Below are positions 1 to 52,780 of a stretch of 52,780 bases of DNA, one piece after another (the stretch's first letter is position 1; every line of letters starts with the position of its first letter). The notes beneath the pieces were generated by a model, which did no database searches, was not told the DNA's origin, and saw only the letters and a program-made list of their open reading frames with translations. The position numbers were made by a program, and so were the translations under genes. The stretch spans positions 1 to 52,780 of the forward strand of contig JASJDR010000036.1 in NCBI GenBank assembly GCA_030065615.1, in the 5' to 3' direction. Source of the DNA: Xenococcus sp. MO_188.B8. Lineage in GTDB: Bacteria > Cyanobacteriota > Cyanobacteriia > Cyanobacteriales > Xenococcaceae.

Positions 1-3
1 TTT

Positions 4-1059
4 ATGACCATAGCAGTAGGACGCGCGCCCCAGACAGGATGGTTTGACGCCCTCGATGACTGGTTAAAGCGCGATCGCTTTGTATTCGTCGGTTGGTCCG
101 GCATCCTGCTCTTTCCCTGTGCTTACATGGCATTAGGCGGATGGCTGACTGGAACCACCTTTGTAACTTCTTGGTATACCCACGGTTTAGCTAGTTCCTA
201 TCTCGAAGGAGCTAACTTTCTCACCGTAGCGGTATCCACCCCCGCAGACAGTATGGGACATTCCCTACTCTTCCTTTGGGGTCCCGAGGCTGGCTGGAAC
301 TTTACCCGTTGGTGTCAAATCGGCGGACTGTGGAGTTTTGTCGCCCTGCACGGCGCCTTTGGCTTGATCGGATTTATGCTGCGTCAGTTTGAAATCGCTC
401 GTCTGGTAGGTATTCGTCCCTACAACGCGATCGCTTTTTCCGCGCCCATCGCCGTATTCGTAAGTGTCTTCTTACTTTATCCTTTGGGACAGTCAAGCTG
501 GTTCTTTGCGCCCAGTTTTGGCGTAGCAGGCATCTTCCGTTTCATTCTCTTCGTCCAAGGTTTCCATAACTTCACCCTCAATCCTTTCCACATGATGGGA
601 GTAGCGGGAGTCCTCGGCGGTGCATTACTCTGTGCGATTCACGGTGCCACCGTAGAAAACACCTTGTTTGAAGATGGTGAAGGAGCCAATACATTCCGCG
701 CTTTTGAGCCAACTCAAGCAGAAGAAACCTACAGTATGGTGACCGCAAACCGTTTCTGGTCTCAGATCTTCGGGATTGCTTTCTCCAACAAACGTTGGTT
801 ACACTTCTTCATGTTATTTGTCCCAGTAACTGGATTATGGATGGCCAGTATTGGTATTATCGGAATTGCTTTGAACCTGCGGGCTTATGACTTTGTCTCT
901 CAAGAATTGAGAGCAGCAGAAGATCCCGAGTTTGAAACTTTCTACACGAAAAATATCTTGTTAAACGAAGGTCTACGCTCTTGGATGGCGACTCAAGACC
1001 AACCCCACGAACAATTTGAATTCCCTGAGGAGGTACTACCCCGTGGTAACGCTCTCTAG
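4..1059 (+). CDS. psbD: Photosystem II D2 protein
   Basis: Encodes the D2 reaction-centre subunit, which with D1 binds the special-pair chlorophylls, pheophytin and quinone QA in the thylakoid membrane. The 351-residue product is full length for the family. It begins [10 protein letters not shown] and holds the conserved [18 protein letters not shown] segment, the [19 protein letters not shown] helix and a C-terminus ending in RGNAL. The ATG lies four bases into the window, so promoter and leader are out of view. It overlaps psbC by 17 bases, the classic cyanobacterial psbDC arrangement with coupled translation. No anomalies seen; identification is essentially certain. Confidence 0.99.
1027..1034 (+). 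promoter_or_regulatory. Shine-Dalgarno site of psbC inside psbD
   Basis: GAGGAGGT lies in the last codons of psbD, 8 bases before a GTG at 1043. It is a near-perfect anti-16S match. It decides the psbC start in favour of this GTG rather than the in-frame ATG at 1016, which would add residues absent from known CP43. Confidence 0.9.
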
Positions 1060-2425
1060 TCCTTCATTTGGAGGCGGACGCGACCAAGAATCCACCGGCT
1101 TTGCTTGGTGGGCTGGCAACGCTCGTTTGATTAATCTTTCTGGTAAACTGCTGGGTGCTCATGTCGCCCATGCTGGTTTAATTGTTTTCTGGACTGGAGC
1201 GATGACTATTTTTGAAGTCGCTCACTATGTTCCTGAAAAACCCATGTATGAACAGGGCATGATTTTGATTCCCCACTTAGCAACTTTAGGTTGGGGTGTC
1301 GGTCCTGGTGGAGAAGTTATTAGTACTTATCCCTATTTTGTAGTGGGTGTTTTACACCTTATTTCTTCGGCCGTTCTTGGCTTAGGTGGTATTTACCACG
1401 CGCTTCGTGGGCCTGAAACCTTAGAAGAATATTCTGACTTCTTTTCTCAGGACTGGAAGGACAAAAACCAAATGACCAACATCATTGGTTATCACCTAAT
1501 CCTCTTGGGATGTGGAGCCTTTTTGTTAGTCTTCAAGGCGATGTTCTTCGGTGGTGTTTATGACACCTGGGCTCCTGGTGGTGGAGACGTTCGTATTATC
1601 ACTAACCCAACTTTAGATCCTGGTGTGATCTTAGGTTATCTAACCAGAGCGCCTTTTGGCGGGGAAGGTTGGATCATTAGTGTAAATAATATGGAAGACA
1701 TCATTGGTGGTCATATTTGGATTGGTTTGATTTGTATTTCTGGTGGTGTATGGCATATTTTGACCAAGCCTTTTGGCTGGGCTCGCCGTGCTCTGATCTG
1801 GAATGGTGAAGCTTATCTTTCTTACAGTATCGGTGCTGTGTCTTTAATGTCATTCATCGCTGCTTGTTATATCTGGTTCAACAACACTGCTTATCCCAGT
1901 GAATTTTATGGGCCTACTAATGCTGAAGCATCTCAAGCACAAGCCTTTACTTTCTTAGCTCGTGACCAAAGACTGGGTGCCAACATTGGTTCTTCTCAAG
2001 GTCCTACTGGTCTGGGTAAGTATTTAATGCGTTCTCCTACTGGAGAGATTATTCTGGGTGGAGAAACTATGCGTTTCTGGGATTTCCGTGGTCCTTGGTT
2101 AGAACCTTTACGTGGTCCTAACGGTCTTGACCTCGATAAAATCAGAAATGATATCCAACCTTGGCAATTACGTCGTGCTGCTGAGTATATGACTCATGCT
2201 CCTAACGCTTCTATTAATGCGGTAGGTGGCATCATTACTGAGGCTAACTCTTTCAACTTCGTTAACATTCGTCAGTGGTTGGCTTCATTCCAGTTCGTCA
2301 TGGCATTCTTCTTCCTCGTTGGTCACTTGTGGCACGCTGGACGCGCCCGCGCTGCTGCTGGTGGTTTCGAGAAAGGGATTGACCGTGAAACTGAACCAGT
2401 ATTAGCTATGCCGGATCTTGACTAA
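1043..2425 (+). CDS. psbC: Photosystem II CP43 antenna protein
   Basis: CP43 is the inner chlorophyll-a antenna of photosystem II and donates a ligand to the manganese cluster through its large lumenal loop. The product from the GTG start ([20 protein letters not shown]) is 460 residues, as expected. Visible hallmarks are [20 protein letters not shown] near the N-terminus, the lumenal-loop motif [20 protein letters not shown] and the last helix with [14 protein letters not shown]. An ATG at 1016 opens the same frame but lies inside psbD without a suitable ribosome site, so I chose GTG 1043. Co-transcribed with psbD and followed by a terminator-like hairpin. Confidence 0.98.
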
Positions 2426-2464
2426 TTGATTTTAATCATCGGTTAAGATTAAACAAATTATTAG

Positions 2465-2492
2465 TAAGCCTCTACTCTTTAGTAGGGGCTTA
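2465..2492 (+). terminator. Terminator-like hairpin after psbC
   Basis: A 12-base-pair stem (TAAGCCTCTACT paired with AGTAGGGGCTTA, one G-U pair) with a CTTT loop lies 40 bases after the psbC stop. The following stretch is T/A-rich but lacks a long T run, so termination strength is uncertain. Confidence 0.7.
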
Positions 2493-2555
2493 TTATTTAA
2501 GTAATAAGTAAATAAGTAATAAATAATAAGTACGAGCTTGGCAATAAAAAAATAC

Positions 2556-2580
2556 GGAGTATAGCAATAAACTATACTCC
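2556..2580. terminator. Bidirectional terminator between convergent genes
   Basis: GGAGTATAG and CTATACTCC form a perfect 9-base-pair stem with a 7-base loop. On the minus strand the stem is followed by GTATTTTTTT; on the plus strand a run of eight T lies 11 bases downstream. It sits between the end of psbC (plus) and the end of the small gene at 2659 (minus), where a two-way terminator is expected. Confidence 0.75.
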
Positions 2581-2658
2581 AATAATTAACTTTTTTTTGA
2601 TTACAAACTAAATAAGATCTTTGATCAGAAAAAATTTACTCATCTGATAATTAAATTA

Positions 2659-2880
2659 TTATGAACCAGCACAAGGATTGTCTTTGCTGCTAGCACAAGG
2701 ATCACAATAGCCTTCTTCACCTTCGGCAGCGCAGGGGTTGCACTCTTTTTCATGACCGTCAGCAACTATGATCGCAGAAGCTCTTACGGATGAAGCACTG
2801 GCATTGCTAGGAAGGAAACCAACCAAGCTAGTAGATAAAAGAGAAGCAGCAGCCAGGGTAGAAATATATTGTAATTTCAT
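2659..2880 (-). CDS. Small exported Cys-rich NPC-motif protein
   Basis: A 73-residue protein. Residues 1-29 look like a Sec signal peptide (MKLQYISTLAAASLLSTSLV, with Ala-Ser-Ala near the probable cleavage site). The mature part ends in a cysteine-rich tail with three related blocks: CNPCAAEG, CDPCASSK and NPCAGS, giving six Cys counting YCDPC. I do not recognise a named family. NPC-type tandem blocks in small periplasmic proteins suggest metal or heme binding, which is inference. It is divergent from the cupredoxin-like gene at 3109 and shares its upstream region, so co-regulation is plausible. Convergent with psbC, separated by a two-way terminator. Confidence 0.75.
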   Translation of the reverse strand: MKLQYISTLAAASLLSTSLVGFLPSNASASSVRASAIIVADGHEKECNPCAAEGEEGYCDPCASSKDNPCAGS

Positions 2881-2959
2881 GATTTCTGTTTAATGTGTGA
2901 GGTAATTTGAACTGAATAACTCGATTTATATCTAAAGGTGGAAATATGAAAATAACCTG

Positions 2960-2992
2960 AGAAACTTGTGTGAAAAAAATTAGAAACTTGTG
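2960..2992. promoter_or_regulatory. Tandem direct repeat in a divergent promoter region
   Basis: AGAAACTTGTG occurs at 2960-2970 and again at 2982-2992, exactly 22 bases apart, about two helical turns. This places both copies on the same DNA face, as expected for a dimeric regulator or response regulator. It lies in the 228-base gap between divergent genes at 2880 (minus) and 3109 (plus). No regulator is identified. Confidence 0.5.
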
Positions 2993-3108
2993 CATAATTC
3001 GTGCAAGCTAAATTAATATTTTTTAGGGAAAAATCTCAGCAAAAAATCATTTTTGATAGTGATACTAGCAAGTGAAATTTCAAGATCTAGCTGAATTTAG
3101 GAACAGAC

Positions 3109-3588
3109 ATGAAAAATATCTTATTTAAAGGAAGTAAACTATTATTATTAGCTGGTGCTAGTGTGATCGCGATCGCGCATTTAACTTCTCCTGTAAAATC
3201 TCAATCAGACAATGTCACAACTATTGCCCTAACGCAAACGGGATGTCAATTTGTGGAAACAGAAGGCAAAAATCATAATTTTCAGACTACAAGTGCTGCT
3301 GATTGTAAAAAAATTAATAGTGATACTTTAGCCGAAAGAGAAAAAGAATTTAAACCTCTTGAGTTGACTGCGGGAGAATATGTTTTCCAAGTTACCAATG
3401 AAAATGTTCCTTATGAACTAGGTTTTTATCTAAGGGGACAGGGAAGATTCTCGACTTTACCAAAGACTAGTGGTGGAGGTTTAACCGGCGGAACTACTAA
3501 GGAGTATCGCGTAACTTTGCGTCCTGGTAAGTATTGGATCAGTTGTCCTCTTAACCCTACTCCTGATTATCCTTTAATCGTTAATTAA
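3109..3588 (+). CDS. Exported cupredoxin-like protein
   Basis: A 159-residue protein with an N-terminal signal peptide (hydrophobic core LLLLAGASVIAIAHL, mature start after VKSQS). The rest reads as a beta-sandwich: a PLELTAGEYVFQVTNENVPY segment, an LGFYLRGQG strand and a C-terminal RVTLRPGKYWISCPLNP stretch resembling the loop carrying copper ligands in cupredoxins. The usual Cys-x-x-His-x-Met pattern is not there (Cys is followed by PLNPTPDYP), so a type 1 copper site is doubtful. Two other Cys (TGCQF, ADCKK) could form a disulfide. Divergent from the Cys-rich exported peptide; both may belong to one metal- or redox-related response. Fold assignment is moderate. Confidence 0.7.
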   Translation: MKNILFKGSKLLLLAGASVIAIAHLTSPVKSQSDNVTTIALTQTGCQFVETEGKNHNFQTTSAADCKKINSDTLAEREKEFKPLELTAGEYVFQVTNENVPYELGFYLRGQGRFSTLPKTSGGGLTGGTTKEYRVTLRPGKYWISCPLNPTPDYPLIVN

Positions 3589-3684
3589 TAGTACTAGTAG
3601 TTTGTCCCAGCCCATTCAGTGGTCAAATTTACATATCCCTTCTATTTGAACTTGTCCATTATTCAATTCGTTCTTGCTCCTCTC

Positions 3685-3718
3685 CCTCTGCTTTTACTTT
3701 CATAAGCGGAGGTTTTTT
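3685..3718 (+). terminator. Rho-independent terminator after the cupredoxin-like gene
   Basis: CCTCTGCTT at 3685 pairs with AAGCGGAGG at 3704 (9 pairs, one G-U), followed at once by six T. It lies about 100 bases after the stop of the 3109 gene, in the right orientation to end its transcript. Confidence 0.75.
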
Positions 3719-4113
3719 AACAAATCTCCAATTCTCTCATTCGAGGATATTATTCCACTTGATGGTATAACCTTTGTGTCTTAGGTAATTTCTAGAAATA
3801 TTTTTACTAGGTTTTAATCAGATTTATTCTTCACGAGTAAAGCAAAAATTGTTAAATCAGAAGTATTGAAGCAAGGCTGTTCCAAGTTTTAAAACATTTA
3901 CGATGTTATCGCCCATTTTTTCTATTACTGTAAAACTTACTTCAAGAACCCAAAAAGTAGCTTTTACTCTTATATCTATAATTTATTACTATATATTAGA
4001 CTATGCAATTGGTCTTACAACTGTAGTTTTTGTTCTGTATAAAGGTACAAAACATAACATTATTTGTACTGAATTATTTAATTTTTTATGTTTTAATTAA
4101 ATAGAGCAAACTA
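3719..4113. other. AT-rich gap without a convincing gene
   Basis: About 395 bases. A 65-codon hydrophobic reading frame at 3903-4100 has AT-driven composition, no clear ribosome site and no family resemblance, so I do not call it. This is where the missing 5' part of the ABC transporter remnant at 4114 would be expected, but no frame here resembles it. Confidence 0.6.
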
Positions 4114-5058
4114 TTGATATTGATACAGGAACTATATTTGAACGCTTTTGTTCAACTATATAAGAATCTTCCTTGGATTCTGCCCGCCGTAATTATTGCG
4201 CCACAAATTTTGGCTGGCGATTTGGAAATCGGTAAATTTGCCGAAGCACAAGGGGCATTTAATAGGCTTTTTTGGGCTATGTATGTGTTTGTTAGGACGT
4301 TTCACGAACTGGTAGGATTTACTGCCTCGATTGATCGTTTAGCTGAATTTGATGATTTCTTGCAGAAATCCCCAAGAGGAATTCACCGTGGCAGCATTCA
4401 GCCCCCAACTATTGAGATCTTAGAAGATGAGCGTTTTGCTATTCAAGACTTGACTTTGTATACCCCAAACTATCAAAGAACCTTATGTCAAAATGTTGCG
4501 GTTCAACTCAAACCAGGTCAAGGCATGTTGATTAGGGGAATGAGTGGTTGTGGGAAAAGTTCTCTGCTTCGTGCGATTGCTGGTTTATGGAATTCTGGTC
4601 GAGGTACAATTATCCGACCCCAACTAGAGAAAATACTATTTTTACCTCAGCATCCTTATATGGTTTTGGGGACTCTCCGGGAGCAGTTGCTCTATCCTCA
4701 GGTCAATGCTTGTATTAGCGATCGCCAACTCTGTCAAGTATTGCAACAGGTAAATCTACCTGATTTAGTTGCAAGATTTCAGGGTTTTGATACTGAAAGA
4801 GACTGGGCTGATGTGTTTTCTCTAGGGGAACAACAACGCATCGCTTTTGCTCGTATTCTAATTACCCAACCCAAGTATGTGATTTTAGATGAAGCTACAA
4901 GTGCTTTAGATGTCAAAAACGAAGAAAATCTCTATCGGTATCTTTTAGAGATGGGTAAGACTTTCATCAGCGTTGGTCACCGCTCGACTTTATTAAGATA
5001 TCATCATTTAATCTTAGAATTATCAGGAGAGGAAGGGGCGCAAATGCTCTATTCTTAA
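4114..5058 (+). pseudogene. N-terminally truncated SbmA/BacA-type ABC transporter (permease-ATPase)
   Basis: The readable frame (314 codons from a weak TTG) starts in the last part of the transmembrane domain (LPWILPAVIIAPQILAGDLE, then LVGFTASIDRLAEF) and continues through a nucleotide-binding domain. Walker A is GMSGCGKSS, the signature is SLGEQQR and Walker B is YVILDEATSALD. Full-length members of this fused permease-ATPase family are about 570-650 residues, so roughly the first half with most membrane helices is missing, and upstream DNA shows no matching frame. Walker A has Met where Pro is usual. The ATPase part is otherwise well preserved, implying a recent truncation or a retained half-protein. 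I favour a pseudogene. Confidence 0.75.
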
Positions 5059-5303
5059 AATTCTCGGGAGTAAAGATGCATAATTTTGTAAAATCTACTC
5101 CTGCTTGCAAAATTGTCAATATAAGTCTTTGTGGTTTAAGATTAATCCCGAATTCCTACGTTATGTTAAAAATTATGGACAAGATTAACTAGGAGTTGTG
5201 AAATATGAATACTTGCGCTTTTGGTATCTAGAGCTACATACAAAAATATCTTAGAGGCCAAAAAGCAAGGTCGAGTATACAATCATATCAATAAAAAAGC
5301 TGA

Positions 5304-7739
5304 GTGTTAATTGAAGTGGAGCAATCAATTAGGCTAATATCTGAAGAAACAGGAAAACTATTAGCTTGGGCATCGGGACTAGAAGGCTCAACGAATAGTT
5401 ATTTGGAAGAAGTGCAAGCTTTATCCCAGAAATTAGGAGCTCATTATCGTTCTGATGGCTTAACGGAAATTGGTTTTTGGGTACCAGGATTAATGGGAGA
5501 TGTTTTACACGAAAGAGATTTTTATCTCGAAGTGTTTACCCCTTTAGAAAAGATTGATTGGCGGAGTAAAGAACAAAGAATTAGCTTTAAACGCGATCGC
5601 ATTCACCTCGAACAACAGGGAGAATTTAGTTGGGGTGTGGTAGCGGGAATGCAGCCAGGAACGAGAGAACAACCGGGTTCTTTTTACTGGTTACGTTATG
5701 TGGATCGAGCGGAAAAGTTACGCACAATTCGGGATTTACTGCCCTATTCTCTGCCCTACGGAATTTTTGCCCCAGCAGAACTCTATGATATGGAATCGTT
5801 ACAGGCGCAAAGAGCAGATCTTGATTATTTTCAACGCACTGGCTCAATCGATAGTAAAGTACCCCCTCGTGTGGGTCCTCCGAGAAATATTTTAGAAATC
5901 CATGTGGGAACGGCTTCTGAAGAAGGAACTTTAGAAGGCTTGACTCGTATCTATCAGACTATTGCCGAGAAAATTAAGCAAAATCAGCCTTTAACCCCCG
6001 CCGAACAAAACTATATCGGCTATGACGCGATCGAATTATTACCTACGGAACCAACAATTGAATTTCGCGATGAATATAGTCCCGAAAGTGAGTTTTTTGC
6101 TTTTGTGACAGAAGATGAAGATATCGTCGAAATCGAACTGACTAAACCTAATACTCAAGATTGGGGTTACGATGTTCCTATTTTAGGTTCTAGTACCACT
6201 AATCCATCCTTACTGGGAAGTTTACGCCCCGATGAAGTAATCGATTTTATTGCCACCTTACATAATTTTCCCACCCAGCCAATTCATTTGATCTACGATC
6301 TTGTTTATGGTCATGCAGATAATCAAAGCGAGTTGTTAATTGCCCGTCAATTTCTCAAAGGACCTAATATGTATGGTCAAGATCTTAACCATCAGTTACC
6401 GATGGTGCGAGCGATTTTACTAGAAATGCAGCGACGGAAAATTAATAATGGAATTGATGGAATTCGTATTGATGGGGGTCAGGATTTCCGCTTTTTCAAT
6501 CCCCTTTCAGGAAAAGTAGAACAAGATGATGCTTATCTGTTAGCAATGAGTAATGTTCCCCAAGAAATTGTGGGCAATAGAAGATTATTATTTACGATCT
6601 TTGAAGATGGTCGTCCTTGGCCAGAGGAAGGTTGGGAAGAAAAATCTCGCTATCGGGAGCTAATCGAAGCTAAACCCGATGCTTACCAGTGGGGGCCCCT
6701 AATTTTTGCCCATAATACCCCCAGTTTACAAGGTTTTTGGCATAGAAAATGGTCACGAGTTTTGGAAGCCATGACTATTGGCGATCATTGGATTACTGGT
6801 TGTGCTAATCACGATACCGTCAGGCGGGGTAATCAAATTGCCCTAGAAGAGGCGATTAATTGGCATTTGGGTAAAACTTTACCCGACATCTTGCGTAGAG
6901 CCTATGATAATCCAGCAATTAATACTTGGGTTTATGGTTTTAGTCCTGGGTTACCAATGGACTTTATTAACGCTACAATGCACGCTCCTTGGATGTTTTT
7001 TCGGAATACCGATGAACAATATGGGGTCAAGGTGGTTTCTGAAGAAATTGGTTTTTTAGCTTGGCAAATTACGCCAGAATTATATAAAAAGCCCCATGCT
7101 TTTCCCCGTTTAAAAGCGCAAGGGTTCAAGCAGCTCAAACAATTGCAAGAATTCGGGCAAGCCTTAAATTTTGCCATGATTCAACAGGATTACAATTTAG
7201 CCGAAGTCTTAGAAATACTGCGCTCTTGTACTGATACTCATTGTATTGTCGAGCTGCCCGTGCTCACAGAATTAATGCGGGGGGGCATGGTACGATTTCT
7301 CAAAAAATTAGACTTAGACCGCTTAAAAAACTTTGCTCTGATGTTTATGGAAGATTGCTATCAAATCTGCAATGTTTTCTATTACAGAGAAGATCTTGAC
7401 CCGATTCAAACTAAGTTTAATTTGACTTTAAGACAATTTCGTCATCAGCATCCCTGGTTAGCAGCAAATATCACAGAAGGCGATCGCTTTGAGCGAATAA
7501 TCGAGGACAACAGAAGCATCTTTTATGGAGTTCGTTACTCTCCTGATAGTCAAGAAGGGGTGGCGCTGATCTCTCATTTAGAAGGATCAGCTATGACGAT
7601 TAATCTTGAAGAACTATTGGGATTGGAGTTAGAGAATTGGCAAATTGCGATCGCTTCTCCTGGTTTAGCGATCGATAATCTCCAGAGTTTTCATCTCGAT
7701 CATAGTCAGGCTTTATTATTAAAACTTGTTACTGAATAA
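5304..7739 (+). CDS. gghA: Glucosylglycerol hydrolase (GH13-like)
   Basis: An 811-residue protein matching the cyanobacterial glucosylglycerol hydrolase family (GghA, Slr1670 type), which cleaves the osmolyte glucosylglycerol to glucose and glycerol in the cytoplasm when salt stress ends. GH13-type signatures are visible: GIRIDGGQDF with the likely nucleophile Asp390, TIFEDGRPWP with the likely acid Glu434, and CANHDTVRRG with the transition-state Asp near 504. The start is a GTG directly after an in-frame TGA, with no good ribosome site; a start a few codons later is possible. Its TAA overlaps the ATG of gpsA by one base (TAATG), so translation is probably coupled. gpsA makes glycerol-3-phosphate, the acceptor in glucosylglycerol synthesis, which supports the assignment. 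Confidence 0.82.
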   Translation: MLIEVEQSIRLISEETGKLLAWASGLEGSTNSYLEEVQALSQKLGAHYRSDGLTEIGFWVPGLMGDVLHERDFYLEVFTPLEKIDWRSKEQRISFKRDRIHLEQQGEFSWGVVAGMQPGTREQPGSFYWLRYVDRAEKLRTIRDLLPYSLPYGIFAPAELYDMESLQAQRADLDYFQRTGSIDSKVPPRVGPPRNILEIHVGTASEEGTLEGLTRIYQTIAEKIKQNQPLTPAEQNYIGYDAIELLPTEPTIEFRDEYSPESEFFAFVTEDEDIVEIELTKPNTQDWGYDVPILGSSTTNPSLLGSLRPDEVIDFIATLHNFPTQPIHLIYDLVYGHADNQSELLIARQFLKGPNMYGQDLNHQLPMVRAILLEMQRRKINNGIDGIRIDGGQDFRFFNPLSGKVEQDDAYLLAMSNVPQEIVGNRRLLFTIFEDGRPWPEEGWEEKSRYRELIEAKPDAYQWGPLIFAHNTPSLQGFWHRKWSRVLEAMTIGDHWITGCANHDTVRRGNQIALEEAINWHLGKTLPDILRRAYDNPAINTWVYGFSPGLPMDFINATMHAPWMFFRNTDEQYGVKVVSEEIGFLAWQITPELYKKPHAFPRLKAQGFKQLKQLQEFGQALNFAMIQQDYNLAEVLEILRSCTDTHCIVELPVLTELMRGGMVRFLKKLDLDRLKNFALMFMEDCYQICNVFYYREDLDPIQTKFNLTLRQFRHQHPWLAANITEGDRFERIIEDNRSIFYGVRYSPDSQEGVALISHLEGSAMTINLEELLGLELENWQIAIASPGLAIDNLQSFHLDHSQALLLKLVTE

Positions 7740-8677
7740 TGAATCTTCATTCTCTAAGAACAAGCTTAACTATTATTGGTGCTGGTGCTTGGGGCAGTGC
7801 CTTAGCGGGTGTTGCCCAAAAAGCAGGTCAGCAAGTACAACTCTGGTCTCGTAGAAGTCCCCAATCATTAGAGTCTGTAACTCAAAATGCGGCAGTTATT
7901 CTCTGTGCTACCTCCATGAAAGGAGTTAATAGCACTATTGCACGGCTCCAAACCATCTCGATTCCCCAGACTACCATTTTAGTCAGTGCCACCAAAGGTC
8001 TCGACCCGACAACGATGCAGACTCCTTCGCGATTATGGCAAACTGCTTTTCCCCATAATCCCATTGCGGTACTTTCTGGCCCTAATTTATCTAAAGAAAT
8101 CGAACAGGGTTTACCAGCGACCACTGTGATCGCCAGCACCAATCTCGCTGCGGCAGAACAAGTCCAAAAGATGTTTTCCTCGGATTCGTTTCGAGTATAT
8201 ATCAACGATGATCCTCTAGGAACCGAGTTAGGAGGAACCTTAAAAAATGTTATTGCGATCGCCGTGGGTGTTTCCGATGGTCTAAAATTGGGTACTAATG
8301 CCAAATCTGCTTTGATTACTCGCTCTCTTAAGGAAATTATCGCTGTGGGAACTCATTTAGGGGGCAAAACAGAAACTTTTTGGGGTCTTGCAGGTTTAGG
8401 AGATTTGTTAGCAACTTGTAGCAGTAGTCTCAGTCGTAATTATCGCGTCGGCTATGGATTAGCTCAAGGGAAAATTTTAGCTAAAATTTTGTCAGAGTTG
8501 CAAAGTACAGCCGAAGGAGTCAACACGGCTCATGTATTATTAAAACTTGCTAAATCCCAAAACATTCAGGTTCCGATTTGTCAGCAAGTCTGTCTGTTAC
8601 TGAATGGTCTTACAACCCCAGAAGCCGCATTGGAGGCATTAATGAGTCGTGATTTGAAATCAGAAATAGGCAATTGA
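7739..8677 (+). CDS. gpsA: Glycerol-3-phosphate dehydrogenase [NAD(P)+]
   Basis: Reduces dihydroxyacetone phosphate to sn-glycerol-3-phosphate, feeding glycerolipids and, in salt-adapted cyanobacteria, glucosylglycerol. The 312-residue product is of normal size. Visible are the dinucleotide-binding GAGAWGSALAG at about 15-25, VLSGPNLSKEIEQGLP, the catalytic-lysine region ELGGTLKNVIAIAVG, and FWGLAGLGDLLATCSS followed by SRNYRVGYGLAQG. The first few residues are extra relative to the Rossmann start. Coupled to the upstream hydrolase gene by a one-base stop/start overlap, so the two form a compact solute-metabolism unit. Confidence 0.95.
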   Translation: MNLHSLRTSLTIIGAGAWGSALAGVAQKAGQQVQLWSRRSPQSLESVTQNAAVILCATSMKGVNSTIARLQTISIPQTTILVSATKGLDPTTMQTPSRLWQTAFPHNPIAVLSGPNLSKEIEQGLPATTVIASTNLAAAEQVQKMFSSDSFRVYINDDPLGTELGGTLKNVIAIAVGVSDGLKLGTNAKSALITRSLKEIIAVGTHLGGKTETFWGLAGLGDLLATCSSSLSRNYRVGYGLAQGKILAKILSELQSTAEGVNTAHVLLKLAKSQNIQVPICQQVCLLLNGLTTPEAALEALMSRDLKSEIGN

Positions 8678-8740
8678 GAAAGAAGTGATTTGATCCTGTT
8701 ACGAGACCATTAACATTAGTATCTAATAAATACCTAACGG

Positions 8741-8965
8741 TCATAGTTCAACATTTCTACCAGTGGTTTTATCTCGCAAATTTGTAAAAATTTCCTCTTC
8801 AAAATCCGCGTTTTTGAAATCTTGAGAGTTTCTAAAATCTTCTAAGCTAGTCGAAAAATTATTTACTGTTTGAATATCAATTAAAATTTCTACTCCATCA
8901 AGAATGTTAATTTCTTCTAATAATTCGATAGTTTTACCCTTCTTAATCCCTTTAACTGATGACAT
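8741..8965 (-). CDS. Orphan antitoxin-like small protein
   Basis: A 74-residue protein. Its N-terminal half (VKGIKKGKTIELLEEINILD, then GVEILIDIQ) resembles the short beta-rich DNA-binding region of cyanobacterial antitoxins that accompany PIN-domain toxins, and the acidic tail ends LRDKTTGRNVEL, a typical toxin-binding tail. A GGAG-type ribosome site lies just upstream on the minus strand (GAAAAAGGAG). No toxin gene follows: only 63 bases separate its stop from the end of gpsA. So it is an orphan antitoxin or the survivor of a lost pair. The family call rests on pattern only. Confidence 0.6.
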   Translation of the reverse strand: MSSVKGIKKGKTIELLEEINILDGVEILIDIQTVNNFSTSLEDFRNSQDFKNADFEEEIFTNLRDKTTGRNVEL

Positions 8966-9031
8966 AATTACTCCTTTTTCTGCAATTTTTATCTATTTTC
9001 TCTCAGAATTGGGGTTTAGGGGTGAAGTACT

Positions 9032-9104
9032 CTTCACTTTGCCTGGTGGAAGCTCGATCACACCAATCTAATACTCGATTCCACGCCCGAAGGGCGATCG
9101 CGGT
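9032..9104. repeat. Dispersed 73-base repeat, copy 1
   Basis: Matches 12275-12347 at 65 of 73 positions by eye. Both copies keep GTGGAA near the left and its exact complement TTCCAC about 27 bases later, so a stem-loop is conserved, and both end in GAAGGGCGATCGCGGT containing HIP1. In this copy CGCCC-GAA-GGGCG adds a second small hairpin. It lies in the 305-base gap between the antitoxin-like gene and the alpha/beta hydrolase; nothing else is recognised in that gap. Confidence 0.75.
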
Positions 9105-9270
9105 TTTTGACTGGGCGCTGGTAAACTTTGTTGTATTTTGCTCGACTAAGTGTGATTTTTTAAAATTTGGCTACAGAAAAACCCTTGAAAATATATTGTT
9201 AAGGGCTTTGCTGCAAAAGTTCTAATTTCTGCCACAGTCACCATCAATTATTGATTCTGATAATAAAATT

Positions 9271-10209
9271 TCAAACTTTAGACTTATTTTTTTCAACGGC
9301 GCGATCGCTATTCAAAAACTCTCGCATATATTGATTGACTAGATTTGGCTGTTCCTGTTGAACCCAGTGACTACAGTTGGGAATATAGCGAAGCTGAAAA
9401 TCTTTCACATAGTCTTGGGTATCATAAGTCAACTCTTTACCGAGAAATTTGTCATTTTTCCCCCAAATCATCAGTGTGGGAACTTGCAGTACGTCCCATG
9501 TTGTCTGATTCAAAGGCCGTGGAAAAATATTGCGGTAGTAGTTAATCATGGCAGTAAGGGCACCTGGTTTGGCGGCAGCGTTTTTGTATGCGGCCAAGTC
9601 TTCTGGGGTAAAGGCGGTTTTGTTGATCGCTGAATCAATAAAGGCAGAAGCGATCGCCCGATAGTTATCGAACTGTAATCTTAACTCTGGCAGTAAGGGG
9701 ATTTGAAAAAAGAGGATATACCAACTTCGTAGCATTTGTTGGGGATTACTGCGCAATGCTGCGGCAAATTTGGCGAGGTGAGGAGAATTCATCACAATTA
9801 GCTTCTCTAGCATTTCTGGATGGGCGTAGGCAAAACTCCAGGCGATAGCTCCTCCCCAATCATGTCCGACTAAGATACAGCGATCGTAACCTAGTCCTTT
9901 GATAACACCTTCTACGTCCTTAATCAATTCTGCTATCCCATAAGCTGCTCGTTCTTGAGGTTTTTCGCTTTCGTTATAACCCCGTAAGTCAAGGGCAACC
10001 ACCTTGTAATCTTTGGCAAACTCTGGGATTTGATATCGCCAAGAGTACCAAAATTCGGGATAACCATGCAGCATCAGCATTAGAGGTCCTTCTCCCTGAG
10101 TGACGTAATGCAGCCGAACTCCATTGCTGAGAATGTAATCCTGTTTTAGAGAACTTTCTAATTCAGACATAGAAGGCTTTTTCATGGGAATATTCAGAAG
10201 AAGAAGCAA
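9271..10209 (-). CDS. Alpha/beta hydrolase, epoxide hydrolase/dehalogenase-like
   Basis: A 312-residue cytoplasmic hydrolase. It has the oxyanion motif HGYPEFWYSWR at 49-58, the nucleophile elbow VGHDWGG with Asp117, an acid in the LMIWGKNDKFLG strand near 255 and the catalytic His281 in CSHWVQQEQP. An Asp nucleophile and the HGxP motif are characteristic of soluble epoxide hydrolases and haloalkane dehalogenases; the physiological substrate is unknown. The first ATG gives MLLLLNIPM; an ATG eight codons later (MKKPSM) may be the real start. It lies 35 bases downstream of uppS on the same strand and may share its transcript. Confidence 0.85.
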   Translation of the reverse strand: MLLLLNIPMKKPSMSELESSLKQDYILSNGVRLHYVTQGEGPLMLMLHGYPEFWYSWRYQIPEFAKDYKVVALDLRGYNESEKPQERAAYGIAELIKDVEGVIKGLGYDRCILVGHDWGGAIAWSFAYAHPEMLEKLIVMNSPHLAKFAAALRSNPQQMLRSWYILFFQIPLLPELRLQFDNYRAIASAFIDSAINKTAFTPEDLAAYKNAAAKPGALTAMINYYRNIFPRPLNQTTWDVLQVPTLMIWGKNDKFLGKELTYDTQDYVKDFQLRYIPNCSHWVQQEQPNLVNQYMREFLNSDRAVEKNKSKV

Positions 10210-10244
10210 TAAATATCTTAATTGGCTTGAGCTAAGTTGAGAGC

Positions 10245-11018
10245 TTAAAATGATAGAGTAGGCATGGCCGTGATTTTCCCAAATCTGCGATCGCGTTTTT
10301 GATAGCTGATGATAGCTTTCTCAAATTGTTGTAGATCAAAATCTGGCCAAAAAGTATCTGTTACATACATCTCTGTATAGGCTAATTGCCATAGTAAAAA
10401 ATTACTCAGGCGCATTTCTCCGCTGGTGCGAATTAAAAGATCGGGATCGGGATTTGCAGAAGTATAGAGATATTGAGAAATGGTATTTTCGTCGATGGTA
10501 TCTGGTGATAATTCTCCTAGAGCTACTTTTTCCGCAATATCGCGACAGGCTTTAACAATTTCTTTCCGACTGCCATAATTAATTGCTACATTAAAATTTA
10601 TTGTTTGATTATGTCGGGTTTTTGCCATAGAGTAACGGATTTCTTGTTGCAAAGATGAAGGAAGGGGAGATAAATCTCCAATAAATCTAATACGAACTCC
10701 CTCTTCTCTCATTTCCTGTAATTCTTTTCGTAACAATCTCTCAAACAAATTCATCAGAAAACCGACTTCTGTTAGGGGACGACCCCAATTTTCTGTGGAA
10801 AAAGCGTAAGCTGTTAAAGTGTTAATTCCCCAATTTTTACAAGTCCGCAATATTTCCTTAAGAGTATTTGCACCCTGACGATGTCCTTCTAGTCGAGGTA
10901 AGCCCCTTTGTTGGGCCCAACGTCCATTCCCATCCATAATAATGGCTACGTGTTGTGGTAACTTTTTGAAATCGAGATCGATGGAGGTTGATGTTGTTGA
11001 TACTAATTGTGCAGTCAT
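10245..11018 (-). CDS. uppS: Isoprenyl transferase (undecaprenyl diphosphate synthase)
   Basis: A cis-prenyltransferase that condenses farnesyl diphosphate with isopentenyl diphosphate to make the C55 lipid carrier for peptidoglycan and polysaccharide synthesis. The 257-residue product is the usual size. The catalytic [17 protein letters not shown] includes Asp29; the conserved [30 protein letters not shown] and the C-terminal [19 protein letters not shown] are all present. Lies 39 bases downstream of the ferritin-like gene on the same strand. No anomalies. Confidence 0.95.
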
Positions 11019-11056
11019 AGAGTTTTTTTGTTAATAGTTAATAAATAACACCACCT

Positions 11057-11962
11057 TTATTTCAGGCCATTGAAAAACATTGGAACCAACTTTTCCCTGA
11101 ACATTTGTGGATCTAGTTTCCAAGCTTTGTAGGCTACTCGAATTCGGGTTATTTGCAGTTCAGGTGCTAATAGAGTTGGCAGTAGGTGCCGCATCAAATA
11201 CAGAGGACGTTCCCAGAACGGCATTGTGTTAGTTACTTCTAGGAGATTTTTGAGCCGACGCAGTTCTGCACCAACCATGAGATCGTTCCCCATCACCCAA
11301 GCCGCCTGTTCCATCGCTGCACACTTTTGCTTGGTCTGTTCGACCTTTTTCCTACATTCTGGGCTTTTCTTGGCGATTTTGGCTAGCCAGCGATTGCCCC
11401 AACTAACGTGACCTGCTTCTTCTAGGAAAATTTTTTCGAGGGTTTCCCGAATTTTGCTATTTTCTTCTGTCTGAGGAGCTTCTTTGAGAGCATGGATATG
11501 GGCAGCAAATGTTTGACAACCTCGCTTTTCAGTGACGTTAATCGATGCTAAGACTGTAATCAGATAGTCTTCGAGGTTTCTTTTTGGATCGTAAGATTCT
11601 AGTTCTAGCAACCTTTCAAAATAGTCAATATATGAAACTCCCAATGGCGTACCAATTGTAACTGCCAGTGACTTACCAGGATCTAGTGGACCGAGATCTA
11701 TCAGTAAATCTGTCAGCCACATCGCATGGCGTGCTTCGTCTGAGACATGACGTGACAACTCTTGAATTAATTCAATTAATTCTTGAGAATCAGCTTTGAG
11801 CTTTTCAATGATATCGGTGAGTTCTTTGCAGCTTCGCTGTTCATTGTAGCGATAGCGATTGAGCGTCATCAGGTGAATTTTGCGATCAGACAGTACAAAT
11901 TGCTTGGCGAGGTCGCGAGCACTTATGGAATTGTTGAGTTTTCGAGGATAGGCAACTGCCAT
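11057..11962 (-). CDS. Ferritin-like diiron protein of unknown substrate
   Basis: A 301-residue, mainly helical protein with the complete E, ExxH, E, ExxH pattern of a diiron-carboxylate four-helix bundle: Glu41 (YNEQR), Glu76-His79 (SDEARH), Glu145 (VTEKR) and Glu182-His185 (EEAGH). It is therefore likely a diiron oxidase or oxygenase rather than an iron store. A basic C-terminal region (ITRIRVAYKAWKLDPQMFRE) follows the bundle. I do not recognise a characterised family. It lies just upstream of uppS on the same strand, so isoprenoid or membrane-lipid modification is one guess. Start ATG is clear; upstream lies a 414-base gap holding a 10-base inverted repeat. Confidence 0.75.
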   Translation of the reverse strand: MAVAYPRKLNNSISARDLAKQFVLSDRKIHLMTLNRYRYNEQRSCKELTDIIEKLKADSQELIELIQELSRHVSDEARHAMWLTDLLIDLGPLDPGKSLAVTIGTPLGVSYIDYFERLLELESYDPKRNLEDYLITVLASINVTEKRGCQTFAAHIHALKEAPQTEENSKIRETLEKIFLEEAGHVSWGNRWLAKIAKKSPECRKKVEQTKQKCAAMEQAAWVMGNDLMVGAELRRLKNLLEVTNTMPFWERPLYLMRHLLPTLLAPELQITRIRVAYKAWKLDPQMFREKLVPMFFNGLK

Positions 11963-12103
11963 TTATTTATATAAACTTGTATGAATTTTTTTTGTTAAGT
12001 CGAGTTATTCAATAAAGATAAGCACAAAAAAGTAACAAACTAGGTACAAATACTGGTCATAATCTTGATGTTTTGTACATCGTAAAAATCACAGTTGTAA
12101 AAC

Positions 12104-12129
12104 TAACTACATATCGTACTATGTAGTTA
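12104..12129. promoter_or_regulatory. Inverted repeat upstream of the ferritin-like gene
   Basis: TAACTACATA and TATGTAGTTA form a perfect 10-base inverted repeat with a TCGTAC spacer, about 140 bases upstream of the minus-strand gene at 11962. It is AT-rich with no T tract, so an operator is more likely than a terminator. Otherwise the 11963-12376 gap holds only repeat copy 2. Confidence 0.45.
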
Positions 12130-12274
12130 ATGATATTAATATAAATGTAAAAGCTACTGGTAATGGTCTTGAAGTGAGTTTTGCAATAATAGAAAAAGCA
12201 AGCAGTATCAGAATTGTTTGATAGATTCTTCAGAAATACTAAAAAATATTCTTAAGACTGACTGTTCATTTGCC

Positions 12275-12347
12275 CTTCACTTTACGTGGTGGAAGCCTGA
12301 TCGCACCAGTCTAAAACTCGATTCCACGACCGAAGGGCGATCGCGGT
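12275..12347. repeat. Dispersed 73-base repeat, copy 2
   Basis: Same orientation as copy 1 at 9032-9104, differing at 8 of 73 positions. The outer GTGGAA/TTCCAC stem is unchanged, while the small CGCCC/GGGCG hairpin of copy 1 is broken by one substitution. It ends about 30 bases from the end of the aminotransferase gene, in the gap upstream of the ferritin-like gene. Confidence 0.75.
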
Positions 12348-12376
12348 AGAGTTTCCGAAATCAGTAAATAGGTAAT

Positions 12377-13558
12377 CTACCCTTGGCTAATTTCTTGTAA
12401 TCCCCTAACTAATCGTTGGATAGCTTCCACTGCCGTTTCTGGTTCTAAAGCACCATAGGCAACTCGTAAATAACAACCATTTGTCATGCCAAAAGTACTC
12501 CCAGGAAGGACTGCTACTTTATAAGTTTCAATTAAATTTTTCACTAACTCAAAATCAGGAATTTCTATCTTAATTTTGAGAAAAAGATAAAAGGCACCTG
12601 CTGTCGGCGCTATTGTGCAGATATTTTTAATTGAACTAAGTTCTTGAAGAATTTTCTCTCTTGTAAACGCAATATTTGGTAAATATTTTTGACAATAATT
12701 TACCCCAGTTTTTATGGCACCTAAAGCAGCATATTGAGAAACTACAGGAGGACAAATAAGATTAGTATCTTGAGCTTTTTTCACTGGCATCAATAGATGT
12801 TGAGGAATGACCATATAGCCAATACGCCAGCTAGCAAAACCATAAGCTTTCGATAAGCTAAAAAGAGAAATTGTGTGGTTTTTACTATCAGGAAATGAAG
12901 CGGGAGAAAGATGTTTTATGCCGTTATAAGTAAAATATTCATAGGCTTCATCCCTCAGATGATAAATACCTTTTTCTCGGCAAATTTGATTTACTTCTGC
13001 TAAAGCTGCTGGTGAATAAACAACTCCCGTAGGATTATTAGGAGAAATAGTAACTACAGCTTTAGTTTTGGGTGTAATTGCTTTCGCGATCGCGTTTGGT
13101 TGTAGTTGATAATTGGCATCGGTTGCTACTAACACTGGCTGACAACTTGCCATTGTAATTGCCATTTCATGATTGAAATAATAGGGAATATTGAGAATAA
13201 TTTCATCTCCTGGGGAAGTAATGGCAAAAATAGTATTGAGAAACGCCATATTGCTTCCCGCCGTTACCACAATCGAATTATCTTGGTTGATGACAATTTT
13301 ATTTTCGACTTGTAATTTAGTTTTAATCGCCTCAATTAAGGGAGTAATTCCTTCTACGGCTTGATATTTGTGATTGGCTGGGGATGCTAGAAATTCTGTA
13401 ATAGAAGATATTGCTTCTGGCGGAGGAGGATAAGAAACTACTCCTTGTCCTAGAGAAATAGTACCTGGATTTTGACGGATCAGTTCTCCAATTACAGGGA
13501 TTAACGGTGTTTGTACCGCTGACATGCGCGAATTTAGTCTTAGTTTTTGCTGGAACAT
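12377..13558 (-). CDS. PLP-dependent aminotransferase, class I/II
   Basis: A 393-residue fold-type I aminotransferase, cytoplasmic. SLGQGVVSYPPP at the N-terminus, the TISPNNPTGVVYS loop, LRDEAYEYFTY and the PLP-lysine motif SLSKAYGFASWRIGYM (Lys near 235) are visible, along with the C-terminal CYLRVAYGA arginine that binds the substrate carboxylate. It resembles aspartate/aromatic aminotransferases, but the amino donor cannot be told from sequence. Transcribed alone on the minus strand; a start ATG ten residues in (MSAVQTPLIP) is an alternative. Confidence 0.9.
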   Translation of the reverse strand: MFQQKLRLNSRMSAVQTPLIPVIGELIRQNPGTISLGQGVVSYPPPPEAISSITEFLASPANHKYQAVEGITPLIEAIKTKLQVENKIVINQDNSIVVTAGSNMAFLNTIFAITSPGDEIILNIPYYFNHEMAITMASCQPVLVATDANYQLQPNAIAKAITPKTKAVVTISPNNPTGVVYSPAALAEVNQICREKGIYHLRDEAYEYFTYNGIKHLSPASFPDSKNHTISLFSLSKAYGFASWRIGYMVIPQHLLMPVKKAQDTNLICPPVVSQYAALGAIKTGVNYCQKYLPNIAFTREKILQELSSIKNICTIAPTAGAFYLFLKIKIEIPDFELVKNLIETYKVAVLPGSTFGMTNGCYLRVAYGALEPETAVEAIQRLVRGLQEISQG

Positions 13559-13698
13559 CTAACATCTTCCGCATTGGTTTTCAGTAAATATAAACTTTCT
13601 ACACAGCGATCTCTTAAAAATACTAGTGGACGTAGGCATAAATATTACACATATTCAAAAAGGTTAGACTTTTGTCATAAAAGGCTTTTGACTTCCGC

Positions 13699-13718
13699 AT
13701 AGATAGATAGATAGATAG
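13699..13718 (+). repeat. ATAG tetranucleotide tandem repeat
   Basis: Five exact ATAG units, in the 309-base gap between the divergent aminotransferase and ABC importer genes, about 150 bases before the first importer gene. Such tracts can change length by slippage and may alter promoter spacing. Nothing else distinct is seen in this gap. Confidence 0.7.
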
Positions 13719-13867
13719 AAGTAGTAGAAGTTACCTTACTATATTAAATTTTGTGTATTCTATTGTATATTTTTGCATAAATTTGGCTACTAGATTGCTA
13801 GTTTGTTTCAATTAATAGTTATTTTTTATAGTATGTATAGCTTTTATGAGATTTTTAGGTGCGGTAA

Positions 13868-14890
13868 GTGAAGATACGAAAAACCTTAAAAAGAAGCATC
13901 TTGTTGATGCTGGCAACATTTGTTTCAATGCTTTATATTATTTCCGGGGGTCAATCTCAGTCCAACGAACAAGTTTATCGTATTGGTTTAGGGCCTTGGA
14001 TCGGTTTCGGCCCAATCTATCTTGCCCAGGAAAAAGAATTTTTTCAAGAAGTAGGGATTAAACCAGAATTAACCGTTATCACGGGCCTAGCAGAACGCAA
14101 TAGTGCGCTAAAGTCAGGTAAGATTGATGCTCTTGCCGCACCCGTTGACTACTTTGTCCTCTCTGCTGGCAATCGTCTAGAAACTACAACTGTCATGGCA
14201 ATCGATGAATCTGTCGGGGGTGATGGCATCGTTGCCAAGAAGTCGATTAAGAGTTTTCAGGATCTTAAAGGTAAAAAGGTTGCCTTTCAACGGGGTTTGC
14301 CTAGTGAATTCTTTCTGCGAGCTTTATTGCAGCAAAATGGCATGAGTCCGGACGACTTGGACACCGTCGATATGGAAACAGCTCAGGGGGGTGCTGCGTT
14401 TATTGCGGGTCAAGTAGATGCAGCCGTTCTCTGGGAACCTTGGTTGACGAAAGCAAAGGAAGAAGGAAATGGAGATATTCTGGCATCTACCAAGCAATAT
14501 CCCAATCTAATTGTGGATTGTTTGGCATTTAATAGTCGGGTTGTTGAGCAATCTCCCGAAGACGTACAGAAAATCGTCGATGTGGTGCTCAAAGCCATTG
14601 CCTATTGGCAAAAAAATCCAGAAGAAGCCAACCAGATTATGGCTCCTTTCTTTGAAGTGGATGCAGCTAAGTATGCAGCAATTCTGAGTGGTGCTAGGTT
14701 TACCGATCTTGCTCGCAATCAGGAATATTTTGGCACAAAGGAAAATCCTGGACCAATCTTTGAGGTAGCTAAACAGGCTTCAGAAATCTGGCTAAAGGCT
14801 GCCATCATTCAAGTTCCGGTAAATCCTAAATCTATTATTTCAACTGATTTTATTAAGCTACCTAGAGGGTCGGATAGAGATGAAACGTAG
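13868..14890 (+). CDS. NitT/TauT-type ABC substrate-binding protein
   Basis: A 340-residue periplasmic binding protein of the NrtA/SsuA/TauA superfamily. An N-terminal signal or lipid-less anchor (SILLMLATFVSMLYIIS) precedes the binding fold: YRIGLGPWIGFGPIYLA, then DLKGKKVAFQRG and AAVLWEPWLTKA, all typical of this superfamily. The ligand (nitrate, sulfonate, thiamine precursor or other) cannot be read from the sequence. Start is a GTG; an ATG at 13846 opens a different frame. First gene of a five-gene plus-strand operon; its end overlaps the next gene by 11 bases. Confidence 0.88.
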   Translation: MKIRKTLKRSILLMLATFVSMLYIISGGQSQSNEQVYRIGLGPWIGFGPIYLAQEKEFFQEVGIKPELTVITGLAERNSALKSGKIDALAAPVDYFVLSAGNRLETTTVMAIDESVGGDGIVAKKSIKSFQDLKGKKVAFQRGLPSEFFLRALLQQNGMSPDDLDTVDMETAQGGAAFIAGQVDAAVLWEPWLTKAKEEGNGDILASTKQYPNLIVDCLAFNSRVVEQSPEDVQKIVDVVLKAIAYWQKNPEEANQIMAPFFEVDAAKYAAILSGARFTDLARNQEYFGTKENPGPIFEVAKQASEIWLKAAIIQVPVNPKSIISTDFIKLPRGSDRDET

Positions 14891-15080
14891 AGTTACCAAG
14901 AAAAGAACTTTTTTCCTCATTATGGCAATCACTATCAGTACAATTTGTGTAGTTTTAGGGTTTCAGTCTCAGTCTCTTGTAACAAACCAAGAACAAACAC
15001 CTACACCTCCATCTAACTCAACGTCGAGTGTGAACGATGACGTATTTTGGAAACAATTAATAACTGAATGGCTATCTTAA
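14880..15080 (+). CDS. Small membrane-anchored protein within the ABC operon
   Basis: A 66-residue protein with a basic start (MKRRVTKKR), one hydrophobic segment at about 10-28 and a hydrophilic, Pro/Ser/Thr-rich periplasmic tail ending DDVFWKQLITEWLS. It overlaps the binding-protein gene by 11 bases and the permease gene by 13, so it is locked between two real genes in a third frame. That packing is the main argument for it being real. No family is recognised. It could be an accessory subunit or a linker between binding protein and permease. Confidence 0.65.
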   Translation: MKRRVTKKRTFFLIMAITISTICVVLGFQSQSLVTNQEQTPTPPSNSTSSVNDDVFWKQLITEWLS

Positions 15081-15856
15081 AACGTTATATTTTGAGCGGT
15101 AAATTTTCAGTCTTCCAATCACGATTATTGGAATTATCTCCTTTTCTTGCTCTGTTACTCGTTTGGTATTTGTTAACTAGAACTGAGATAATTAGCCCCA
15201 TCTTTCTTCCGCCACCAGACAAGGTTTTTTCCAACCTCCTGCAACTTTTTTTATCCGTCAATTTCCTTGTAAATAATTTGTTTCCCAGCGTCTTTAGAGT
15301 CACGTCAGCTTTCCTAATGTCCGTTTTCATTGCCCTTCCCCTTGGAATTGTCAGTAGTCAAATTGCTTTTATTTCACGTTTACTTGAACCCATCTTTGGA
15401 TTTACTCGTTATCTTCCCGTTGCTGCTTTGGTTCCTCTTTGCATTCTCTGGTTCGGAATTGGTGACGAGCAGAAGATAGCGGTGATTACATTAGGAGTAG
15501 TTTTTCAGCTTGTCTTGCTATTTGCCTTCGATACAGCCTCAGTTCCTCATGAGTTCATAGAGAGTGGTCGTACCTTTGGGTTAACTCGTTGGCAAATTGT
15601 CCTTCGAGTTGTACTCCCTTGGTCTATGCCAGCTATCTGGGATGATATGAGAATTTCGGCTGGTTGGGCTTGGTCTTACCTAGTGCTGGCAGAACTTGTG
15701 GCTGGAAACAAAGGTTTAGGCTATTTCATCATTCAATCACAGCGATATTTGCAAACAGAAAAGGTTTTCGCGGGAATTTTATTCGTCGGTATTCTAGGTG
15801 CTTTAACTGATATGATGTTTCGAATTGTAGCTTCTAAGCTATTTCAATGGAAATGA
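15068..15856 (+). CDS. NitT/TauT-type ABC permease
   Basis: A 262-residue inner-membrane permease with about six hydrophobic helices and the cytoplasmic EAA loop (SGRTFGLTRWQIVLRVVLP) that docks on the ATPase. The N-terminal LPPPDKVFSNL and YLPVAALVPLCILWFGIG segments are typical of SsuC/TauC/NrtB. Probably acts as a homodimer because the operon has only one permease gene. Overlaps the preceding small gene by 13 bases and the ATPase gene by 10. Confidence 0.92.
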   Translation: MAILKRYILSGKFSVFQSRLLELSPFLALLLVWYLLTRTEIISPIFLPPPDKVFSNLLQLFLSVNFLVNNLFPSVFRVTSAFLMSVFIALPLGIVSSQIAFISRLLEPIFGFTRYLPVAALVPLCILWFGIGDEQKIAVITLGVVFQLVLLFAFDTASVPHEFIESGRTFGLTRWQIVLRVVLPWSMPAIWDDMRISAGWAWSYLVLAELVAGNKGLGYFIIQSQRYLQTEKVFAGILFVGILGALTDMMFRIVASKLFQWK

Positions 15857-16635
15857 AGACAAACAATGATACTGGGTTGTTAAAGTTCCAAAATGTCTCA
15901 AAAACTTTTGTAGATAACAAGTTTCGCAAGATTCAGGCTTTAGCCAACATTACATTTGCTTTAAATCAAAGTGAATTTATTGTGATTATTGGTCCTTCTG
16001 GTTGTGGCAAATCTACGATCTTGAGGTTGGCAGCGGGGTTGGACAAGACCTCTTTTGGGAAAGTTCTATATCGGGGTAAACAGATTAAAGAACCAGACCG
16101 TCGGCGAGGATTAGTGTTCCAATCCTACAGCGTATTTCCTTGGCTAACCGTTCGGGAGAATATTGAGTTTGGGCTAGATAAGACTGATTCTCGACTCAAT
16201 CAAGAAAAAGTTTCAAACTGGTTGTTTTTCACGGGCTTAGCTAATTTTGCTGATGCTTATCCCAAAGCTCTCTCTGGGGGTATGCGCCAAAGAGTTGCTC
16301 TCGCTCGCACAATGATTGTTGAGCCAGAATTGTTGCTGCTGGACGAACCATTTGGAGCCTTGGACGAACGCACTAGAGAAAGTATGCAAGCCTTGTTGCT
16401 TAAAGCCGTTGCTAATTCAGGATGTTCTGTCTTGTTAGTTACCCATGATATTCGTGAAGCCCTGATCCTGGCTGACCGAGTGTTCTTGATGGGGCCACAC
16501 CCAGGAAAAATTTTGGATACCTTTGTCCCTCCCTCAGAGAAGCCGCGAACTCGTGACAATCTTAGCAATCCTGAATTCAAGTCTTTATATAAGGAAATTC
16601 TTAACCGTTTCCCAGTTCAATTGTTAGAAGACTAG
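15847..16635 (+). CDS. NitT/TauT-type ABC ATP-binding protein
   Basis: A 262-residue cytoplasmic ATPase of the SsuB/TauB/NrtD type. Walker A GPSGCGKST, Q-loop VFQSYSVFPWL, signature LSGGMRQRVALAR, Walker B LLLLDEPFGALD and the switch His in LVTHDIREALILADR are intact, so it should be active. The C-terminal segment (GPHPGKILDTFVPP) is usual for the group. Overlaps the permease gene by 10 bases. Confidence 0.95.
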   Translation: MEMKTNNDTGLLKFQNVSKTFVDNKFRKIQALANITFALNQSEFIVIIGPSGCGKSTILRLAAGLDKTSFGKVLYRGKQIKEPDRRRGLVFQSYSVFPWLTVRENIEFGLDKTDSRLNQEKVSNWLFFTGLANFADAYPKALSGGMRQRVALARTMIVEPELLLLDEPFGALDERTRESMQALLLKAVANSGCSVLLVTHDIREALILADRVFLMGPHPGKILDTFVPPSEKPRTRDNLSNPEFKSLYKEILNRFPVQLLED

Positions 16636-16670
16636 ACGATGTTTCTCGCAAAATTATATTTTTGGTGGTT

Positions 16671-18224
16671 ATGAATATGAATAGTCTCAGAAAAGCTATA
16701 TTGTTGTTTGTGATATCTTTGCTTATAGTTGTATCTTTTGTCGTAATTAAGTCATTAATTCCTCCCAAGTCGCAGAATTCGGGGGAATGGCTTATGTTAG
16801 GAAACCCATTCAGCGGTTTTAGCACCTTCCGCAATGAAGAATTCAAGAGAGATCTCGAAAAAGAGGGAATTAGTCTAAAGTTTGAGTGGGAACCTGACCA
16901 GAAGGAACGCGCAAGGCGTTTAAGTGACGGGGAGGCTCAATTAATTGTCACCACTTTGGATCAGGTGATCCAGCATAGACCAGAGGGGAAAATTGTAGGA
17001 CTGATTGACCGCACCAAAGGAGCTGATGCAGTAGTAATAAATACAGTAGATTTTCCTAGTTTGAGAGATCTGAAGTATCCTAGCTTTGAGGCTTTTGAGG
17101 CTTTGCGTAAGCTAGCTAACAACGAACACTCAAAGGGACGGAAGCTGAAGATGGTCTATGCCAAAAACAACCCTCCTGAGTTTCTAGCTCGCTACTTAGA
17201 CTTCAAGTTTGATACAGAGTTTGAGTTGAACTATTTTGACACGAAGGATTGCTGTAACAACATAATAGAAACTTTCGAGACACTGCAAACAGATCGAGAT
17301 GTGGTACTCGCTGTTATCTTTGAACCATTCATTACTAAAGCTGAAAAGGCTGGTTACAAAGTACTCCTCTCCACTGAATATGTGCCGAAAGCAATAGTAG
17401 ATGTACTCGTTGCCTCTGACCAGTTGCTCCAACAGCAATCGAGAAAAGTCTCCAAATTTCTGGAAGTTTACTACGATCACATCAACAAACTCCTGTTAGA
17501 TAAGTCGTTGATGCGAAAACAAATTTTAGATGACGATAAAACATTGTCGTTGGAGGAAACGGAGAATCTTCTGGAAGGGATTTACTTTTTTACAGCAAAA
17601 GAAGCCAAAGCTTGGTTTACTAACGAGACACTAGAAGATTTGATCGATGAATTTGGTTTATTGCTGGAATTGTCAAACAAAATAGATCGGGCACCTCAAA
17701 GATCCAAAGACTTTTTTACTGTCGAGTCAATTGAACAGGCTGTAGCAACTAATGAAGAACTATGCGGCAAATTTGAGAAATTGTTGCAATTCAAAAGAAT
17801 TTGCCAATTCGAACCTGTTCCAGAGCTTGATTTTGATGACATATCCCCTGATCCAACTCCTCCTGTGCCAACACCCCCATCCGATTCGCTTAGCATTTCA
17901 GAAACAGTATACTTTCTTACTAGTGGGTCTTCGACATTAACGCCTGACAGTAGCAAAACTATTGACAATTTAGCTAAAAAGATTCAAGAAGAATACCCAG
18001 ATGTGTTTGTGAAAGTGATTGGTCATGCCTCTAGAACTGGTGGTAAAAAATACAACGATTTCCTTAGCTATCAGCGGGCAAAGGCAGTTGAGGAATATCT
18101 GCGCAGTCTTGGTCTCAAAAATACAATTGATATTGAGGCTCAAGGCTTCTCCAATCCACTACCTGACTTTCCTCCAAAAGATCGTCACCAACAACGGGCT
18201 GAAATTAGTCTTGTTCGACAGTAG
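16671..18224 (+). CDS. Binding-protein-like domain fused to an OmpA-like domain
   Basis: About 517 residues from the ATG at 16671; a TTG three codons earlier is also possible. Residues about 4-25 form a membrane anchor. Residues about 35-330 resemble the same binding-protein superfamily as the operon's first gene (LIVTTLDQVIQHRPEGKIVG, then KGADAVVINT and VVLAVIFEPFITKAEKAGYK). A Pro-rich linker (DPTPPVPTPP) leads to a C-terminal OmpA/MotB-type domain with GHASRTGGKKYNDFLSYQRA. In the usual GHTDxTG motif the peptidoglycan-binding Asp is here Ser, while the Arg after the LS motif is kept. Last gene of the importer operon, 35 bases after the ATPase gene. It may be an anchored sensor or a second binding protein tethered near the cell wall. 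Confidence 0.75.
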   Translation: MNMNSLRKAILLFVISLLIVVSFVVIKSLIPPKSQNSGEWLMLGNPFSGFSTFRNEEFKRDLEKEGISLKFEWEPDQKERARRLSDGEAQLIVTTLDQVIQHRPEGKIVGLIDRTKGADAVVINTVDFPSLRDLKYPSFEAFEALRKLANNEHSKGRKLKMVYAKNNPPEFLARYLDFKFDTEFELNYFDTKDCCNNIIETFETLQTDRDVVLAVIFEPFITKAEKAGYKVLLSTEYVPKAIVDVLVASDQLLQQQSRKVSKFLEVYYDHINKLLLDKSLMRKQILDDDKTLSLEETENLLEGIYFFTAKEAKAWFTNETLEDLIDEFGLLLELSNKIDRAPQRSKDFFTVESIEQAVATNEELCGKFEKLLQFKRICQFEPVPELDFDDISPDPTPPVPTPPSDSLSISETVYFLTSGSSTLTPDSSKTIDNLAKKIQEEYPDVFVKVIGHASRTGGKKYNDFLSYQRAKAVEEYLRSLGLKNTIDIEAQGFSNPLPDFPPKDRHQQRAEISLVRQ

Positions 18225-18854
18225 CAAGGGAAAAAATTGTATTTCATCCACTAAGCGATTAACCAAAGGTCAGCGCCTGTTAGGTCGATCCCATGAAGCT
18301 GCTCCCTTTGGGGTTTGAGTCGATCATAGCCTTACAAGTTGTTTTCACTACAGCTTTTGGTAAAAGTAAATCTCCGATATCGAAGTAAATATGGAATATT
18401 CATAAAAACTGATAAAAATCGCTCAAAAATCACAAAAAATAATTAATATCAATATTAAAGATTACAACAAATAAGTAATGTTAATAAGTAATAATACAGA
18501 AAAAAATTACTATATACTAAATTCATCTCTACTAGAGTAGAGACAAATTAAATCAAAAAAATAAATGATTCTTTATAATTAGAAGAGACCAGTCTAAAAA
18601 ATCAATATAAAGATAAAAATATCTTTCTACCTAGAAATTTTTCGTTGATGGATAAGTTAATTGACAAAAGCATAAATTATTAACTACTTATCGCGATAGC
18701 CTTTATGACATCGATCTAGCCCAAAACCCTTGAAAATAAACAATCTCTTCACTCAACGAAAAATCACCTGAATATCTTTTATCACTGCAATTTATCCTGA
18801 CTTGTCTAGGAGTAACGCGTCTGTAAATATAAATAGAGGAAGAAGTAAGCACAA
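18225..18854. other. 630-base AT-rich gap
   Basis: No credible gene in either strand. An inverted repeat TCTCTACT-AG-AGTAGAGA lies at 18526-18543; it lacks a T tract. The second half should hold the promoter of the GUN4-domain gene at 18855. Short stretches of A/T-rich low complexity fill the rest. Confidence 0.55.
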
Positions 18855-19445
18855 ATGAGAAGACCGACTTGGTTGAATGATATAGCAATATGGGGTCTAA
18901 TTCTGGCATTTCTGGCAATTGTAGTTGATGTAGCTAATCCCGAAATAAGAAATTTTTTGGGACTAAGAGAAGGTAGCAATGAAAATCCAAAAACTGCTCA
19001 AAAGACAAGTAGTAATACATCCCGTTACACTGATCTTGAGAATCTCCTAAAAAAAGAAAAATGGCAGGAAGCTGATAGGGAAACCTATTCAATAATGCGT
19101 CAATTGGCACAGAGAAAAAACCTAGATTCCCAAGCTCTCAAAAAAATTTCCTGTTCAAACCTCAAAGAAATTGACCATCTTTGGGTCGAATATAGCAACA
19201 AACACTTTGGTTTTAGTGTTCAGAAGCGTATCTGGCAAAAATTCGATGGAAAAAAAGATGATCCAGTCAAGGAATTAGGTAATACCGTAGGGTGGCGAGA
19301 AAAGAATCGATGGAAGGGGCTAGATGAAATAGATTTTAATTTGCACGACGCTCCTGCGGGACATCTACCTGTTCTCAAAACCGAGGTGTGGACTGCGGAG
19401 AAAGGAGGGTTTCCGCTTCTATTCGAGCGTTGCAACAAGCTGTGA
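18855..19445 (+). CDS. Membrane-anchored GUN4-domain protein
   Basis: A 196-residue protein with one N-terminal membrane helix (IAIWGLILAFLAIVVDV) and a GUN4 domain from about residue 58. Hallmarks are YTDLENLLKKEKWQEADRET, SNLKEIDHLWVEYSNKHFGF, SVQKRIWQ and the VGWREKNRWK and APAGHLPVL segments. Canonical Gun4 binds protoporphyrin and activates magnesium chelatase; this is one of the many GUN4 paralogues, so a tetrapyrrole-binding or sensing role is likely but chelatase activation is not shown. Transcribed alone with a long AT-rich upstream region. Confidence 0.85.
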   Translation: MRRPTWLNDIAIWGLILAFLAIVVDVANPEIRNFLGLREGSNENPKTAQKTSSNTSRYTDLENLLKKEKWQEADRETYSIMRQLAQRKNLDSQALKKISCSNLKEIDHLWVEYSNKHFGFSVQKRIWQKFDGKKDDPVKELGNTVGWREKNRWKGLDEIDFNLHDAPAGHLPVLKTEVWTAEKGGFPLLFERCNKL

Positions 19446-19575
19446 ACTATAGCATGATGCCTATCAGTTAAGTTGAACAAGGCGAATTTCAGTGCGTTGT
19501 TGTTGAGAGTATTTTGAAGAAATTATTTTTTATGATATTTTCTTTCCATATTAACGCTATTTGAAGGAGATAAAG

Positions 19576-20571
19576 ATGCCGGCTAGATTTGAAGACAAGG
19601 TTTTAGGAAGCTCCATTACCACAGCATCTAGACTACCTTGGACTAACGCACCAGTTCGCTCGACGGGTGAACTTTACCCATACCTGAGCAAACGATTAGC
19701 TGAGCTGCATGATTACTTACCTCTCTCAGTGACTTTATTCTCAGATCCAGAAATTGAGGAATCAGCTATGGTTAGTTTTCTTGAAGAACTTCCAGGTCAG
19801 TTTGAACGAGAGTTCCGCCTTCGGAATGCCCGTCGGGAGCGGTTCGTTAATATGAATTTATTGAGTGAGCAGGAAATTCACGAAATCTTAACTGGACACA
19901 GGCAGGTACAACCCTGGGCGCTATACTTCTCCAGAGAAGGTGGGTTAGGTGTTTTGTCTCAGAACCTGGAAGTTTATCGGGAAGATGTGTCCAGCGGTGT
20001 TGTCCCCTGCACCTCCATGCCGAATCATGGTGTTGCTTGGAGAAAAACATCGGCAGAGGACTGTCAGATTTGGCTGGCGACGGCTCGAAAAGAAGGATTG
20101 GATTGGGATTGGGATTCCGATATTGGTCATGAGTCGGCACATTCAAGTTTTGCTCCAGTTCCCCTTTTTGCTCAAGCCTTACATGTTAATCCTGAAATAA
20201 CTTCCTTAGATACCGTTAATAATATCCAATATCTTAGTACTGATCACTTGGCTCGTATGAGTTACACCTATTCAGAAATTGCTGTGATTGCCATGCGTGG
20301 AGAACAGCGAAATACAAAAACTGGCTTACCTGTTGTGGAGCAACCAGAAGAACTTTATGCCTTCCTAGAATTGTCGCACCAACTTATGCCAGACTTAGGG
20401 TTTGATCGAGCTTTAACTTCTTGTAAGCGTGCTAATGGTCAAATCGATGTTGATGATAGCGTTGAAATTTATGAAATTGGCGCATCAGTAATGCGTGTTC
20501 TGCCTCACATTTCCAAATTAACTAATAGCTTTGCTATACCAACAATTGACTTTTATAAATCAATAAGTTAA
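19576..20571 (+). CDS. Unrecognised protein with an HExxH motif
   Basis: A 331-residue soluble protein with no signal peptide or membrane helix. I do not recognise the family. ATG 19576 is preferred over the upstream TTG because AAGGAGA lies 5 bases before it. The sequence is compositionally ordinary, with DWDWDSDIGHESAHSSFAPV in the middle. HESAH (about 184-188) fits the zinc-metallopeptidase HExxH pattern, but a third ligand cannot be assigned, so the match may be chance. A Cys in VVPCTSMPNHG and another in ALTSCKRANG may be functional. Stands alone; a MITE-like repeat follows 20 bases after its stop. Confidence 0.7.
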   Translation: MPARFEDKVLGSSITTASRLPWTNAPVRSTGELYPYLSKRLAELHDYLPLSVTLFSDPEIEESAMVSFLEELPGQFEREFRLRNARRERFVNMNLLSEQEIHEILTGHRQVQPWALYFSREGGLGVLSQNLEVYREDVSSGVVPCTSMPNHGVAWRKTSAEDCQIWLATARKEGLDWDWDSDIGHESAHSSFAPVPLFAQALHVNPEITSLDTVNNIQYLSTDHLARMSYTYSEIAVIAMRGEQRNTKTGLPVVEQPEELYAFLELSHQLMPDLGFDRALTSCKRANGQIDVDDSVEIYEIGASVMRVLPHISKLTNSFAIPTIDFYKSIS

Positions 20572-20589
20572 CAGTGATCTTGTGATAAC

Positions 20590-20700
20590 TTATACCAAAT
20601 CCGCATCTCAAAACCCCTTTTTATTTGTTCCTGATAAAATCCTTCTGTCATTTGTCTTGTCTAATTTTTAAGTGGGGTATCTAAATCGGATTTGATATTA
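20590..20700. mobile_element. MITE-like element with TTA duplications
   Basis: A 105-base element (20593-20697) begins TACCAAATCCG and ends CGGATTTGATA, an 11-base terminal inverted repeat with one mismatch. It is flanked by TTA on both sides, a likely target duplication. The TACCAAAT ends and the TTA flanks match the element at 32904. It codes for nothing and lies in the 20572-20885 gap between two convergent genes; the rest of that gap shows nothing else. Confidence 0.6.
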
Positions 20701-20885
20701 ACTTCAAATCACTTCGCAAGACGAGCAAACACAATAATTAATTTCTTAAGTCCTGCTCGCGTGTAAACTAACTCTGCTACTATTATCTTCTGCCAGTTAT
20801 TTTAAAGTGTCTTTAGCTTGGTGCTTACCTAATTCTCCCAAAGACATGGCGAGAACTTATTTTAAATCAATAAGTTTTCTCAGAA

Positions 20886-21515
20886 TTACTTAACTGCTAA
20901 TTGAGCGATACGCTTTAAGATGCGCAGGACATAATATAAATCATTCCCTGGATTGAGAATGTAGAACAAGCGAGATAATAGGTACTGAGGTGTATCTCCT
21001 TGAATTAACTTGATAAAGAGGAAACTATTTCCATTAGTAATTAGTCCATAGGTCGGTCGGTCAGGATGAGGATTGGCTAGCATATAGGTTAGTAATTGTG
21101 ACTTGCCAACTTCCAGGGAAAAAGCGGCTTGTTTAGACTCGATAACTACTACCCAAAATTGGTTGCATACGGCTAAGACATCAATCTGTCCTTTGAGAAT
21201 TACCCCTTCATCTTCCAGAGAAATTTCGATGGATTTTTCTGATCTGATGCGAAAGGGCCGAAGGTAGAAGCCAGCTAAATCTAACAAGGGGGATAAAACT
21301 ACCATCTTTACTGTATTCTCTAACAGAGGTGGGTCTTCCATTAAATTGGAATAGCTAGCTTTCACTCGGTCTAATCTTTGTTTTTCTACTTCAGTAATTT
21401 CGGGCAAGTCATCTTGCCATTCTCGAAAAAGTTGTTGATCTTCAACTAACTGAAGACTAAATTTTTCCGCTAGTTTTTGTAAAGTGATTTCTCTAGCTGG
21501 TATGGTTTGAACCAT
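20886..21515 (-). CDS. HsdR_N-like PD-(D/E)xK nuclease domain protein
   Basis: A 209-residue protein resembling the nuclease domain of type I restriction subunit R, found in cyanobacteria as a stand-alone protein. The core is GQIDVLAV with Asp112, then VVVIESKQ with Glu126 and Lys128, followed by the QxxxY-like QLLTYMLAN motif and YGLITNGNSFLFIKL. All catalytic residues are there, so activity is plausible. No helicase, methylase or specificity subunit is near, so it is not part of a full restriction system here. Function in the cell is unknown. Confidence 0.75.
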   Translation of the reverse strand: MVQTIPAREITLQKLAEKFSLQLVEDQQLFREWQDDLPEITEVEKQRLDRVKASYSNLMEDPPLLENTVKMVVLSPLLDLAGFYLRPFRIRSEKSIEISLEDEGVILKGQIDVLAVCNQFWVVVIESKQAAFSLEVGKSQLLTYMLANPHPDRPTYGLITNGNSFLFIKLIQGDTPQYLLSRLFYILNPGNDLYYVLRILKRIAQLAVK

Positions 21516-21641
21516 GATTTTTTAGTTCTATCTGAAAATTGCTTCGCGATTAGCTATAAGCTTTTTTACAAAAAGGGATATTTGTAATTTTACACTATAG
21601 AGTGTTGCTACCGGCTAATTTGCTAATTCGTCTGATTGATT

Positions 21642-22109
21642 TTATGCAATATTATTGAGGTTATTATTCGTAAATTTTTGCAGTTGTTTTTGAATTAAAC
21701 TTTGTAAGTCTTCACGTCTTAATTCAATGCCTTGACTCAAATTTTCAACCTCATTAAAAAAAACAATGCTATCAATTTTTTTCACAGAAAAAAGTCGAAA
21801 TAAAATATGAGTTGTTGGTAAAGGCTTCACTAGAATTTTTTCATCTTGTTTTTGGTTAAATTTTATGGCATCTTGATAGGAAGTAAAAGCATAAATCACA
21901 GTTTTCGCCAAATCTTGCTGCGGATCCTTTTTGACACTAAACATGATCCAATCTTCTGTCTCGTTCTGCAAGATATAATATTCTAAAAATTTTAATTGTT
22001 CAGCAAAGGTCTTTAGTACAGGAGCGATCGCTTTTTCGATAACTAACGCAGGAACTCCGTAATTGGGAGCATCATCAATTAATATCTGTAACTGTTGGTC
22101 TAAGTCCAT
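21642..22109 (-). CDS. Conserved-looking hypothetical protein
   Basis: A 155-residue soluble protein that I do not recognise. The N-terminus (DLDQQLQILIDDAPNYGVPA) and the central WIMFSVKKDPQQDLAKTVIY suggest an alpha/beta fold; the C-terminus is Gln/Asn-rich. It lies only 13 bases downstream of the minus-strand peptidase-like gene at 22623, suggesting one transcript. Reading frame and composition match its neighbours, so it is very probably a real gene. Confidence 0.7.
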   Translation of the reverse strand: MDLDQQLQILIDDAPNYGVPALVIEKAIAPVLKTFAEQLKFLEYYILQNETEDWIMFSVKKDPQQDLAKTVIYAFTSYQDAIKFNQKQDEKILVKPLPTTHILFRLFSVKKIDSIVFFNEVENLSQGIELRREDLQSLIQKQLQKFTNNNLNNIA

Positions 22110-22122
22110 AATTTATCTAGAT

Positions 22123-22623
22123 TTAAGAACAATTTTGTTCTAATAACTCGATCGCGATCGCCAAAGAATCAGGCTGTACCTGTACAGTATAGGCTTGGGC
22201 TTCAATTTCCCTTCGATAGGAATGATAACGCATAAAGTAGGGTCTGGTAAATTGAGGAGGCTCAAGATCCAAATTCAGTAGCGATACTTGTCCTCCTCCG
22301 GCACAAGTTTGAGCAGCATGAACAGCTTCGTGAACCAAAACGGCTTGAGCATTTCCTAACTCAAATACCACTGGATTAATCCAAATGGTCTTAGTTTTAC
22401 TATTCATTAAGCCATAAGGTCTTAATCCCAAATTATTGATGTTTGGTGGGATTTCTTGTTTAACAATAAATCCATAATTAGTTAGAATTTGTTGTAAACG
22501 CTCAAACTCTGAATTGTCACCTGAATAAGCTAAATTAGCAAATACTAATGAAGAAATTAAGAAAATAATAACTGATGTCCATCGTAACTTAGATAATAAT
22601 CTACACTTCACGTTTCTATTCAC
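22123..22623 (-). CDS. Exported zincin-like protein
   Basis: A 166-residue protein with an N-terminal signal or anchor helix (TSVIIFLISSLVFANLAYS). The HEAVH motif at 98-102 fits a zinc metallopeptidase, and RREIEAQAY about 40 residues later supplies a Glu that could be the third ligand, as in gluzincins. Two Cys after the motif and at the C-terminus (TCAGGG, EQNCS) could pair outside the cytoplasm. Its substrate is unknown. Lies downstream of the half-size GDT1 genes on the same strand, with a heptanucleotide repeat covering the gap after that gene. Confidence 0.72.
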   Translation of the reverse strand: MNRNVKCRLLSKLRWTSVIIFLISSLVFANLAYSGDNSEFERLQQILTNYGFIVKQEIPPNINNLGLRPYGLMNSKTKTIWINPVVFELGNAQAVLVHEAVHAAQTCAGGGQVSLLNLDLEPPQFTRPYFMRYHSYRREIEAQAYTVQVQPDSLAIAIELLEQNCS

Positions 22624-22658
22624 TTATTACCTATTACTTATTACTTATTACTTATTAA
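22624..22658. repeat. Heptanucleotide tandem repeat (TTATTAC)
   Basis: Five consecutive 7-base units: TTATTAC, CTATTAC, TTATTAC, TTATTAC, TTATTAA. This is the short tandemly repeated repetitive sequence type known from cyanobacterial genomes. It runs up to the stop codon of the half-size GDT1 gene, which falls inside the last unit. Confidence 0.8.
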
Positions 22659-22933
22659 TCTTCTTGCGGAGACCAAAGTAGTCTTAATGCCATAATAGCA
22701 AACCCTAAAGCCGCGATCGCTTTTAATAATTTTTCTGGTAAAAATTGAGCCACACCTCCGCCAGCGATTACCCCAAAAAAGCTCGCTAACACCAAAGCTA
22801 CCGTAGAGCCTAAAAATACAGCACGGGGATGTTTAGAACTTCCCCCCAAAGCGATCGCAGCTACCTGACTTTTATCGCCAATTTCTGCTAAAAAAACGGT
22901 AATAAAACTAAGACCTAAAAGTTGAAAATCCAT
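22655..22933 (-). CDS. Half-size GDT1/UPF0016 cation exchanger, subunit 1
   Basis: A 92-residue, three-helix membrane protein carrying one copy of the signature ExGDK(S/T): FLAEIGDKSQ. Full-length GDT1/TMEM165 proteins have two such repeats and exchange Mn2+ or Ca2+ for H+. Here the repeats are in two separate adjacent genes, which presumably form a heterodimer. Such hemi-exchangers have been reported in cyanobacteria in connection with manganese uptake. Its stop lies within a tandem repeat. 53 bases downstream of its partner. Confidence 0.88.
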   Translation of the reverse strand: MDFQLLGLSFITVFLAEIGDKSQVAAIALGGSSKHPRAVFLGSTVALVLASFFGVIAGGGVAQFLPEKLLKAIAALGFAIMALRLLWSPQED

Positions 22934-22986
22934 AAATATTAATTAAATTTGCAAGTTAAAAACTGTTCACTATTTACTGATAACTG

Positions 22987-23367
22987 TTAACTGATAATGT
23001 CGTTAATTAACCAAGCTGTAATGAATAGTAATAAGATAGCGACAGATAAATCTAAGATTTTGGGATCGAGTTTTTTTGATAACCAATAACCAATCAAAAC
23101 TCCCAATAAACTAGTAGTAATTAAAGCAGCAGCAGCTCCCATGAAAACTAGCCAAGGAGATTGGGATTCTGCAGTCATTAATAAAGTGACGATTTGGGTT
23201 TTATCTCCCATTTCCGCCAAAAATATTGTGAAAAAAGTAGAAGTAAATACTGCCCAAAAACTCCAGGATCTTGAGCCAGATAAGGATTTTTGGTTATTAT
23301 CCAGAGTCGATTCTAAAACATTATCTGATACTACGCGATCGCAAATTTGAGATTTAACAGTTTTCAT
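22987..23367 (-). CDS. Half-size GDT1/UPF0016 cation exchanger, subunit 2
   Basis: A 126-residue partner of the gene at 22655, with the second signature FLAEMGDKTQIVTLLM and three helices, preceded by an unusual polar N-terminal extension of about 35 residues (MKTVKSQICDRVVSDNVLES). The opposite residue order of the two signatures (DKSQ in one, DKTQ in the other) agrees with the two halves of full-length family members. First of the two genes in transcription order; divergent from the serine hydrolase at 23486. Manganese supply would also serve photosystem II. Confidence 0.88.
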   Translation of the reverse strand: MKTVKSQICDRVVSDNVLESTLDNNQKSLSGSRSWSFWAVFTSTFFTIFLAEMGDKTQIVTLLMTAESQSPWLVFMGAAAALITTSLLGVLIGYWLSKKLDPKILDLSVAILLLFITAWLINDIIS

Positions 23368-23485
23368 TTAGTTTATAAACAGATATTAATAGATAGTATT
23401 ATGGGCAATTAGCACAAGCGACAAAATAGTCTAAAACCAGTTACTATCTAGTTAACTTAACAGTTGACAATTATTAATCCCTATT

Positions 23486-24439
23486 ATGGTCTTTTTTCGC
23501 CACGATACACAACTAACTGAAATCGCACAGCCAATTCTCGAAGAGATTTTTCAAGAATTTCCTACTTTAGCTAGAGATCAAATCGCTCTGTCCTGGATAG
23601 TTTACGATCATCCTGTGATTGTTAATACTGGTGGTGCTTTATCCGCTGAAGAATTTTGGCAACATGAGGTTAGAGGTTTTAGCTATCGAGGCTTTGAAAG
23701 GATCTATCCTGCCAGTATTGTGAAATTATTTTACCTTGTGGCAATTGAAGAATGGCTAGAAGAGGGTATGATTCCGGACAGTCTGGAATTACAAAGAGCG
23801 ATTCGCGATTCAATTATCGATTCGAGCAACGATGCCACTAGTTTAATTCTCGATACTCTAACTGGAACTACTAGTGGCCCCGAATTACCTCCTGGTCCCT
23901 TTGAAACCTGGAAACAACAGCGAAATATCGTCAATCGTTATTTTAAATCTTTGGGTTGGTCAGAATTAGATACGATCAATGTTAACCAAAAACCCTGGAA
24001 TGAAGGTCCCTATGGTAGAGAAAAAGCCTTCTTAGGGGAAATGATGGAAAATCGTAATATGTTAACTACCGATAGCGTTGCCCGATTATTACACAGTATC
24101 ATTGGCGGAGTTGCCGTATCAAGCGATCGCTCTTCGCAGATGATGCAACTTCTCAAGCGAAGTCTCAACCCCAAAGATTTAGCTAAGTATGAGGAGGAAG
24201 AAAACCAAATTACAGGTTTTCTGGGGGAAGCGTTACCCACCAATGCTCAAATTTGGTCAAAAGCTGGTTGGACATCCCAAGTACGTCACGATGCTGCTTA
24301 TATCGAAATCCCCCAACTACAACCTTATTTATTAGTAGTTTTCACTAAAGGCAAAGATAATTCCCAAAATAAAAGAATCTTACCCTTTATTTCTCAAGCT
24401 TTCATCAAAGAAATGAATGATGAACTCAGAACTCAGTAG
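23486..24439 (+). CDS. Class A beta-lactamase-like serine hydrolase
   Basis: A 317-residue protein with penicillin-recognition motifs: SxxK as PASIVK (Ser77, Lys80), SDN-like SND at 114-116 and KTG-like KAG in WSKAGWTSQ near 260. I see no clear signal peptide; the sequence starts MVFFRHDTQLTEIAQPIL. Changes at the SDN and KTG motifs make beta-lactamase activity uncertain; an acylating hydrolase or a penicillin-binding relative is possible. Its stop lies two bases from the stop of the convergent GNAT gene. Confidence 0.8.
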   Translation: MVFFRHDTQLTEIAQPILEEIFQEFPTLARDQIALSWIVYDHPVIVNTGGALSAEEFWQHEVRGFSYRGFERIYPASIVKLFYLVAIEEWLEEGMIPDSLELQRAIRDSIIDSSNDATSLILDTLTGTTSGPELPPGPFETWKQQRNIVNRYFKSLGWSELDTINVNQKPWNEGPYGREKAFLGEMMENRNMLTTDSVARLLHSIIGGVAVSSDRSSQMMQLLKRSLNPKDLAKYEEEENQITGFLGEALPTNAQIWSKAGWTSQVRHDAAYIEIPQLQPYLLVVFTKGKDNSQNKRILPFISQAFIKEMNDELRTQ

Positions 24440-24441
24440 AG

Positions 24442-24975
24442 TCATTTCTCTAAATTTGATTCTCCAAGCATGAGGCGAATATCTTTTAAAAGGCGATAAA
24501 GGGTCAGCGAATCAGTAGAAAAAGCTTCAAAGCCAAAATGCTCATAAAACTCTCTAGCAAGATCGTCTTTAGCATGGACGAGGATAGCGCGGATACCTGC
24601 TACCTTAGCTGCTTGTAAAGTTCTTCGCATGGCATCTAATAGCAATCCTTGTCCCAACCGTTGTCCTTGAAAGTCACGATCTACTGCTAGTCTGGCAAGA
24701 ATTATTACTGGTACGGGATAGCGTGGGAGTCCTTTTGCTAGTCGTTCTGGTGCATCCCCATATCTAACTTCGCCTACAGTTAGGGTGTAATATCCCACAA
24801 CCCTTTCTCCTATCAATGCCAGATAGGTTTGTGAGCTATCTGATCGCTGATTTTGCCAAGCAAAGCGAGTCAAATAACGATTTAATACTTTGGTTCCACA
24901 ATCGAAATTTTCGGTCTGGTGGTCGGCACGCAATTTCTCAATGCGTGGTTTTTCAGGAAAAGATGGCAAATTCAA
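24442..24975 (-). CDS. GNAT acetyltransferase toxin (TacT-like)
   Basis: A 177-residue Gcn5-type acetyltransferase. YLALIGERVVGYYTLTVGEV is the central sheet; ILARLAVDRDFQGQRLGQGL includes the acetyl-CoA loop (Q-x-x-R/G-x-G/A as QGQRLGQG); AREFYEHFGFEAF is the C-terminal motif. Members paired with DUF1778 antitoxins acetylate aminoacyl-tRNA and stop translation. The gene follows the DUF1778 gene by 35 bases on the same strand, the usual toxin-after-antitoxin order. Intact. Confidence 0.9.
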   Translation of the reverse strand: MNLPSFPEKPRIEKLRADHQTENFDCGTKVLNRYLTRFAWQNQRSDSSQTYLALIGERVVGYYTLTVGEVRYGDAPERLAKGLPRYPVPVIILARLAVDRDFQGQRLGQGLLLDAMRRTLQAAKVAGIRAILVHAKDDLAREFYEHFGFEAFSTDSLTLYRLLKDIRLMLGESNLEK

Positions 24976-25010
24976 GGGCTATCTCAAGCTAGTGAGGAAA
25001 TATCATCAGT

Positions 25011-25289
25011 TTACTCTAGATCAAAAACGCTGGGTTCTTGTAGCAATTTTTCTAGTCGGGGGTGACGACGAGGGGGAGCGTCCAATTTTGCCATAAATTC
25101 TGACCATTGTTCGGCATTGAGTTGCCACAGTCGCCTATCCGCCAGAGTTTTTTCTGCTGCTGAGATTGCGGTATCGAGAACAAATTCGCTCAAGGTTTTG
25201 TGACGTGCATCTGCTGCATCTTGTAATAGCCGTTTGGCAGAGGGCGAAATTCTAATGTCCAGACGTTCGCTACGAGAATTTGATGCCAT
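25011..25289 (-). CDS. DUF1778 (TacA-like) antitoxin
   Basis: A 92-residue protein with an N-terminal ribbon-helix-helix (SERLDIRISPSAKRLLQDAA, then TLSEFVLDTA) for DNA binding and a C-terminal arm for toxin binding (PRRHPRLEKLLQEPSVFDLE). DUF1778 proteins neutralise GNAT toxins and autoregulate the pair. Precedes the GNAT gene on the minus strand. Intact pair; the N-terminal ATG is the natural start. Confidence 0.9.
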   Translation of the reverse strand: MASNSRSERLDIRISPSAKRLLQDAADARHKTLSEFVLDTAISAAEKTLADRRLWQLNAEQWSEFMAKLDAPPRRHPRLEKLLQEPSVFDLE

Positions 25290-25400
25290 GAGAATTAGAT
25301 TATTCTTACAGTCTCAGTTTAACAAAATTGTCAGGACATTGGCGACACAATTTGATCACGTAAGACGTAAAATAGAATTATCGTCAGAGAAAAAATAGAC

Positions 25401-25631
25401 ATGGCAAATAACGATCAAACCATCCAAGATATTTATTAAAAGGTAATCAGTCCTTTGTCACTGAATGATCGTATTCAGCTAGCAGCTCTAATTTTAAACG
25501 CTATTACGGAGCAAAATATAGAAGTTATTGATAGCAGCGATACTTGGACTGAGCAAGATCGACTTGACATAACATCATTTTCCTTACAGCATGCAGCTAG
25601 TCTCTTTCCAGATGAAGAGGAGATTGTATAG
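25401..25631 (+). pseudogene. Antitoxin remnant with an in-frame stop
   Basis: From ATG 25401 the frame reads MANNDQTIQDIY, then TAA at 25437-25439, then continues without interruption as KVISPLSLNDRIQLAALILN and on to a tail ending SLFPDEEEIV before TAG at 25629. The shape (short helical protein with acidic tail just before a MazF gene) is that of a cyanobacterial antitoxin. The stop is one base from CAA or GAA. Translation could restart after the stop at a weak codon, but the partner toxin is also broken, so loss of the whole pair is more likely. Confidence 0.7.
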
Positions 25632-25633
25632 TA

Positions 25634-25976
25634 ATGTCATTTAATCCTGGTGATATAGTTACAGTAGACTTGACCGGGGTCAAAGGGATGAAACGGCGTC
25701 CTGCTGTGGTTCTATCGTCAGTCAAGTATTATGCAATCCGTCCTGACACAATAGTTGGACTTATAACCACTCGAACAAGAGGACTTGGGGAGACTGACTA
25801 CGAGTTATATACAAGATTGGAGACAAGCAGGTTTACGTGTTGCATCCGTTTTTCGTAGCTTTATCGTAACATTACCTCCTGCTGCAAATTTAGTTTTTAT
25901 TGGGCATCTCTCTGAACGAGATTGGAAAGGTGTGCGGGCTTCCGTAAAAATAGCCCTCGCAGAATTGGATAATTAA
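25634..25976 (+). pseudogene. MazF/PemK-like toxin disrupted by a frameshift
   Basis: The frame from ATG 25634 gives FNPGDIVTVDLTG, then KRRPAVVLSSVKYY and TDYELY, a MazF-type start. After 25810 the homologous sequence moves to the next frame: QDWRQAGLRVASVFRSFIV, then GHLSERDWKGVRASVKIALA, to a stop at 25976. One extra A at about 25811 explains the shift. MazF toxins cleave mRNA; this one would be truncated after about 59 normal residues and be inactive. It starts 2 bases after the antitoxin remnant. Confidence 0.85.
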
Positions 25977-26279
25977 AACACTCTACAATTATCGTTATTG
26001 AATCCAGCTAATTATTAAATGCGATTTCTGCCGAAAAGAAACTAAGGGCGATCGCTCTATGAAAATTGAAACCATACCGAGAGATCATTACGTTCAGTAA
26101 ACAGTCATATTTCTTTATTTTGACTTGCCATATCTATAAGTTTTAGTGGAAAAATCAAGATCTATTTCGATATCATAGCGGTGGGGTAAATATTAGGAAG
26201 GTTTACGTCTCATAAATAGTTGGGGCTGATATTCTACACAGTCCTAACCCTTGTCAGACTATAATTCTAACTATCAACA
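25977..26279. other. 303-base gap upstream of the nuclease-transposase fusion
   Basis: Holds one HIP1 site at about 26050 and otherwise AT-rich sequence. I looked here and in the 170 bases after the fusion gene for matching inverted ends and found none I trust. Confidence 0.5.
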
Positions 26280-29000
26280 ATGATAACCAATGAGATAATC
26301 AATTCTTTTTTGAGATGTGATTATAAATCGTATCTACAGTTCAATAACAAAATCGGCAGTAAGACAGAATATGAACTGTTGGAAGATGAACTTCGAGATC
26401 TTTACAAAAATAAATTCTACCAAAAGCTTCGAGAATCTCCTGAAAATCAAATATTGTCTGTTGATAATTTGCAAAAGACAATTCAAGTTGAAAAGATTGC
26501 TTTTATTATTGCTCCTACTTGGCAATCAAATCAGTTTCATGTCAGTTTTGATGCTTTAGAATTATTACCAAACAAATCCTCATCAGGTAAACTTACCTAC
26601 ATCCCTATATCAATCTCTCCGAAAGAAAAAGTCTCCAAGCTTGAAAAATTATCTTTTGTCATCAAATGCTTAATTTTAGAAGAACATGGTATTAGACCTG
26701 AATTTGGTAAGATTATCTATGGATGTGATTTAAAATCTACCAAAATCAAAATCTCATCTTATCTTCAAGAAGCGAAAAAGAAATTAAACGAACTAATAAA
26801 TACTGTTAATAATTCAGAGGCTCCTCGATTTTTCCAAAATAAGTATTGTAAGACTTGTGAGTTTCAAGATGCTTGTAAAACAAAATTGATTGAGGCAGAT
26901 GATTTAAGTCTCTTAGGCGGTATCAGTCGAAAAGAAGTTTTGAAAAAGAATAATAGAGGGATTTTTTCGATCTATCAGCTTTCCTATACGTTTAGACCAA
27001 GAAAAAAGAGGAAGAAAAAGAAAGCGACTCCCAAAAGCCAACGATTTTTATGGGAACTCAAAGCATTAGCATTGAGAGAACAACGAACCTATATTCAGGA
27101 TATTCCTAAACTACCAGAGAGTAAGACGGAAATTTATTTAGATCTAGAAGGATTACCAGAAGAAGGGTTTATTTATTTAATCGGAATGGTAATCAAAAAC
27201 TATGAAACTGAAAGATGTCTTTCTTTCTGGGCAAATTCTCAAGAAGAGGAAGAAACTATCTTTAAACAACTTCTTGATACAATTTCTAAACTACGAGACT
27301 ATAAAGTCTATCATTATGGAAATTATGAAATTAGAGCACTAAAAAAAATCAGCACAAAGCTCAATGATTCCTATAAAGCTGAAGTTAATCGAATTATAGA
27401 AAACTCTATTAACTTACTCTCAATTTTTACCTCAATCGTTTACCCACCAACCTATACAAATGAGTTAAAAGATATTGCGATTTTTTTAGGTTTCCAATGG
27501 CATGAAAAAAACGCTTCAGGTATTCAAAGCATAGTTTGGAGAAAAAAGTGGGAGTTATCTGGGGAAAGTGATTATAAACATACACTTATTCAATATAATC
27601 TTGATGATTGTCACGCCTTAAAAATCATCAAATGCTGGTTAATTGATATTGAGAAAGAGATAACAAGTGAGAATTACGAGAATTTTATTCAATCAGAGAA
27701 TGTAAAAATTGAAGAAGGTTATACGCTTCAATACGGGAGGACAAACTATGTTTTTTCTGACTTGGAGGAAGTGAGTAAATTTGCATATTTTGATTATCAA
27801 CGAAATAAAATATATCTCAAGAGCAATGATGAGCTAAAAAAGGCAATAAAAAGAAAATCCAAGACTTCAAAATTGTTGAATAAAATTGATAAAGTTATTG
27901 AAGTATATCCAGAAAAGTGCCCAGCTTGCAAGAAAGAAAGATTTAAAAGAATGACGAGATCGAGTAGAACAGTCGTCGATTTACGCTTCATGAAACATGG
28001 AATAAAAAAATGGGTAATTAAATGGGACACTGGAATTTTTAAGTGTCTGAACTGCAAGAAACAATTTAGCCCCAAAAATCCGAACAAAGTTTCATGTTGG
28101 GGAGATAACTTAATTTTATGGTCGATGAACCAGTACATACAATATCGCCTAAGTTACAATCAAATTAGAAATATTCTGTTGGATTCATTCAATGTCCGCA
28201 TTTCACTTACGGAAATAGCAGAGTTTAAGAGGAAATTGGCACAACAATATCAGGAGACACATGAAGAAATAAAGCATCTCGTTACAGAAGGGGCTTTAAT
28301 TCACGCTGATGAAACAAAAGCTAATGTAAGAGAGCTCCCATCAGGTTATGCATGGGTTTTTACCAATATGAATTCAGTATTTTACATCTTTAAACCAAAT
28401 CGTGAAGCGGATTTCCTCCATAATCTTTTAAAGGATTTTCAAGGCGTTCTTGTTTCTGATTTTTATTCAGGGTATGATTCAGTCAAATGTGAACAACAAA
28501 AATGTTTGGTACATCTCATTAGAGATTTAAATGCTGATTTACTCAAAAATCAGTTAAACCAAGAATTTAAAAATTTGGTGTTTCATTGTGGCAAACTGTT
28601 ACGGAACATAATGGATACAGTTAATCATTATGGATTAAAAAAAAGATTTCTGAAAAAACATCAAAAAGACGTGGACAAATTCTACAAGAAATTTATCAGT
28701 ATAGAATATGAAACCGATTTGGCAATCAGGTATCAAAAAAGGTTTCAGAAATATCATGAAAAATTGTTCACATTTTTAAATCATGATAATGTTCCTTGGA
28801 ATAATAACAATGCAGAGAGTGCAATTAAACCATTCGCAAAATACAGAAGAGTAGCAAGTGGTATGGCAACTGCAAATGGCATAAAAGATTATCTTGTACT
28901 ATTGAGTATTCACCAAACTTGTCGGTATCGAGGTATTAGCTTTTGGGAATTTTTAAAGTCTGGAGAGAAAAGTATTGAGGAATATTGTAGAAAACACTAA
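26280..29000 (+). CDS. TM0106-like RecB/RNase H-like nuclease fused to an IS66-like transposase
   Basis: A single 906-residue frame. Residues about 1-215 resemble the RecB-like part of TM0106 proteins, ending in the Cys cluster CKTCEFQDAC. I cannot see the usual D-ExK active site: where a VDTK-type motif is expected, the sequence reads IPISISPKEK. Residues about 280-450 are an RNase H-like DEDD exonuclease: EIYLDLEGLP (Asp288), VYHYGNYEIR and QYNLDDCHAL. A zinc ribbon (CPACKK, CLNCKK, about 546-590) leads to an IS66-type DDE domain with Asp677 (HADETKAN), Asp727 (VSDFYSGYD) and Glu846 (NNNNAESAIKPF). A basic linker (RPRKKRKKKK) follows the first domain. All DDE and DEDD residues look intact. 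Lies between broken toxin genes, with no accessory IS66 genes. Confidence 0.85.
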   Translation: MITNEIINSFLRCDYKSYLQFNNKIGSKTEYELLEDELRDLYKNKFYQKLRESPENQILSVDNLQKTIQVEKIAFIIAPTWQSNQFHVSFDALELLPNKSSSGKLTYIPISISPKEKVSKLEKLSFVIKCLILEEHGIRPEFGKIIYGCDLKSTKIKISSYLQEAKKKLNELINTVNNSEAPRFFQNKYCKTCEFQDACKTKLIEADDLSLLGGISRKEVLKKNNRGIFSIYQLSYTFRPRKKRKKKKATPKSQRFLWELKALALREQRTYIQDIPKLPESKTEIYLDLEGLPEEGFIYLIGMVIKNYETERCLSFWANSQEEEETIFKQLLDTISKLRDYKVYHYGNYEIRALKKISTKLNDSYKAEVNRIIENSINLLSIFTSIVYPPTYTNELKDIAIFLGFQWHEKNASGIQSIVWRKKWELSGESDYKHTLIQYNLDDCHALKIIKCWLIDIEKEITSENYENFIQSENVKIEEGYTLQYGRTNYVFSDLEEVSKFAYFDYQRNKIYLKSNDELKKAIKRKSKTSKLLNKIDKVIEVYPEKCPACKKERFKRMTRSSRTVVDLRFMKHGIKKWVIKWDTGIFKCLNCKKQFSPKNPNKVSCWGDNLILWSMNQYIQYRLSYNQIRNILLDSFNVRISLTEIAEFKRKLAQQYQETHEEIKHLVTEGALIHADETKANVRELPSGYAWVFTNMNSVFYIFKPNREADFLHNLLKDFQGVLVSDFYSGYDSVKCEQQKCLVHLIRDLNADLLKNQLNQEFKNLVFHCGKLLRNIMDTVNHYGLKKRFLKKHQKDVDKFYKKFISIEYETDLAIRYQKRFQKYHEKLFTFLNHDNVPWNNNNAESAIKPFAKYRRVASGMATANGIKDYLVLLSIHQTCRYRGISFWEFLKSGEKSIEEYCRKH

Positions 29001-29172
29001 ATCGAAAATGATTTTAAGAATTATTAGATGTGATCACTTTTTGTCGATACCTGAATTTGCGATCGCCTTTCTCTTATTACTATGAGATTGTTAATTCTGG
29101 AAATTGCGATCACCTGTAATTTAAACTTTGGGTAAAGCTATACTAAAAAAAGCCTATAATCCTTAAAAAATT

Positions 29173-29595
29173 ATGCACCAAGAACTTGAAGCTACATTTG
29201 ATGGGACAGCCTTTCAATTGGAGAAGCCTCTAAACTTGGCAGCGGGAACAAAGGTAAGGATTGTCATTGAAGAAGTTTTACCCAATCAACAAAAACAACT
29301 TAAGACTGTTTTGCCAACTGCTAAGTCTTTGAAATTACAGGGTGAGCCAGATTGGTCAGATAAAGATTCCCAAGATTCATCCGAAACTAATATTTCTACA
29401 TTATTAAACTCTCTTACTGACAAGGACATTCAGACTCGTTCTCAAGCTGCATTAGCCCTTGGAAAATTAGGTAGTGAAGATGCTGTTCCTGCATTGAGTC
29501 ATGCTTTGATCACAGATCAAGCGGCAGAAGTGCGTCGTAGTGCGGCGAAAGCTTTAGGTATTATTGGAAGCGCAGATGCTGAGGCAAAAGGATAG
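29173..29595 (+). CDS. Antitoxin-like domain fused to HEAT repeats
   Basis: A 140-residue protein in two parts. Residues 1-60 look like a cyanobacterial antitoxin: ATFDGTAFQLEKPLNLAAGT, KVRIVIEE, then SLKLQGEPDWSDK, the linker normally followed by a toxin-binding tail. Residues about 73-137 are instead two HEAT-like repeats (RSQAALALGKLGSEDAVPAL and RRSAAKALGIIGSADA). The fusion may have arisen by deletion joining two genes, or be a new architecture. Stop and the next start overlap (TAGTG). No toxin gene adjoins it. Confidence 0.65.
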   Translation: MHQELEATFDGTAFQLEKPLNLAAGTKVRIVIEEVLPNQQKQLKTVLPTAKSLKLQGEPDWSDKDSQDSSETNISTLLNSLTDKDIQTRSQAALALGKLGSEDAVPALSHALITDQAAEVRRSAAKALGIIGSADAEAKG

Positions 29596-29867
29596 TGACA
29601 ATTAACAATCCTAGCTACAAAGCTCTGGCTATTGCTTCTTTGTGCAACGCTTTGCTGACAAATCCAGATTCTGGTGTGCGATATATTTTTACCGAAGCTT
29701 TAGGAAAGATTGGTAGTGAAACAGCTATTCCCAGCTTGACAAAAGCTTTAAGTGATGAAGATGTTAATGTACGCCAAAAAGTTGCTGAAGCTCTGGGAAA
29801 GATAGGAGAAAAAACAAGAATGACTGGTGATCGAGTTATTAATAATGAAACATCTAGAACCTCATAA
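29595..29867 (+). CDS. Short HEAT-repeat protein
   Basis: A 90-residue frame starting at a GTG overlapping the stop of the preceding gene. Repeats are readable: SLCNALLTNPDSGVRYIFTE, ALGKIGSETAIPSLTKAL and VRQKVAEALGKIGE. Such units resemble PBS-lyase HEAT repeats used as protein-binding scaffolds. It may be the continuation of the preceding HEAT-containing gene after a frameshift; the repeats fit end to end except for the last repeat being cut by the junction. Probably a fragment of a once longer HEAT protein. Confidence 0.55.
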   Translation: MTINNPSYKALAIASLCNALLTNPDSGVRYIFTEALGKIGSETAIPSLTKALSDEDVNVRQKVAEALGKIGEKTRMTGDRVINNETSRTS

Positions 29868-30015
29868 AGTACTTCGTTTTTGGGCTGCTTGTCAGTTAGG
29901 AAAAGGGGATTATCTCAAGCTCAAAGAACAACTATTCGGTCAAGAAAGCGTCGCTAGACTCTATGAAAAAGTAAGAATCTACGAGGAAAAATCGAAAGAC
30001 CAAGAGTCAAAGTGA
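29845..30015 (+). CDS. Small hypothetical protein after the HEAT genes
   Basis: A 56-residue frame from ATG 29845, overlapping the end of the preceding HEAT frame by 23 bases. The sequence (LRFWAACQLGKGDYLKLKEQ, then SVARLYEKVRIYEEKSKD) is helical and charged and has no signal peptide. I recognise no family. It could be the out-of-frame tail of the same decayed HEAT protein. Weak evidence apart from position. Confidence 0.35.
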   Translation: MKHLEPHKVLRFWAACQLGKGDYLKLKEQLFGQESVARLYEKVRIYEEKSKDQESK

Positions 30016-30103
30016 AAATAAAAATTATTATTAATTGATCTAGATATGATTGCTGTTGCTTAATAGTTGAAAATTGAGAAATTCGGTTGTTATAAGCTTA
30101 TTC

Positions 30104-30153
30104 GCGATCGCTATTATAAACGCAATTATAAAATAGAGGGCGATCGCTATTAT
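30104..30153. repeat. Paired HIP1-containing direct repeats
   Basis: GCGATCGCTATTAT occurs at 30104-30117 and 30140-30153, 36 bases apart, in the 209-base gap before the nucleotidyltransferase gene. The extension beyond HIP1 (CTATTAT) is also shared, so this is more than chance HIP1 recurrence. Role unknown. Confidence 0.5.
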
Positions 30154-30224
30154 TTTTTATCAATGTTATAATAGCAGAGAAAATCGCCTGAGAACCTGGA
30201 TCTTAAAACTATTTTTTGGGGAAT

Positions 30225-30575
30225 ATGTCAAGTTTAAAACCAGTAATTAACCTGAATCAAATTGAACAACGTCTTGGAGTTTCTTTATTGACAATGGCTC
30301 AATTTTGTCAAAGATGGCAGATCACAGAATTAGCTCTCTTTGGTTCAGTATTAAGAGACGATTTCAATCCTAGTAGCGATCTCGATTTTTTAGTAACTTT
30401 CTCTCCAAATGCCAAAATTGGATTAGCTGAAGTAGATGAGATGGAAAAAGAGTTAATAAATATGACCAAACGTAAGATCGATCTTATTTGGAAACAAAGT
30501 ATAGAAGCTAGTCAGAATTGGATTAGACGACGGCATATTCTTGAAACAGCAAAAGTTATCTATGGAGAAAGATAA
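30225..30575 (+). CDS. MNT-type nucleotidyltransferase (MntA-like antitoxin)
   Basis: A 116-residue minimal nucleotidyltransferase with the signature LFGSVLRDDFNPSSDLDFLV, i.e. GS plus the paired Asp52 and Asp54 that bind metal. MNT proteins paired with HEPN toxins inactivate them by AMP transfer. I chose ATG 30225 (MSSLKPVINL) over the upstream TTG. The HEPN gene follows with a 14-base overlap but is truncated, so this gene is now probably without its partner. The N-terminal LNQIEQRLGVSLLTMAQFCQ region is normal for the type. Confidence 0.8.
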   Translation: MSSLKPVINLNQIEQRLGVSLLTMAQFCQRWQITELALFGSVLRDDFNPSSDLDFLVTFSPNAKIGLAEVDEMEKELINMTKRKIDLIWKQSIEASQNWIRRRHILETAKVIYGER

Positions 30576-30702
30576 GGCTTTTATTTTAGATTCCCTAATT
30601 TTTGCTAAACGGATTTTAGAATTTACTTCTGAGATGGATGAAGAAATGTTTGCGAATGATCTAAAAACATTGTTTCTCCACAAGAACCCTAAACTAAAAT
30701 AA
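30562..30702 (+). pseudogene. Truncated HEPN (HepT/DUF86-like) toxin
   Basis: A 46-codon frame starting inside the end of the MNT gene: MEKDKAFILDSLIFAKRILE, then FTSEMDEEMFANDLKTLFLH. This is the opening of DUF86-family HEPN toxins (first helix, then the F-x-x-D segment), normally about 110-140 residues with a catalytic RxxxxH motif. Here it stops right after the first 40 residues, so the active-site motif is missing. The tail NPKLK is probably not original. Clear truncated toxin. Confidence 0.7.
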
Positions 30703-30705
30703 TTT

Positions 30706-30738
30706 AGCGATCGCAGACTTTGGGACATCGCGATCGCT
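30706..30738. terminator. HIP1-based hairpin between convergent genes
   Basis: AGCGATCGC at 30706-30714 and GCGATCGCT at 30730-30738 form a 9-base-pair stem with a 15-base loop, followed by TTTAAAATGACTTT. It sits between the ends of the HEPN remnant and the permease gene. Two HIP1 sites would pair in any case, so terminator function is a guess. Confidence 0.4.
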
Positions 30739-30749
30739 TTAAAATGACT

Positions 30750-32087
30750 TTAATGCCTTACTAGCAATAACAAAGGGATACCCGACAGCAATACCACTAC
30801 TCCGACTAATGCTCCAATGCCTGTGTAAGTTAAACTCGCTTGCAGCATATAAACACAGGTACCACAGAACAGTAGAGGCGTAAGAGGATAGAGAGGAACA
30901 CGAAATGATCGCGGTACTTCTGGTTCCAAGCTTCGTAGGACAAAGAGTGAGAGCGTGGTCAACAATAAAAAGAACCAAAAAACTGGTGCTGTATATTCCA
31001 CCATCGTCGCAAAACCACTACGAGTCAGAGTACCGAGGAGAATCAAAGCTAAAGTAATAGCGCCTTGGAACAGTAAAGCATTGAGGGGTGTCTGAGTTCG
31101 TTCATCCCAGCGTCCTAACCAGCTAAACAAATACCAGTCTTGCCCCACGGCATAATTGGTGCGCGCCCCAGTTGAAATTGTGCCCTGAATTGCTCCCAAT
31201 GCTGATATGGCAATAAGTAGGCTAATAAAGTTTGCCCCAGTTTCACCGAAAACTTGACCCATCAAATCTGCTGCCACAACTGTCGAATTCGCGATCGCGC
31301 TTAAGCCCAAACCCTTAAGATAGGCAAAATTAACCAGCAAAAAGACCAAGGTAATCGCGCCAATACTGCCGAGCAAAACTTTAACCATATTTCGCTGCAC
31401 ATTTTCAATTTCCGCCGAAAGATAAGCGGCTTCGCTCCAACCGCCATAGGTGAGCAGGACGAAAATCATTGCCAAACCATAGGAACCTTCAGGTTTAGAG
31501 CTAGAAGATACGGCAGGATGAACAGACGAAGACCAAGCCAATCCAGTAAAGAAAACAAATAATAAGCCCAGTAGTTTAGCTGCAGTTAACCAATTCTGCA
31601 GCCATTTACTCGGCTGTATTCCCATCACATTAACCCCAGTCAAGGCAATAACTGCCAAAGCTGCATAAATCGCTGAAGCATGATCGCGCAGTGCCAGCGA
31701 AAGCTGATCGTTAAGTGGCATTAACTGCGAGCAATAATCACCAAACACGAAAGCCAACAGCGCGATCGAGCCTGTTTGCATCACGCTCAAACGAGCCCAG
31801 GCAAATAGCAAAGCGATTTCTTGACCAAAGGAGCGCCTCAAATAATGGTATTCTCCCCCTGGATGGGGATAGGCAGTTGCCAGTTCTGCGTAACATAAAG
31901 CGCCCAGAAAAGAAATTAAGCCACCCCAGAGCCAAATTAGCAGAAAAGCGAGCTCGCGATCGAGATTAGCTGCCACTAAAGCGGGAGTTTTAAAGATCCC
32001 TACTCCAATTACAACGCCCACAACAACTGCCCCTGCCTCAATTACATTAAAGGTGGGTTGGGGTTTGAGATCTCGATTATTTGTCAA
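30750..32087 (-). CDS. APC-superfamily amino acid permease
   Basis: A 445-residue inner-membrane transporter with about 12 hydrophobic segments. The first helix carries the unwound VVIGVGIFKTPALVAA motif (consensus GxGIF) and is followed by WLWGGLISFLGALCYAELAT and AYPHPGGEYHYLRRSFG, all typical of amino acid-polyamine-organocation permeases. Substrate cannot be told. Single gene on the minus strand, with the HIP1 hairpin after it. A 429-base gap upstream contains only AT-rich sequence and its probable promoter. Confidence 0.92.
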   Translation of the reverse strand: MTNNRDLKPQPTFNVIEAGAVVVGVVIGVGIFKTPALVAANLDRELAFLLIWLWGGLISFLGALCYAELATAYPHPGGEYHYLRRSFGQEIALLFAWARLSVMQTGSIALLAFVFGDYCSQLMPLNDQLSLALRDHASAIYAALAVIALTGVNVMGIQPSKWLQNWLTAAKLLGLLFVFFTGLAWSSSVHPAVSSSSKPEGSYGLAMIFVLLTYGGWSEAAYLSAEIENVQRNMVKVLLGSIGAITLVFLLVNFAYLKGLGLSAIANSTVVAADLMGQVFGETGANFISLLIAISALGAIQGTISTGARTNYAVGQDWYLFSWLGRWDERTQTPLNALLFQGAITLALILLGTLTRSGFATMVEYTAPVFWFFLLLTTLSLFVLRSLEPEVPRSFRVPLYPLTPLLFCGTCVYMLQASLTYTGIGALVGVVVLLSGIPLLLLVRH

Positions 32088-32516
32088 GTTTTTTATTTAT
32101 TAGAATCAAAAAATAACATTAATCAATACTATTATCTTAACTTAAGATTAACTCTTGGATAATTACTTATTAATCACTTTTAACTTAAATAAAAAATAAT
32201 TATCGAGCAAATTTTGTCATAGTAAAAGATTATAACAATTTAATTTTTCGGATTTTTCTTAACCTTTGATGCAAATTGTGATTGATTGTCATAAAATACC
32301 AACTTGGGTCAAACAAACCAAATTACCCAAAATCAAGTATGGTTGTCACCTCAGCTCTGGAAGCTAATTCTAGTGAAGTGATACAATTCCTATTTTTAGT
32401 CATAACTCTTTGAGAAAAAAACTTTAAATGTTAATTTCTTAGGGATTTTTTTGATATATTTTTTACCCAATTAACTCGATTTCATTGCCCAAAAATTGTA
32501 GGAGAATTAAAATTTT
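32088..32516. other. 429-base AT-rich intergenic gap
   Basis: Lies between divergent genes (permease, minus; choice-of-anchor pseudogene, plus). No gene seen. A ribosome site TAGGAG lies just before the ATG at 32517. No clear repeat or hairpin. Confidence 0.5.
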
Positions 32517-33154
32517 ATGACTGTCGATACGCTAAATGTTCTCAGTAGATATCAAGTAGAAATTCCTGACGGTGAAGAAGGTGGGGCAGAAATTTCTGCT
32601 TATGATCCGCTCAGTCAAAGCTTATTTGTGGTTAATGCTTTCGCAAATGCGATCGATATTCTAAACATAGCAGATCCGACGAATCCTTTTTTAGTTTCTT
32701 CTATTGATATCAGTTCTGTTGGTGCAGCAGTTAATAGCGTTGCCGTGAATGATGGCATTGTAGCCGTAGCGGTAGCAAACGATCCAGAGCAAGAACCAGG
32801 AACAGTTGCTTTTTTTGATACTGAGGGAACTTTTTTAAGGCAAGTAACAGTTGGGGCTTTACCCGATATGTTGACATTTACCCCTGATGGTACCAAAGTC
32901 TTATACCAAATTAAAGAATGTTTGCTACACATACAATTTAGGTAGGGGTTTGGCAGTGCCAAACCCCTACATTTACGTATTCTTTATTCAAATTGGTATT
33001 AGTAGCCAATGAAGGAGAACCAGGAGATGAGATCGATTCCGAAACTCAACTAGACATCAACTTCCAAATCACTGATCTATCTAAAGGACAACTAGCCGAA
33101 GCAAACATCGCGGGATTCGACTCCTCTAGAAAACCCAACAAAAGCGACAAATAA
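32517..33154 (+). pseudogene. Choice-of-anchor I-type protein, broken by a MITE and truncated
   Basis: The 5' part from ATG 32517 reads as a beta-propeller-like extracellular protein of the choice-of-anchor I type: GGAEISAYDPLSQSLFVVNA, then AVNSVAVNDGIVAVAV and MLTFTPDGTKVL. A 95-base insertion then shifts to a stop at 32945. Past the insertion the frame resumes exactly: VLVANEGEPGDEIDSET and INFQITDLSKGQ, then ends at TAA 33152. The first two residues there (VL) repeat those at the 5' break because of the target duplication. Full-length members are several hundred residues longer, so the 3' end is also lost. Confidence 0.8.
32901..33001. mobile_element. MITE-like insertion with TTA target duplications
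   Basis: A 95-base element (32904-32998), flanked by TTA at 32901-32903 and 32999-33001. Ends are TACCAAATT and AATTGGTA. The middle is a long palindrome, GTAGGGGTTTGGCA-G-TGCCAAACCCCTAC (14 exact pairs). Removing the element plus one TTA restores the host reading frame. Ends and duplication match the element at 20593. Confidence 0.85.
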
Positions 33155-33192
33155 AAGATTATATTGATTGAATTCTGGAACGCGAGTTTTGA

Positions 33193-33309
33193 ATGTTATT
33201 GGATAGTAATATCATCATTTATTCATTTCGACCTGAGTATCAGAAACTACAACAGTTGGTGAATAATCGTAAAACCTTTTGTTCTGCAAAGAATTTATCA
33301 AAGAGATAG
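33193..33309 (+). pseudogene. PIN-domain toxin stub
   Basis: A 38-codon frame beginning MLLDSNIIIYSFRPEYQKLQ, the start of a VapC-type PIN nuclease with the first catalytic Asp (LLDSN). It stops after about 38 residues, versus about 130 in the family, so the other acidic residues are missing. No antitoxin lies directly upstream; the choice-of-anchor pseudogene ends 38 bases before it. A deletion remnant. Confidence 0.65.
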
Positions 33310-33354
33310 ATTTTTGATAATTGTTAAGCTCTGAAATCTTGCTGCGATGTGATA

Positions 33355-34104
33355 TTAAGATTTGCTTCCTATCTTGTCAATCTGTTGGTTTATTATTGTC
33401 AGATAGTCTTCTAAACTAAGTTCGTGAGCCCTTGCCAACTTTTTCAAAGCTTCAAGAGTTGGTTGATGTCCTTCGTTCTCAATTCTTCTAAGATGCCTAG
33501 CTGAGATGCCATCAATCTCATTTTGATTTAGCTGGTGGATTTTTCTTACTTGGGAAATTGCACCGCCTAATAACTTGCCATAATTGAGTTTTTCTAGTAA
33601 AAGTTTTGCTTTAAATTCTGGATCGACAGCAGCTTTTAAATCTTCTAGATCCAGGTGAAGATCGGCAGATTTCCAATAAAGATAGCTACCATCTTCATCT
33701 ATCTCAAAGTTATATTTTTCTGCGACAGGGATTTCATCTAAAAGGGGAATTAACTTAACAGGGATCTCCCAAGTATTTAAGTCACAGCCCAAAACAAACA
33801 ATGTATCTTGCGACATTCGAGCGATCGCAATAAGTTCGCCTTCTGCTTCCCATTCCCAAGCTGATTTGATTCTCTTGACCACTTTAGGATCAAAATGACA
33901 GCTGTAAGATTTGATTGTCTGATGTTTTCTCTTTATCTGGAGTATTAATGATTCTTCTAGATAAATCAGTTCAAGTTCTGAAGAGTTTTGATTATTTTTG
34001 ATAATTTCAGTTGTTAAACAGTTTAAGTTCAAAAACTCTGTAGCTAAAGACTGTTTTGCCGAATTCATAGAACAGCGATCATTTATCTTGGTACTAAAAC
34101 TCAT
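33355..34104 (-). CDS. DUF2442 domain plus XRE helix-turn-helix protein
   Basis: A 249-residue protein. The N-terminal half is of unknown type; about residues 125-165 match the DUF2442 pattern (YNFEIDEDGSYLYWKSADLH, then DLEDLKAAVDPEFKAK). The C-terminal part is an XRE-type helix-turn-helix (QVRKIHQLNQNEIDGISARH, LRRIENEGHQPTLEALKKLA). DUF2442 genes commonly follow DUF4160 genes as putative antitoxin-like partners, and a DUF4160 tail overlaps its start by 11 bases. Probably the DNA-binding antitoxin of a partly lost pair. Confidence 0.7.
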   Translation of the reverse strand: MSFSTKINDRCSMNSAKQSLATEFLNLNCLTTEIIKNNQNSSELELIYLEESLILQIKRKHQTIKSYSCHFDPKVVKRIKSAWEWEAEGELIAIARMSQDTLFVLGCDLNTWEIPVKLIPLLDEIPVAEKYNFEIDEDGSYLYWKSADLHLDLEDLKAAVDPEFKAKLLLEKLNYGKLLGGAISQVRKIHQLNQNEIDGISARHLRRIENEGHQPTLEALKKLARAHELSLEDYLTIINQQIDKIGSKS

Positions 34105-34219
34105 CAGACATATTCTCCTTAACGATTACTTTAGTTTGCCAATCAAGAAGTAGCTTTTCTCTGTTGTCGATCACAAAACCGAGAATTTCTTTTTCTTCTT
34201 GAGAGCTAAGAAGTGCTGA
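34094..34219 (-). pseudogene. DUF4160-like C-terminal remnant
   Basis: A frame without a start codon that directly follows the stop of the MazF gene in the same reading frame: SALLSSQEEKEILGFVIDNR, then EKLLLDWQTKVIVKE. This fits the C-terminal helices of DUF4160 proteins, which usually precede DUF2442 genes. It ends overlapping the ATG of the DUF2442-XRE gene. About two thirds of the protein is missing, so a deletion seems to have joined the MazF locus to this tail. Confidence 0.6.
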
Positions 34220-34579
34220 CTAACCTACGATCGCGGTAAAGATTTTAACCACGTGATCGACAAACTCAGAAGGTAAAATCTCTTCGGTTGTTCTCCACCA
34301 TCTTGTGTTCAAATCAATAGTCCTGATTTGTTCGGCAATAACTGAACCTTTTACCTTGAAACTAGAAGGAATTTCTACCATCATTTTTACTTCTGGCTTC
34401 ACAGTACTGGTTATTGGAGTCACAACGACAATGCCTTGTCTCTTAAAATTATATTTAGTATGACTCAAAACTAAACAAGGGCGAGCATTTCCTGCTTGTT
34501 CTCTGCCACTAGTGGGATTGAGGTTCACTCTAATTATTTCTCCTCGACGGATATTCAAATTACTTCTTTCCCCGCACAA
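34220..34579 (-). CDS. MazF-type mRNA interferase toxin
   Basis: A 119-residue toxin of the PemK/MazF family: IRRGEIIRVNLNPTSGREQA, GNARPCLVLSHTKYN, VVVTPITST and GSVIAEQIRTIDLNTRWW are all in place, including the Arg and Ser/Thr residues of the RNA-cleaving site. The annotated ATG lies 25 bases inside the MazE gene; a TTG at 34558 that overlaps the MazE stop (TTGA) would start at MNIRRGEI and is an alternative I find credible. Intact. Confidence 0.9.
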   Translation of the reverse strand: MCGERSNLNIRRGEIIRVNLNPTSGREQAGNARPCLVLSHTKYNFKRQGIVVVTPITSTVKPEVKMMVEIPSSFKVKGSVIAEQIRTIDLNTRWWRTTEEILPSEFVDHVVKIFTAIVG

Positions 34580-34803
34580 CTACTTTCTACGAAGTCGCGA
34601 ACATCTTCTGGATACTCAAAATCATCGGGAATACTTGCCAGTAATTCATCTAGAGCGATATCTTCTTTTTTGCTAATAATCAAGCTCTCTCCAGACTGAA
34701 TTATTTCAACAGTCGAATTCTCGTTTAATCCTATACTTTGAGCGATTTTAGCAGGAATTCTTAGCCCCAGGCTATTACCCCACTTTCTTAGCTTTACTTC
34801 CAT
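34555..34803 (-). CDS. MazE/AbrB-type antitoxin
   Basis: An 82-residue antitoxin. The N-terminal swapped-hairpin DNA-binding domain is clear (VKLRKWGNSLGLRIPAKIAQ, then VEIIQSGESLIISKK), with a C-terminal acidic tail (LASIPDDFEYPEDVRDF) that would bind MazF. It overlaps the toxin gene, the usual order for coupled translation and autoregulation. Intact pair with the gene at 34220. Confidence 0.92.
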   Translation of the reverse strand: MEVKLRKWGNSLGLRIPAKIAQSIGLNENSTVEIIQSGESLIISKKEDIALDELLASIPDDFEYPEDVRDFVESSCAGKEVI

Positions 34804-34874
34804 TACTATTACTCATAGTTACACATTGTATAATTATAATGCAAAAGCTAATCCTTTTATATAACGTTATTGTA

Positions 34875-36812
34875 CTAACTAGACTTCGATAAACGATAAA
34901 AATCATACATAGTCTGCCAATAAAATTGCGGCATCCCAACATCAAAGTATTGTCCCTTAACCAAATAGCCGACAATTCCGTCTTTCTCCCGCAAGCGATC
35001 CAAGCAAGTGGTAAGTTGAAATTCTCCCTTGTAACGAAGATTATTCTCGATTTCTGCTTCTAGATGCTCAAAAATTTCTGGTTTGAGGACATACATCCCA
35101 AAAACTGCCAGAAAATCTGATGCTGGCATTCCGTTCACATGAAGATTAGCTCTAGCATATTCTAAGTCTGGTTTTTCATAGAGCTGGCTAACTTCTAACA
35201 GAGAATTGGGCTTTTGCCAGACTCCCGTGACACATCCCGCTTTATGGATAATTTCTTCAGACATTACGGTTAAGCCCACTACACTGCAATCTTGCTGGTC
35301 AAATGCTGCTAATAACTGCTCGGCACAGGAAAGTTCTTCTTGGGTATGATAAATATGATCTCCCAATAATAATAAAAAAGGTTCGTTATTCACCCACGTT
35401 TTAGCGCAAAAAACAGCATGACCGAAACCTTCTTGTTGTTCTTGGACTAAAAAAGTAATGCGCTGACCTAAATCTTGCAAATATTGGCTATATTCCCGAT
35501 TTTCTGGGGATAGTTTAGCTAATAATTCGGCTTTGGGTGGAGCTTGGAAAAATTCCTGAAAAATTTCCAGATCGCCCTGTTGCACCACTAGAGCAACTTC
35601 TTCAATTCCAGCAGAGATCGCCTCTTCGACAATCTTTAAAATAATTGGTTTGGCTCGACCATCGCGATCGATAATGGGCAACAGTTCTTTTTTGACAACT
35701 TTGGTGGCAGGAAACATCCTGGTACCAAAACCCGCAGCGGGAATTACGGCTTTTCTGACTTTGGACTGGGGGGATATAGTTAACTTTAAAGCTTGCATTT
35801 GGGGAAAATCTCTCTGAATAATCGCGATCGCTTGATCTTGACTCTTTCGATCTTTGGCAACTAATTGCGCCGTACCATCTCCTTGAGAGCCTACACCTTT
35901 ACCGCCATAAATCAAAGGCTGAAGGGCGGGATATGTTAGTAAACGGTGAAGCTTGGGGGCTGTTAATTGGTCGGGACAGGCAGGAATCAGATAGCGATCG
36001 AATTCAGCCTGAACCCGATTCATCAAAGTTCCTAATAGTTGGGCATCTCCTTGCTGGACTGCGGCAACAGCCTGTTTAGTAAATTGAGCATTGATTGCTC
36101 CTAGATATTGGTGAACATTTTGCTGAATTTTATTTTTAGGAACAGGATAACAACTATTGAGGTCGCTCAAAATTTTTTGCGTGTCTTTACTACCACCTAA
36201 ATCAATAATTATTAAAAATAACTCCTGGTTTACGGTTAACTCTTCAATTTTTACGCTATTACCATCAAAAGTCATTAAGATTGGTTGATTGCCAAAAGCA
36301 CAAGCTTGATCCATTCTGCCGCATTGGCTAGGAGTAGTTATTTCCCCTAGATAGGCAATTTCCATTTCTTCGCGAATCGTGAGTTGTAAATTATAGACTT
36401 GATTAAAAGCCCGGGCAATCAAGACGCAGATCGCGGCGCTGGAAGATAAGCCCTTTTGGATTGGTAAATCGGTGAGATAATTATCAATTTCTAGTCCCTT
36501 GACTGTATATTTAGTCAAAATTTGATAGGCTGTTCCCGCGATATAACTGGCAAAATCTCCTTTTTTTGCTTCCTCTAACAAAACAGAGGATTTCATGGGT
36601 AATCTGATGGATTCAGTCTTGCTGCCATCATTGAGAGTTGCTTGGAAAATTAACTCTTGGGGATGCTGTTTAGCATTGGCGTAAATTCCTTGGTTTGTGC
36701 CGACGATTAGGGCGTAACCTTTGCCAATTTCAGGGTTGATAGTCCGATAGGTTCCCGCCCAATCACTATGTTCACCGAACAGACAAAGACGACCTGGGAC
36801 AAAAATTTTCAT
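34875..36812 (-). CDS. Fused GHMP sugar kinase and sugar-1-phosphate nucleotidyltransferase
   Basis: A 645-residue bifunctional protein. Residues about 1-335 are a GHMP kinase: VPGRLCLFGEHSDWAG is the N-terminal substrate motif, PIQKGLSSSAAICVLIARA the ATP motif and GGKGVGSQGDGTAQLVA the third motif. Residues about 352-645 are a GalU/RmlA-like nucleotidyltransferase: VIPAAGFGTRMFPATKVVKK with the nucleotide loop, then LLLLGDHIYHT and MPASDFLAVFGMYVL. The likely job is phosphorylating a free sugar at C1 and activating it to an NDP-sugar, a salvage route; plant FKGP has the two domains in the opposite order. The sugar is unknown. Divergent from recF. Confidence 0.85.
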   Translation of the reverse strand: MKIFVPGRLCLFGEHSDWAGTYRTINPEIGKGYALIVGTNQGIYANAKQHPQELIFQATLNDGSKTESIRLPMKSSVLLEEAKKGDFASYIAGTAYQILTKYTVKGLEIDNYLTDLPIQKGLSSSAAICVLIARAFNQVYNLQLTIREEMEIAYLGEITTPSQCGRMDQACAFGNQPILMTFDGNSVKIEELTVNQELFLIIIDLGGSKDTQKILSDLNSCYPVPKNKIQQNVHQYLGAINAQFTKQAVAAVQQGDAQLLGTLMNRVQAEFDRYLIPACPDQLTAPKLHRLLTYPALQPLIYGGKGVGSQGDGTAQLVAKDRKSQDQAIAIIQRDFPQMQALKLTISPQSKVRKAVIPAAGFGTRMFPATKVVKKELLPIIDRDGRAKPIILKIVEEAISAGIEEVALVVQQGDLEIFQEFFQAPPKAELLAKLSPENREYSQYLQDLGQRITFLVQEQQEGFGHAVFCAKTWVNNEPFLLLLGDHIYHTQEELSCAEQLLAAFDQQDCSVVGLTVMSEEIIHKAGCVTGVWQKPNSLLEVSQLYEKPDLEYARANLHVNGMPASDFLAVFGMYVLKPEIFEHLEAEIENNLRYKGEFQLTTCLDRLREKDGIVGYLVKGQYFDVGMPQFYWQTMYDFYRLSKSS

Positions 36813-36892
36813 AAATATGTCTGATGTGGATTAGTTGTGTTAAGTTACTTCGTAGCTTAGAGCTAATAGCTAATCGCGAAGCGATTTTAAGA

Positions 36893-38038
36893 ATGTATTT
36901 ACAAAATCTGTATCTGCGAGCATTCCGTAATTATATAGAGCAAGAAGTCGCATTTCATAGCCAGAAAACCATTATCGTTGGTAATAACGCTCAGGGAAAG
37001 TCAAATCTCCTCGAAGCTATAGAATTGTTAGCCACCTTGAAAAGTCATCGAGCAATACGCGATCGCGAGTTAGTATTAGATAGTGCCGTAGCGGGTCAAA
37101 TAGAAGCTACAGTTAAAAGGGTCTATGGTGCAGCAGATTTAACGATTAAGTTACGGAAACAGGGCAAAAGGACGATCGCAGTTAATCACGAATCATTACG
37201 CCGTTCGATCGATTTTTTAGGTTATCTCAATGCTGTCCAGTTTTCTAGTTTAGATTTAGATTTAGTTCGCGGTGCGCCGGAATCTCGCCGTAATTGGATT
37301 GATGGATTATTAATCCAGTTAGAACCGGTTTATGCTCATATTTTGCAGCAATATAATCAAGTGTTGCGTCAACGCAATGCTTTATTGAAAGCGATTCGGA
37401 AACAAGAACAGGATCGTAAATTGGGTATTGCAACAACTGCTATTAATACAGAACAGTTAGTGCTTTGGGATGCCCAACTCGCCGCATCAGGTTCGAGGGT
37501 AACTCGCCGAAGAGCTAGAGTATTAAAGAGACTTGCACCCATTGCCCAGGCATGGCACGATCGCATTAGTGGCAAAACAGAAGTGCTTCAGATTGAATAT
37601 GCCCCCAATGTAGAGTGGACAGAAGACGAACCCGAAAAGGTACAACGGGCTTTTCTAGAGAGAATCGAACTACGCCGCACTGCCGAATATCATCAGGGTA
37701 AAACAGTGGTAGGGACGCATCGTGACGAAATAGATTTTACAATTGATGGTACGCCCGCTCGTTATTATGGTTCTCAAGGACAACAACGAACTCTAGTGTT
37801 AGCCTTGAAGTTGGCAGAATTAGAATTAATCGAAGAAATTATTGGGGAACCACCTTTACTATTGTTAGATGATGTCTTAGCCGAGTTAGATCCCACCCGT
37901 CAGAATCAACTTCTAGAAACTATCGGCGATCGCTTTCAGACTTTTATTACCACTACTCACCTTAGTTCTTTTAATCATGATTGGATTCAAGATTCCCAAA
38001 TTCTCACTGTTAAGGCAGGAAGAATAATTGATTCTTGA
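36893..38038 (+). CDS. recF: DNA replication and repair protein RecF
   Basis: An SMC-like ATPase that loads RecA at single-strand gaps. From ATG 36893 the product (MYLQNLYLRAFRNYIEQEVA) is 381 residues, the normal size. Walker A is VGNNAQGKSNLLEA, the signature is YYGSQGQQRTLVLALKLAEL and Walker B is PLLLLDDVLAELD. An ATG at 36824 would add 23 residues outside the family start and is rejected. Its neighbours do not form an obvious operon with it. Confidence 0.95.
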   Translation: MYLQNLYLRAFRNYIEQEVAFHSQKTIIVGNNAQGKSNLLEAIELLATLKSHRAIRDRELVLDSAVAGQIEATVKRVYGAADLTIKLRKQGKRTIAVNHESLRRSIDFLGYLNAVQFSSLDLDLVRGAPESRRNWIDGLLIQLEPVYAHILQQYNQVLRQRNALLKAIRKQEQDRKLGIATTAINTEQLVLWDAQLAASGSRVTRRRARVLKRLAPIAQAWHDRISGKTEVLQIEYAPNVEWTEDEPEKVQRAFLERIELRRTAEYHQGKTVVGTHRDEIDFTIDGTPARYYGSQGQQRTLVLALKLAELELIEEIIGEPPLLLLDDVLAELDPTRQNQLLETIGDRFQTFITTTHLSSFNHDWIQDSQILTVKAGRIIDS

Positions 38039-38230
38039 TCTTAAATCCGAAAAACCTTAGAAAAATTATTCAATGGAAGTAAGAGAATGAAGCAAGAAGA
38101 AATAAGCAAGAAAAAGATTGATTGAGATTGCTAAGTTAATAATATTTATTGCCATTAAAGAATGACGTGTAATCATAAATTAAAACAGAAACAAACTATC
38201 ACAATATAAAACATATAAAATATAATTATT

Positions 38231-38491
38231 ATGAGCGAACAAACCAACGAACAGTTACTACTTGAAATACTTAAAGAGTTAAGTCAAGAATCAAAACAAG
38301 CTGGAGAAGAAAGAAAAAAAATTCAACAAGACCTAGAAAAAATTAAAGAAGATGTTAATTCCCTTAAGACAAGTCAGGCCGTACTCGTTAATGATAATGG
38401 TTGGATTAAGGTTCTATACGGGGTATTTTCTAGCATCATTATTGTTCTCTTAGGAATTTTGATTAATCTAAAAATTAGATTAATTGGCTAG
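38231..38491 (+). CDS. Small coiled-coil membrane protein
   Basis: An 86-residue protein. Residues about 5-50 are charged and helical (LLEILKELSQESKQAGEERK), likely a coiled coil; residues about 60-82 form one membrane helix (GVFSSIIIVLLGILINLKI). No signal peptide. I recognise no named family. Convergent with the actin-like gene, 42 bases away. Confidence 0.65.
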   Translation: MSEQTNEQLLLEILKELSQESKQAGEERKKIQQDLEKIKEDVNSLKTSQAVLVNDNGWIKVLYGVFSSIIIVLLGILINLKIRLIG

Positions 38492-38533
38492 CTTTTAATA
38501 CAAAAATTAGTGAGAGAAAATCAAAGTTATTTA

Positions 38534-41500
38534 TTAGGTAGTTCTTGCCCACCGTTTACATAATACTTGAAGCAGTTTCTTGAGGGATAAAATAAATGTT
38601 GGTTCTAACCGCAGTTTAGTTCCCTTTTTCCCTCTAAAATTTAAGATATGTCTAATTAACTCTGTACTTACCTCCTTATATTCTTTCTCTCCAACAATAA
38701 TCGGCTTTAGCCCAAGCTCTTTCATTGCCCTCGATTGCTCAACAAACTGATTAAACTGTGATACAAACTCTTTAAGCTTCTGGAAAGATTCATCTATTTG
38801 AAAATTGTCAGTTGTAACCTGATCAAGAATTTCGGGCATTCGTTCGAAGGGAGTTACCTCTTGACCATTAATTTTGCAAAATTCTCCCGCGATCAAAGTA
38901 TCTTCAATTAGTTTCTTATCATCCCATCCCTCCAGTAATGTCGCATCACGTTCTCCGCTCAAAACTAATCCACAAGGAACTTCAGATTGGGGCTGCCTAC
39001 TGGCGTAACTAGTGATTTCTCCCACTGACTTTTCCCATTCAGAACCCATTAAGAGCATCTTTTCAAACAATTTATTGATAGGGCTTTTGTCCTGAAAGAT
39101 ACCCTTTGAATCTAGCCAGTCGAAAATACGTGACCCATGACCTCCTAGATAGACGGGAGTAATCTCCCCTCGCTTATAAGTTCCCTCAGCATGCAGTACC
39201 CGCAAAATAATTCCGATATAGTAGTAAAGACCAGCACTACCCAATGTCATTAATTGCAAGAGACCTTGAAATTCGGGATCTTTAGCCAAAATAGTCTGTC
39301 GATTCTTCTTCAGAAATTCGGTACTCTTTTGTCGCATCAGAACATCGAATTTAGCAGCAAATTTATCTGTTTTAATGCCAACCCAATCTTTCTTATTTAG
39401 CTCGAATAGCTTAACTAAAAGTTCTGGCTTGGCTTCCATAAATTGAGTAAGCAGATGATAGTTAGCTAGTTGAATTGAACATTGATAGCGTAATTGATTA
39501 TTTTCGATAATAGAAATCTCTGACGTACTGCCGCTAATATCAATACAAGTTGCATACACTAATTGTTTATCTTCTTGATCTACTAAGTATTGAACCATTG
39601 CAATACTCTTAGAACGGAAATGGACTGGATCATTTGATTTAGGAGGAATATGCTCAATTCCTGTTGTCTGTTGTAAGCTTTTCGTTATATCCTCCCAGAT
39701 TTGAGAATAAGTTACCTTATCGGTATGGGAAAAAGCTGAGGGATAGGAAACAAACCACTCAATACTGCTGACCCCTTTACTCTTAGCCAAAGCTGTAATC
39801 TCTAAGGCAAGATGTTTAAGAAATAGTTCCGTGTGATTTTTATGATCTGGTCCTTCATCCCATTTAAGTCCAGTCTTAATATATGGCTCTTGTGGTTTTA
39901 GTCTGATACTGTCTTCTGGGATATAAATGCGTCCATCAAGGAATGGCTCTGGTTGTTCTCCATGATCCAGATTTCTCAACTGAGCGTAGGGACGAATTGA
40001 TAAAGCGGTAGTCAGAGGTAAACGCAAGAGAGCTGGATTGTCTGGAATAAAAAGTTCGATTAAAACCCCATCTCGGATATCTATGGGAAGCTCCGCTAAC
40101 TGGAGAAGGCGAGGTTCTAAATCTAGGCGTTTAGGAGTGTTACTATCATTGAGATACACATTCGTAAAGGAAGTCCCAAAATCAACTCCAACTTTCCACT
40201 TCACGCCATAATCATTTCTTAATAGCTTAGGTGTTTCTTGAAGGATAACTCCCACTTCTTGTTTGAGGTTTTCAGTGTCTCGATAACAGGTAATGACATC
40301 GGGACATCGGTTCAATTTATGAATTTGATACTTATTTTGTCCCTCTTTAATATCTTGAGATTTAACTTTATCTCTTAATTCGATAGAAAAAGTATCTTGT
40401 CCTAATCCCTTATCAAAATAGAACAGATAATATTCCCGCCAGTCTGGAGCTTGAAAATTAGGCCAAAATTCTAGAACTGGAACATCATCTAGAAGGTTTT
40501 CTACCTTTAGAGGATAGGTACGAGAATATTGATATTTTTTAGGTGAATCACCTTCAAATCCCGATAGGTTAATAGATAAATACACATCAACAAAGTCATC
40601 GCCATTCATCTCTAAGGTGATCATTTCACTGAGGTCTGAGGCGGTAAAATAATCTAGTAATCTAGAATTTAGAGGAATCAAAGGAGTAATCGGATGACCC
40701 TCAAATTTCAGCTTTTCTGAACCATCAGGTTTCAATGTCCTAAATAGAGCATCCTCTCGGTCAATAAAGTAAAATTCTTCCAACAGTAAATCTTGACTGT
40801 GTATCCATTCAACTTTACCGTTTTCTTGGTCATTCCAGGCAAACTTTTTTTTCTCTAAATCCTTCAACAAATTGACCGCTGCGAGAGTTTTATTTTCATA
40901 AATCCAAATTTCTTGTTTCTGTTTATCCCACTGTTCGTGAATTTTGGGATCGATAAGTAGCAAATAAGACGCGGTTTTAACTTTTTGACTACTGGGAATT
41001 ACCCTAACATTTGATGGCTGTAGTGGAGCTTGAATCGGAAAGTTGAGCAGTTCTAAAGCTCCTCGATCTATCTGAGTGCCAAAATAATCTAGTTTGTTGA
41101 TGTGCTGAAGCTTGCTCCTAAAAGAATTTACTTTAAGGCTATGCTGAAACTGTTCCAAGAGTTGAGTAATATTTGATCTAGAGTTTTTAATATTTCCTTC
41201 AGCATTTTTTGAACTACTATATTTGGGCAATTCCTGAATTATTTCTTCTAACCAACAGCTTAACCAAACTTTCTCCTCATTATTGAGGTGTCCAATCGGA
41301 GACGACAAACGTTCATTTTCTCGATACCAGGGGAGTCCTGTCCATTTGCTATTCTCTGCTGGACAAACTAGAGTGCTAGGAGAAGAAATTCCCACGACCC
41401 TGTAACCCCTATCTTGCGCTCCTTGAACTTCCGATTGGGGGTTCCATAGAAAAACATATAACTCTTCCCAAGGGTTGTATTTACTGTGAGGTTGTCCATC

Positions 41501-41935
41501 TAGTTGATAGAGGGCATGGGTAGGTTGAGGCAAAAACTTCTGTAAAGACTGAGCAAAGGGATCGGCATGGCCATTCTTATTTGCATAATCCTGATTGGTG
41601 TATTCTTCCAACTTGACATACTGAACCTTGATGTCAAACTGCCGTACATCCGCTAGGGCAAGTGCGGCTAACATCCCTTGCCATTGCTCAATAATCAAAT
41701 CTCGAAGGGGATAACTCTGATTATGCAATGCTACTTCCACACTTAAAGCTCTTGCCCAAATACTGGGAATGGAGGTAACCGTCCTCAATTGCTCACCAAC
41801 TCCTCCTGTATCCAGACTGCTAGCAACTCTCAGAAGAGTTCTAGAAGGACGAACCTCCCATTTTCCTGGCCAGCTTGGTTTAATCCCTTCATCATCAAAA
41901 TCTTCCTTGAGCTTGGGAAGAAATAAAAAAGTCAC
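38534..41935 (-). CDS. Large protein with C-terminal actin/Hsp70-like ATPase domain
   Basis: A 1133-residue protein. The first ~575 residues are unassigned and contain no clear membrane helix. From about 580 an actin/Hsp70-type ATPase follows: phosphate-1 VGVDFGTSFTNVYL, phosphate-2 CIDISGSTSEISII near 796 and the adenosine motif VYLGGHGSRIFDWL near 927. The start is GTG, overlapping the tubulin-like stop by one base (TAGTG), with GGAGGAG six bases upstream. A relation to SrfB-type Hsp70-like proteins is possible but unproven. Last gene of the four-gene operon; ATP-dependent assembly or chaperone-like control of the caspase is the inferred role. Confidence 0.82.
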   Translation of the reverse strand: MTFLFLPKLKEDFDDEGIKPSWPGKWEVRPSRTLLRVASSLDTGGVGEQLRTVTSIPSIWARALSVEVALHNQSYPLRDLIIEQWQGMLAALALADVRQFDIKVQYVKLEEYTNQDYANKNGHADPFAQSLQKFLPQPTHALYQLDGQPHSKYNPWEELYVFLWNPQSEVQGAQDRGYRVVGISSPSTLVCPAENSKWTGLPWYRENERLSSPIGHLNNEEKVWLSCWLEEIIQELPKYSSSKNAEGNIKNSRSNITQLLEQFQHSLKVNSFRSKLQHINKLDYFGTQIDRGALELLNFPIQAPLQPSNVRVIPSSQKVKTASYLLLIDPKIHEQWDKQKQEIWIYENKTLAAVNLLKDLEKKKFAWNDQENGKVEWIHSQDLLLEEFYFIDREDALFRTLKPDGSEKLKFEGHPITPLIPLNSRLLDYFTASDLSEMITLEMNGDDFVDVYLSINLSGFEGDSPKKYQYSRTYPLKVENLLDDVPVLEFWPNFQAPDWREYYLFYFDKGLGQDTFSIELRDKVKSQDIKEGQNKYQIHKLNRCPDVITCYRDTENLKQEVGVILQETPKLLRNDYGVKWKVGVDFGTSFTNVYLNDSNTPKRLDLEPRLLQLAELPIDIRDGVLIELFIPDNPALLRLPLTTALSIRPYAQLRNLDHGEQPEPFLDGRIYIPEDSIRLKPQEPYIKTGLKWDEGPDHKNHTELFLKHLALEITALAKSKGVSSIEWFVSYPSAFSHTDKVTYSQIWEDITKSLQQTTGIEHIPPKSNDPVHFRSKSIAMVQYLVDQEDKQLVYATCIDISGSTSEISIIENNQLRYQCSIQLANYHLLTQFMEAKPELLVKLFELNKKDWVGIKTDKFAAKFDVLMRQKSTEFLKKNRQTILAKDPEFQGLLQLMTLGSAGLYYYIGIILRVLHAEGTYKRGEITPVYLGGHGSRIFDWLDSKGIFQDKSPINKLFEKMLLMGSEWEKSVGEITSYASRQPQSEVPCGLVLSGERDATLLEGWDDKKLIEDTLIAGEFCKINGQEVTPFERMPEILDQVTTDNFQIDESFQKLKEFVSQFNQFVEQSRAMKELGLKPIIVGEKEYKEVSTELIRHILNFRGKKGTKLRLEPTFILSLKKLLQVLCKRWARTT

Positions 41936-43488
41936 TACTTACTCCTCCAGTTTATTTCGCATCTAACAAAGAGCGCTCTCGCTAATCCAACTAAACCTCT
42001 ATTGGGTGGCATCACATCCCTAAAACTAAGATTTTGCTTAAGCTTCTGCACTGTATCACTCAAGTTATATTGACTATCATCAAGTACTAGCCGATGGAAA
42101 TTAGTATCTTGGCTGTTAAATTTGCCATCATTGTTCATCAAAGCTTCCCGATTAAAAAGTTGAATGTGAATTTCCTCTCCAGTAGAGCGATGTAGCTTAC
42201 CCAACCACTCCAAATAGCTCTGACACCAACGATTTATCACTGGCATATTCGCTAATTCCTGTGTAAAATCAGGTAAATCTGCTCTACCCTTAGAATGACG
42301 AAAGAAATAAATCGACCAAGGGGCTAGCTTGGGGAAATTCTCAAAATTAATTTCTCTAGCCTTTTTCAGGGCTCGATTCATATCTGTCAACCAAGCAAAA
42401 GCAAAGCGAGTAGTATTAACAAGTCGAGACTTGACATCACTGGCAATAGGCAAATCTTCCCAGGTAATTTTATCTTCAGCGTGGCGACTAATCACTACTA
42501 CTTCACCCCTTTCTTTCGGATTGTGGTTAGAAAAATGCTGTGCCGCTAAAGCAGCATATAACTCCAGAAAATTAGGGTCGTTCTTTTGATTTCTTCGACC
42601 TGGTCTAAATTCCTGATTAACTTGTAAAAGCTGTTTATTTCCTAAGAGATAAATAGTGTCAAAAGCTTCTTGATCTTGGGCTTGATAATAATGAAGGGCT
42701 GAAGCAGTATTCAGTATAAAATTTTCCGTCTGGGCATAAATTTCTTGCTCGCCATTTCTGCCTGGCTTGGTTTTTTTATTTTTCTCTTTAAGTGGGAAGA
42801 AGAAATAAGGAAGTAACAAAGCACCACCCAACTTAACTCGATTGCGATACCCATCCTTTTCCAACCTGTTAGCAATCAGGCGACTAATAACAGAAAAGCC
42901 AGATGCTCCGGTACCTCCAAAGGCTGAACCATAGACAAAAACCTCTGGTGTGCCAGATATAGCATCGGTTTCAACTTGATTCAAAAACTTCTGCCAAGGT
43001 TCTTCGACTTTTTCTCCATTAAGGTCTAATTGGCTCATTACAGCCGAACCAATTGCTGGTCTGCCCCGAAAGCCCAAATTGAGTTTGAGCTCGCGTTCGT
43101 TGGCATTATAGAAAACATCAAAGATATTCCTCAAAGGATGTCCTAAATCGTCTTTGGTTTGATAATCATGATAGTTAAAAATACTACTGATAGTTCTATT
43201 TTCTGTATTCAGTGGAGACCAAGTATCTGGCTTAAACAACTCAATTTGATTCTTCATCCAATAACATTGCTCAGTATCCTCTCTACCCTGGCTGATCAGA
43301 CGATAGCACTGATTGTAAATTTCAATAGTCTGTCTAGCACGGACAAGATTTCCATTAGCTTCATCTGGGTCAACAAAGAGAACTCGTAGCGGTTTATTGG
43401 CGAGAATACCTGCTGCTGCTAAATGAGCAAGAGCTTCAACACATTTAGCTCCGGTTCCGCCAATAGCAATAACATAGATAGATGACAT
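41935..43488 (-). CDS. Tubulin/FtsZ-like GTPase
   Basis: A 517-residue protein with the T1 loop at the very start (IAIGGTGAKCVEALAHL), an early acidic motif (FVDPDEANGNLV) and the tubulin signature SAFGGTGASGFSV at 188-200. These match the tubulin-like family (Tubulin_2 type) rather than cell-division FtsZ: the protein lacks the FtsZ C-terminal tail. I cannot see a clear T7 catalytic loop, so GTP hydrolysis across a polymer interface is uncertain. It starts six bases after the caspase-like stop and overlaps the actin-like gene by one base, so expression is tightly coupled. Confidence 0.85.
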   Translation of the reverse strand: MSSIYVIAIGGTGAKCVEALAHLAAAGILANKPLRVLFVDPDEANGNLVRARQTIEIYNQCYRLISQGREDTEQCYWMKNQIELFKPDTWSPLNTENRTISSIFNYHDYQTKDDLGHPLRNIFDVFYNANERELKLNLGFRGRPAIGSAVMSQLDLNGEKVEEPWQKFLNQVETDAISGTPEVFVYGSAFGGTGASGFSVISRLIANRLEKDGYRNRVKLGGALLLPYFFFPLKEKNKKTKPGRNGEQEIYAQTENFILNTASALHYYQAQDQEAFDTIYLLGNKQLLQVNQEFRPGRRNQKNDPNFLELYAALAAQHFSNHNPKERGEVVVISRHAEDKITWEDLPIASDVKSRLVNTTRFAFAWLTDMNRALKKAREINFENFPKLAPWSIYFFRHSKGRADLPDFTQELANMPVINRWCQSYLEWLGKLHRSTGEEIHIQLFNREALMNNDGKFNSQDTNFHRLVLDDSQYNLSDTVQKLKQNLSFRDVMPPNRGLVGLARALFVRCEINWRSK

Positions 43489-43494
43489 ATTCTC

Positions 43495-44772
43495 TCAAAA
43501 CCTCTCAAAAATTCTTCTAATATCAAGGGAATAAGGCACAATAAACTTTAATACTCCAGGAGTGCTAGCAGCTGTTGCTAACCAGTAGATGGCTGCTACA
43601 GCAATGGCAAAGATGACAACCAACGAGTGCAAGGCGATTAAACTGCCTTCTTGCCCAAAAGTTGTAAAAAACAGAGCCATAGGAATACTCATAACTGATA
43701 TCGCTAGACCCAGATACCAATATTTCTCATGATACTTAGCCTCTCTGTCGTCTCCCTTGTAATAAACGGCATTTGCTATCCAGAGTACTTGAGTTATTAA
43801 AGAACACGAAAAGACGATGGTTGCACCAGTTGTATAACTTCCAGGAATCCATTGCATTATATCAACGTCAAGTGGCGATAAAACAGTGTATGTATAAAGC
43901 CAAGGAGCTACGAAAAATAACCAAAATAAACCACCAATCGTACAACTAACAGCACGGATAACTTCTCCAAGATTCATTGAATTTCCTATAGTCACCGGGT
44001 GAATTATTGTTTCAGATATTATTTGCGGTGTTTGATAGAAATATTCAGCAATAATTATCTTCTCAGCATTTTGAGTAATGAATCTTTGGGGACTCATTTT
44101 AGACTTTTCCTTTTTTATATTCTCCTTAACATATTCATGCAAATCACCAGCAGTGATATATCCTTTTCTCTGTTTATCAGCCTCCTTTGTTTCCAGACCA
44201 GCGACTAAATGATGGGTATAAACAGAAAGTTGTGACAACTTACTCTCGTAAGAAGGTTCAGAAGACCTTGAGGAGGTTAGAATAACTCTTCCTTCTCCAC
44301 GCAACTCTTTTCCAATTTCTTCATAATCATCTCCTATTCCTCCTTTAGTTCTCTCAAAAGAACCGCTGAAGCAACAGTCCAAAATAATAATTTGTTGTGA
44401 AGACTTACAATTGTTTATTACATCATGTATAAATGAAGCTTCAAGGGCTGACGCCCTATATAAATCCCGTTTATTTTTTTTACAACTTTCACGACTTAAG
44501 AAATAGAACTTGCCTTCAATATCTCTATATCCATGTCCAGAGAAGTAAAAAAGTACCAGATCTTCACTTTGACAACTATCAAAATGTTCTTCTATAGAAT
44601 ATCGCATTTCCTGTACATCAGGATTAATTAATGGAGTGACCTTGCTAAAATTACCAATATCAGGGCTATTAAGAATTTCACTCATTTTTTCAACATCCTC
44701 TTTAGGAGCTGGTAAATTTGAAAAACCTTCTCCATATTTAGTTACTCCAATCAGTAGTGCTATTTTTCTCAC
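43495..44772 (-). CDS. Caspase-like peptidase (C14) with membrane tail
   Basis: A 425-residue protein. Residues 1-235 are a caspase/metacaspase p20-like domain: MRKIALLIGVTKYG start, catalytic His80 in VLFYFSGHGYRD and catalytic Cys134 in IILDCCFSGSF. From about 265 on there are four hydrophobic helices (IGGLFWLFFVAPWLYTYTVL, TIVFSCSLITQVLWIANAVY, LGLAISVMSIPMALFFTTFG, SLVVIFAIAVAAIYWLA). The protease would face the cytoplasm at the membrane. It follows the EACC1-like gene by 25 bases and precedes the tubulin-like gene by six. Caspases in such contexts are effectors of cell death or defence. Confidence 0.9.
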   Translation of the reverse strand: MRKIALLIGVTKYGEGFSNLPAPKEDVEKMSEILNSPDIGNFSKVTPLINPDVQEMRYSIEEHFDSCQSEDLVLFYFSGHGYRDIEGKFYFLSRESCKKNKRDLYRASALEASFIHDVINNCKSSQQIIILDCCFSGSFERTKGGIGDDYEEIGKELRGEGRVILTSSRSSEPSYESKLSQLSVYTHHLVAGLETKEADKQRKGYITAGDLHEYVKENIKKEKSKMSPQRFITQNAEKIIIAEYFYQTPQIISETIIHPVTIGNSMNLGEVIRAVSCTIGGLFWLFFVAPWLYTYTVLSPLDVDIMQWIPGSYTTGATIVFSCSLITQVLWIANAVYYKGDDREAKYHEKYWYLGLAISVMSIPMALFFTTFGQEGSLIALHSLVVIFAIAVAAIYWLATAASTPGVLKFIVPYSLDIRRIFERF

Positions 44773-44797
44773 ATCTTTAGACTTTGTTTATTCGTAT

Positions 44798-45256
44798 TTA
44801 CTTATTCTTACTTTCAAAAAATTTTTGAGCCATTGAACTTGCGCTTTCGAGCACTACTAACATTTCACTTTCTTCAACTCCTGAGATCTTTATTTCTATA
44901 GATTTTTTCTTATCCTTAAACTTCAAAACAAAAGCTTTCTGAGCTAGACAATTAACTAGAAATGACAACAGGGATGTTAGAGTTCTTGGCGTTTTGAGAA
45001 TAGCTTTCAACATACCAGGTAACAAACCCATTCCTTTTGGAGCTCCTATTTCTTTTTGAGTTTCTTCTGATAAATTCTCAACATCTAAACGCTCAACTTC
45101 AACGCGGGCAAAATCTGCTCTAATCTCCTTTAATAGTCTTATAGTTAACTGTTCTAAACGTTCTTCATTTGCGATAAAGTCATGAAAATCGACGATAACA
45201 GCTAAGTCAGTTCCTTCGGGAGTTAGCGTGATTTCAATTGGAGATTCACTGTTCAT
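44798..45256 (-). CDS. EACC1-like effector-associated protein
   Basis: A 152-residue protein matching the pattern of effector-associated constant component 1: an early VEVERLDVENL strand, the GAPKGMGLLPGMLKAIL segment, then LTSLLSFLVNCLAQKAFVLK and the closing IEIKISGVEESEML. EACC1 is described as a constant adaptor next to caspases and other effectors in NTP-dependent conflict systems. Here it is the first gene of the operon, just before the caspase-like gene. It probably links the effector to the nucleotide-binding partners. Assignment from pattern and context, no search done. Confidence 0.78.
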   Translation of the reverse strand: MNSESPIEITLTPEGTDLAVIVDFHDFIANEERLEQLTIRLLKEIRADFARVEVERLDVENLSEETQKEIGAPKGMGLLPGMLKAILKTPRTLTSLLSFLVNCLAQKAFVLKFKDKKKSIEIKISGVEESEMLVVLESASSMAQKFFESKNK

Positions 45257-45473
45257 ATCAGAATTTTTCTCCTTTATGATGAGTTACAAAGCAAAAGACT
45301 TTAAAAAAAAATTTCTTTGTTAGAATTTATTCTACGTTACAGAGAATCAAACGAACAATAGACTAGTCTCATTGCGAAGGTTAAGTGAATGGATCTAATA
45401 GCTTGTCTTCCGTAATTCTGCGATAAATAGGTAACAATCAACAAATAACAACTATCAATTATCAAAATAAAAA

Positions 45474-47114
45474 GTGTTCTCATTAACTAAAACAAGTGGT
45501 CGTCAACGAGAAATATTAGAGATAGTTCTGAGTAATGGTTGGGACTATATGCGGGGTTTATTGTCAGGAGGGAAAGCAGATGAGCCTGGACTGCCGCCTC
45601 CTGCGGTATTTCGCAAAATATTAATTGAATTAGGGCCATTTTACGTCAAAATTGGTCAATTATTAAGCACCCGTCCCGACCTGTTACCACCAGAATATAT
45701 TACAACTTTAACCGCTCTGCAAGCGGGAGTTCCCCCGATTCCTTGGTCAGATGTCCAAACAGTTATTGCCCAAGAACTGGAGAAACCGATCGCGGAAGTC
45801 TTTACCAGTATCGAGCCAAACGCGATCGCAGCAGGTTCCATTGCTCAGGTTCATCGGGCTATTTTGGTTACGGGAGAAGAAGTCGCTCTGAAGGTACAAC
45901 GCCCAGGAATCGAGCGCATTATTGATAAAGATATTCGTCTGATCAAAGCGATCGCAGAATTAGTCTCTTTGACAGAATTCGGACAGGATTATGAGATCAA
46001 TGCCTTAGCAGAAGAATTTACCCAAGCCGTTAAAGCAGAATTGGATTTTACCAAAGAAGCTAATTACACCGATACCCTACGCAGCAATCTAGCCAAAAGT
46101 AGTTGGTTTGATACTAAACAACTTGTTATTCCCAAAATATATTGGCACATAACTACTCAAAAACTCCTAGTATTAGAATGGTTGGTTGGCAAACCAATTC
46201 TCAAGGCGGATATTCCCTCCTCTTCGACTACAAAACTCAATCCCCAACAGATTACGACTTTATTATTTCGAGCTTTTTTTGAACAGATGTTCGTCGATGG
46301 CTTCTTCCATGCCGATCCCCATCCTGGCAACATTTTCTATTTAGAAGATGGCAGAGTTGCCCTGATCGATTGTGGTTCGATTGGCAGATTAGATCCGCGA
46401 ACTCAAAAATTACTGACGGAAATGTTACTCGCGATCGTGGATATGGATGCCAGCCGCTGTACTCAATTAACTCTAGAATTGTCAGAAAGTGAGAAGATTT
46501 CTAATCTGGCTCGGTTAGAAAATGACTATGAATTAATTTTACGTCGCTACTATAATCGCAACCTTTCTCAGATAAATTTTAGTGAAGTTTTCTCCGAAAT
46601 TCTGCAAATTTCTCGGAACAATAAAGTTAAATTACCTCAAAACACAGGGCTATTTGTTAAAACTTTAGCCAACCTTGAAGGAGTTGGTCGCGAACTAAAT
46701 CCTGAACTGAATTTACTCAAAGAAATCCAACCTTTGATGACGGATATTTTTCGCCGTCAATTTATTGGTGACACCCCTATTACTACTCTGTTAAGGACTT
46801 TACTAGATTTTAAATCTTTATCATTACAATCTCCGCGTCAATTTGACTTACTATTAGATCGTTTTAGTTCCGAAACTTTATATTGGAATGTTAAAGTTCC
46901 CCAAGTTGATTCTCTGCGTCGGAGTATTGATGATTCTGCCAATCGCTTATCTTTTAGTATTTTAGTTGGTTCTTTGATTATGGGAGCAGCAATTATTTCT
47001 ACTGGTGCCCAAACTCAACAATTGTCTTTAATTACTGATATTTTATTTGCTGCTGCTAGTTTTTTAGGGCTATGGTTAATTGTCAGTATTATACGTTCTG
47101 GGAGACTTAAATAA
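45474..47114 (+). CDS. ABC1/UbiB-family atypical kinase
   Basis: A 546-residue protein kinase-like protein of the ABC1K/ADCK group, linked in cyanobacteria and plastids to prenylquinone metabolism. Motifs: KIGQLLSTRPDLLP (KxGQ), AAGSIAQVHRA (modified Ala-rich loop), EVALKVQRPGIER (Lys), FHADPHPGNIF (catalytic loop) and ALIDCGSIGRLD (metal-binding Asp). Two hydrophobic helices lie at the C-terminus (FSILVGSLIMGAAIIST and ILFAAASFLGLWLIVSII). The start is a GTG at 45474. Divergent from the EACC1 operon across a 217-base gap. Confidence 0.93.
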   Translation: MFSLTKTSGRQREILEIVLSNGWDYMRGLLSGGKADEPGLPPPAVFRKILIELGPFYVKIGQLLSTRPDLLPPEYITTLTALQAGVPPIPWSDVQTVIAQELEKPIAEVFTSIEPNAIAAGSIAQVHRAILVTGEEVALKVQRPGIERIIDKDIRLIKAIAELVSLTEFGQDYEINALAEEFTQAVKAELDFTKEANYTDTLRSNLAKSSWFDTKQLVIPKIYWHITTQKLLVLEWLVGKPILKADIPSSSTTKLNPQQITTLLFRAFFEQMFVDGFFHADPHPGNIFYLEDGRVALIDCGSIGRLDPRTQKLLTEMLLAIVDMDASRCTQLTLELSESEKISNLARLENDYELILRRYYNRNLSQINFSEVFSEILQISRNNKVKLPQNTGLFVKTLANLEGVGRELNPELNLLKEIQPLMTDIFRRQFIGDTPITTLLRTLLDFKSLSLQSPRQFDLLLDRFSSETLYWNVKVPQVDSLRRSIDDSANRLSFSILVGSLIMGAAIISTGAQTQQLSLITDILFAAASFLGLWLIVSIIRSGRLK

Positions 47115-47154
47115 GGTAAAATTGGCTAAGAATTGATATTTTGAGACAAAATAT

Positions 47155-47517
47155 ATGAGTATTAAAGTTTACGGAATACCCAATTGTGGAACTTGTAAAA
47201 AAGCTTTCAAATGGCTAGAAGAAAATTCTATTATCTATGAATTTATTAATACCAAAGAAAATCCTCCCACTAAAAAAGCGATCGCAGAATGGGTTAATAT
47301 TTTAGGTTCCAAACCCATGCGTAACACTTCAGGAAAATCCTATCGAGCTTTGGGAGAAGAGAAAAAAACTTGGGATGATGCTCGTTGGATAGAGGAATTT
47401 AGTAAGGATGCGATGCTCCTCAAACGTCCTCTATTTGTCAAAGATGGTGAAGCTGTTTTAGTTGGTTTTAGAATACAAGAATCAGAGCTGCGAGCTAAAT
47501 TAGGAGTTGCTGTTTGA
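47155..47517 (+). CDS. ArsC/Spx-family thioredoxin-fold protein
   Basis: A 120-residue protein of the arsenate reductase/Spx superfamily. The opening MSIKVYGIPNCGTCKKAFKW contains a CxxC (Cys11, Cys14), more like Spx and YffB than ArsC. TWDDARWIEEFSKDAMLLKR with PLFVKDGEAVLVGF completes the fold. Either a thiol oxidoreductase or a regulator. Lies 40 bases downstream of the UbiB-like gene in the same direction. Confidence 0.88.
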   Translation: MSIKVYGIPNCGTCKKAFKWLEENSIIYEFINTKENPPTKKAIAEWVNILGSKPMRNTSGKSYRALGEEKKTWDDARWIEEFSKDAMLLKRPLFVKDGEAVLVGFRIQESELRAKLGVAV

Positions 47518-47684
47518 TACTTTCATAGGTAAATTCAAATGATAATAATTGATGGGTTAAGATAAATGTTATAGAACAATCATTACCAATTTATTTTGTA
47601 CAGCTACTCAGAAAATCTCACTAGTCGCATTTTGAAACTATATAGAGTCAGAATGGAGTTGATTTTGTTAATGTTGCTTAGCTA

Positions 47685-49553
47685 CTAATCGCTTGATTTT
47701 GATGATCCTTTATCTTGAGCAGGATGTTGCACATTATTAAACACTTGACCGAGAGGATTAATGTTAAAGCCCGGCGGCACATAGTCACTAGGTAAGTAAT
47801 TTTCGGGTATGGTGTTTTGATTGCCATCTCTAATAGCTGAGTAATGGGGAGACAAAATTTCAATGCCCACCTCATTACATTTATCCTGAATATTTTCATG
47901 GAGTTTAGATAAAGTCAATAGTCTTCTCTCTAAAAGATCGATATAAGCCCTCAACTCATAGGAAATATAGAAATCTTCCAGGCTCGTCTGCAAAACATAG
48001 GGAGCTGGTTCTTCGAGAATATTCTCTGTAGCATGAGCAGCATCAATTAAAGTCTGATATACCTTTCGCCACGGTACATCGTAACCAAGAGTAATGCTAG
48101 TCCGAATCATGAGCGGTATATTTAGTTCTCGCTTGATCGCATTATAATTAATAATACTCGTAGAAATTAAATTAGCATTAGGGATGGTTACTATCTCACC
48201 AGTAAGAGTGCGAATGCGGGTTGAAAGAATAGTTTTTTCATGAACATAACCGAAATGCTCTTCTGTCTTAATCAGATCGCCCAGGCGATAGGCTCGGGTA
48301 TAAATAATTACAGTTCCTCCAACCAAATTAGCAACTGTACTAGCACCGCCAAAAGTAATTAGAGCCCCCACTAGCAACGATATCCCTTGGAAAGCGGGTG
48401 AATTATAAACTGGGAGATAAGGAACTATAACAGCCAAGGCTCCGGCAATAATGAGGATGACAACTATCTTGTTAGTTGGTTTAGCCCAATCTTGATCGAA
48501 TCCTGGCAAGGTGATTATTTCCCGATCTATGGCTTTGAAAAATAAACTACAGAAACGGATTAGATAATAAGTAATCACAATGGTCAGGATAATGATAAAT
48601 AAGTTGGGGAGAAAATCGACAAAACCTTTACCAGCCCACTTAAAAGCGTCGTAAACAGGTTTGCGAAATTGCTCTCCAAATCGTCTGGTTTGAGGAAAAA
48701 TACGGAAAATAGTCGAAAAATAAGTATAAATTAGAGCTAGTAATACTATTAAGCGAATAAAACTAATCAAACCATTTATAAGCTTAATTTCAGTTTCAAC
48801 AGAAGATAATTCAAGTCTTTGAATTCTTATCGGTCGAACTCTTCTGCGCCAAGCTTGAAAACGACTCCGAGTTATAGATGCTGCTTTATAAAGTAGAACA
48901 ATTAAAACAACAAGTACGACCAACAAAATTAAGCTTAAAATAATATCAGTTCCTAAGCTTCTTGCAGTTCGTTCTTGTCGGTACTCAAGAATGGCATCTT
49001 TAATAGTTTGAAAATATTGACTAGCCAGTCCTTCCAAGGGTTGATTGGCAGCTTTTGCATCATCATTAGTTACACCAAAGACAATATCACCTTGAGCAGT
49101 AATGATAATGACTTCTTCGAAATCTTGAAGCTCAAAAGAATCAAGGGAGATGGTATAGTCCCTAGCAATTCTTTCAATTTCTTCAGTAGCTAGTTTAGCT
49201 CGCTGTTCGGCAGTAGTTGTCCTACCATCTTCCTCAACAGTAAAAAGAGTCTTGCCATCTAGAACAACGGGAAATCCTTTTGTCTCCTCATTCTGGGGAG
49301 TCTCTATATCGGGTTTTGATTTTTTATCAGTAGGCTCTGGTTTAGGTTCTGTTGGAGTTTGAGCAATAACAGCTAATTCGTTACCTAATTGTGATTTTTC
49401 TGGTGAAATGTTTAAGTTTTCCTGTTGCTCACTTACAAAAATACCTTGTGCCACAGAAGGGGTTAACCAGCTATAGTCGCAAATTAGTAATGCACTTAAA
49501 CTAATTACCGTCAGAAATTGCCAAAGTTTTTTGGTTATTTTTGTCATCCTCAT
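47685..49553 (-). CDS. MscS-family mechanosensitive channel with periplasmic domain
   Basis: A 622-residue membrane protein. Residues 1-35 look like a signal peptide; about 36-195 form an Asp/Glu-rich extracytoplasmic region (KPEPTDKKSKPDIE, then DGKTLFTVEED). Five or so membrane helices follow. The MscS pore helix and beta domain are marked by GGASTVANLVGGTVIIYTRA, YRLGDLIKTEEHFGYVHEKT and GEIVTIPNANLISTSIINY. Longer than minimal MscS (about 290), as in the MscK/YnaI-like groups. Probably opens under hypo-osmotic stress, fitting the compatible-solute genes earlier in the window. Confidence 0.88.
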   Translation of the reverse strand: MRMTKITKKLWQFLTVISLSALLICDYSWLTPSVAQGIFVSEQQENLNISPEKSQLGNELAVIAQTPTEPKPEPTDKKSKPDIETPQNEETKGFPVVLDGKTLFTVEEDGRTTTAEQRAKLATEEIERIARDYTISLDSFELQDFEEVIIITAQGDIVFGVTNDDAKAANQPLEGLASQYFQTIKDAILEYRQERTARSLGTDIILSLILLVVLVVLIVLLYKAASITRSRFQAWRRRVRPIRIQRLELSSVETEIKLINGLISFIRLIVLLALIYTYFSTIFRIFPQTRRFGEQFRKPVYDAFKWAGKGFVDFLPNLFIIILTIVITYYLIRFCSLFFKAIDREIITLPGFDQDWAKPTNKIVVILIIAGALAVIVPYLPVYNSPAFQGISLLVGALITFGGASTVANLVGGTVIIYTRAYRLGDLIKTEEHFGYVHEKTILSTRIRTLTGEIVTIPNANLISTSIINYNAIKRELNIPLMIRTSITLGYDVPWRKVYQTLIDAAHATENILEEPAPYVLQTSLEDFYISYELRAYIDLLERRLLTLSKLHENIQDKCNEVGIEILSPHYSAIRDGNQNTIPENYLPSDYVPPGFNINPLGQVFNNVQHPAQDKGSSKSSD

Positions 49554-49748
49554 TGTTGATGCAAATTAGATAAAGTTTAGTATTTAGTGTAGATAGAGGA
49601 AAATAATTGATAAATTTAATCTTGAAGATAATCTGAGCACTTATCAATAATCGTACGGAACTTTAGGTATCAAAATATGTTTCAGATACAATACCTTTAC
49701 AAAAAGCAAAACATCTATCTTTGTAATAGCTGATATGGCGCTACGCGC

Positions 49749-49901
49749 AAGTCAAAAGTCAGTACAGACGTTGCCCTAAAGGATTTCCTAAAGGATACCG
49801 CTGCGCATAAGCTTCGCGTCCATGCAACGTCTGTACAAAAGCGGTGCGACCCTGCGGATTAAAAATCCGCCAAGGAACGCGCACCAAGAGAAGTCAAAAG
49901 T
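49749..49901. repeat. Nested inverted-repeat element
   Basis: An 11-base direct repeat AAGTCAAAAGT at 49749-49759 and 49891-49901 encloses a set of nested inverted repeats. GTACAGACGTTGC (49762) pairs exactly with GCAACGTCTGTAC (49824). GGTGCG (49843) pairs with CGCACC (49880), and inside it GCGGATT-AAA-AATCCGC (49854-49870) is a perfect hairpin. CCTAAAGGAT occurs twice between. It lies in the 650-base gap before the next MscS gene; I see no gene in that gap. Confidence 0.7.
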
Positions 49902-50203
49902 TTACTAATCATGGGCTGGGGCGTTTACCAATGTCCTAACCAAATTACGTAGTGCTATACCGATTACTTTTTTATTAATTTAACTCTTAAAAAAAACGCT
50001 AACTCCAATCTCAAACTATTTTGCTTTTGGCTCAAGATACGACAATCAATCAGCCAAAAACACTGTAAGATTATCTTTGTCCAAAATTCAAAACCTTATG
50101 AGACATTTTCAATAATTAAGCAAAGCCACTAAAAAAAACCTATTAAAATATAGGCTATGGAGATGTCTGTTGATTTTGATATCAACATTATATAAATGCA
50201 ATT

Positions 50204-51079
50204 ATGAAGGAAATTGAAATTATAGGGATTATCATTAATGCTTTAAAAGAATTGTTAGGTTCAGCAATTAAGGCTTTACCTAGCTTCTTTGCTGCAATGA
50301 TTATTTTATTATTAACTAAATATTTAGTTGGATTTATTACGAGAATTACAGATCCAGCTATTAAGAGAATAATAAAAAGTAATTCGTTACAAATACTCTT
50401 TAAGAAAACAATTGCTATAGGAGTTTGGACTGGTGGAGTTCTAATAGCTTGTATAATGGTTTTCCCGAGATTTACTTTAGGAGATATTATTGCTAGCTTA
50501 GGTCTGGGCTCGGTAGCTATTGGTTTTGCCTTTCAAGATATTTTCAAAAACTTTCTCGCGGGAATTCTTTTGTTAGTAGAAGAACCTTTTCATATTGGGG
50601 ATGAAATAATTGTCAAGAATTATCAGGGTACTGTCGAATACATAAGTATTCGTACGACTCAAATCCGTACCTATAATGGAGAACAGGTATTAATACCAAA
50701 CTCAATTGTATTTACTGATAGTGTCCAAGTAACTACAGCGTATGAATCTAGTCGAACCGATCTTAATGTAGGAGTAGATTACAATACATCTTTACCAGAA
50801 GCATCTCGTATTTTAGAGACAACAATCTTGAATGTAGAAGGAGTTTTGGGAGAACCTAAACCACAAATTGATTTAGTTAATTTCGGTGATAGTTCAATTA
50901 ATTTTGTAGTGCGCTATTGGACTTTTCCGCAAAAAAAGAATATTCTTCAGGTTCAAACAAAAGCAATTATAGCAATCAAAAAAGCTTTAGATGAAGCTCA
51001 AATTAATATACCTTATCCAATTCAGACTTTATACTATTATAACCAGGAAAAATATAATAATTATCTTCCTAGGCAGTAA
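50204..51079 (+). CDS. Small MscS-type mechanosensitive channel
   Basis: A 291-residue protein of near-minimal MscS size with three membrane helices. The pore-lining helix and following beta domain are marked by LGLGSVAIGFAFQDIFKNFL, PFHIGDEIIVKNYQGTVEYI and NGEQVLIPNSIVFTDSVQV, and the C-terminal alpha/beta part by DLNVGVDYNTSLPEASRIL. ATG with a weak ribosome site (AATTATGAAGG around it). One of three MscS-type loci within 5 kb. Confidence 0.92.
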   Translation: MKEIEIIGIIINALKELLGSAIKALPSFFAAMIILLLTKYLVGFITRITDPAIKRIIKSNSLQILFKKTIAIGVWTGGVLIACIMVFPRFTLGDIIASLGLGSVAIGFAFQDIFKNFLAGILLLVEEPFHIGDEIIVKNYQGTVEYISIRTTQIRTYNGEQVLIPNSIVFTDSVQVTTAYESSRTDLNVGVDYNTSLPEASRILETTILNVEGVLGEPKPQIDLVNFGDSSINFVVRYWTFPQKKNILQVQTKAIIAIKKALDEAQINIPYPIQTLYYYNQEKYNNYLPRQ

Positions 51080-51258
51080 TATCTATCAATGTTTAGATTA
51101 TGGTATCAGCCCAGTCAAGGTAACAGAATTGAAAGGTAGTGATTCGCAATAATCAAGACTGATCTCAGTAAGCGGAATCAAACTATTAATAATATCTATC
51201 AACTGGAGCTAGAAAGAGAAGAGAAAGTTCCTAAACTTGATTATTTTTGAGCCCATAA

Positions 51259-51945
51259 TTGCCAACTGATTGTTTTTTTGTAGGAGAAAACTTCAACCTC
51301 TTCAGGCTGGCAACTCTCGTCAGAAGCAAAATAAAAAGGAAAACAAATCGCGCAGGCTCAAAAGCAACTTTACTCTCACCTCCACAAATTCCTCAGAATA
51401 TCGGTTACTCAAACGATACTACCTGTATTCAAACGCACAATCTCGACCTAATACAAGAGTCTATAATTAGTATTTTTAAGGAAGAGGGTTATTTACAAAT
51501 CTCTAAACCTTCTCTACCCGAAAATAATAAATTATTAATCAAAGAATTTTTGGCTCGACCTTACTTGATTCGTTCATTAATAATTATTGGCTTATTGAGT
51601 AATGATAGCGATTGGGCAACTATTAAAACTTCTTCCCCTAAATTATTTTGTTATAGAGCAAAAAACTTTGCCCATCTAATTTTATCAGAACTAGCAGTTC
51701 AATGCAGTTCTCAAGCTTTTCATTATCATATTCAAAAGCGTAATTGTGGGGTATTATTAAAAGTAGATACTGCTGGAAAAATATTAGCTTCAGGTTATAT
51801 GGATTACGATGAAGCAGGTCGAATGAAATTTTTGAATGTACCCGTAATAAAAACTACCAAAGAACAGAACTTTTTCTTACTTAAAATTTGTTGGAAATAT
51901 TTACGAAGCCATAAGAGGGGATTATTCATTTCTTCTTTTTTTTAG
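51259..51945 (+). CDS. Unrecognised hypothetical protein
   Basis: Up to 228 residues from a TTG at 51259; the real start is uncertain and could be one of several codons later. The second half looks like a folded domain: LLIKEFLARPYLIRSLIIIG, then SSQAFHYHIQKRNCGVLLKV, AGKILASGYMDYDEAGRMKF and LKICWKYLRSHKRGL. No family recognised and no signal peptide is evident. It ends overlapping the convergent MscS-cNMP remnant by 24 bases. Before it, 179 bases hold only small fragments of reading frame. Confidence 0.5.
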   Translation: MPTDCFFVGENFNLFRLATLVRSKIKRKTNRAGSKATLLSPPQIPQNIGYSNDTTCIQTHNLDLIQESIISIFKEEGYLQISKPSLPENNKLLIKEFLARPYLIRSLIIIGLLSNDSDWATIKTSSPKLFCYRAKNFAHLILSELAVQCSSQAFHYHIQKRNCGVLLKVDTAGKILASGYMDYDEAGRMKFLNVPVIKTTKEQNFFLLKICWKYLRSHKRGLFISSFF

Positions 51946-52606
51946 TAAGCCCATTTCTTCAAGCTGTTTTTGACAGATTTCTATTCTATCTTGACGCATT
52001 GCTAATTCTTGACTAATTTGTTCAGCTAAAAAAGGATATTCTTTAATGAGTTTATGGAAATTTTCTGAATTTATTAATAGTAATCTTGTTTTTTTAGTCG
52101 CTTTCATGGTAGTGGGATAAGGAGTATTTAATAATAAAGGCAATTCTCCAAAATACTCCCCACTTGTAAATAAAAAGAAAGTATTTTCATGATTTATCGT
52201 GAAATTCTATAAAGTCTCCTACTTTCAATTTCCCTTCTCCTAAGATGGTAAAACCACTAATAAGATTACGGGTTAAATCTTGAAATCCAAAACCAATACC
52301 GACTCCTAAACCACCAATGATAACAGCTAGAGAAGCTAGATTGATTCCCATTATCTGAACGGCAATAAAATAACCCAATGCAGCTAGTGTAAAACTAATT
52401 AGAGTAGAAATCGCTTCTCGATTACTCTCACTGATCCCTAAACTCCGTAAAATATAATTTTTTAGTAAGTGTTTAAAAAATCTTGCTAGAATGCTAACAA
52501 AAATTAATAACCCTAGAATTTTTAAAATCCAAAGCAATGAAATGCTTTGACCGCCTAAATAAAACAAAGGACTTGTAAAGATATTCGCTAACCACCGAGT
52601 CATCAT
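51922..52606 (-). pseudogene. MscS-cNMP channel with an internal deletion
   Basis: Two separate homologous pieces. From 52606 the frame gives the start of a MscS channel: three hydrophobic stretches, then IIGGLGVGIGFGFQDLTRNL and LKVGDFIEF, stopping at 52187 right after the first beta-domain residues. After a frame change, 52180-51922 encodes the end of a cyclic-nucleotide-binding domain: FFLFTSGEYFGELPLLLNTP, TMKATKKTRLLLINSENF and FLAEQISQELAMRQDRIEIC. Channels of the MscS-cNMP type have about 250 further residues between these parts. The deletion removes the rest of the beta domain and most of the cNMP pocket. Confidence 0.75.
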
Positions 52607-52684
52607 AATTCTTGAGGTGATTTTTAAGAAAGCTTATTAGTACTTGTGCAAAATAAATTGAATTTATCCTTGGGATCATGGGTT

Positions 52685-52780
52685 GAAAACCCCGCCCTTT
52701 AGGGCGTTCCAATAAGGTTTAATTATAGTATTGCATCAAAAGCTGCCTCATGAAAAAATAAGACCATGAAACAGCTCAGA
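52685..52780 (+). mobile_element. Possible left end of an IS200/IS605-type element
   Basis: TTGAAAACCCCGCCCTTTAG begins an edge region with the hairpin CGCCCT-TT-AGGGCG at 52693-52706, the sort of foldback found at IS200/IS605 ends. A downstream ATG at 52766 starts MKQLR and runs off the window, so the gene (if any) cannot be checked. Based on resemblance of one motif only. Confidence 0.3.

What the first reader, a model, noticed from the sequence alone, without database searches (positions are those of the whole stretch)
16671..18224. Substrate-binding-like domain fused to an OmpA-like domain within an ABC importer operon
The operon has a normal binding protein, a permease, an ATPase, a small anchored protein, and this anchored binding-protein/OmpA fusion. 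The last would tie a ligand-sensing module to the cell wall. I do not know a characterised equivalent.
Basis: partly seen in the sequence, partly recalled or inferred. Interest (0 to 1): 0.6.

Follow-up and report, generated by a model that had tools for sequence, protein, structure and literature searches.

The report
Wall-linked receptor beside nutrient importer
A cyanobacterial nutrient-import operon also encodes a membrane-anchored second receptor with a tail resembling cell-wall-binding domains; the design is real and recurs, it has been noted in print as a prediction, and I found no experiment on what it does.

Summary
ORF 16671-18224 (517 aa) has a predicted membrane helix, an SsuA/TauA-type binding domain (residues ~36-366) and an OmpA-like domain (~406-516). 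The binding half matches the operon's own binding protein (E 1e-10; profile-profile E 1.4e-21) and TauA by fold (Z 27.8). Genes for binding protein, small membrane protein, permease and ATPase overlap in series; the fusion starts 35 nt later. Of 76 related loci kept by a capped scan, 12 have a binding protein and permease downstream. Vibrio plasmids hold a homologue in an ABC operon (E 1.5e-30) that already bears an NCBI name, and a 2024 paper describes PBP-OmpA plus ABC operons with the same proposed role. So the kind is known but, as far as I could search, untested. Two additions: the OmpA Asp needed for diaminopimelate binding is Ser in 70 of 70 sequences, so wall binding is unproven; and some relatives lie beside FtsZ-like (FtsZl1) or PspA-like genes. 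Most likely: an accessory receptor of the importer, possibly stationed at the wall.

The parts
16671..18224 (+). Fusion protein, 517 aa: membrane anchor + SsuA/TauA-type binding domain + OmpA-like domain
16677..16757 (+). Predicted N-terminal membrane helix, residues 3-29; no Cys lipobox in the sequence
   Evidence: helix in the model; hydrophobic stretch read from the sequence
16776..17768 (+). Substrate-binding domain, residues ~36-366
   Evidence: TauA 6ssy Z 27.8 over 38-354; CmpC/NrtC regulatory domains Z 22.9-24.7; hhalign to operon binding proteins E 1.4e-21
17802..17882 (+). Low-confidence linker, residues 378-404 (Pro-rich)
   Evidence: pLDDT below 50
17886..18218 (+). OmpA-like domain, residues 406-516; Ser454 (18030-18032) where the diaminopimelate-binding Asp normally sits, Arg469 (18075-18077) kept
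   Evidence: PF00691 E 1.9e-14; Z 15.7-17.4 to listed OmpA/Pal domains; Ser aligned to Asp in the five printed alignments to solved OmpA domains
13868..14890 (+). Stand-alone SsuA/NMT1-type substrate-binding protein
   Evidence: PF09084 E 2e-27; SsuA_fam TIGR01728 E 3.4e-42, below its cut-off
14880..15080 (+). Small 66-aa protein with one hydrophobic stretch, overlapping both neighbours; among the loci held, only a signal-peptide-like match (31 residues of the Calothrix binding protein, E 0.002)
15068..15856 (+). ABC permease
   Evidence: PF00528 E 4.8e-23
15847..16635 (+). ABC ATPase of the nitrate/sulfonate/taurine type
   Evidence: PF00005 E 4.1e-31; TIGR01184 E 4.6e-62, below its cut-off
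19561..20571 (+). Protein of unknown family with an HESAH motif; a 73-74% relative follows the ATPase in the Calothrix locus, so it probably belongs to this transporter cluster
   Evidence: no Pfam or NCBIfam hit, no PDB hit

Best explanation
The fusion is an accessory receptor of a sulfonate/taurine/nitrate-type ABC importer. Its N-terminal helix holds it in the inner membrane; its binding domain samples the same or a related small ligand in the periplasm and presents it to (or signals it to) the permease; its C-terminal OmpA-like domain, on a flexible linker, holds receptor and importer at the wall. Shown here: domains, predicted fold, gene cluster and recurrent linkage to importers. Inferred: topology, co-transcription, ligand binding, contact with the permease, wall binding.
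For: Full-length SBP fold. Invariant residues of the 51-row alignment fall at G44/F47/S48, T94/L96, G117-A120 and E218/P219, stretches that align with conserved stretches of the operon binding proteins; that these line the cleft is family knowledge, not tested. Linkage: SBP and permease downstream on the same strand in 12 of 76 loci, with an ATPase also found in 10 of the 12; 10 of the 49 loci with at least 3.5 kb downstream. Linkage recurs with importers whose SBPs share only 24-30% identity between three groups. Gene order differs between the window (fusion last) and Calothrix L064 (fusion first) while the linkage stays. On the family tree the importer label needs 8 changes, at least 5 forced by well-supported branches (gains and losses are not told apart). 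A homologue sits with SBP, permease and ATPase in Vibrio.
Against: Ser replaces the diaminopimelate-binding Asp in 70 of 70. 64 of 76 loci show no SBP-permease pair, though many contigs are short. Three relatives (L061-L063) keep the OmpA domain but lack much of the binding domain. Ser at that position also occurs in other OmpA domains of related genomes (13 Ser, 15 Asp in the 28 of 34 loci where the motif was read), so Ser may be tolerated. Groups 2 and 3 of the importers are closer in permease (41-47%) and ATPase (56-58%) than in SBP, so they are not wholly separate systems. The tree warns that the long branch of window and L064 meets the long branch of L118, a join that may be false. I have no localisation, binding or transport data.
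Confidence: 0.45

Rival explanations
1. Sensor or regulator rather than receptor: the extra binding-protein domain reads the ligand and controls the importer or a cytoplasmic partner, as the extra binding-protein-like domain fused to the ATPase does in the cyanobacterial nitrate and bicarbonate importers (NrtC, CmpC; role recalled and from PDB titles), but from the periplasm.
For: CmpC and NrtC regulatory domains are among the best fold matches (Z 24.7 and 23.4). Some relatives carry cytoplasmic heads: a zinc-ribbon-like Cys pattern in 5 of 69 and in own-genome C83 (weak Pfam hit E 0.0021, below cut-off); long heads in the own-genome C272 copies.
Against: The window copy has only a few residues before the membrane helix, so no head of its own to signal with. 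TauA is the better fold match.
Confidence: 0.3
2. Envelope scaffold linked to predicted membrane-shaping proteins: the fusion ties cytoplasmic PspA/ESCRT-III-like or FtsZ-like polymers to the wall, and import is secondary.
For: FtsZl1 (Tubulin_2, E 1.8e-94) directly upstream of the own-genome C83 fusion; a phmmer relative of it directly upstream of the L095 fusion, where the run is FtsZl1-fusion-SBP-permease-ATPase. PspA-like genes upstream on the same strand in 7 loci: 124-268 nt away in 6, overlapping frames in L102 (only the L098 member was scanned, PF04012 E 2e-8, just over its cut-off). OmpA proteins beside FtsZl1 (PMC2875224, passages) and PBP-OmpA beside PspA/Snf7 plus ABC genes (PMC11237479 section 18) are already in print.
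Against: Neither is near the window operon: this genome's one full-length Tubulin_2 match is on C83 and its one PspA match on C161. These contexts are a minority of the 76 loci.
Confidence: 0.15
3. The OmpA-like domain does not bind peptidoglycan; with Ser for Asp it has become a protein-protein contact domain, so the wall link is only apparent.
For: Ser454 and Arg469 are both invariant in 51 sequences; D271A and R286A tests showed both residues critical for diaminopimelate association in A. baumannii OmpA (PMC6572160 introduction citing earlier work, passages). The two Vibrio homologues read also have GHTS, while the second OmpA-type protein of their operons has GHSD.
Against: The Arg, the fold and the rest of the motif are kept; Ser could still contact the wall peptide or another wall group.
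Confidence: 0.3
4. Chance gene fusion or annotation artefact.
For: Weak single-sequence Pfam signal for the first half.
Against: 69 full-length relatives from 68 loci carry both parts, a homologue exists in another phylum, and the model is confident.
Confidence: 0.01

Closest known systems
NCBI 'phosphate ABC transporter substrate-binding/OmpA family protein' (Vibrio plasmids pSEA2, pIFO15640)
   Same: hhalign E 1.5e-30 over 432 columns, both halves; OmpA domain with GHTS; pSEA2 operon holds an ABC ATPase, an NMT1-type SBP and a permease; pIFO15640 has the same annotated set
   Different: 22.9% identity; Pfam alone finds no SBP domain in it; the operon also has a second OmpA-type protein, a VWA protein and a TelA-type protein, absent from the window operon
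PBPB-OmpA protein in PspA/Snf7-AAA+-ABC operons (PMC11237479, mSystems 2024)
   Same: Solute-binding plus OmpA domains encoded with an ABC ATPase and permease; same functional proposal in print
   Different: No PspA gene in the window operon; I could not retrieve their example OGG56892.1 to test homology
SsuA/TauA/NrtA/CmpA (NMT1) binding proteins
   Same: Fold (Z 23.8-27.8) and sequence profile
   Different: Predicted to be fixed to the membrane, and carrying an OmpA domain; ligand unknown
NrtC/CmpC regulatory domain
   Same: A second binding-protein-like domain in a cyanobacterial importer of the same type
   Different: There it is cytoplasmic and fused to the ATPase (recalled); here it is predicted periplasmic and separate
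MotB, PomB, TssL (membrane helix + OmpA domain)
   Same: C-terminal OmpA domain (sequence matches); inner-membrane anchor (recalled)
   Different: No binding-protein domain in those (recalled)

Membership tests
SBP-OmpA fusion family (NCBI 'substrate-binding/OmpA family protein') | Type-II substrate-binding-protein domain of the NMT1/SsuA/TauA kind | tested here: met
SBP-OmpA fusion family (NCBI 'substrate-binding/OmpA family protein') | C-terminal OmpA-like domain in the same chain | tested here: met
   PF00691 E 1.9e-14
SBP-OmpA fusion family (NCBI 'substrate-binding/OmpA family protein') | Homology along the chain to a protein so named | tested here: met
   hhalign of A2 to Vibrio L155:8869-10389, E 1.5e-30, 432 columns
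PspA/Snf7-AAA+-linked transporter operons (PMC11237479) | ABC ATPase and permease in the operon | tested here: met
PspA/Snf7-AAA+-linked transporter operons (PMC11237479) | PspA homologue in the operon | tested here: not met
   The one PspA match of this genome is on C161; so the window operon is not filed here, though some relatives lie beside PspA-like genes. Snf7 was not searched for.
Peptidoglycan-binding OmpA_C-like domain | Fold | tested here: met
   Z 15.7-17.4 to listed OmpA/Pal domains
Peptidoglycan-binding OmpA_C-like domain | Diaminopimelate-binding Asp (D271 of A. baumannii OmpA) | tested here: not met
   Ser454 in the window; Ser in 70 of 70; aligned to Asp of solved domains
Peptidoglycan-binding OmpA_C-like domain | Diaminopimelate-binding Arg (R286) | tested here: met
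   Arg469 invariant in 51 sequences; 15 residues after Ser454, the same spacing as D271-R286
Peptidoglycan-binding OmpA_C-like domain | Binding to peptidoglycan | not testable with these tools
   needs purified protein or sacculi
SsuA/TauA-type ABC importer | SBP, permease and ATPase of that type | tested here: met
   every listed NCBIfam match scored below its curated cut-off (for the ATPase the best 25 of 211 were shown), so the substrate is not assigned

The most novel reading that the evidence does not exclude
The family is a ligand-gated transmembrane tether: a binding-protein domain whose closure on ligand changes a link between cytoplasmic, predicted membrane-shaping polymers (FtsZl1, PspA) or the importer on one side and the wall on the other, through an OmpA-like domain that has changed its target (invariant Ser for Asp). 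Nutrient state would then directly control wall-membrane attachment.
Probability: 0.1. Interest if true: 0.75.

Novelty: new member of a known kind. Interest (0 to 1): 0.4.

Why it matters
Importers of this type normally use a free or lipid-anchored receptor (general knowledge). A second receptor joined to a wall-type domain, found beside importers with three divergent kinds of binding protein and, in some relatives, beside two predicted membrane-shaping systems, suggests that import and envelope architecture are coupled. The invariant Ser makes a precise test possible: either the Asp is not needed for wall binding, or this set of presumed peptidoglycan-binding domains binds something else.

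Tried and rejected
Rejected: a chance ORF or artefact (69 full-length relatives). Thought unlikely: an ordinary secreted or lipoprotein receptor (no Cys lipobox; cytoplasmic heads before the helix in some relatives). The GUN4-type gene 18855-19445 was considered as an operon member and dropped: no relative of it among the L064 ORFs.

Led nowhere: the first genome-contig scan with the single sequence gave no relative; the profile scan did, and kept the best 80 of 96 relatives (76 distinct loci), so it is a capped list. Prevalence is unsettled: the order draw gave 20 of 195 genomes with a match better than E 1e-40, own genome included, plus 3 with a shortened binding domain (my count); the phylum draws gave 6 of 386 (profile) and 4 of 386 (single sequence) at E 1e-20, own genome included, with at most 3 and 5 candidates scored per genome. 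These are different draws and I do not reconcile them. Promoter and terminator scans gave no more than shuffles. The structure model of the 19561-20571 protein failed (mean pLDDT 30.9), so no fold search was made with it; plasmids held no match to it. My first two motif counts failed through a faulty pattern; one search is the correct one. The 593-627-aa protein that follows the fusion in some loci has no Pfam match (L098 member scanned). PMC8839378 was opened (passages) and proved irrelevant. The viral library of structures and the viral contigs were not searched.

Rows given in part: alignment A2 holds 50 of the 69 full-length fusions plus the window; 19 were left out by hand, some as near-copies or with long heads. 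The 69 come from 68 of the 76 loci (L116 has two); eight loci gave none of more than 480 aa (L120, L124, L129, L130, L131, L139 cut by contig end or frame, L137 split in two frames, L112 of 463 aa). Author names of papers are recalled; the calls showed titles and text.

Full report
WHAT IS THERE. The window is a whole contig (C213) of an 8.26-Mb genome whose named relatives by this protein are cyanobacteria. On the + strand lie a stand-alone SsuA/NMT1-type binding protein (13868-14890), a 66-aa protein with one hydrophobic stretch (14880-15080), a permease (15068-15856) and an ATPase (15847-16635), each overlapping the next, and 35 nt further the fusion (16671-18224). Promoter- and terminator-like matches are no more than chance, so co-transcription is inferred.

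BOTH HALVES ARE REAL. The OmpA half is plain (PF00691 E 1.9e-14). The binding half scores poorly against Pfam alone (NMT1 E 0.0097) but is clear otherwise: BLASTP to the operon's own binding protein E 1e-10; profile against profile E 1.4e-21 over 294 columns; AlphaFold2 model with mean pLDDT 86.7, whose residues 38-354 match TauA (Z 27.8, 285 residues, rmsd 2.9), with CmpC, CmpA, SsuA, NrtA and NrtC domains close behind. Residues 3-29 are a predicted helix, 378-404 a low-confidence linker. Membrane insertion and orientation are inferred.

RELATIVES. A profile scan of named genomes kept the best 80 of 96 relatives, 76 distinct loci, cyanobacterial by title except one labelled Gracilibacteria (L119). 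The closest is Calothrix sp. MO_192.B10 (L064, 57-59% identity), sister to the window with 100/100 support; the branch of the pair is long and meets another long one, L118, so its place in the family is unsure. In L064 the order is fusion - SBP - a gap of 1.2 kb - permease - ATPase - relative of window 19561-20571. So the gene order changed and the linkage did not. The 19561-20571 protein has no Pfam, NCBIfam or PDB match, is 73% identical to its Calothrix relative and otherwise gave one weak, stop-ridden match in 195 genomes and none in plasmids; it probably belongs to this cluster. Both copies carry HESAH, a possible metal site by its letters only.

CONTEXTS. Among the 76 loci, 12 have SBP and permease downstream of the fusion on the same strand, 10 of these with an ATPase too; they are 10 of the 49 loci with at least 3.5 kb downstream, plus 2 with less. 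The SBPs fall into three groups that share only 24-30% identity: window plus Calothrix; L066, L095, L133; own-genome C272 plus the SBP beside the L055 fusion. Between the last two groups permeases (41-47%) and ATPases (56-58%) are closer. In C272 an SBP-permease-isochorismatase-ATPase run lies between two further fusions of 853 and 880 aa. Second context: FtsZl1 (Tubulin_2 E 1.8e-94) directly before the C83 fusion of this genome, and a relative of it (phmmer) before L095, where one run reads FtsZl1, fusion, SBP, permease, ATPase. Third: a PspA-like gene (PF04012 E 2e-8 for the L098 member, the only one scanned) upstream on the same strand in 7 loci, 124-268 nt away in 6 and in an overlapping frame in L102. 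The majority of the 76 loci show none of these, and many contigs are short.

WALL BINDING IS OPEN. In A. baumannii OmpA, D271 and R286 are reported as critical for diaminopimelate association (PMC6572160, passages). The family keeps the Arg, but the Asp is Ser in 70 of 70 full-length sequences counted, window included; Ser454 and Arg469 are invariant in the 51-row alignment, 15 residues apart as D271 and R286 are. The two Vibrio homologues read also have GHTS. In 28 of 34 OmpA loci held from 20 related genomes the motif could be read: 15 have Asp and 13 Ser; at least 6 of the 13 are members of this family (L002-L005, L176, L182), and others are not known to be, so Ser is probably not unique to it. 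Either Ser suffices or the target changed.

LIGAND BINDING IS LIKELY, NOT SHOWN. Invariant positions fall in stretches that correspond to conserved stretches of the operon binding proteins. Against this, three relatives (L061-L063) lack much of the binding domain and keep the OmpA part.

KNOWN OR NEW. tblastn against plasmids found six Vibrio records with a 'phosphate ABC transporter substrate-binding/OmpA family protein' (best 22.9% identity over 90% of the query, E 2e-11), homologous in both halves by hhalign although Pfam finds only its OmpA domain. Its operon holds an ABC ATPase, a second OmpA-type protein, a VWA protein, a TelA-type protein, an SBP and a permease. PMC11237479 (mSystems 2024; section 18 read; [quoted passage not shown] PMC2875224 (Biology Direct 2010; passages; Makarova and Koonin, recalled) reports OmpA-family proteins beside FtsZl1. 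I found no experimental study in an open-access library.

VERDICT. A real, recurrent, receptor-like accessory protein of SsuA/TauA-type importers; a new member of a known, apparently uncharacterised kind. The parts worth a specialist's time are the invariant Ser in the supposed wall-binding site and the shared contexts with FtsZl1 and PspA-like genes.

Noticed in passing
window 19561-20571; L064 12308-13255: Protein of no known family with a conserved HESAH motif, linked to this importer in the window and in Calothrix; in a draw of 195 genomes of the order only one further, weak and stop-ridden match.
   Followed up: partly
L053 (own genome C272) 6131-15876: SBP-permease-isochorismatase-ATPase run flanked by two 853/880-aa fusions with long N-terminal heads.
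   Followed up: partly
L094, L098, L108, L110, L123: PspA-like gene, fusion, then a 593-627-aa protein (no Pfam match for the L098 member); HDIWG is invariant in the 7 members aligned, of 8. In L094, L108 and L110 genes that look like carboxysome (ccm-type) genes lie upstream, judged from their sequences only.
   Followed up: partly
L061, L062, L063: Family members in which much of the binding domain is missing while the OmpA part is kept; a urease-type gene lies nearby in all three (judged by its first residues only).
   Followed up: no
L045 3386-4465: Rubisco accumulation factor Raf1 gene (PF18087, PF18578) directly upstream of a fusion; a similar pair in L058.
   Followed up: no
window 42628-43020 (-): Weak, sub-threshold match to Tubulin_2 inside a 519-codon frame.
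   Followed up: no
window 18855-19445: GUN4-type protein (PF05419 E 5.9e-36) with an N-terminal hydrophobic stretch, between the fusion and the HESAH protein.
   Followed up: no
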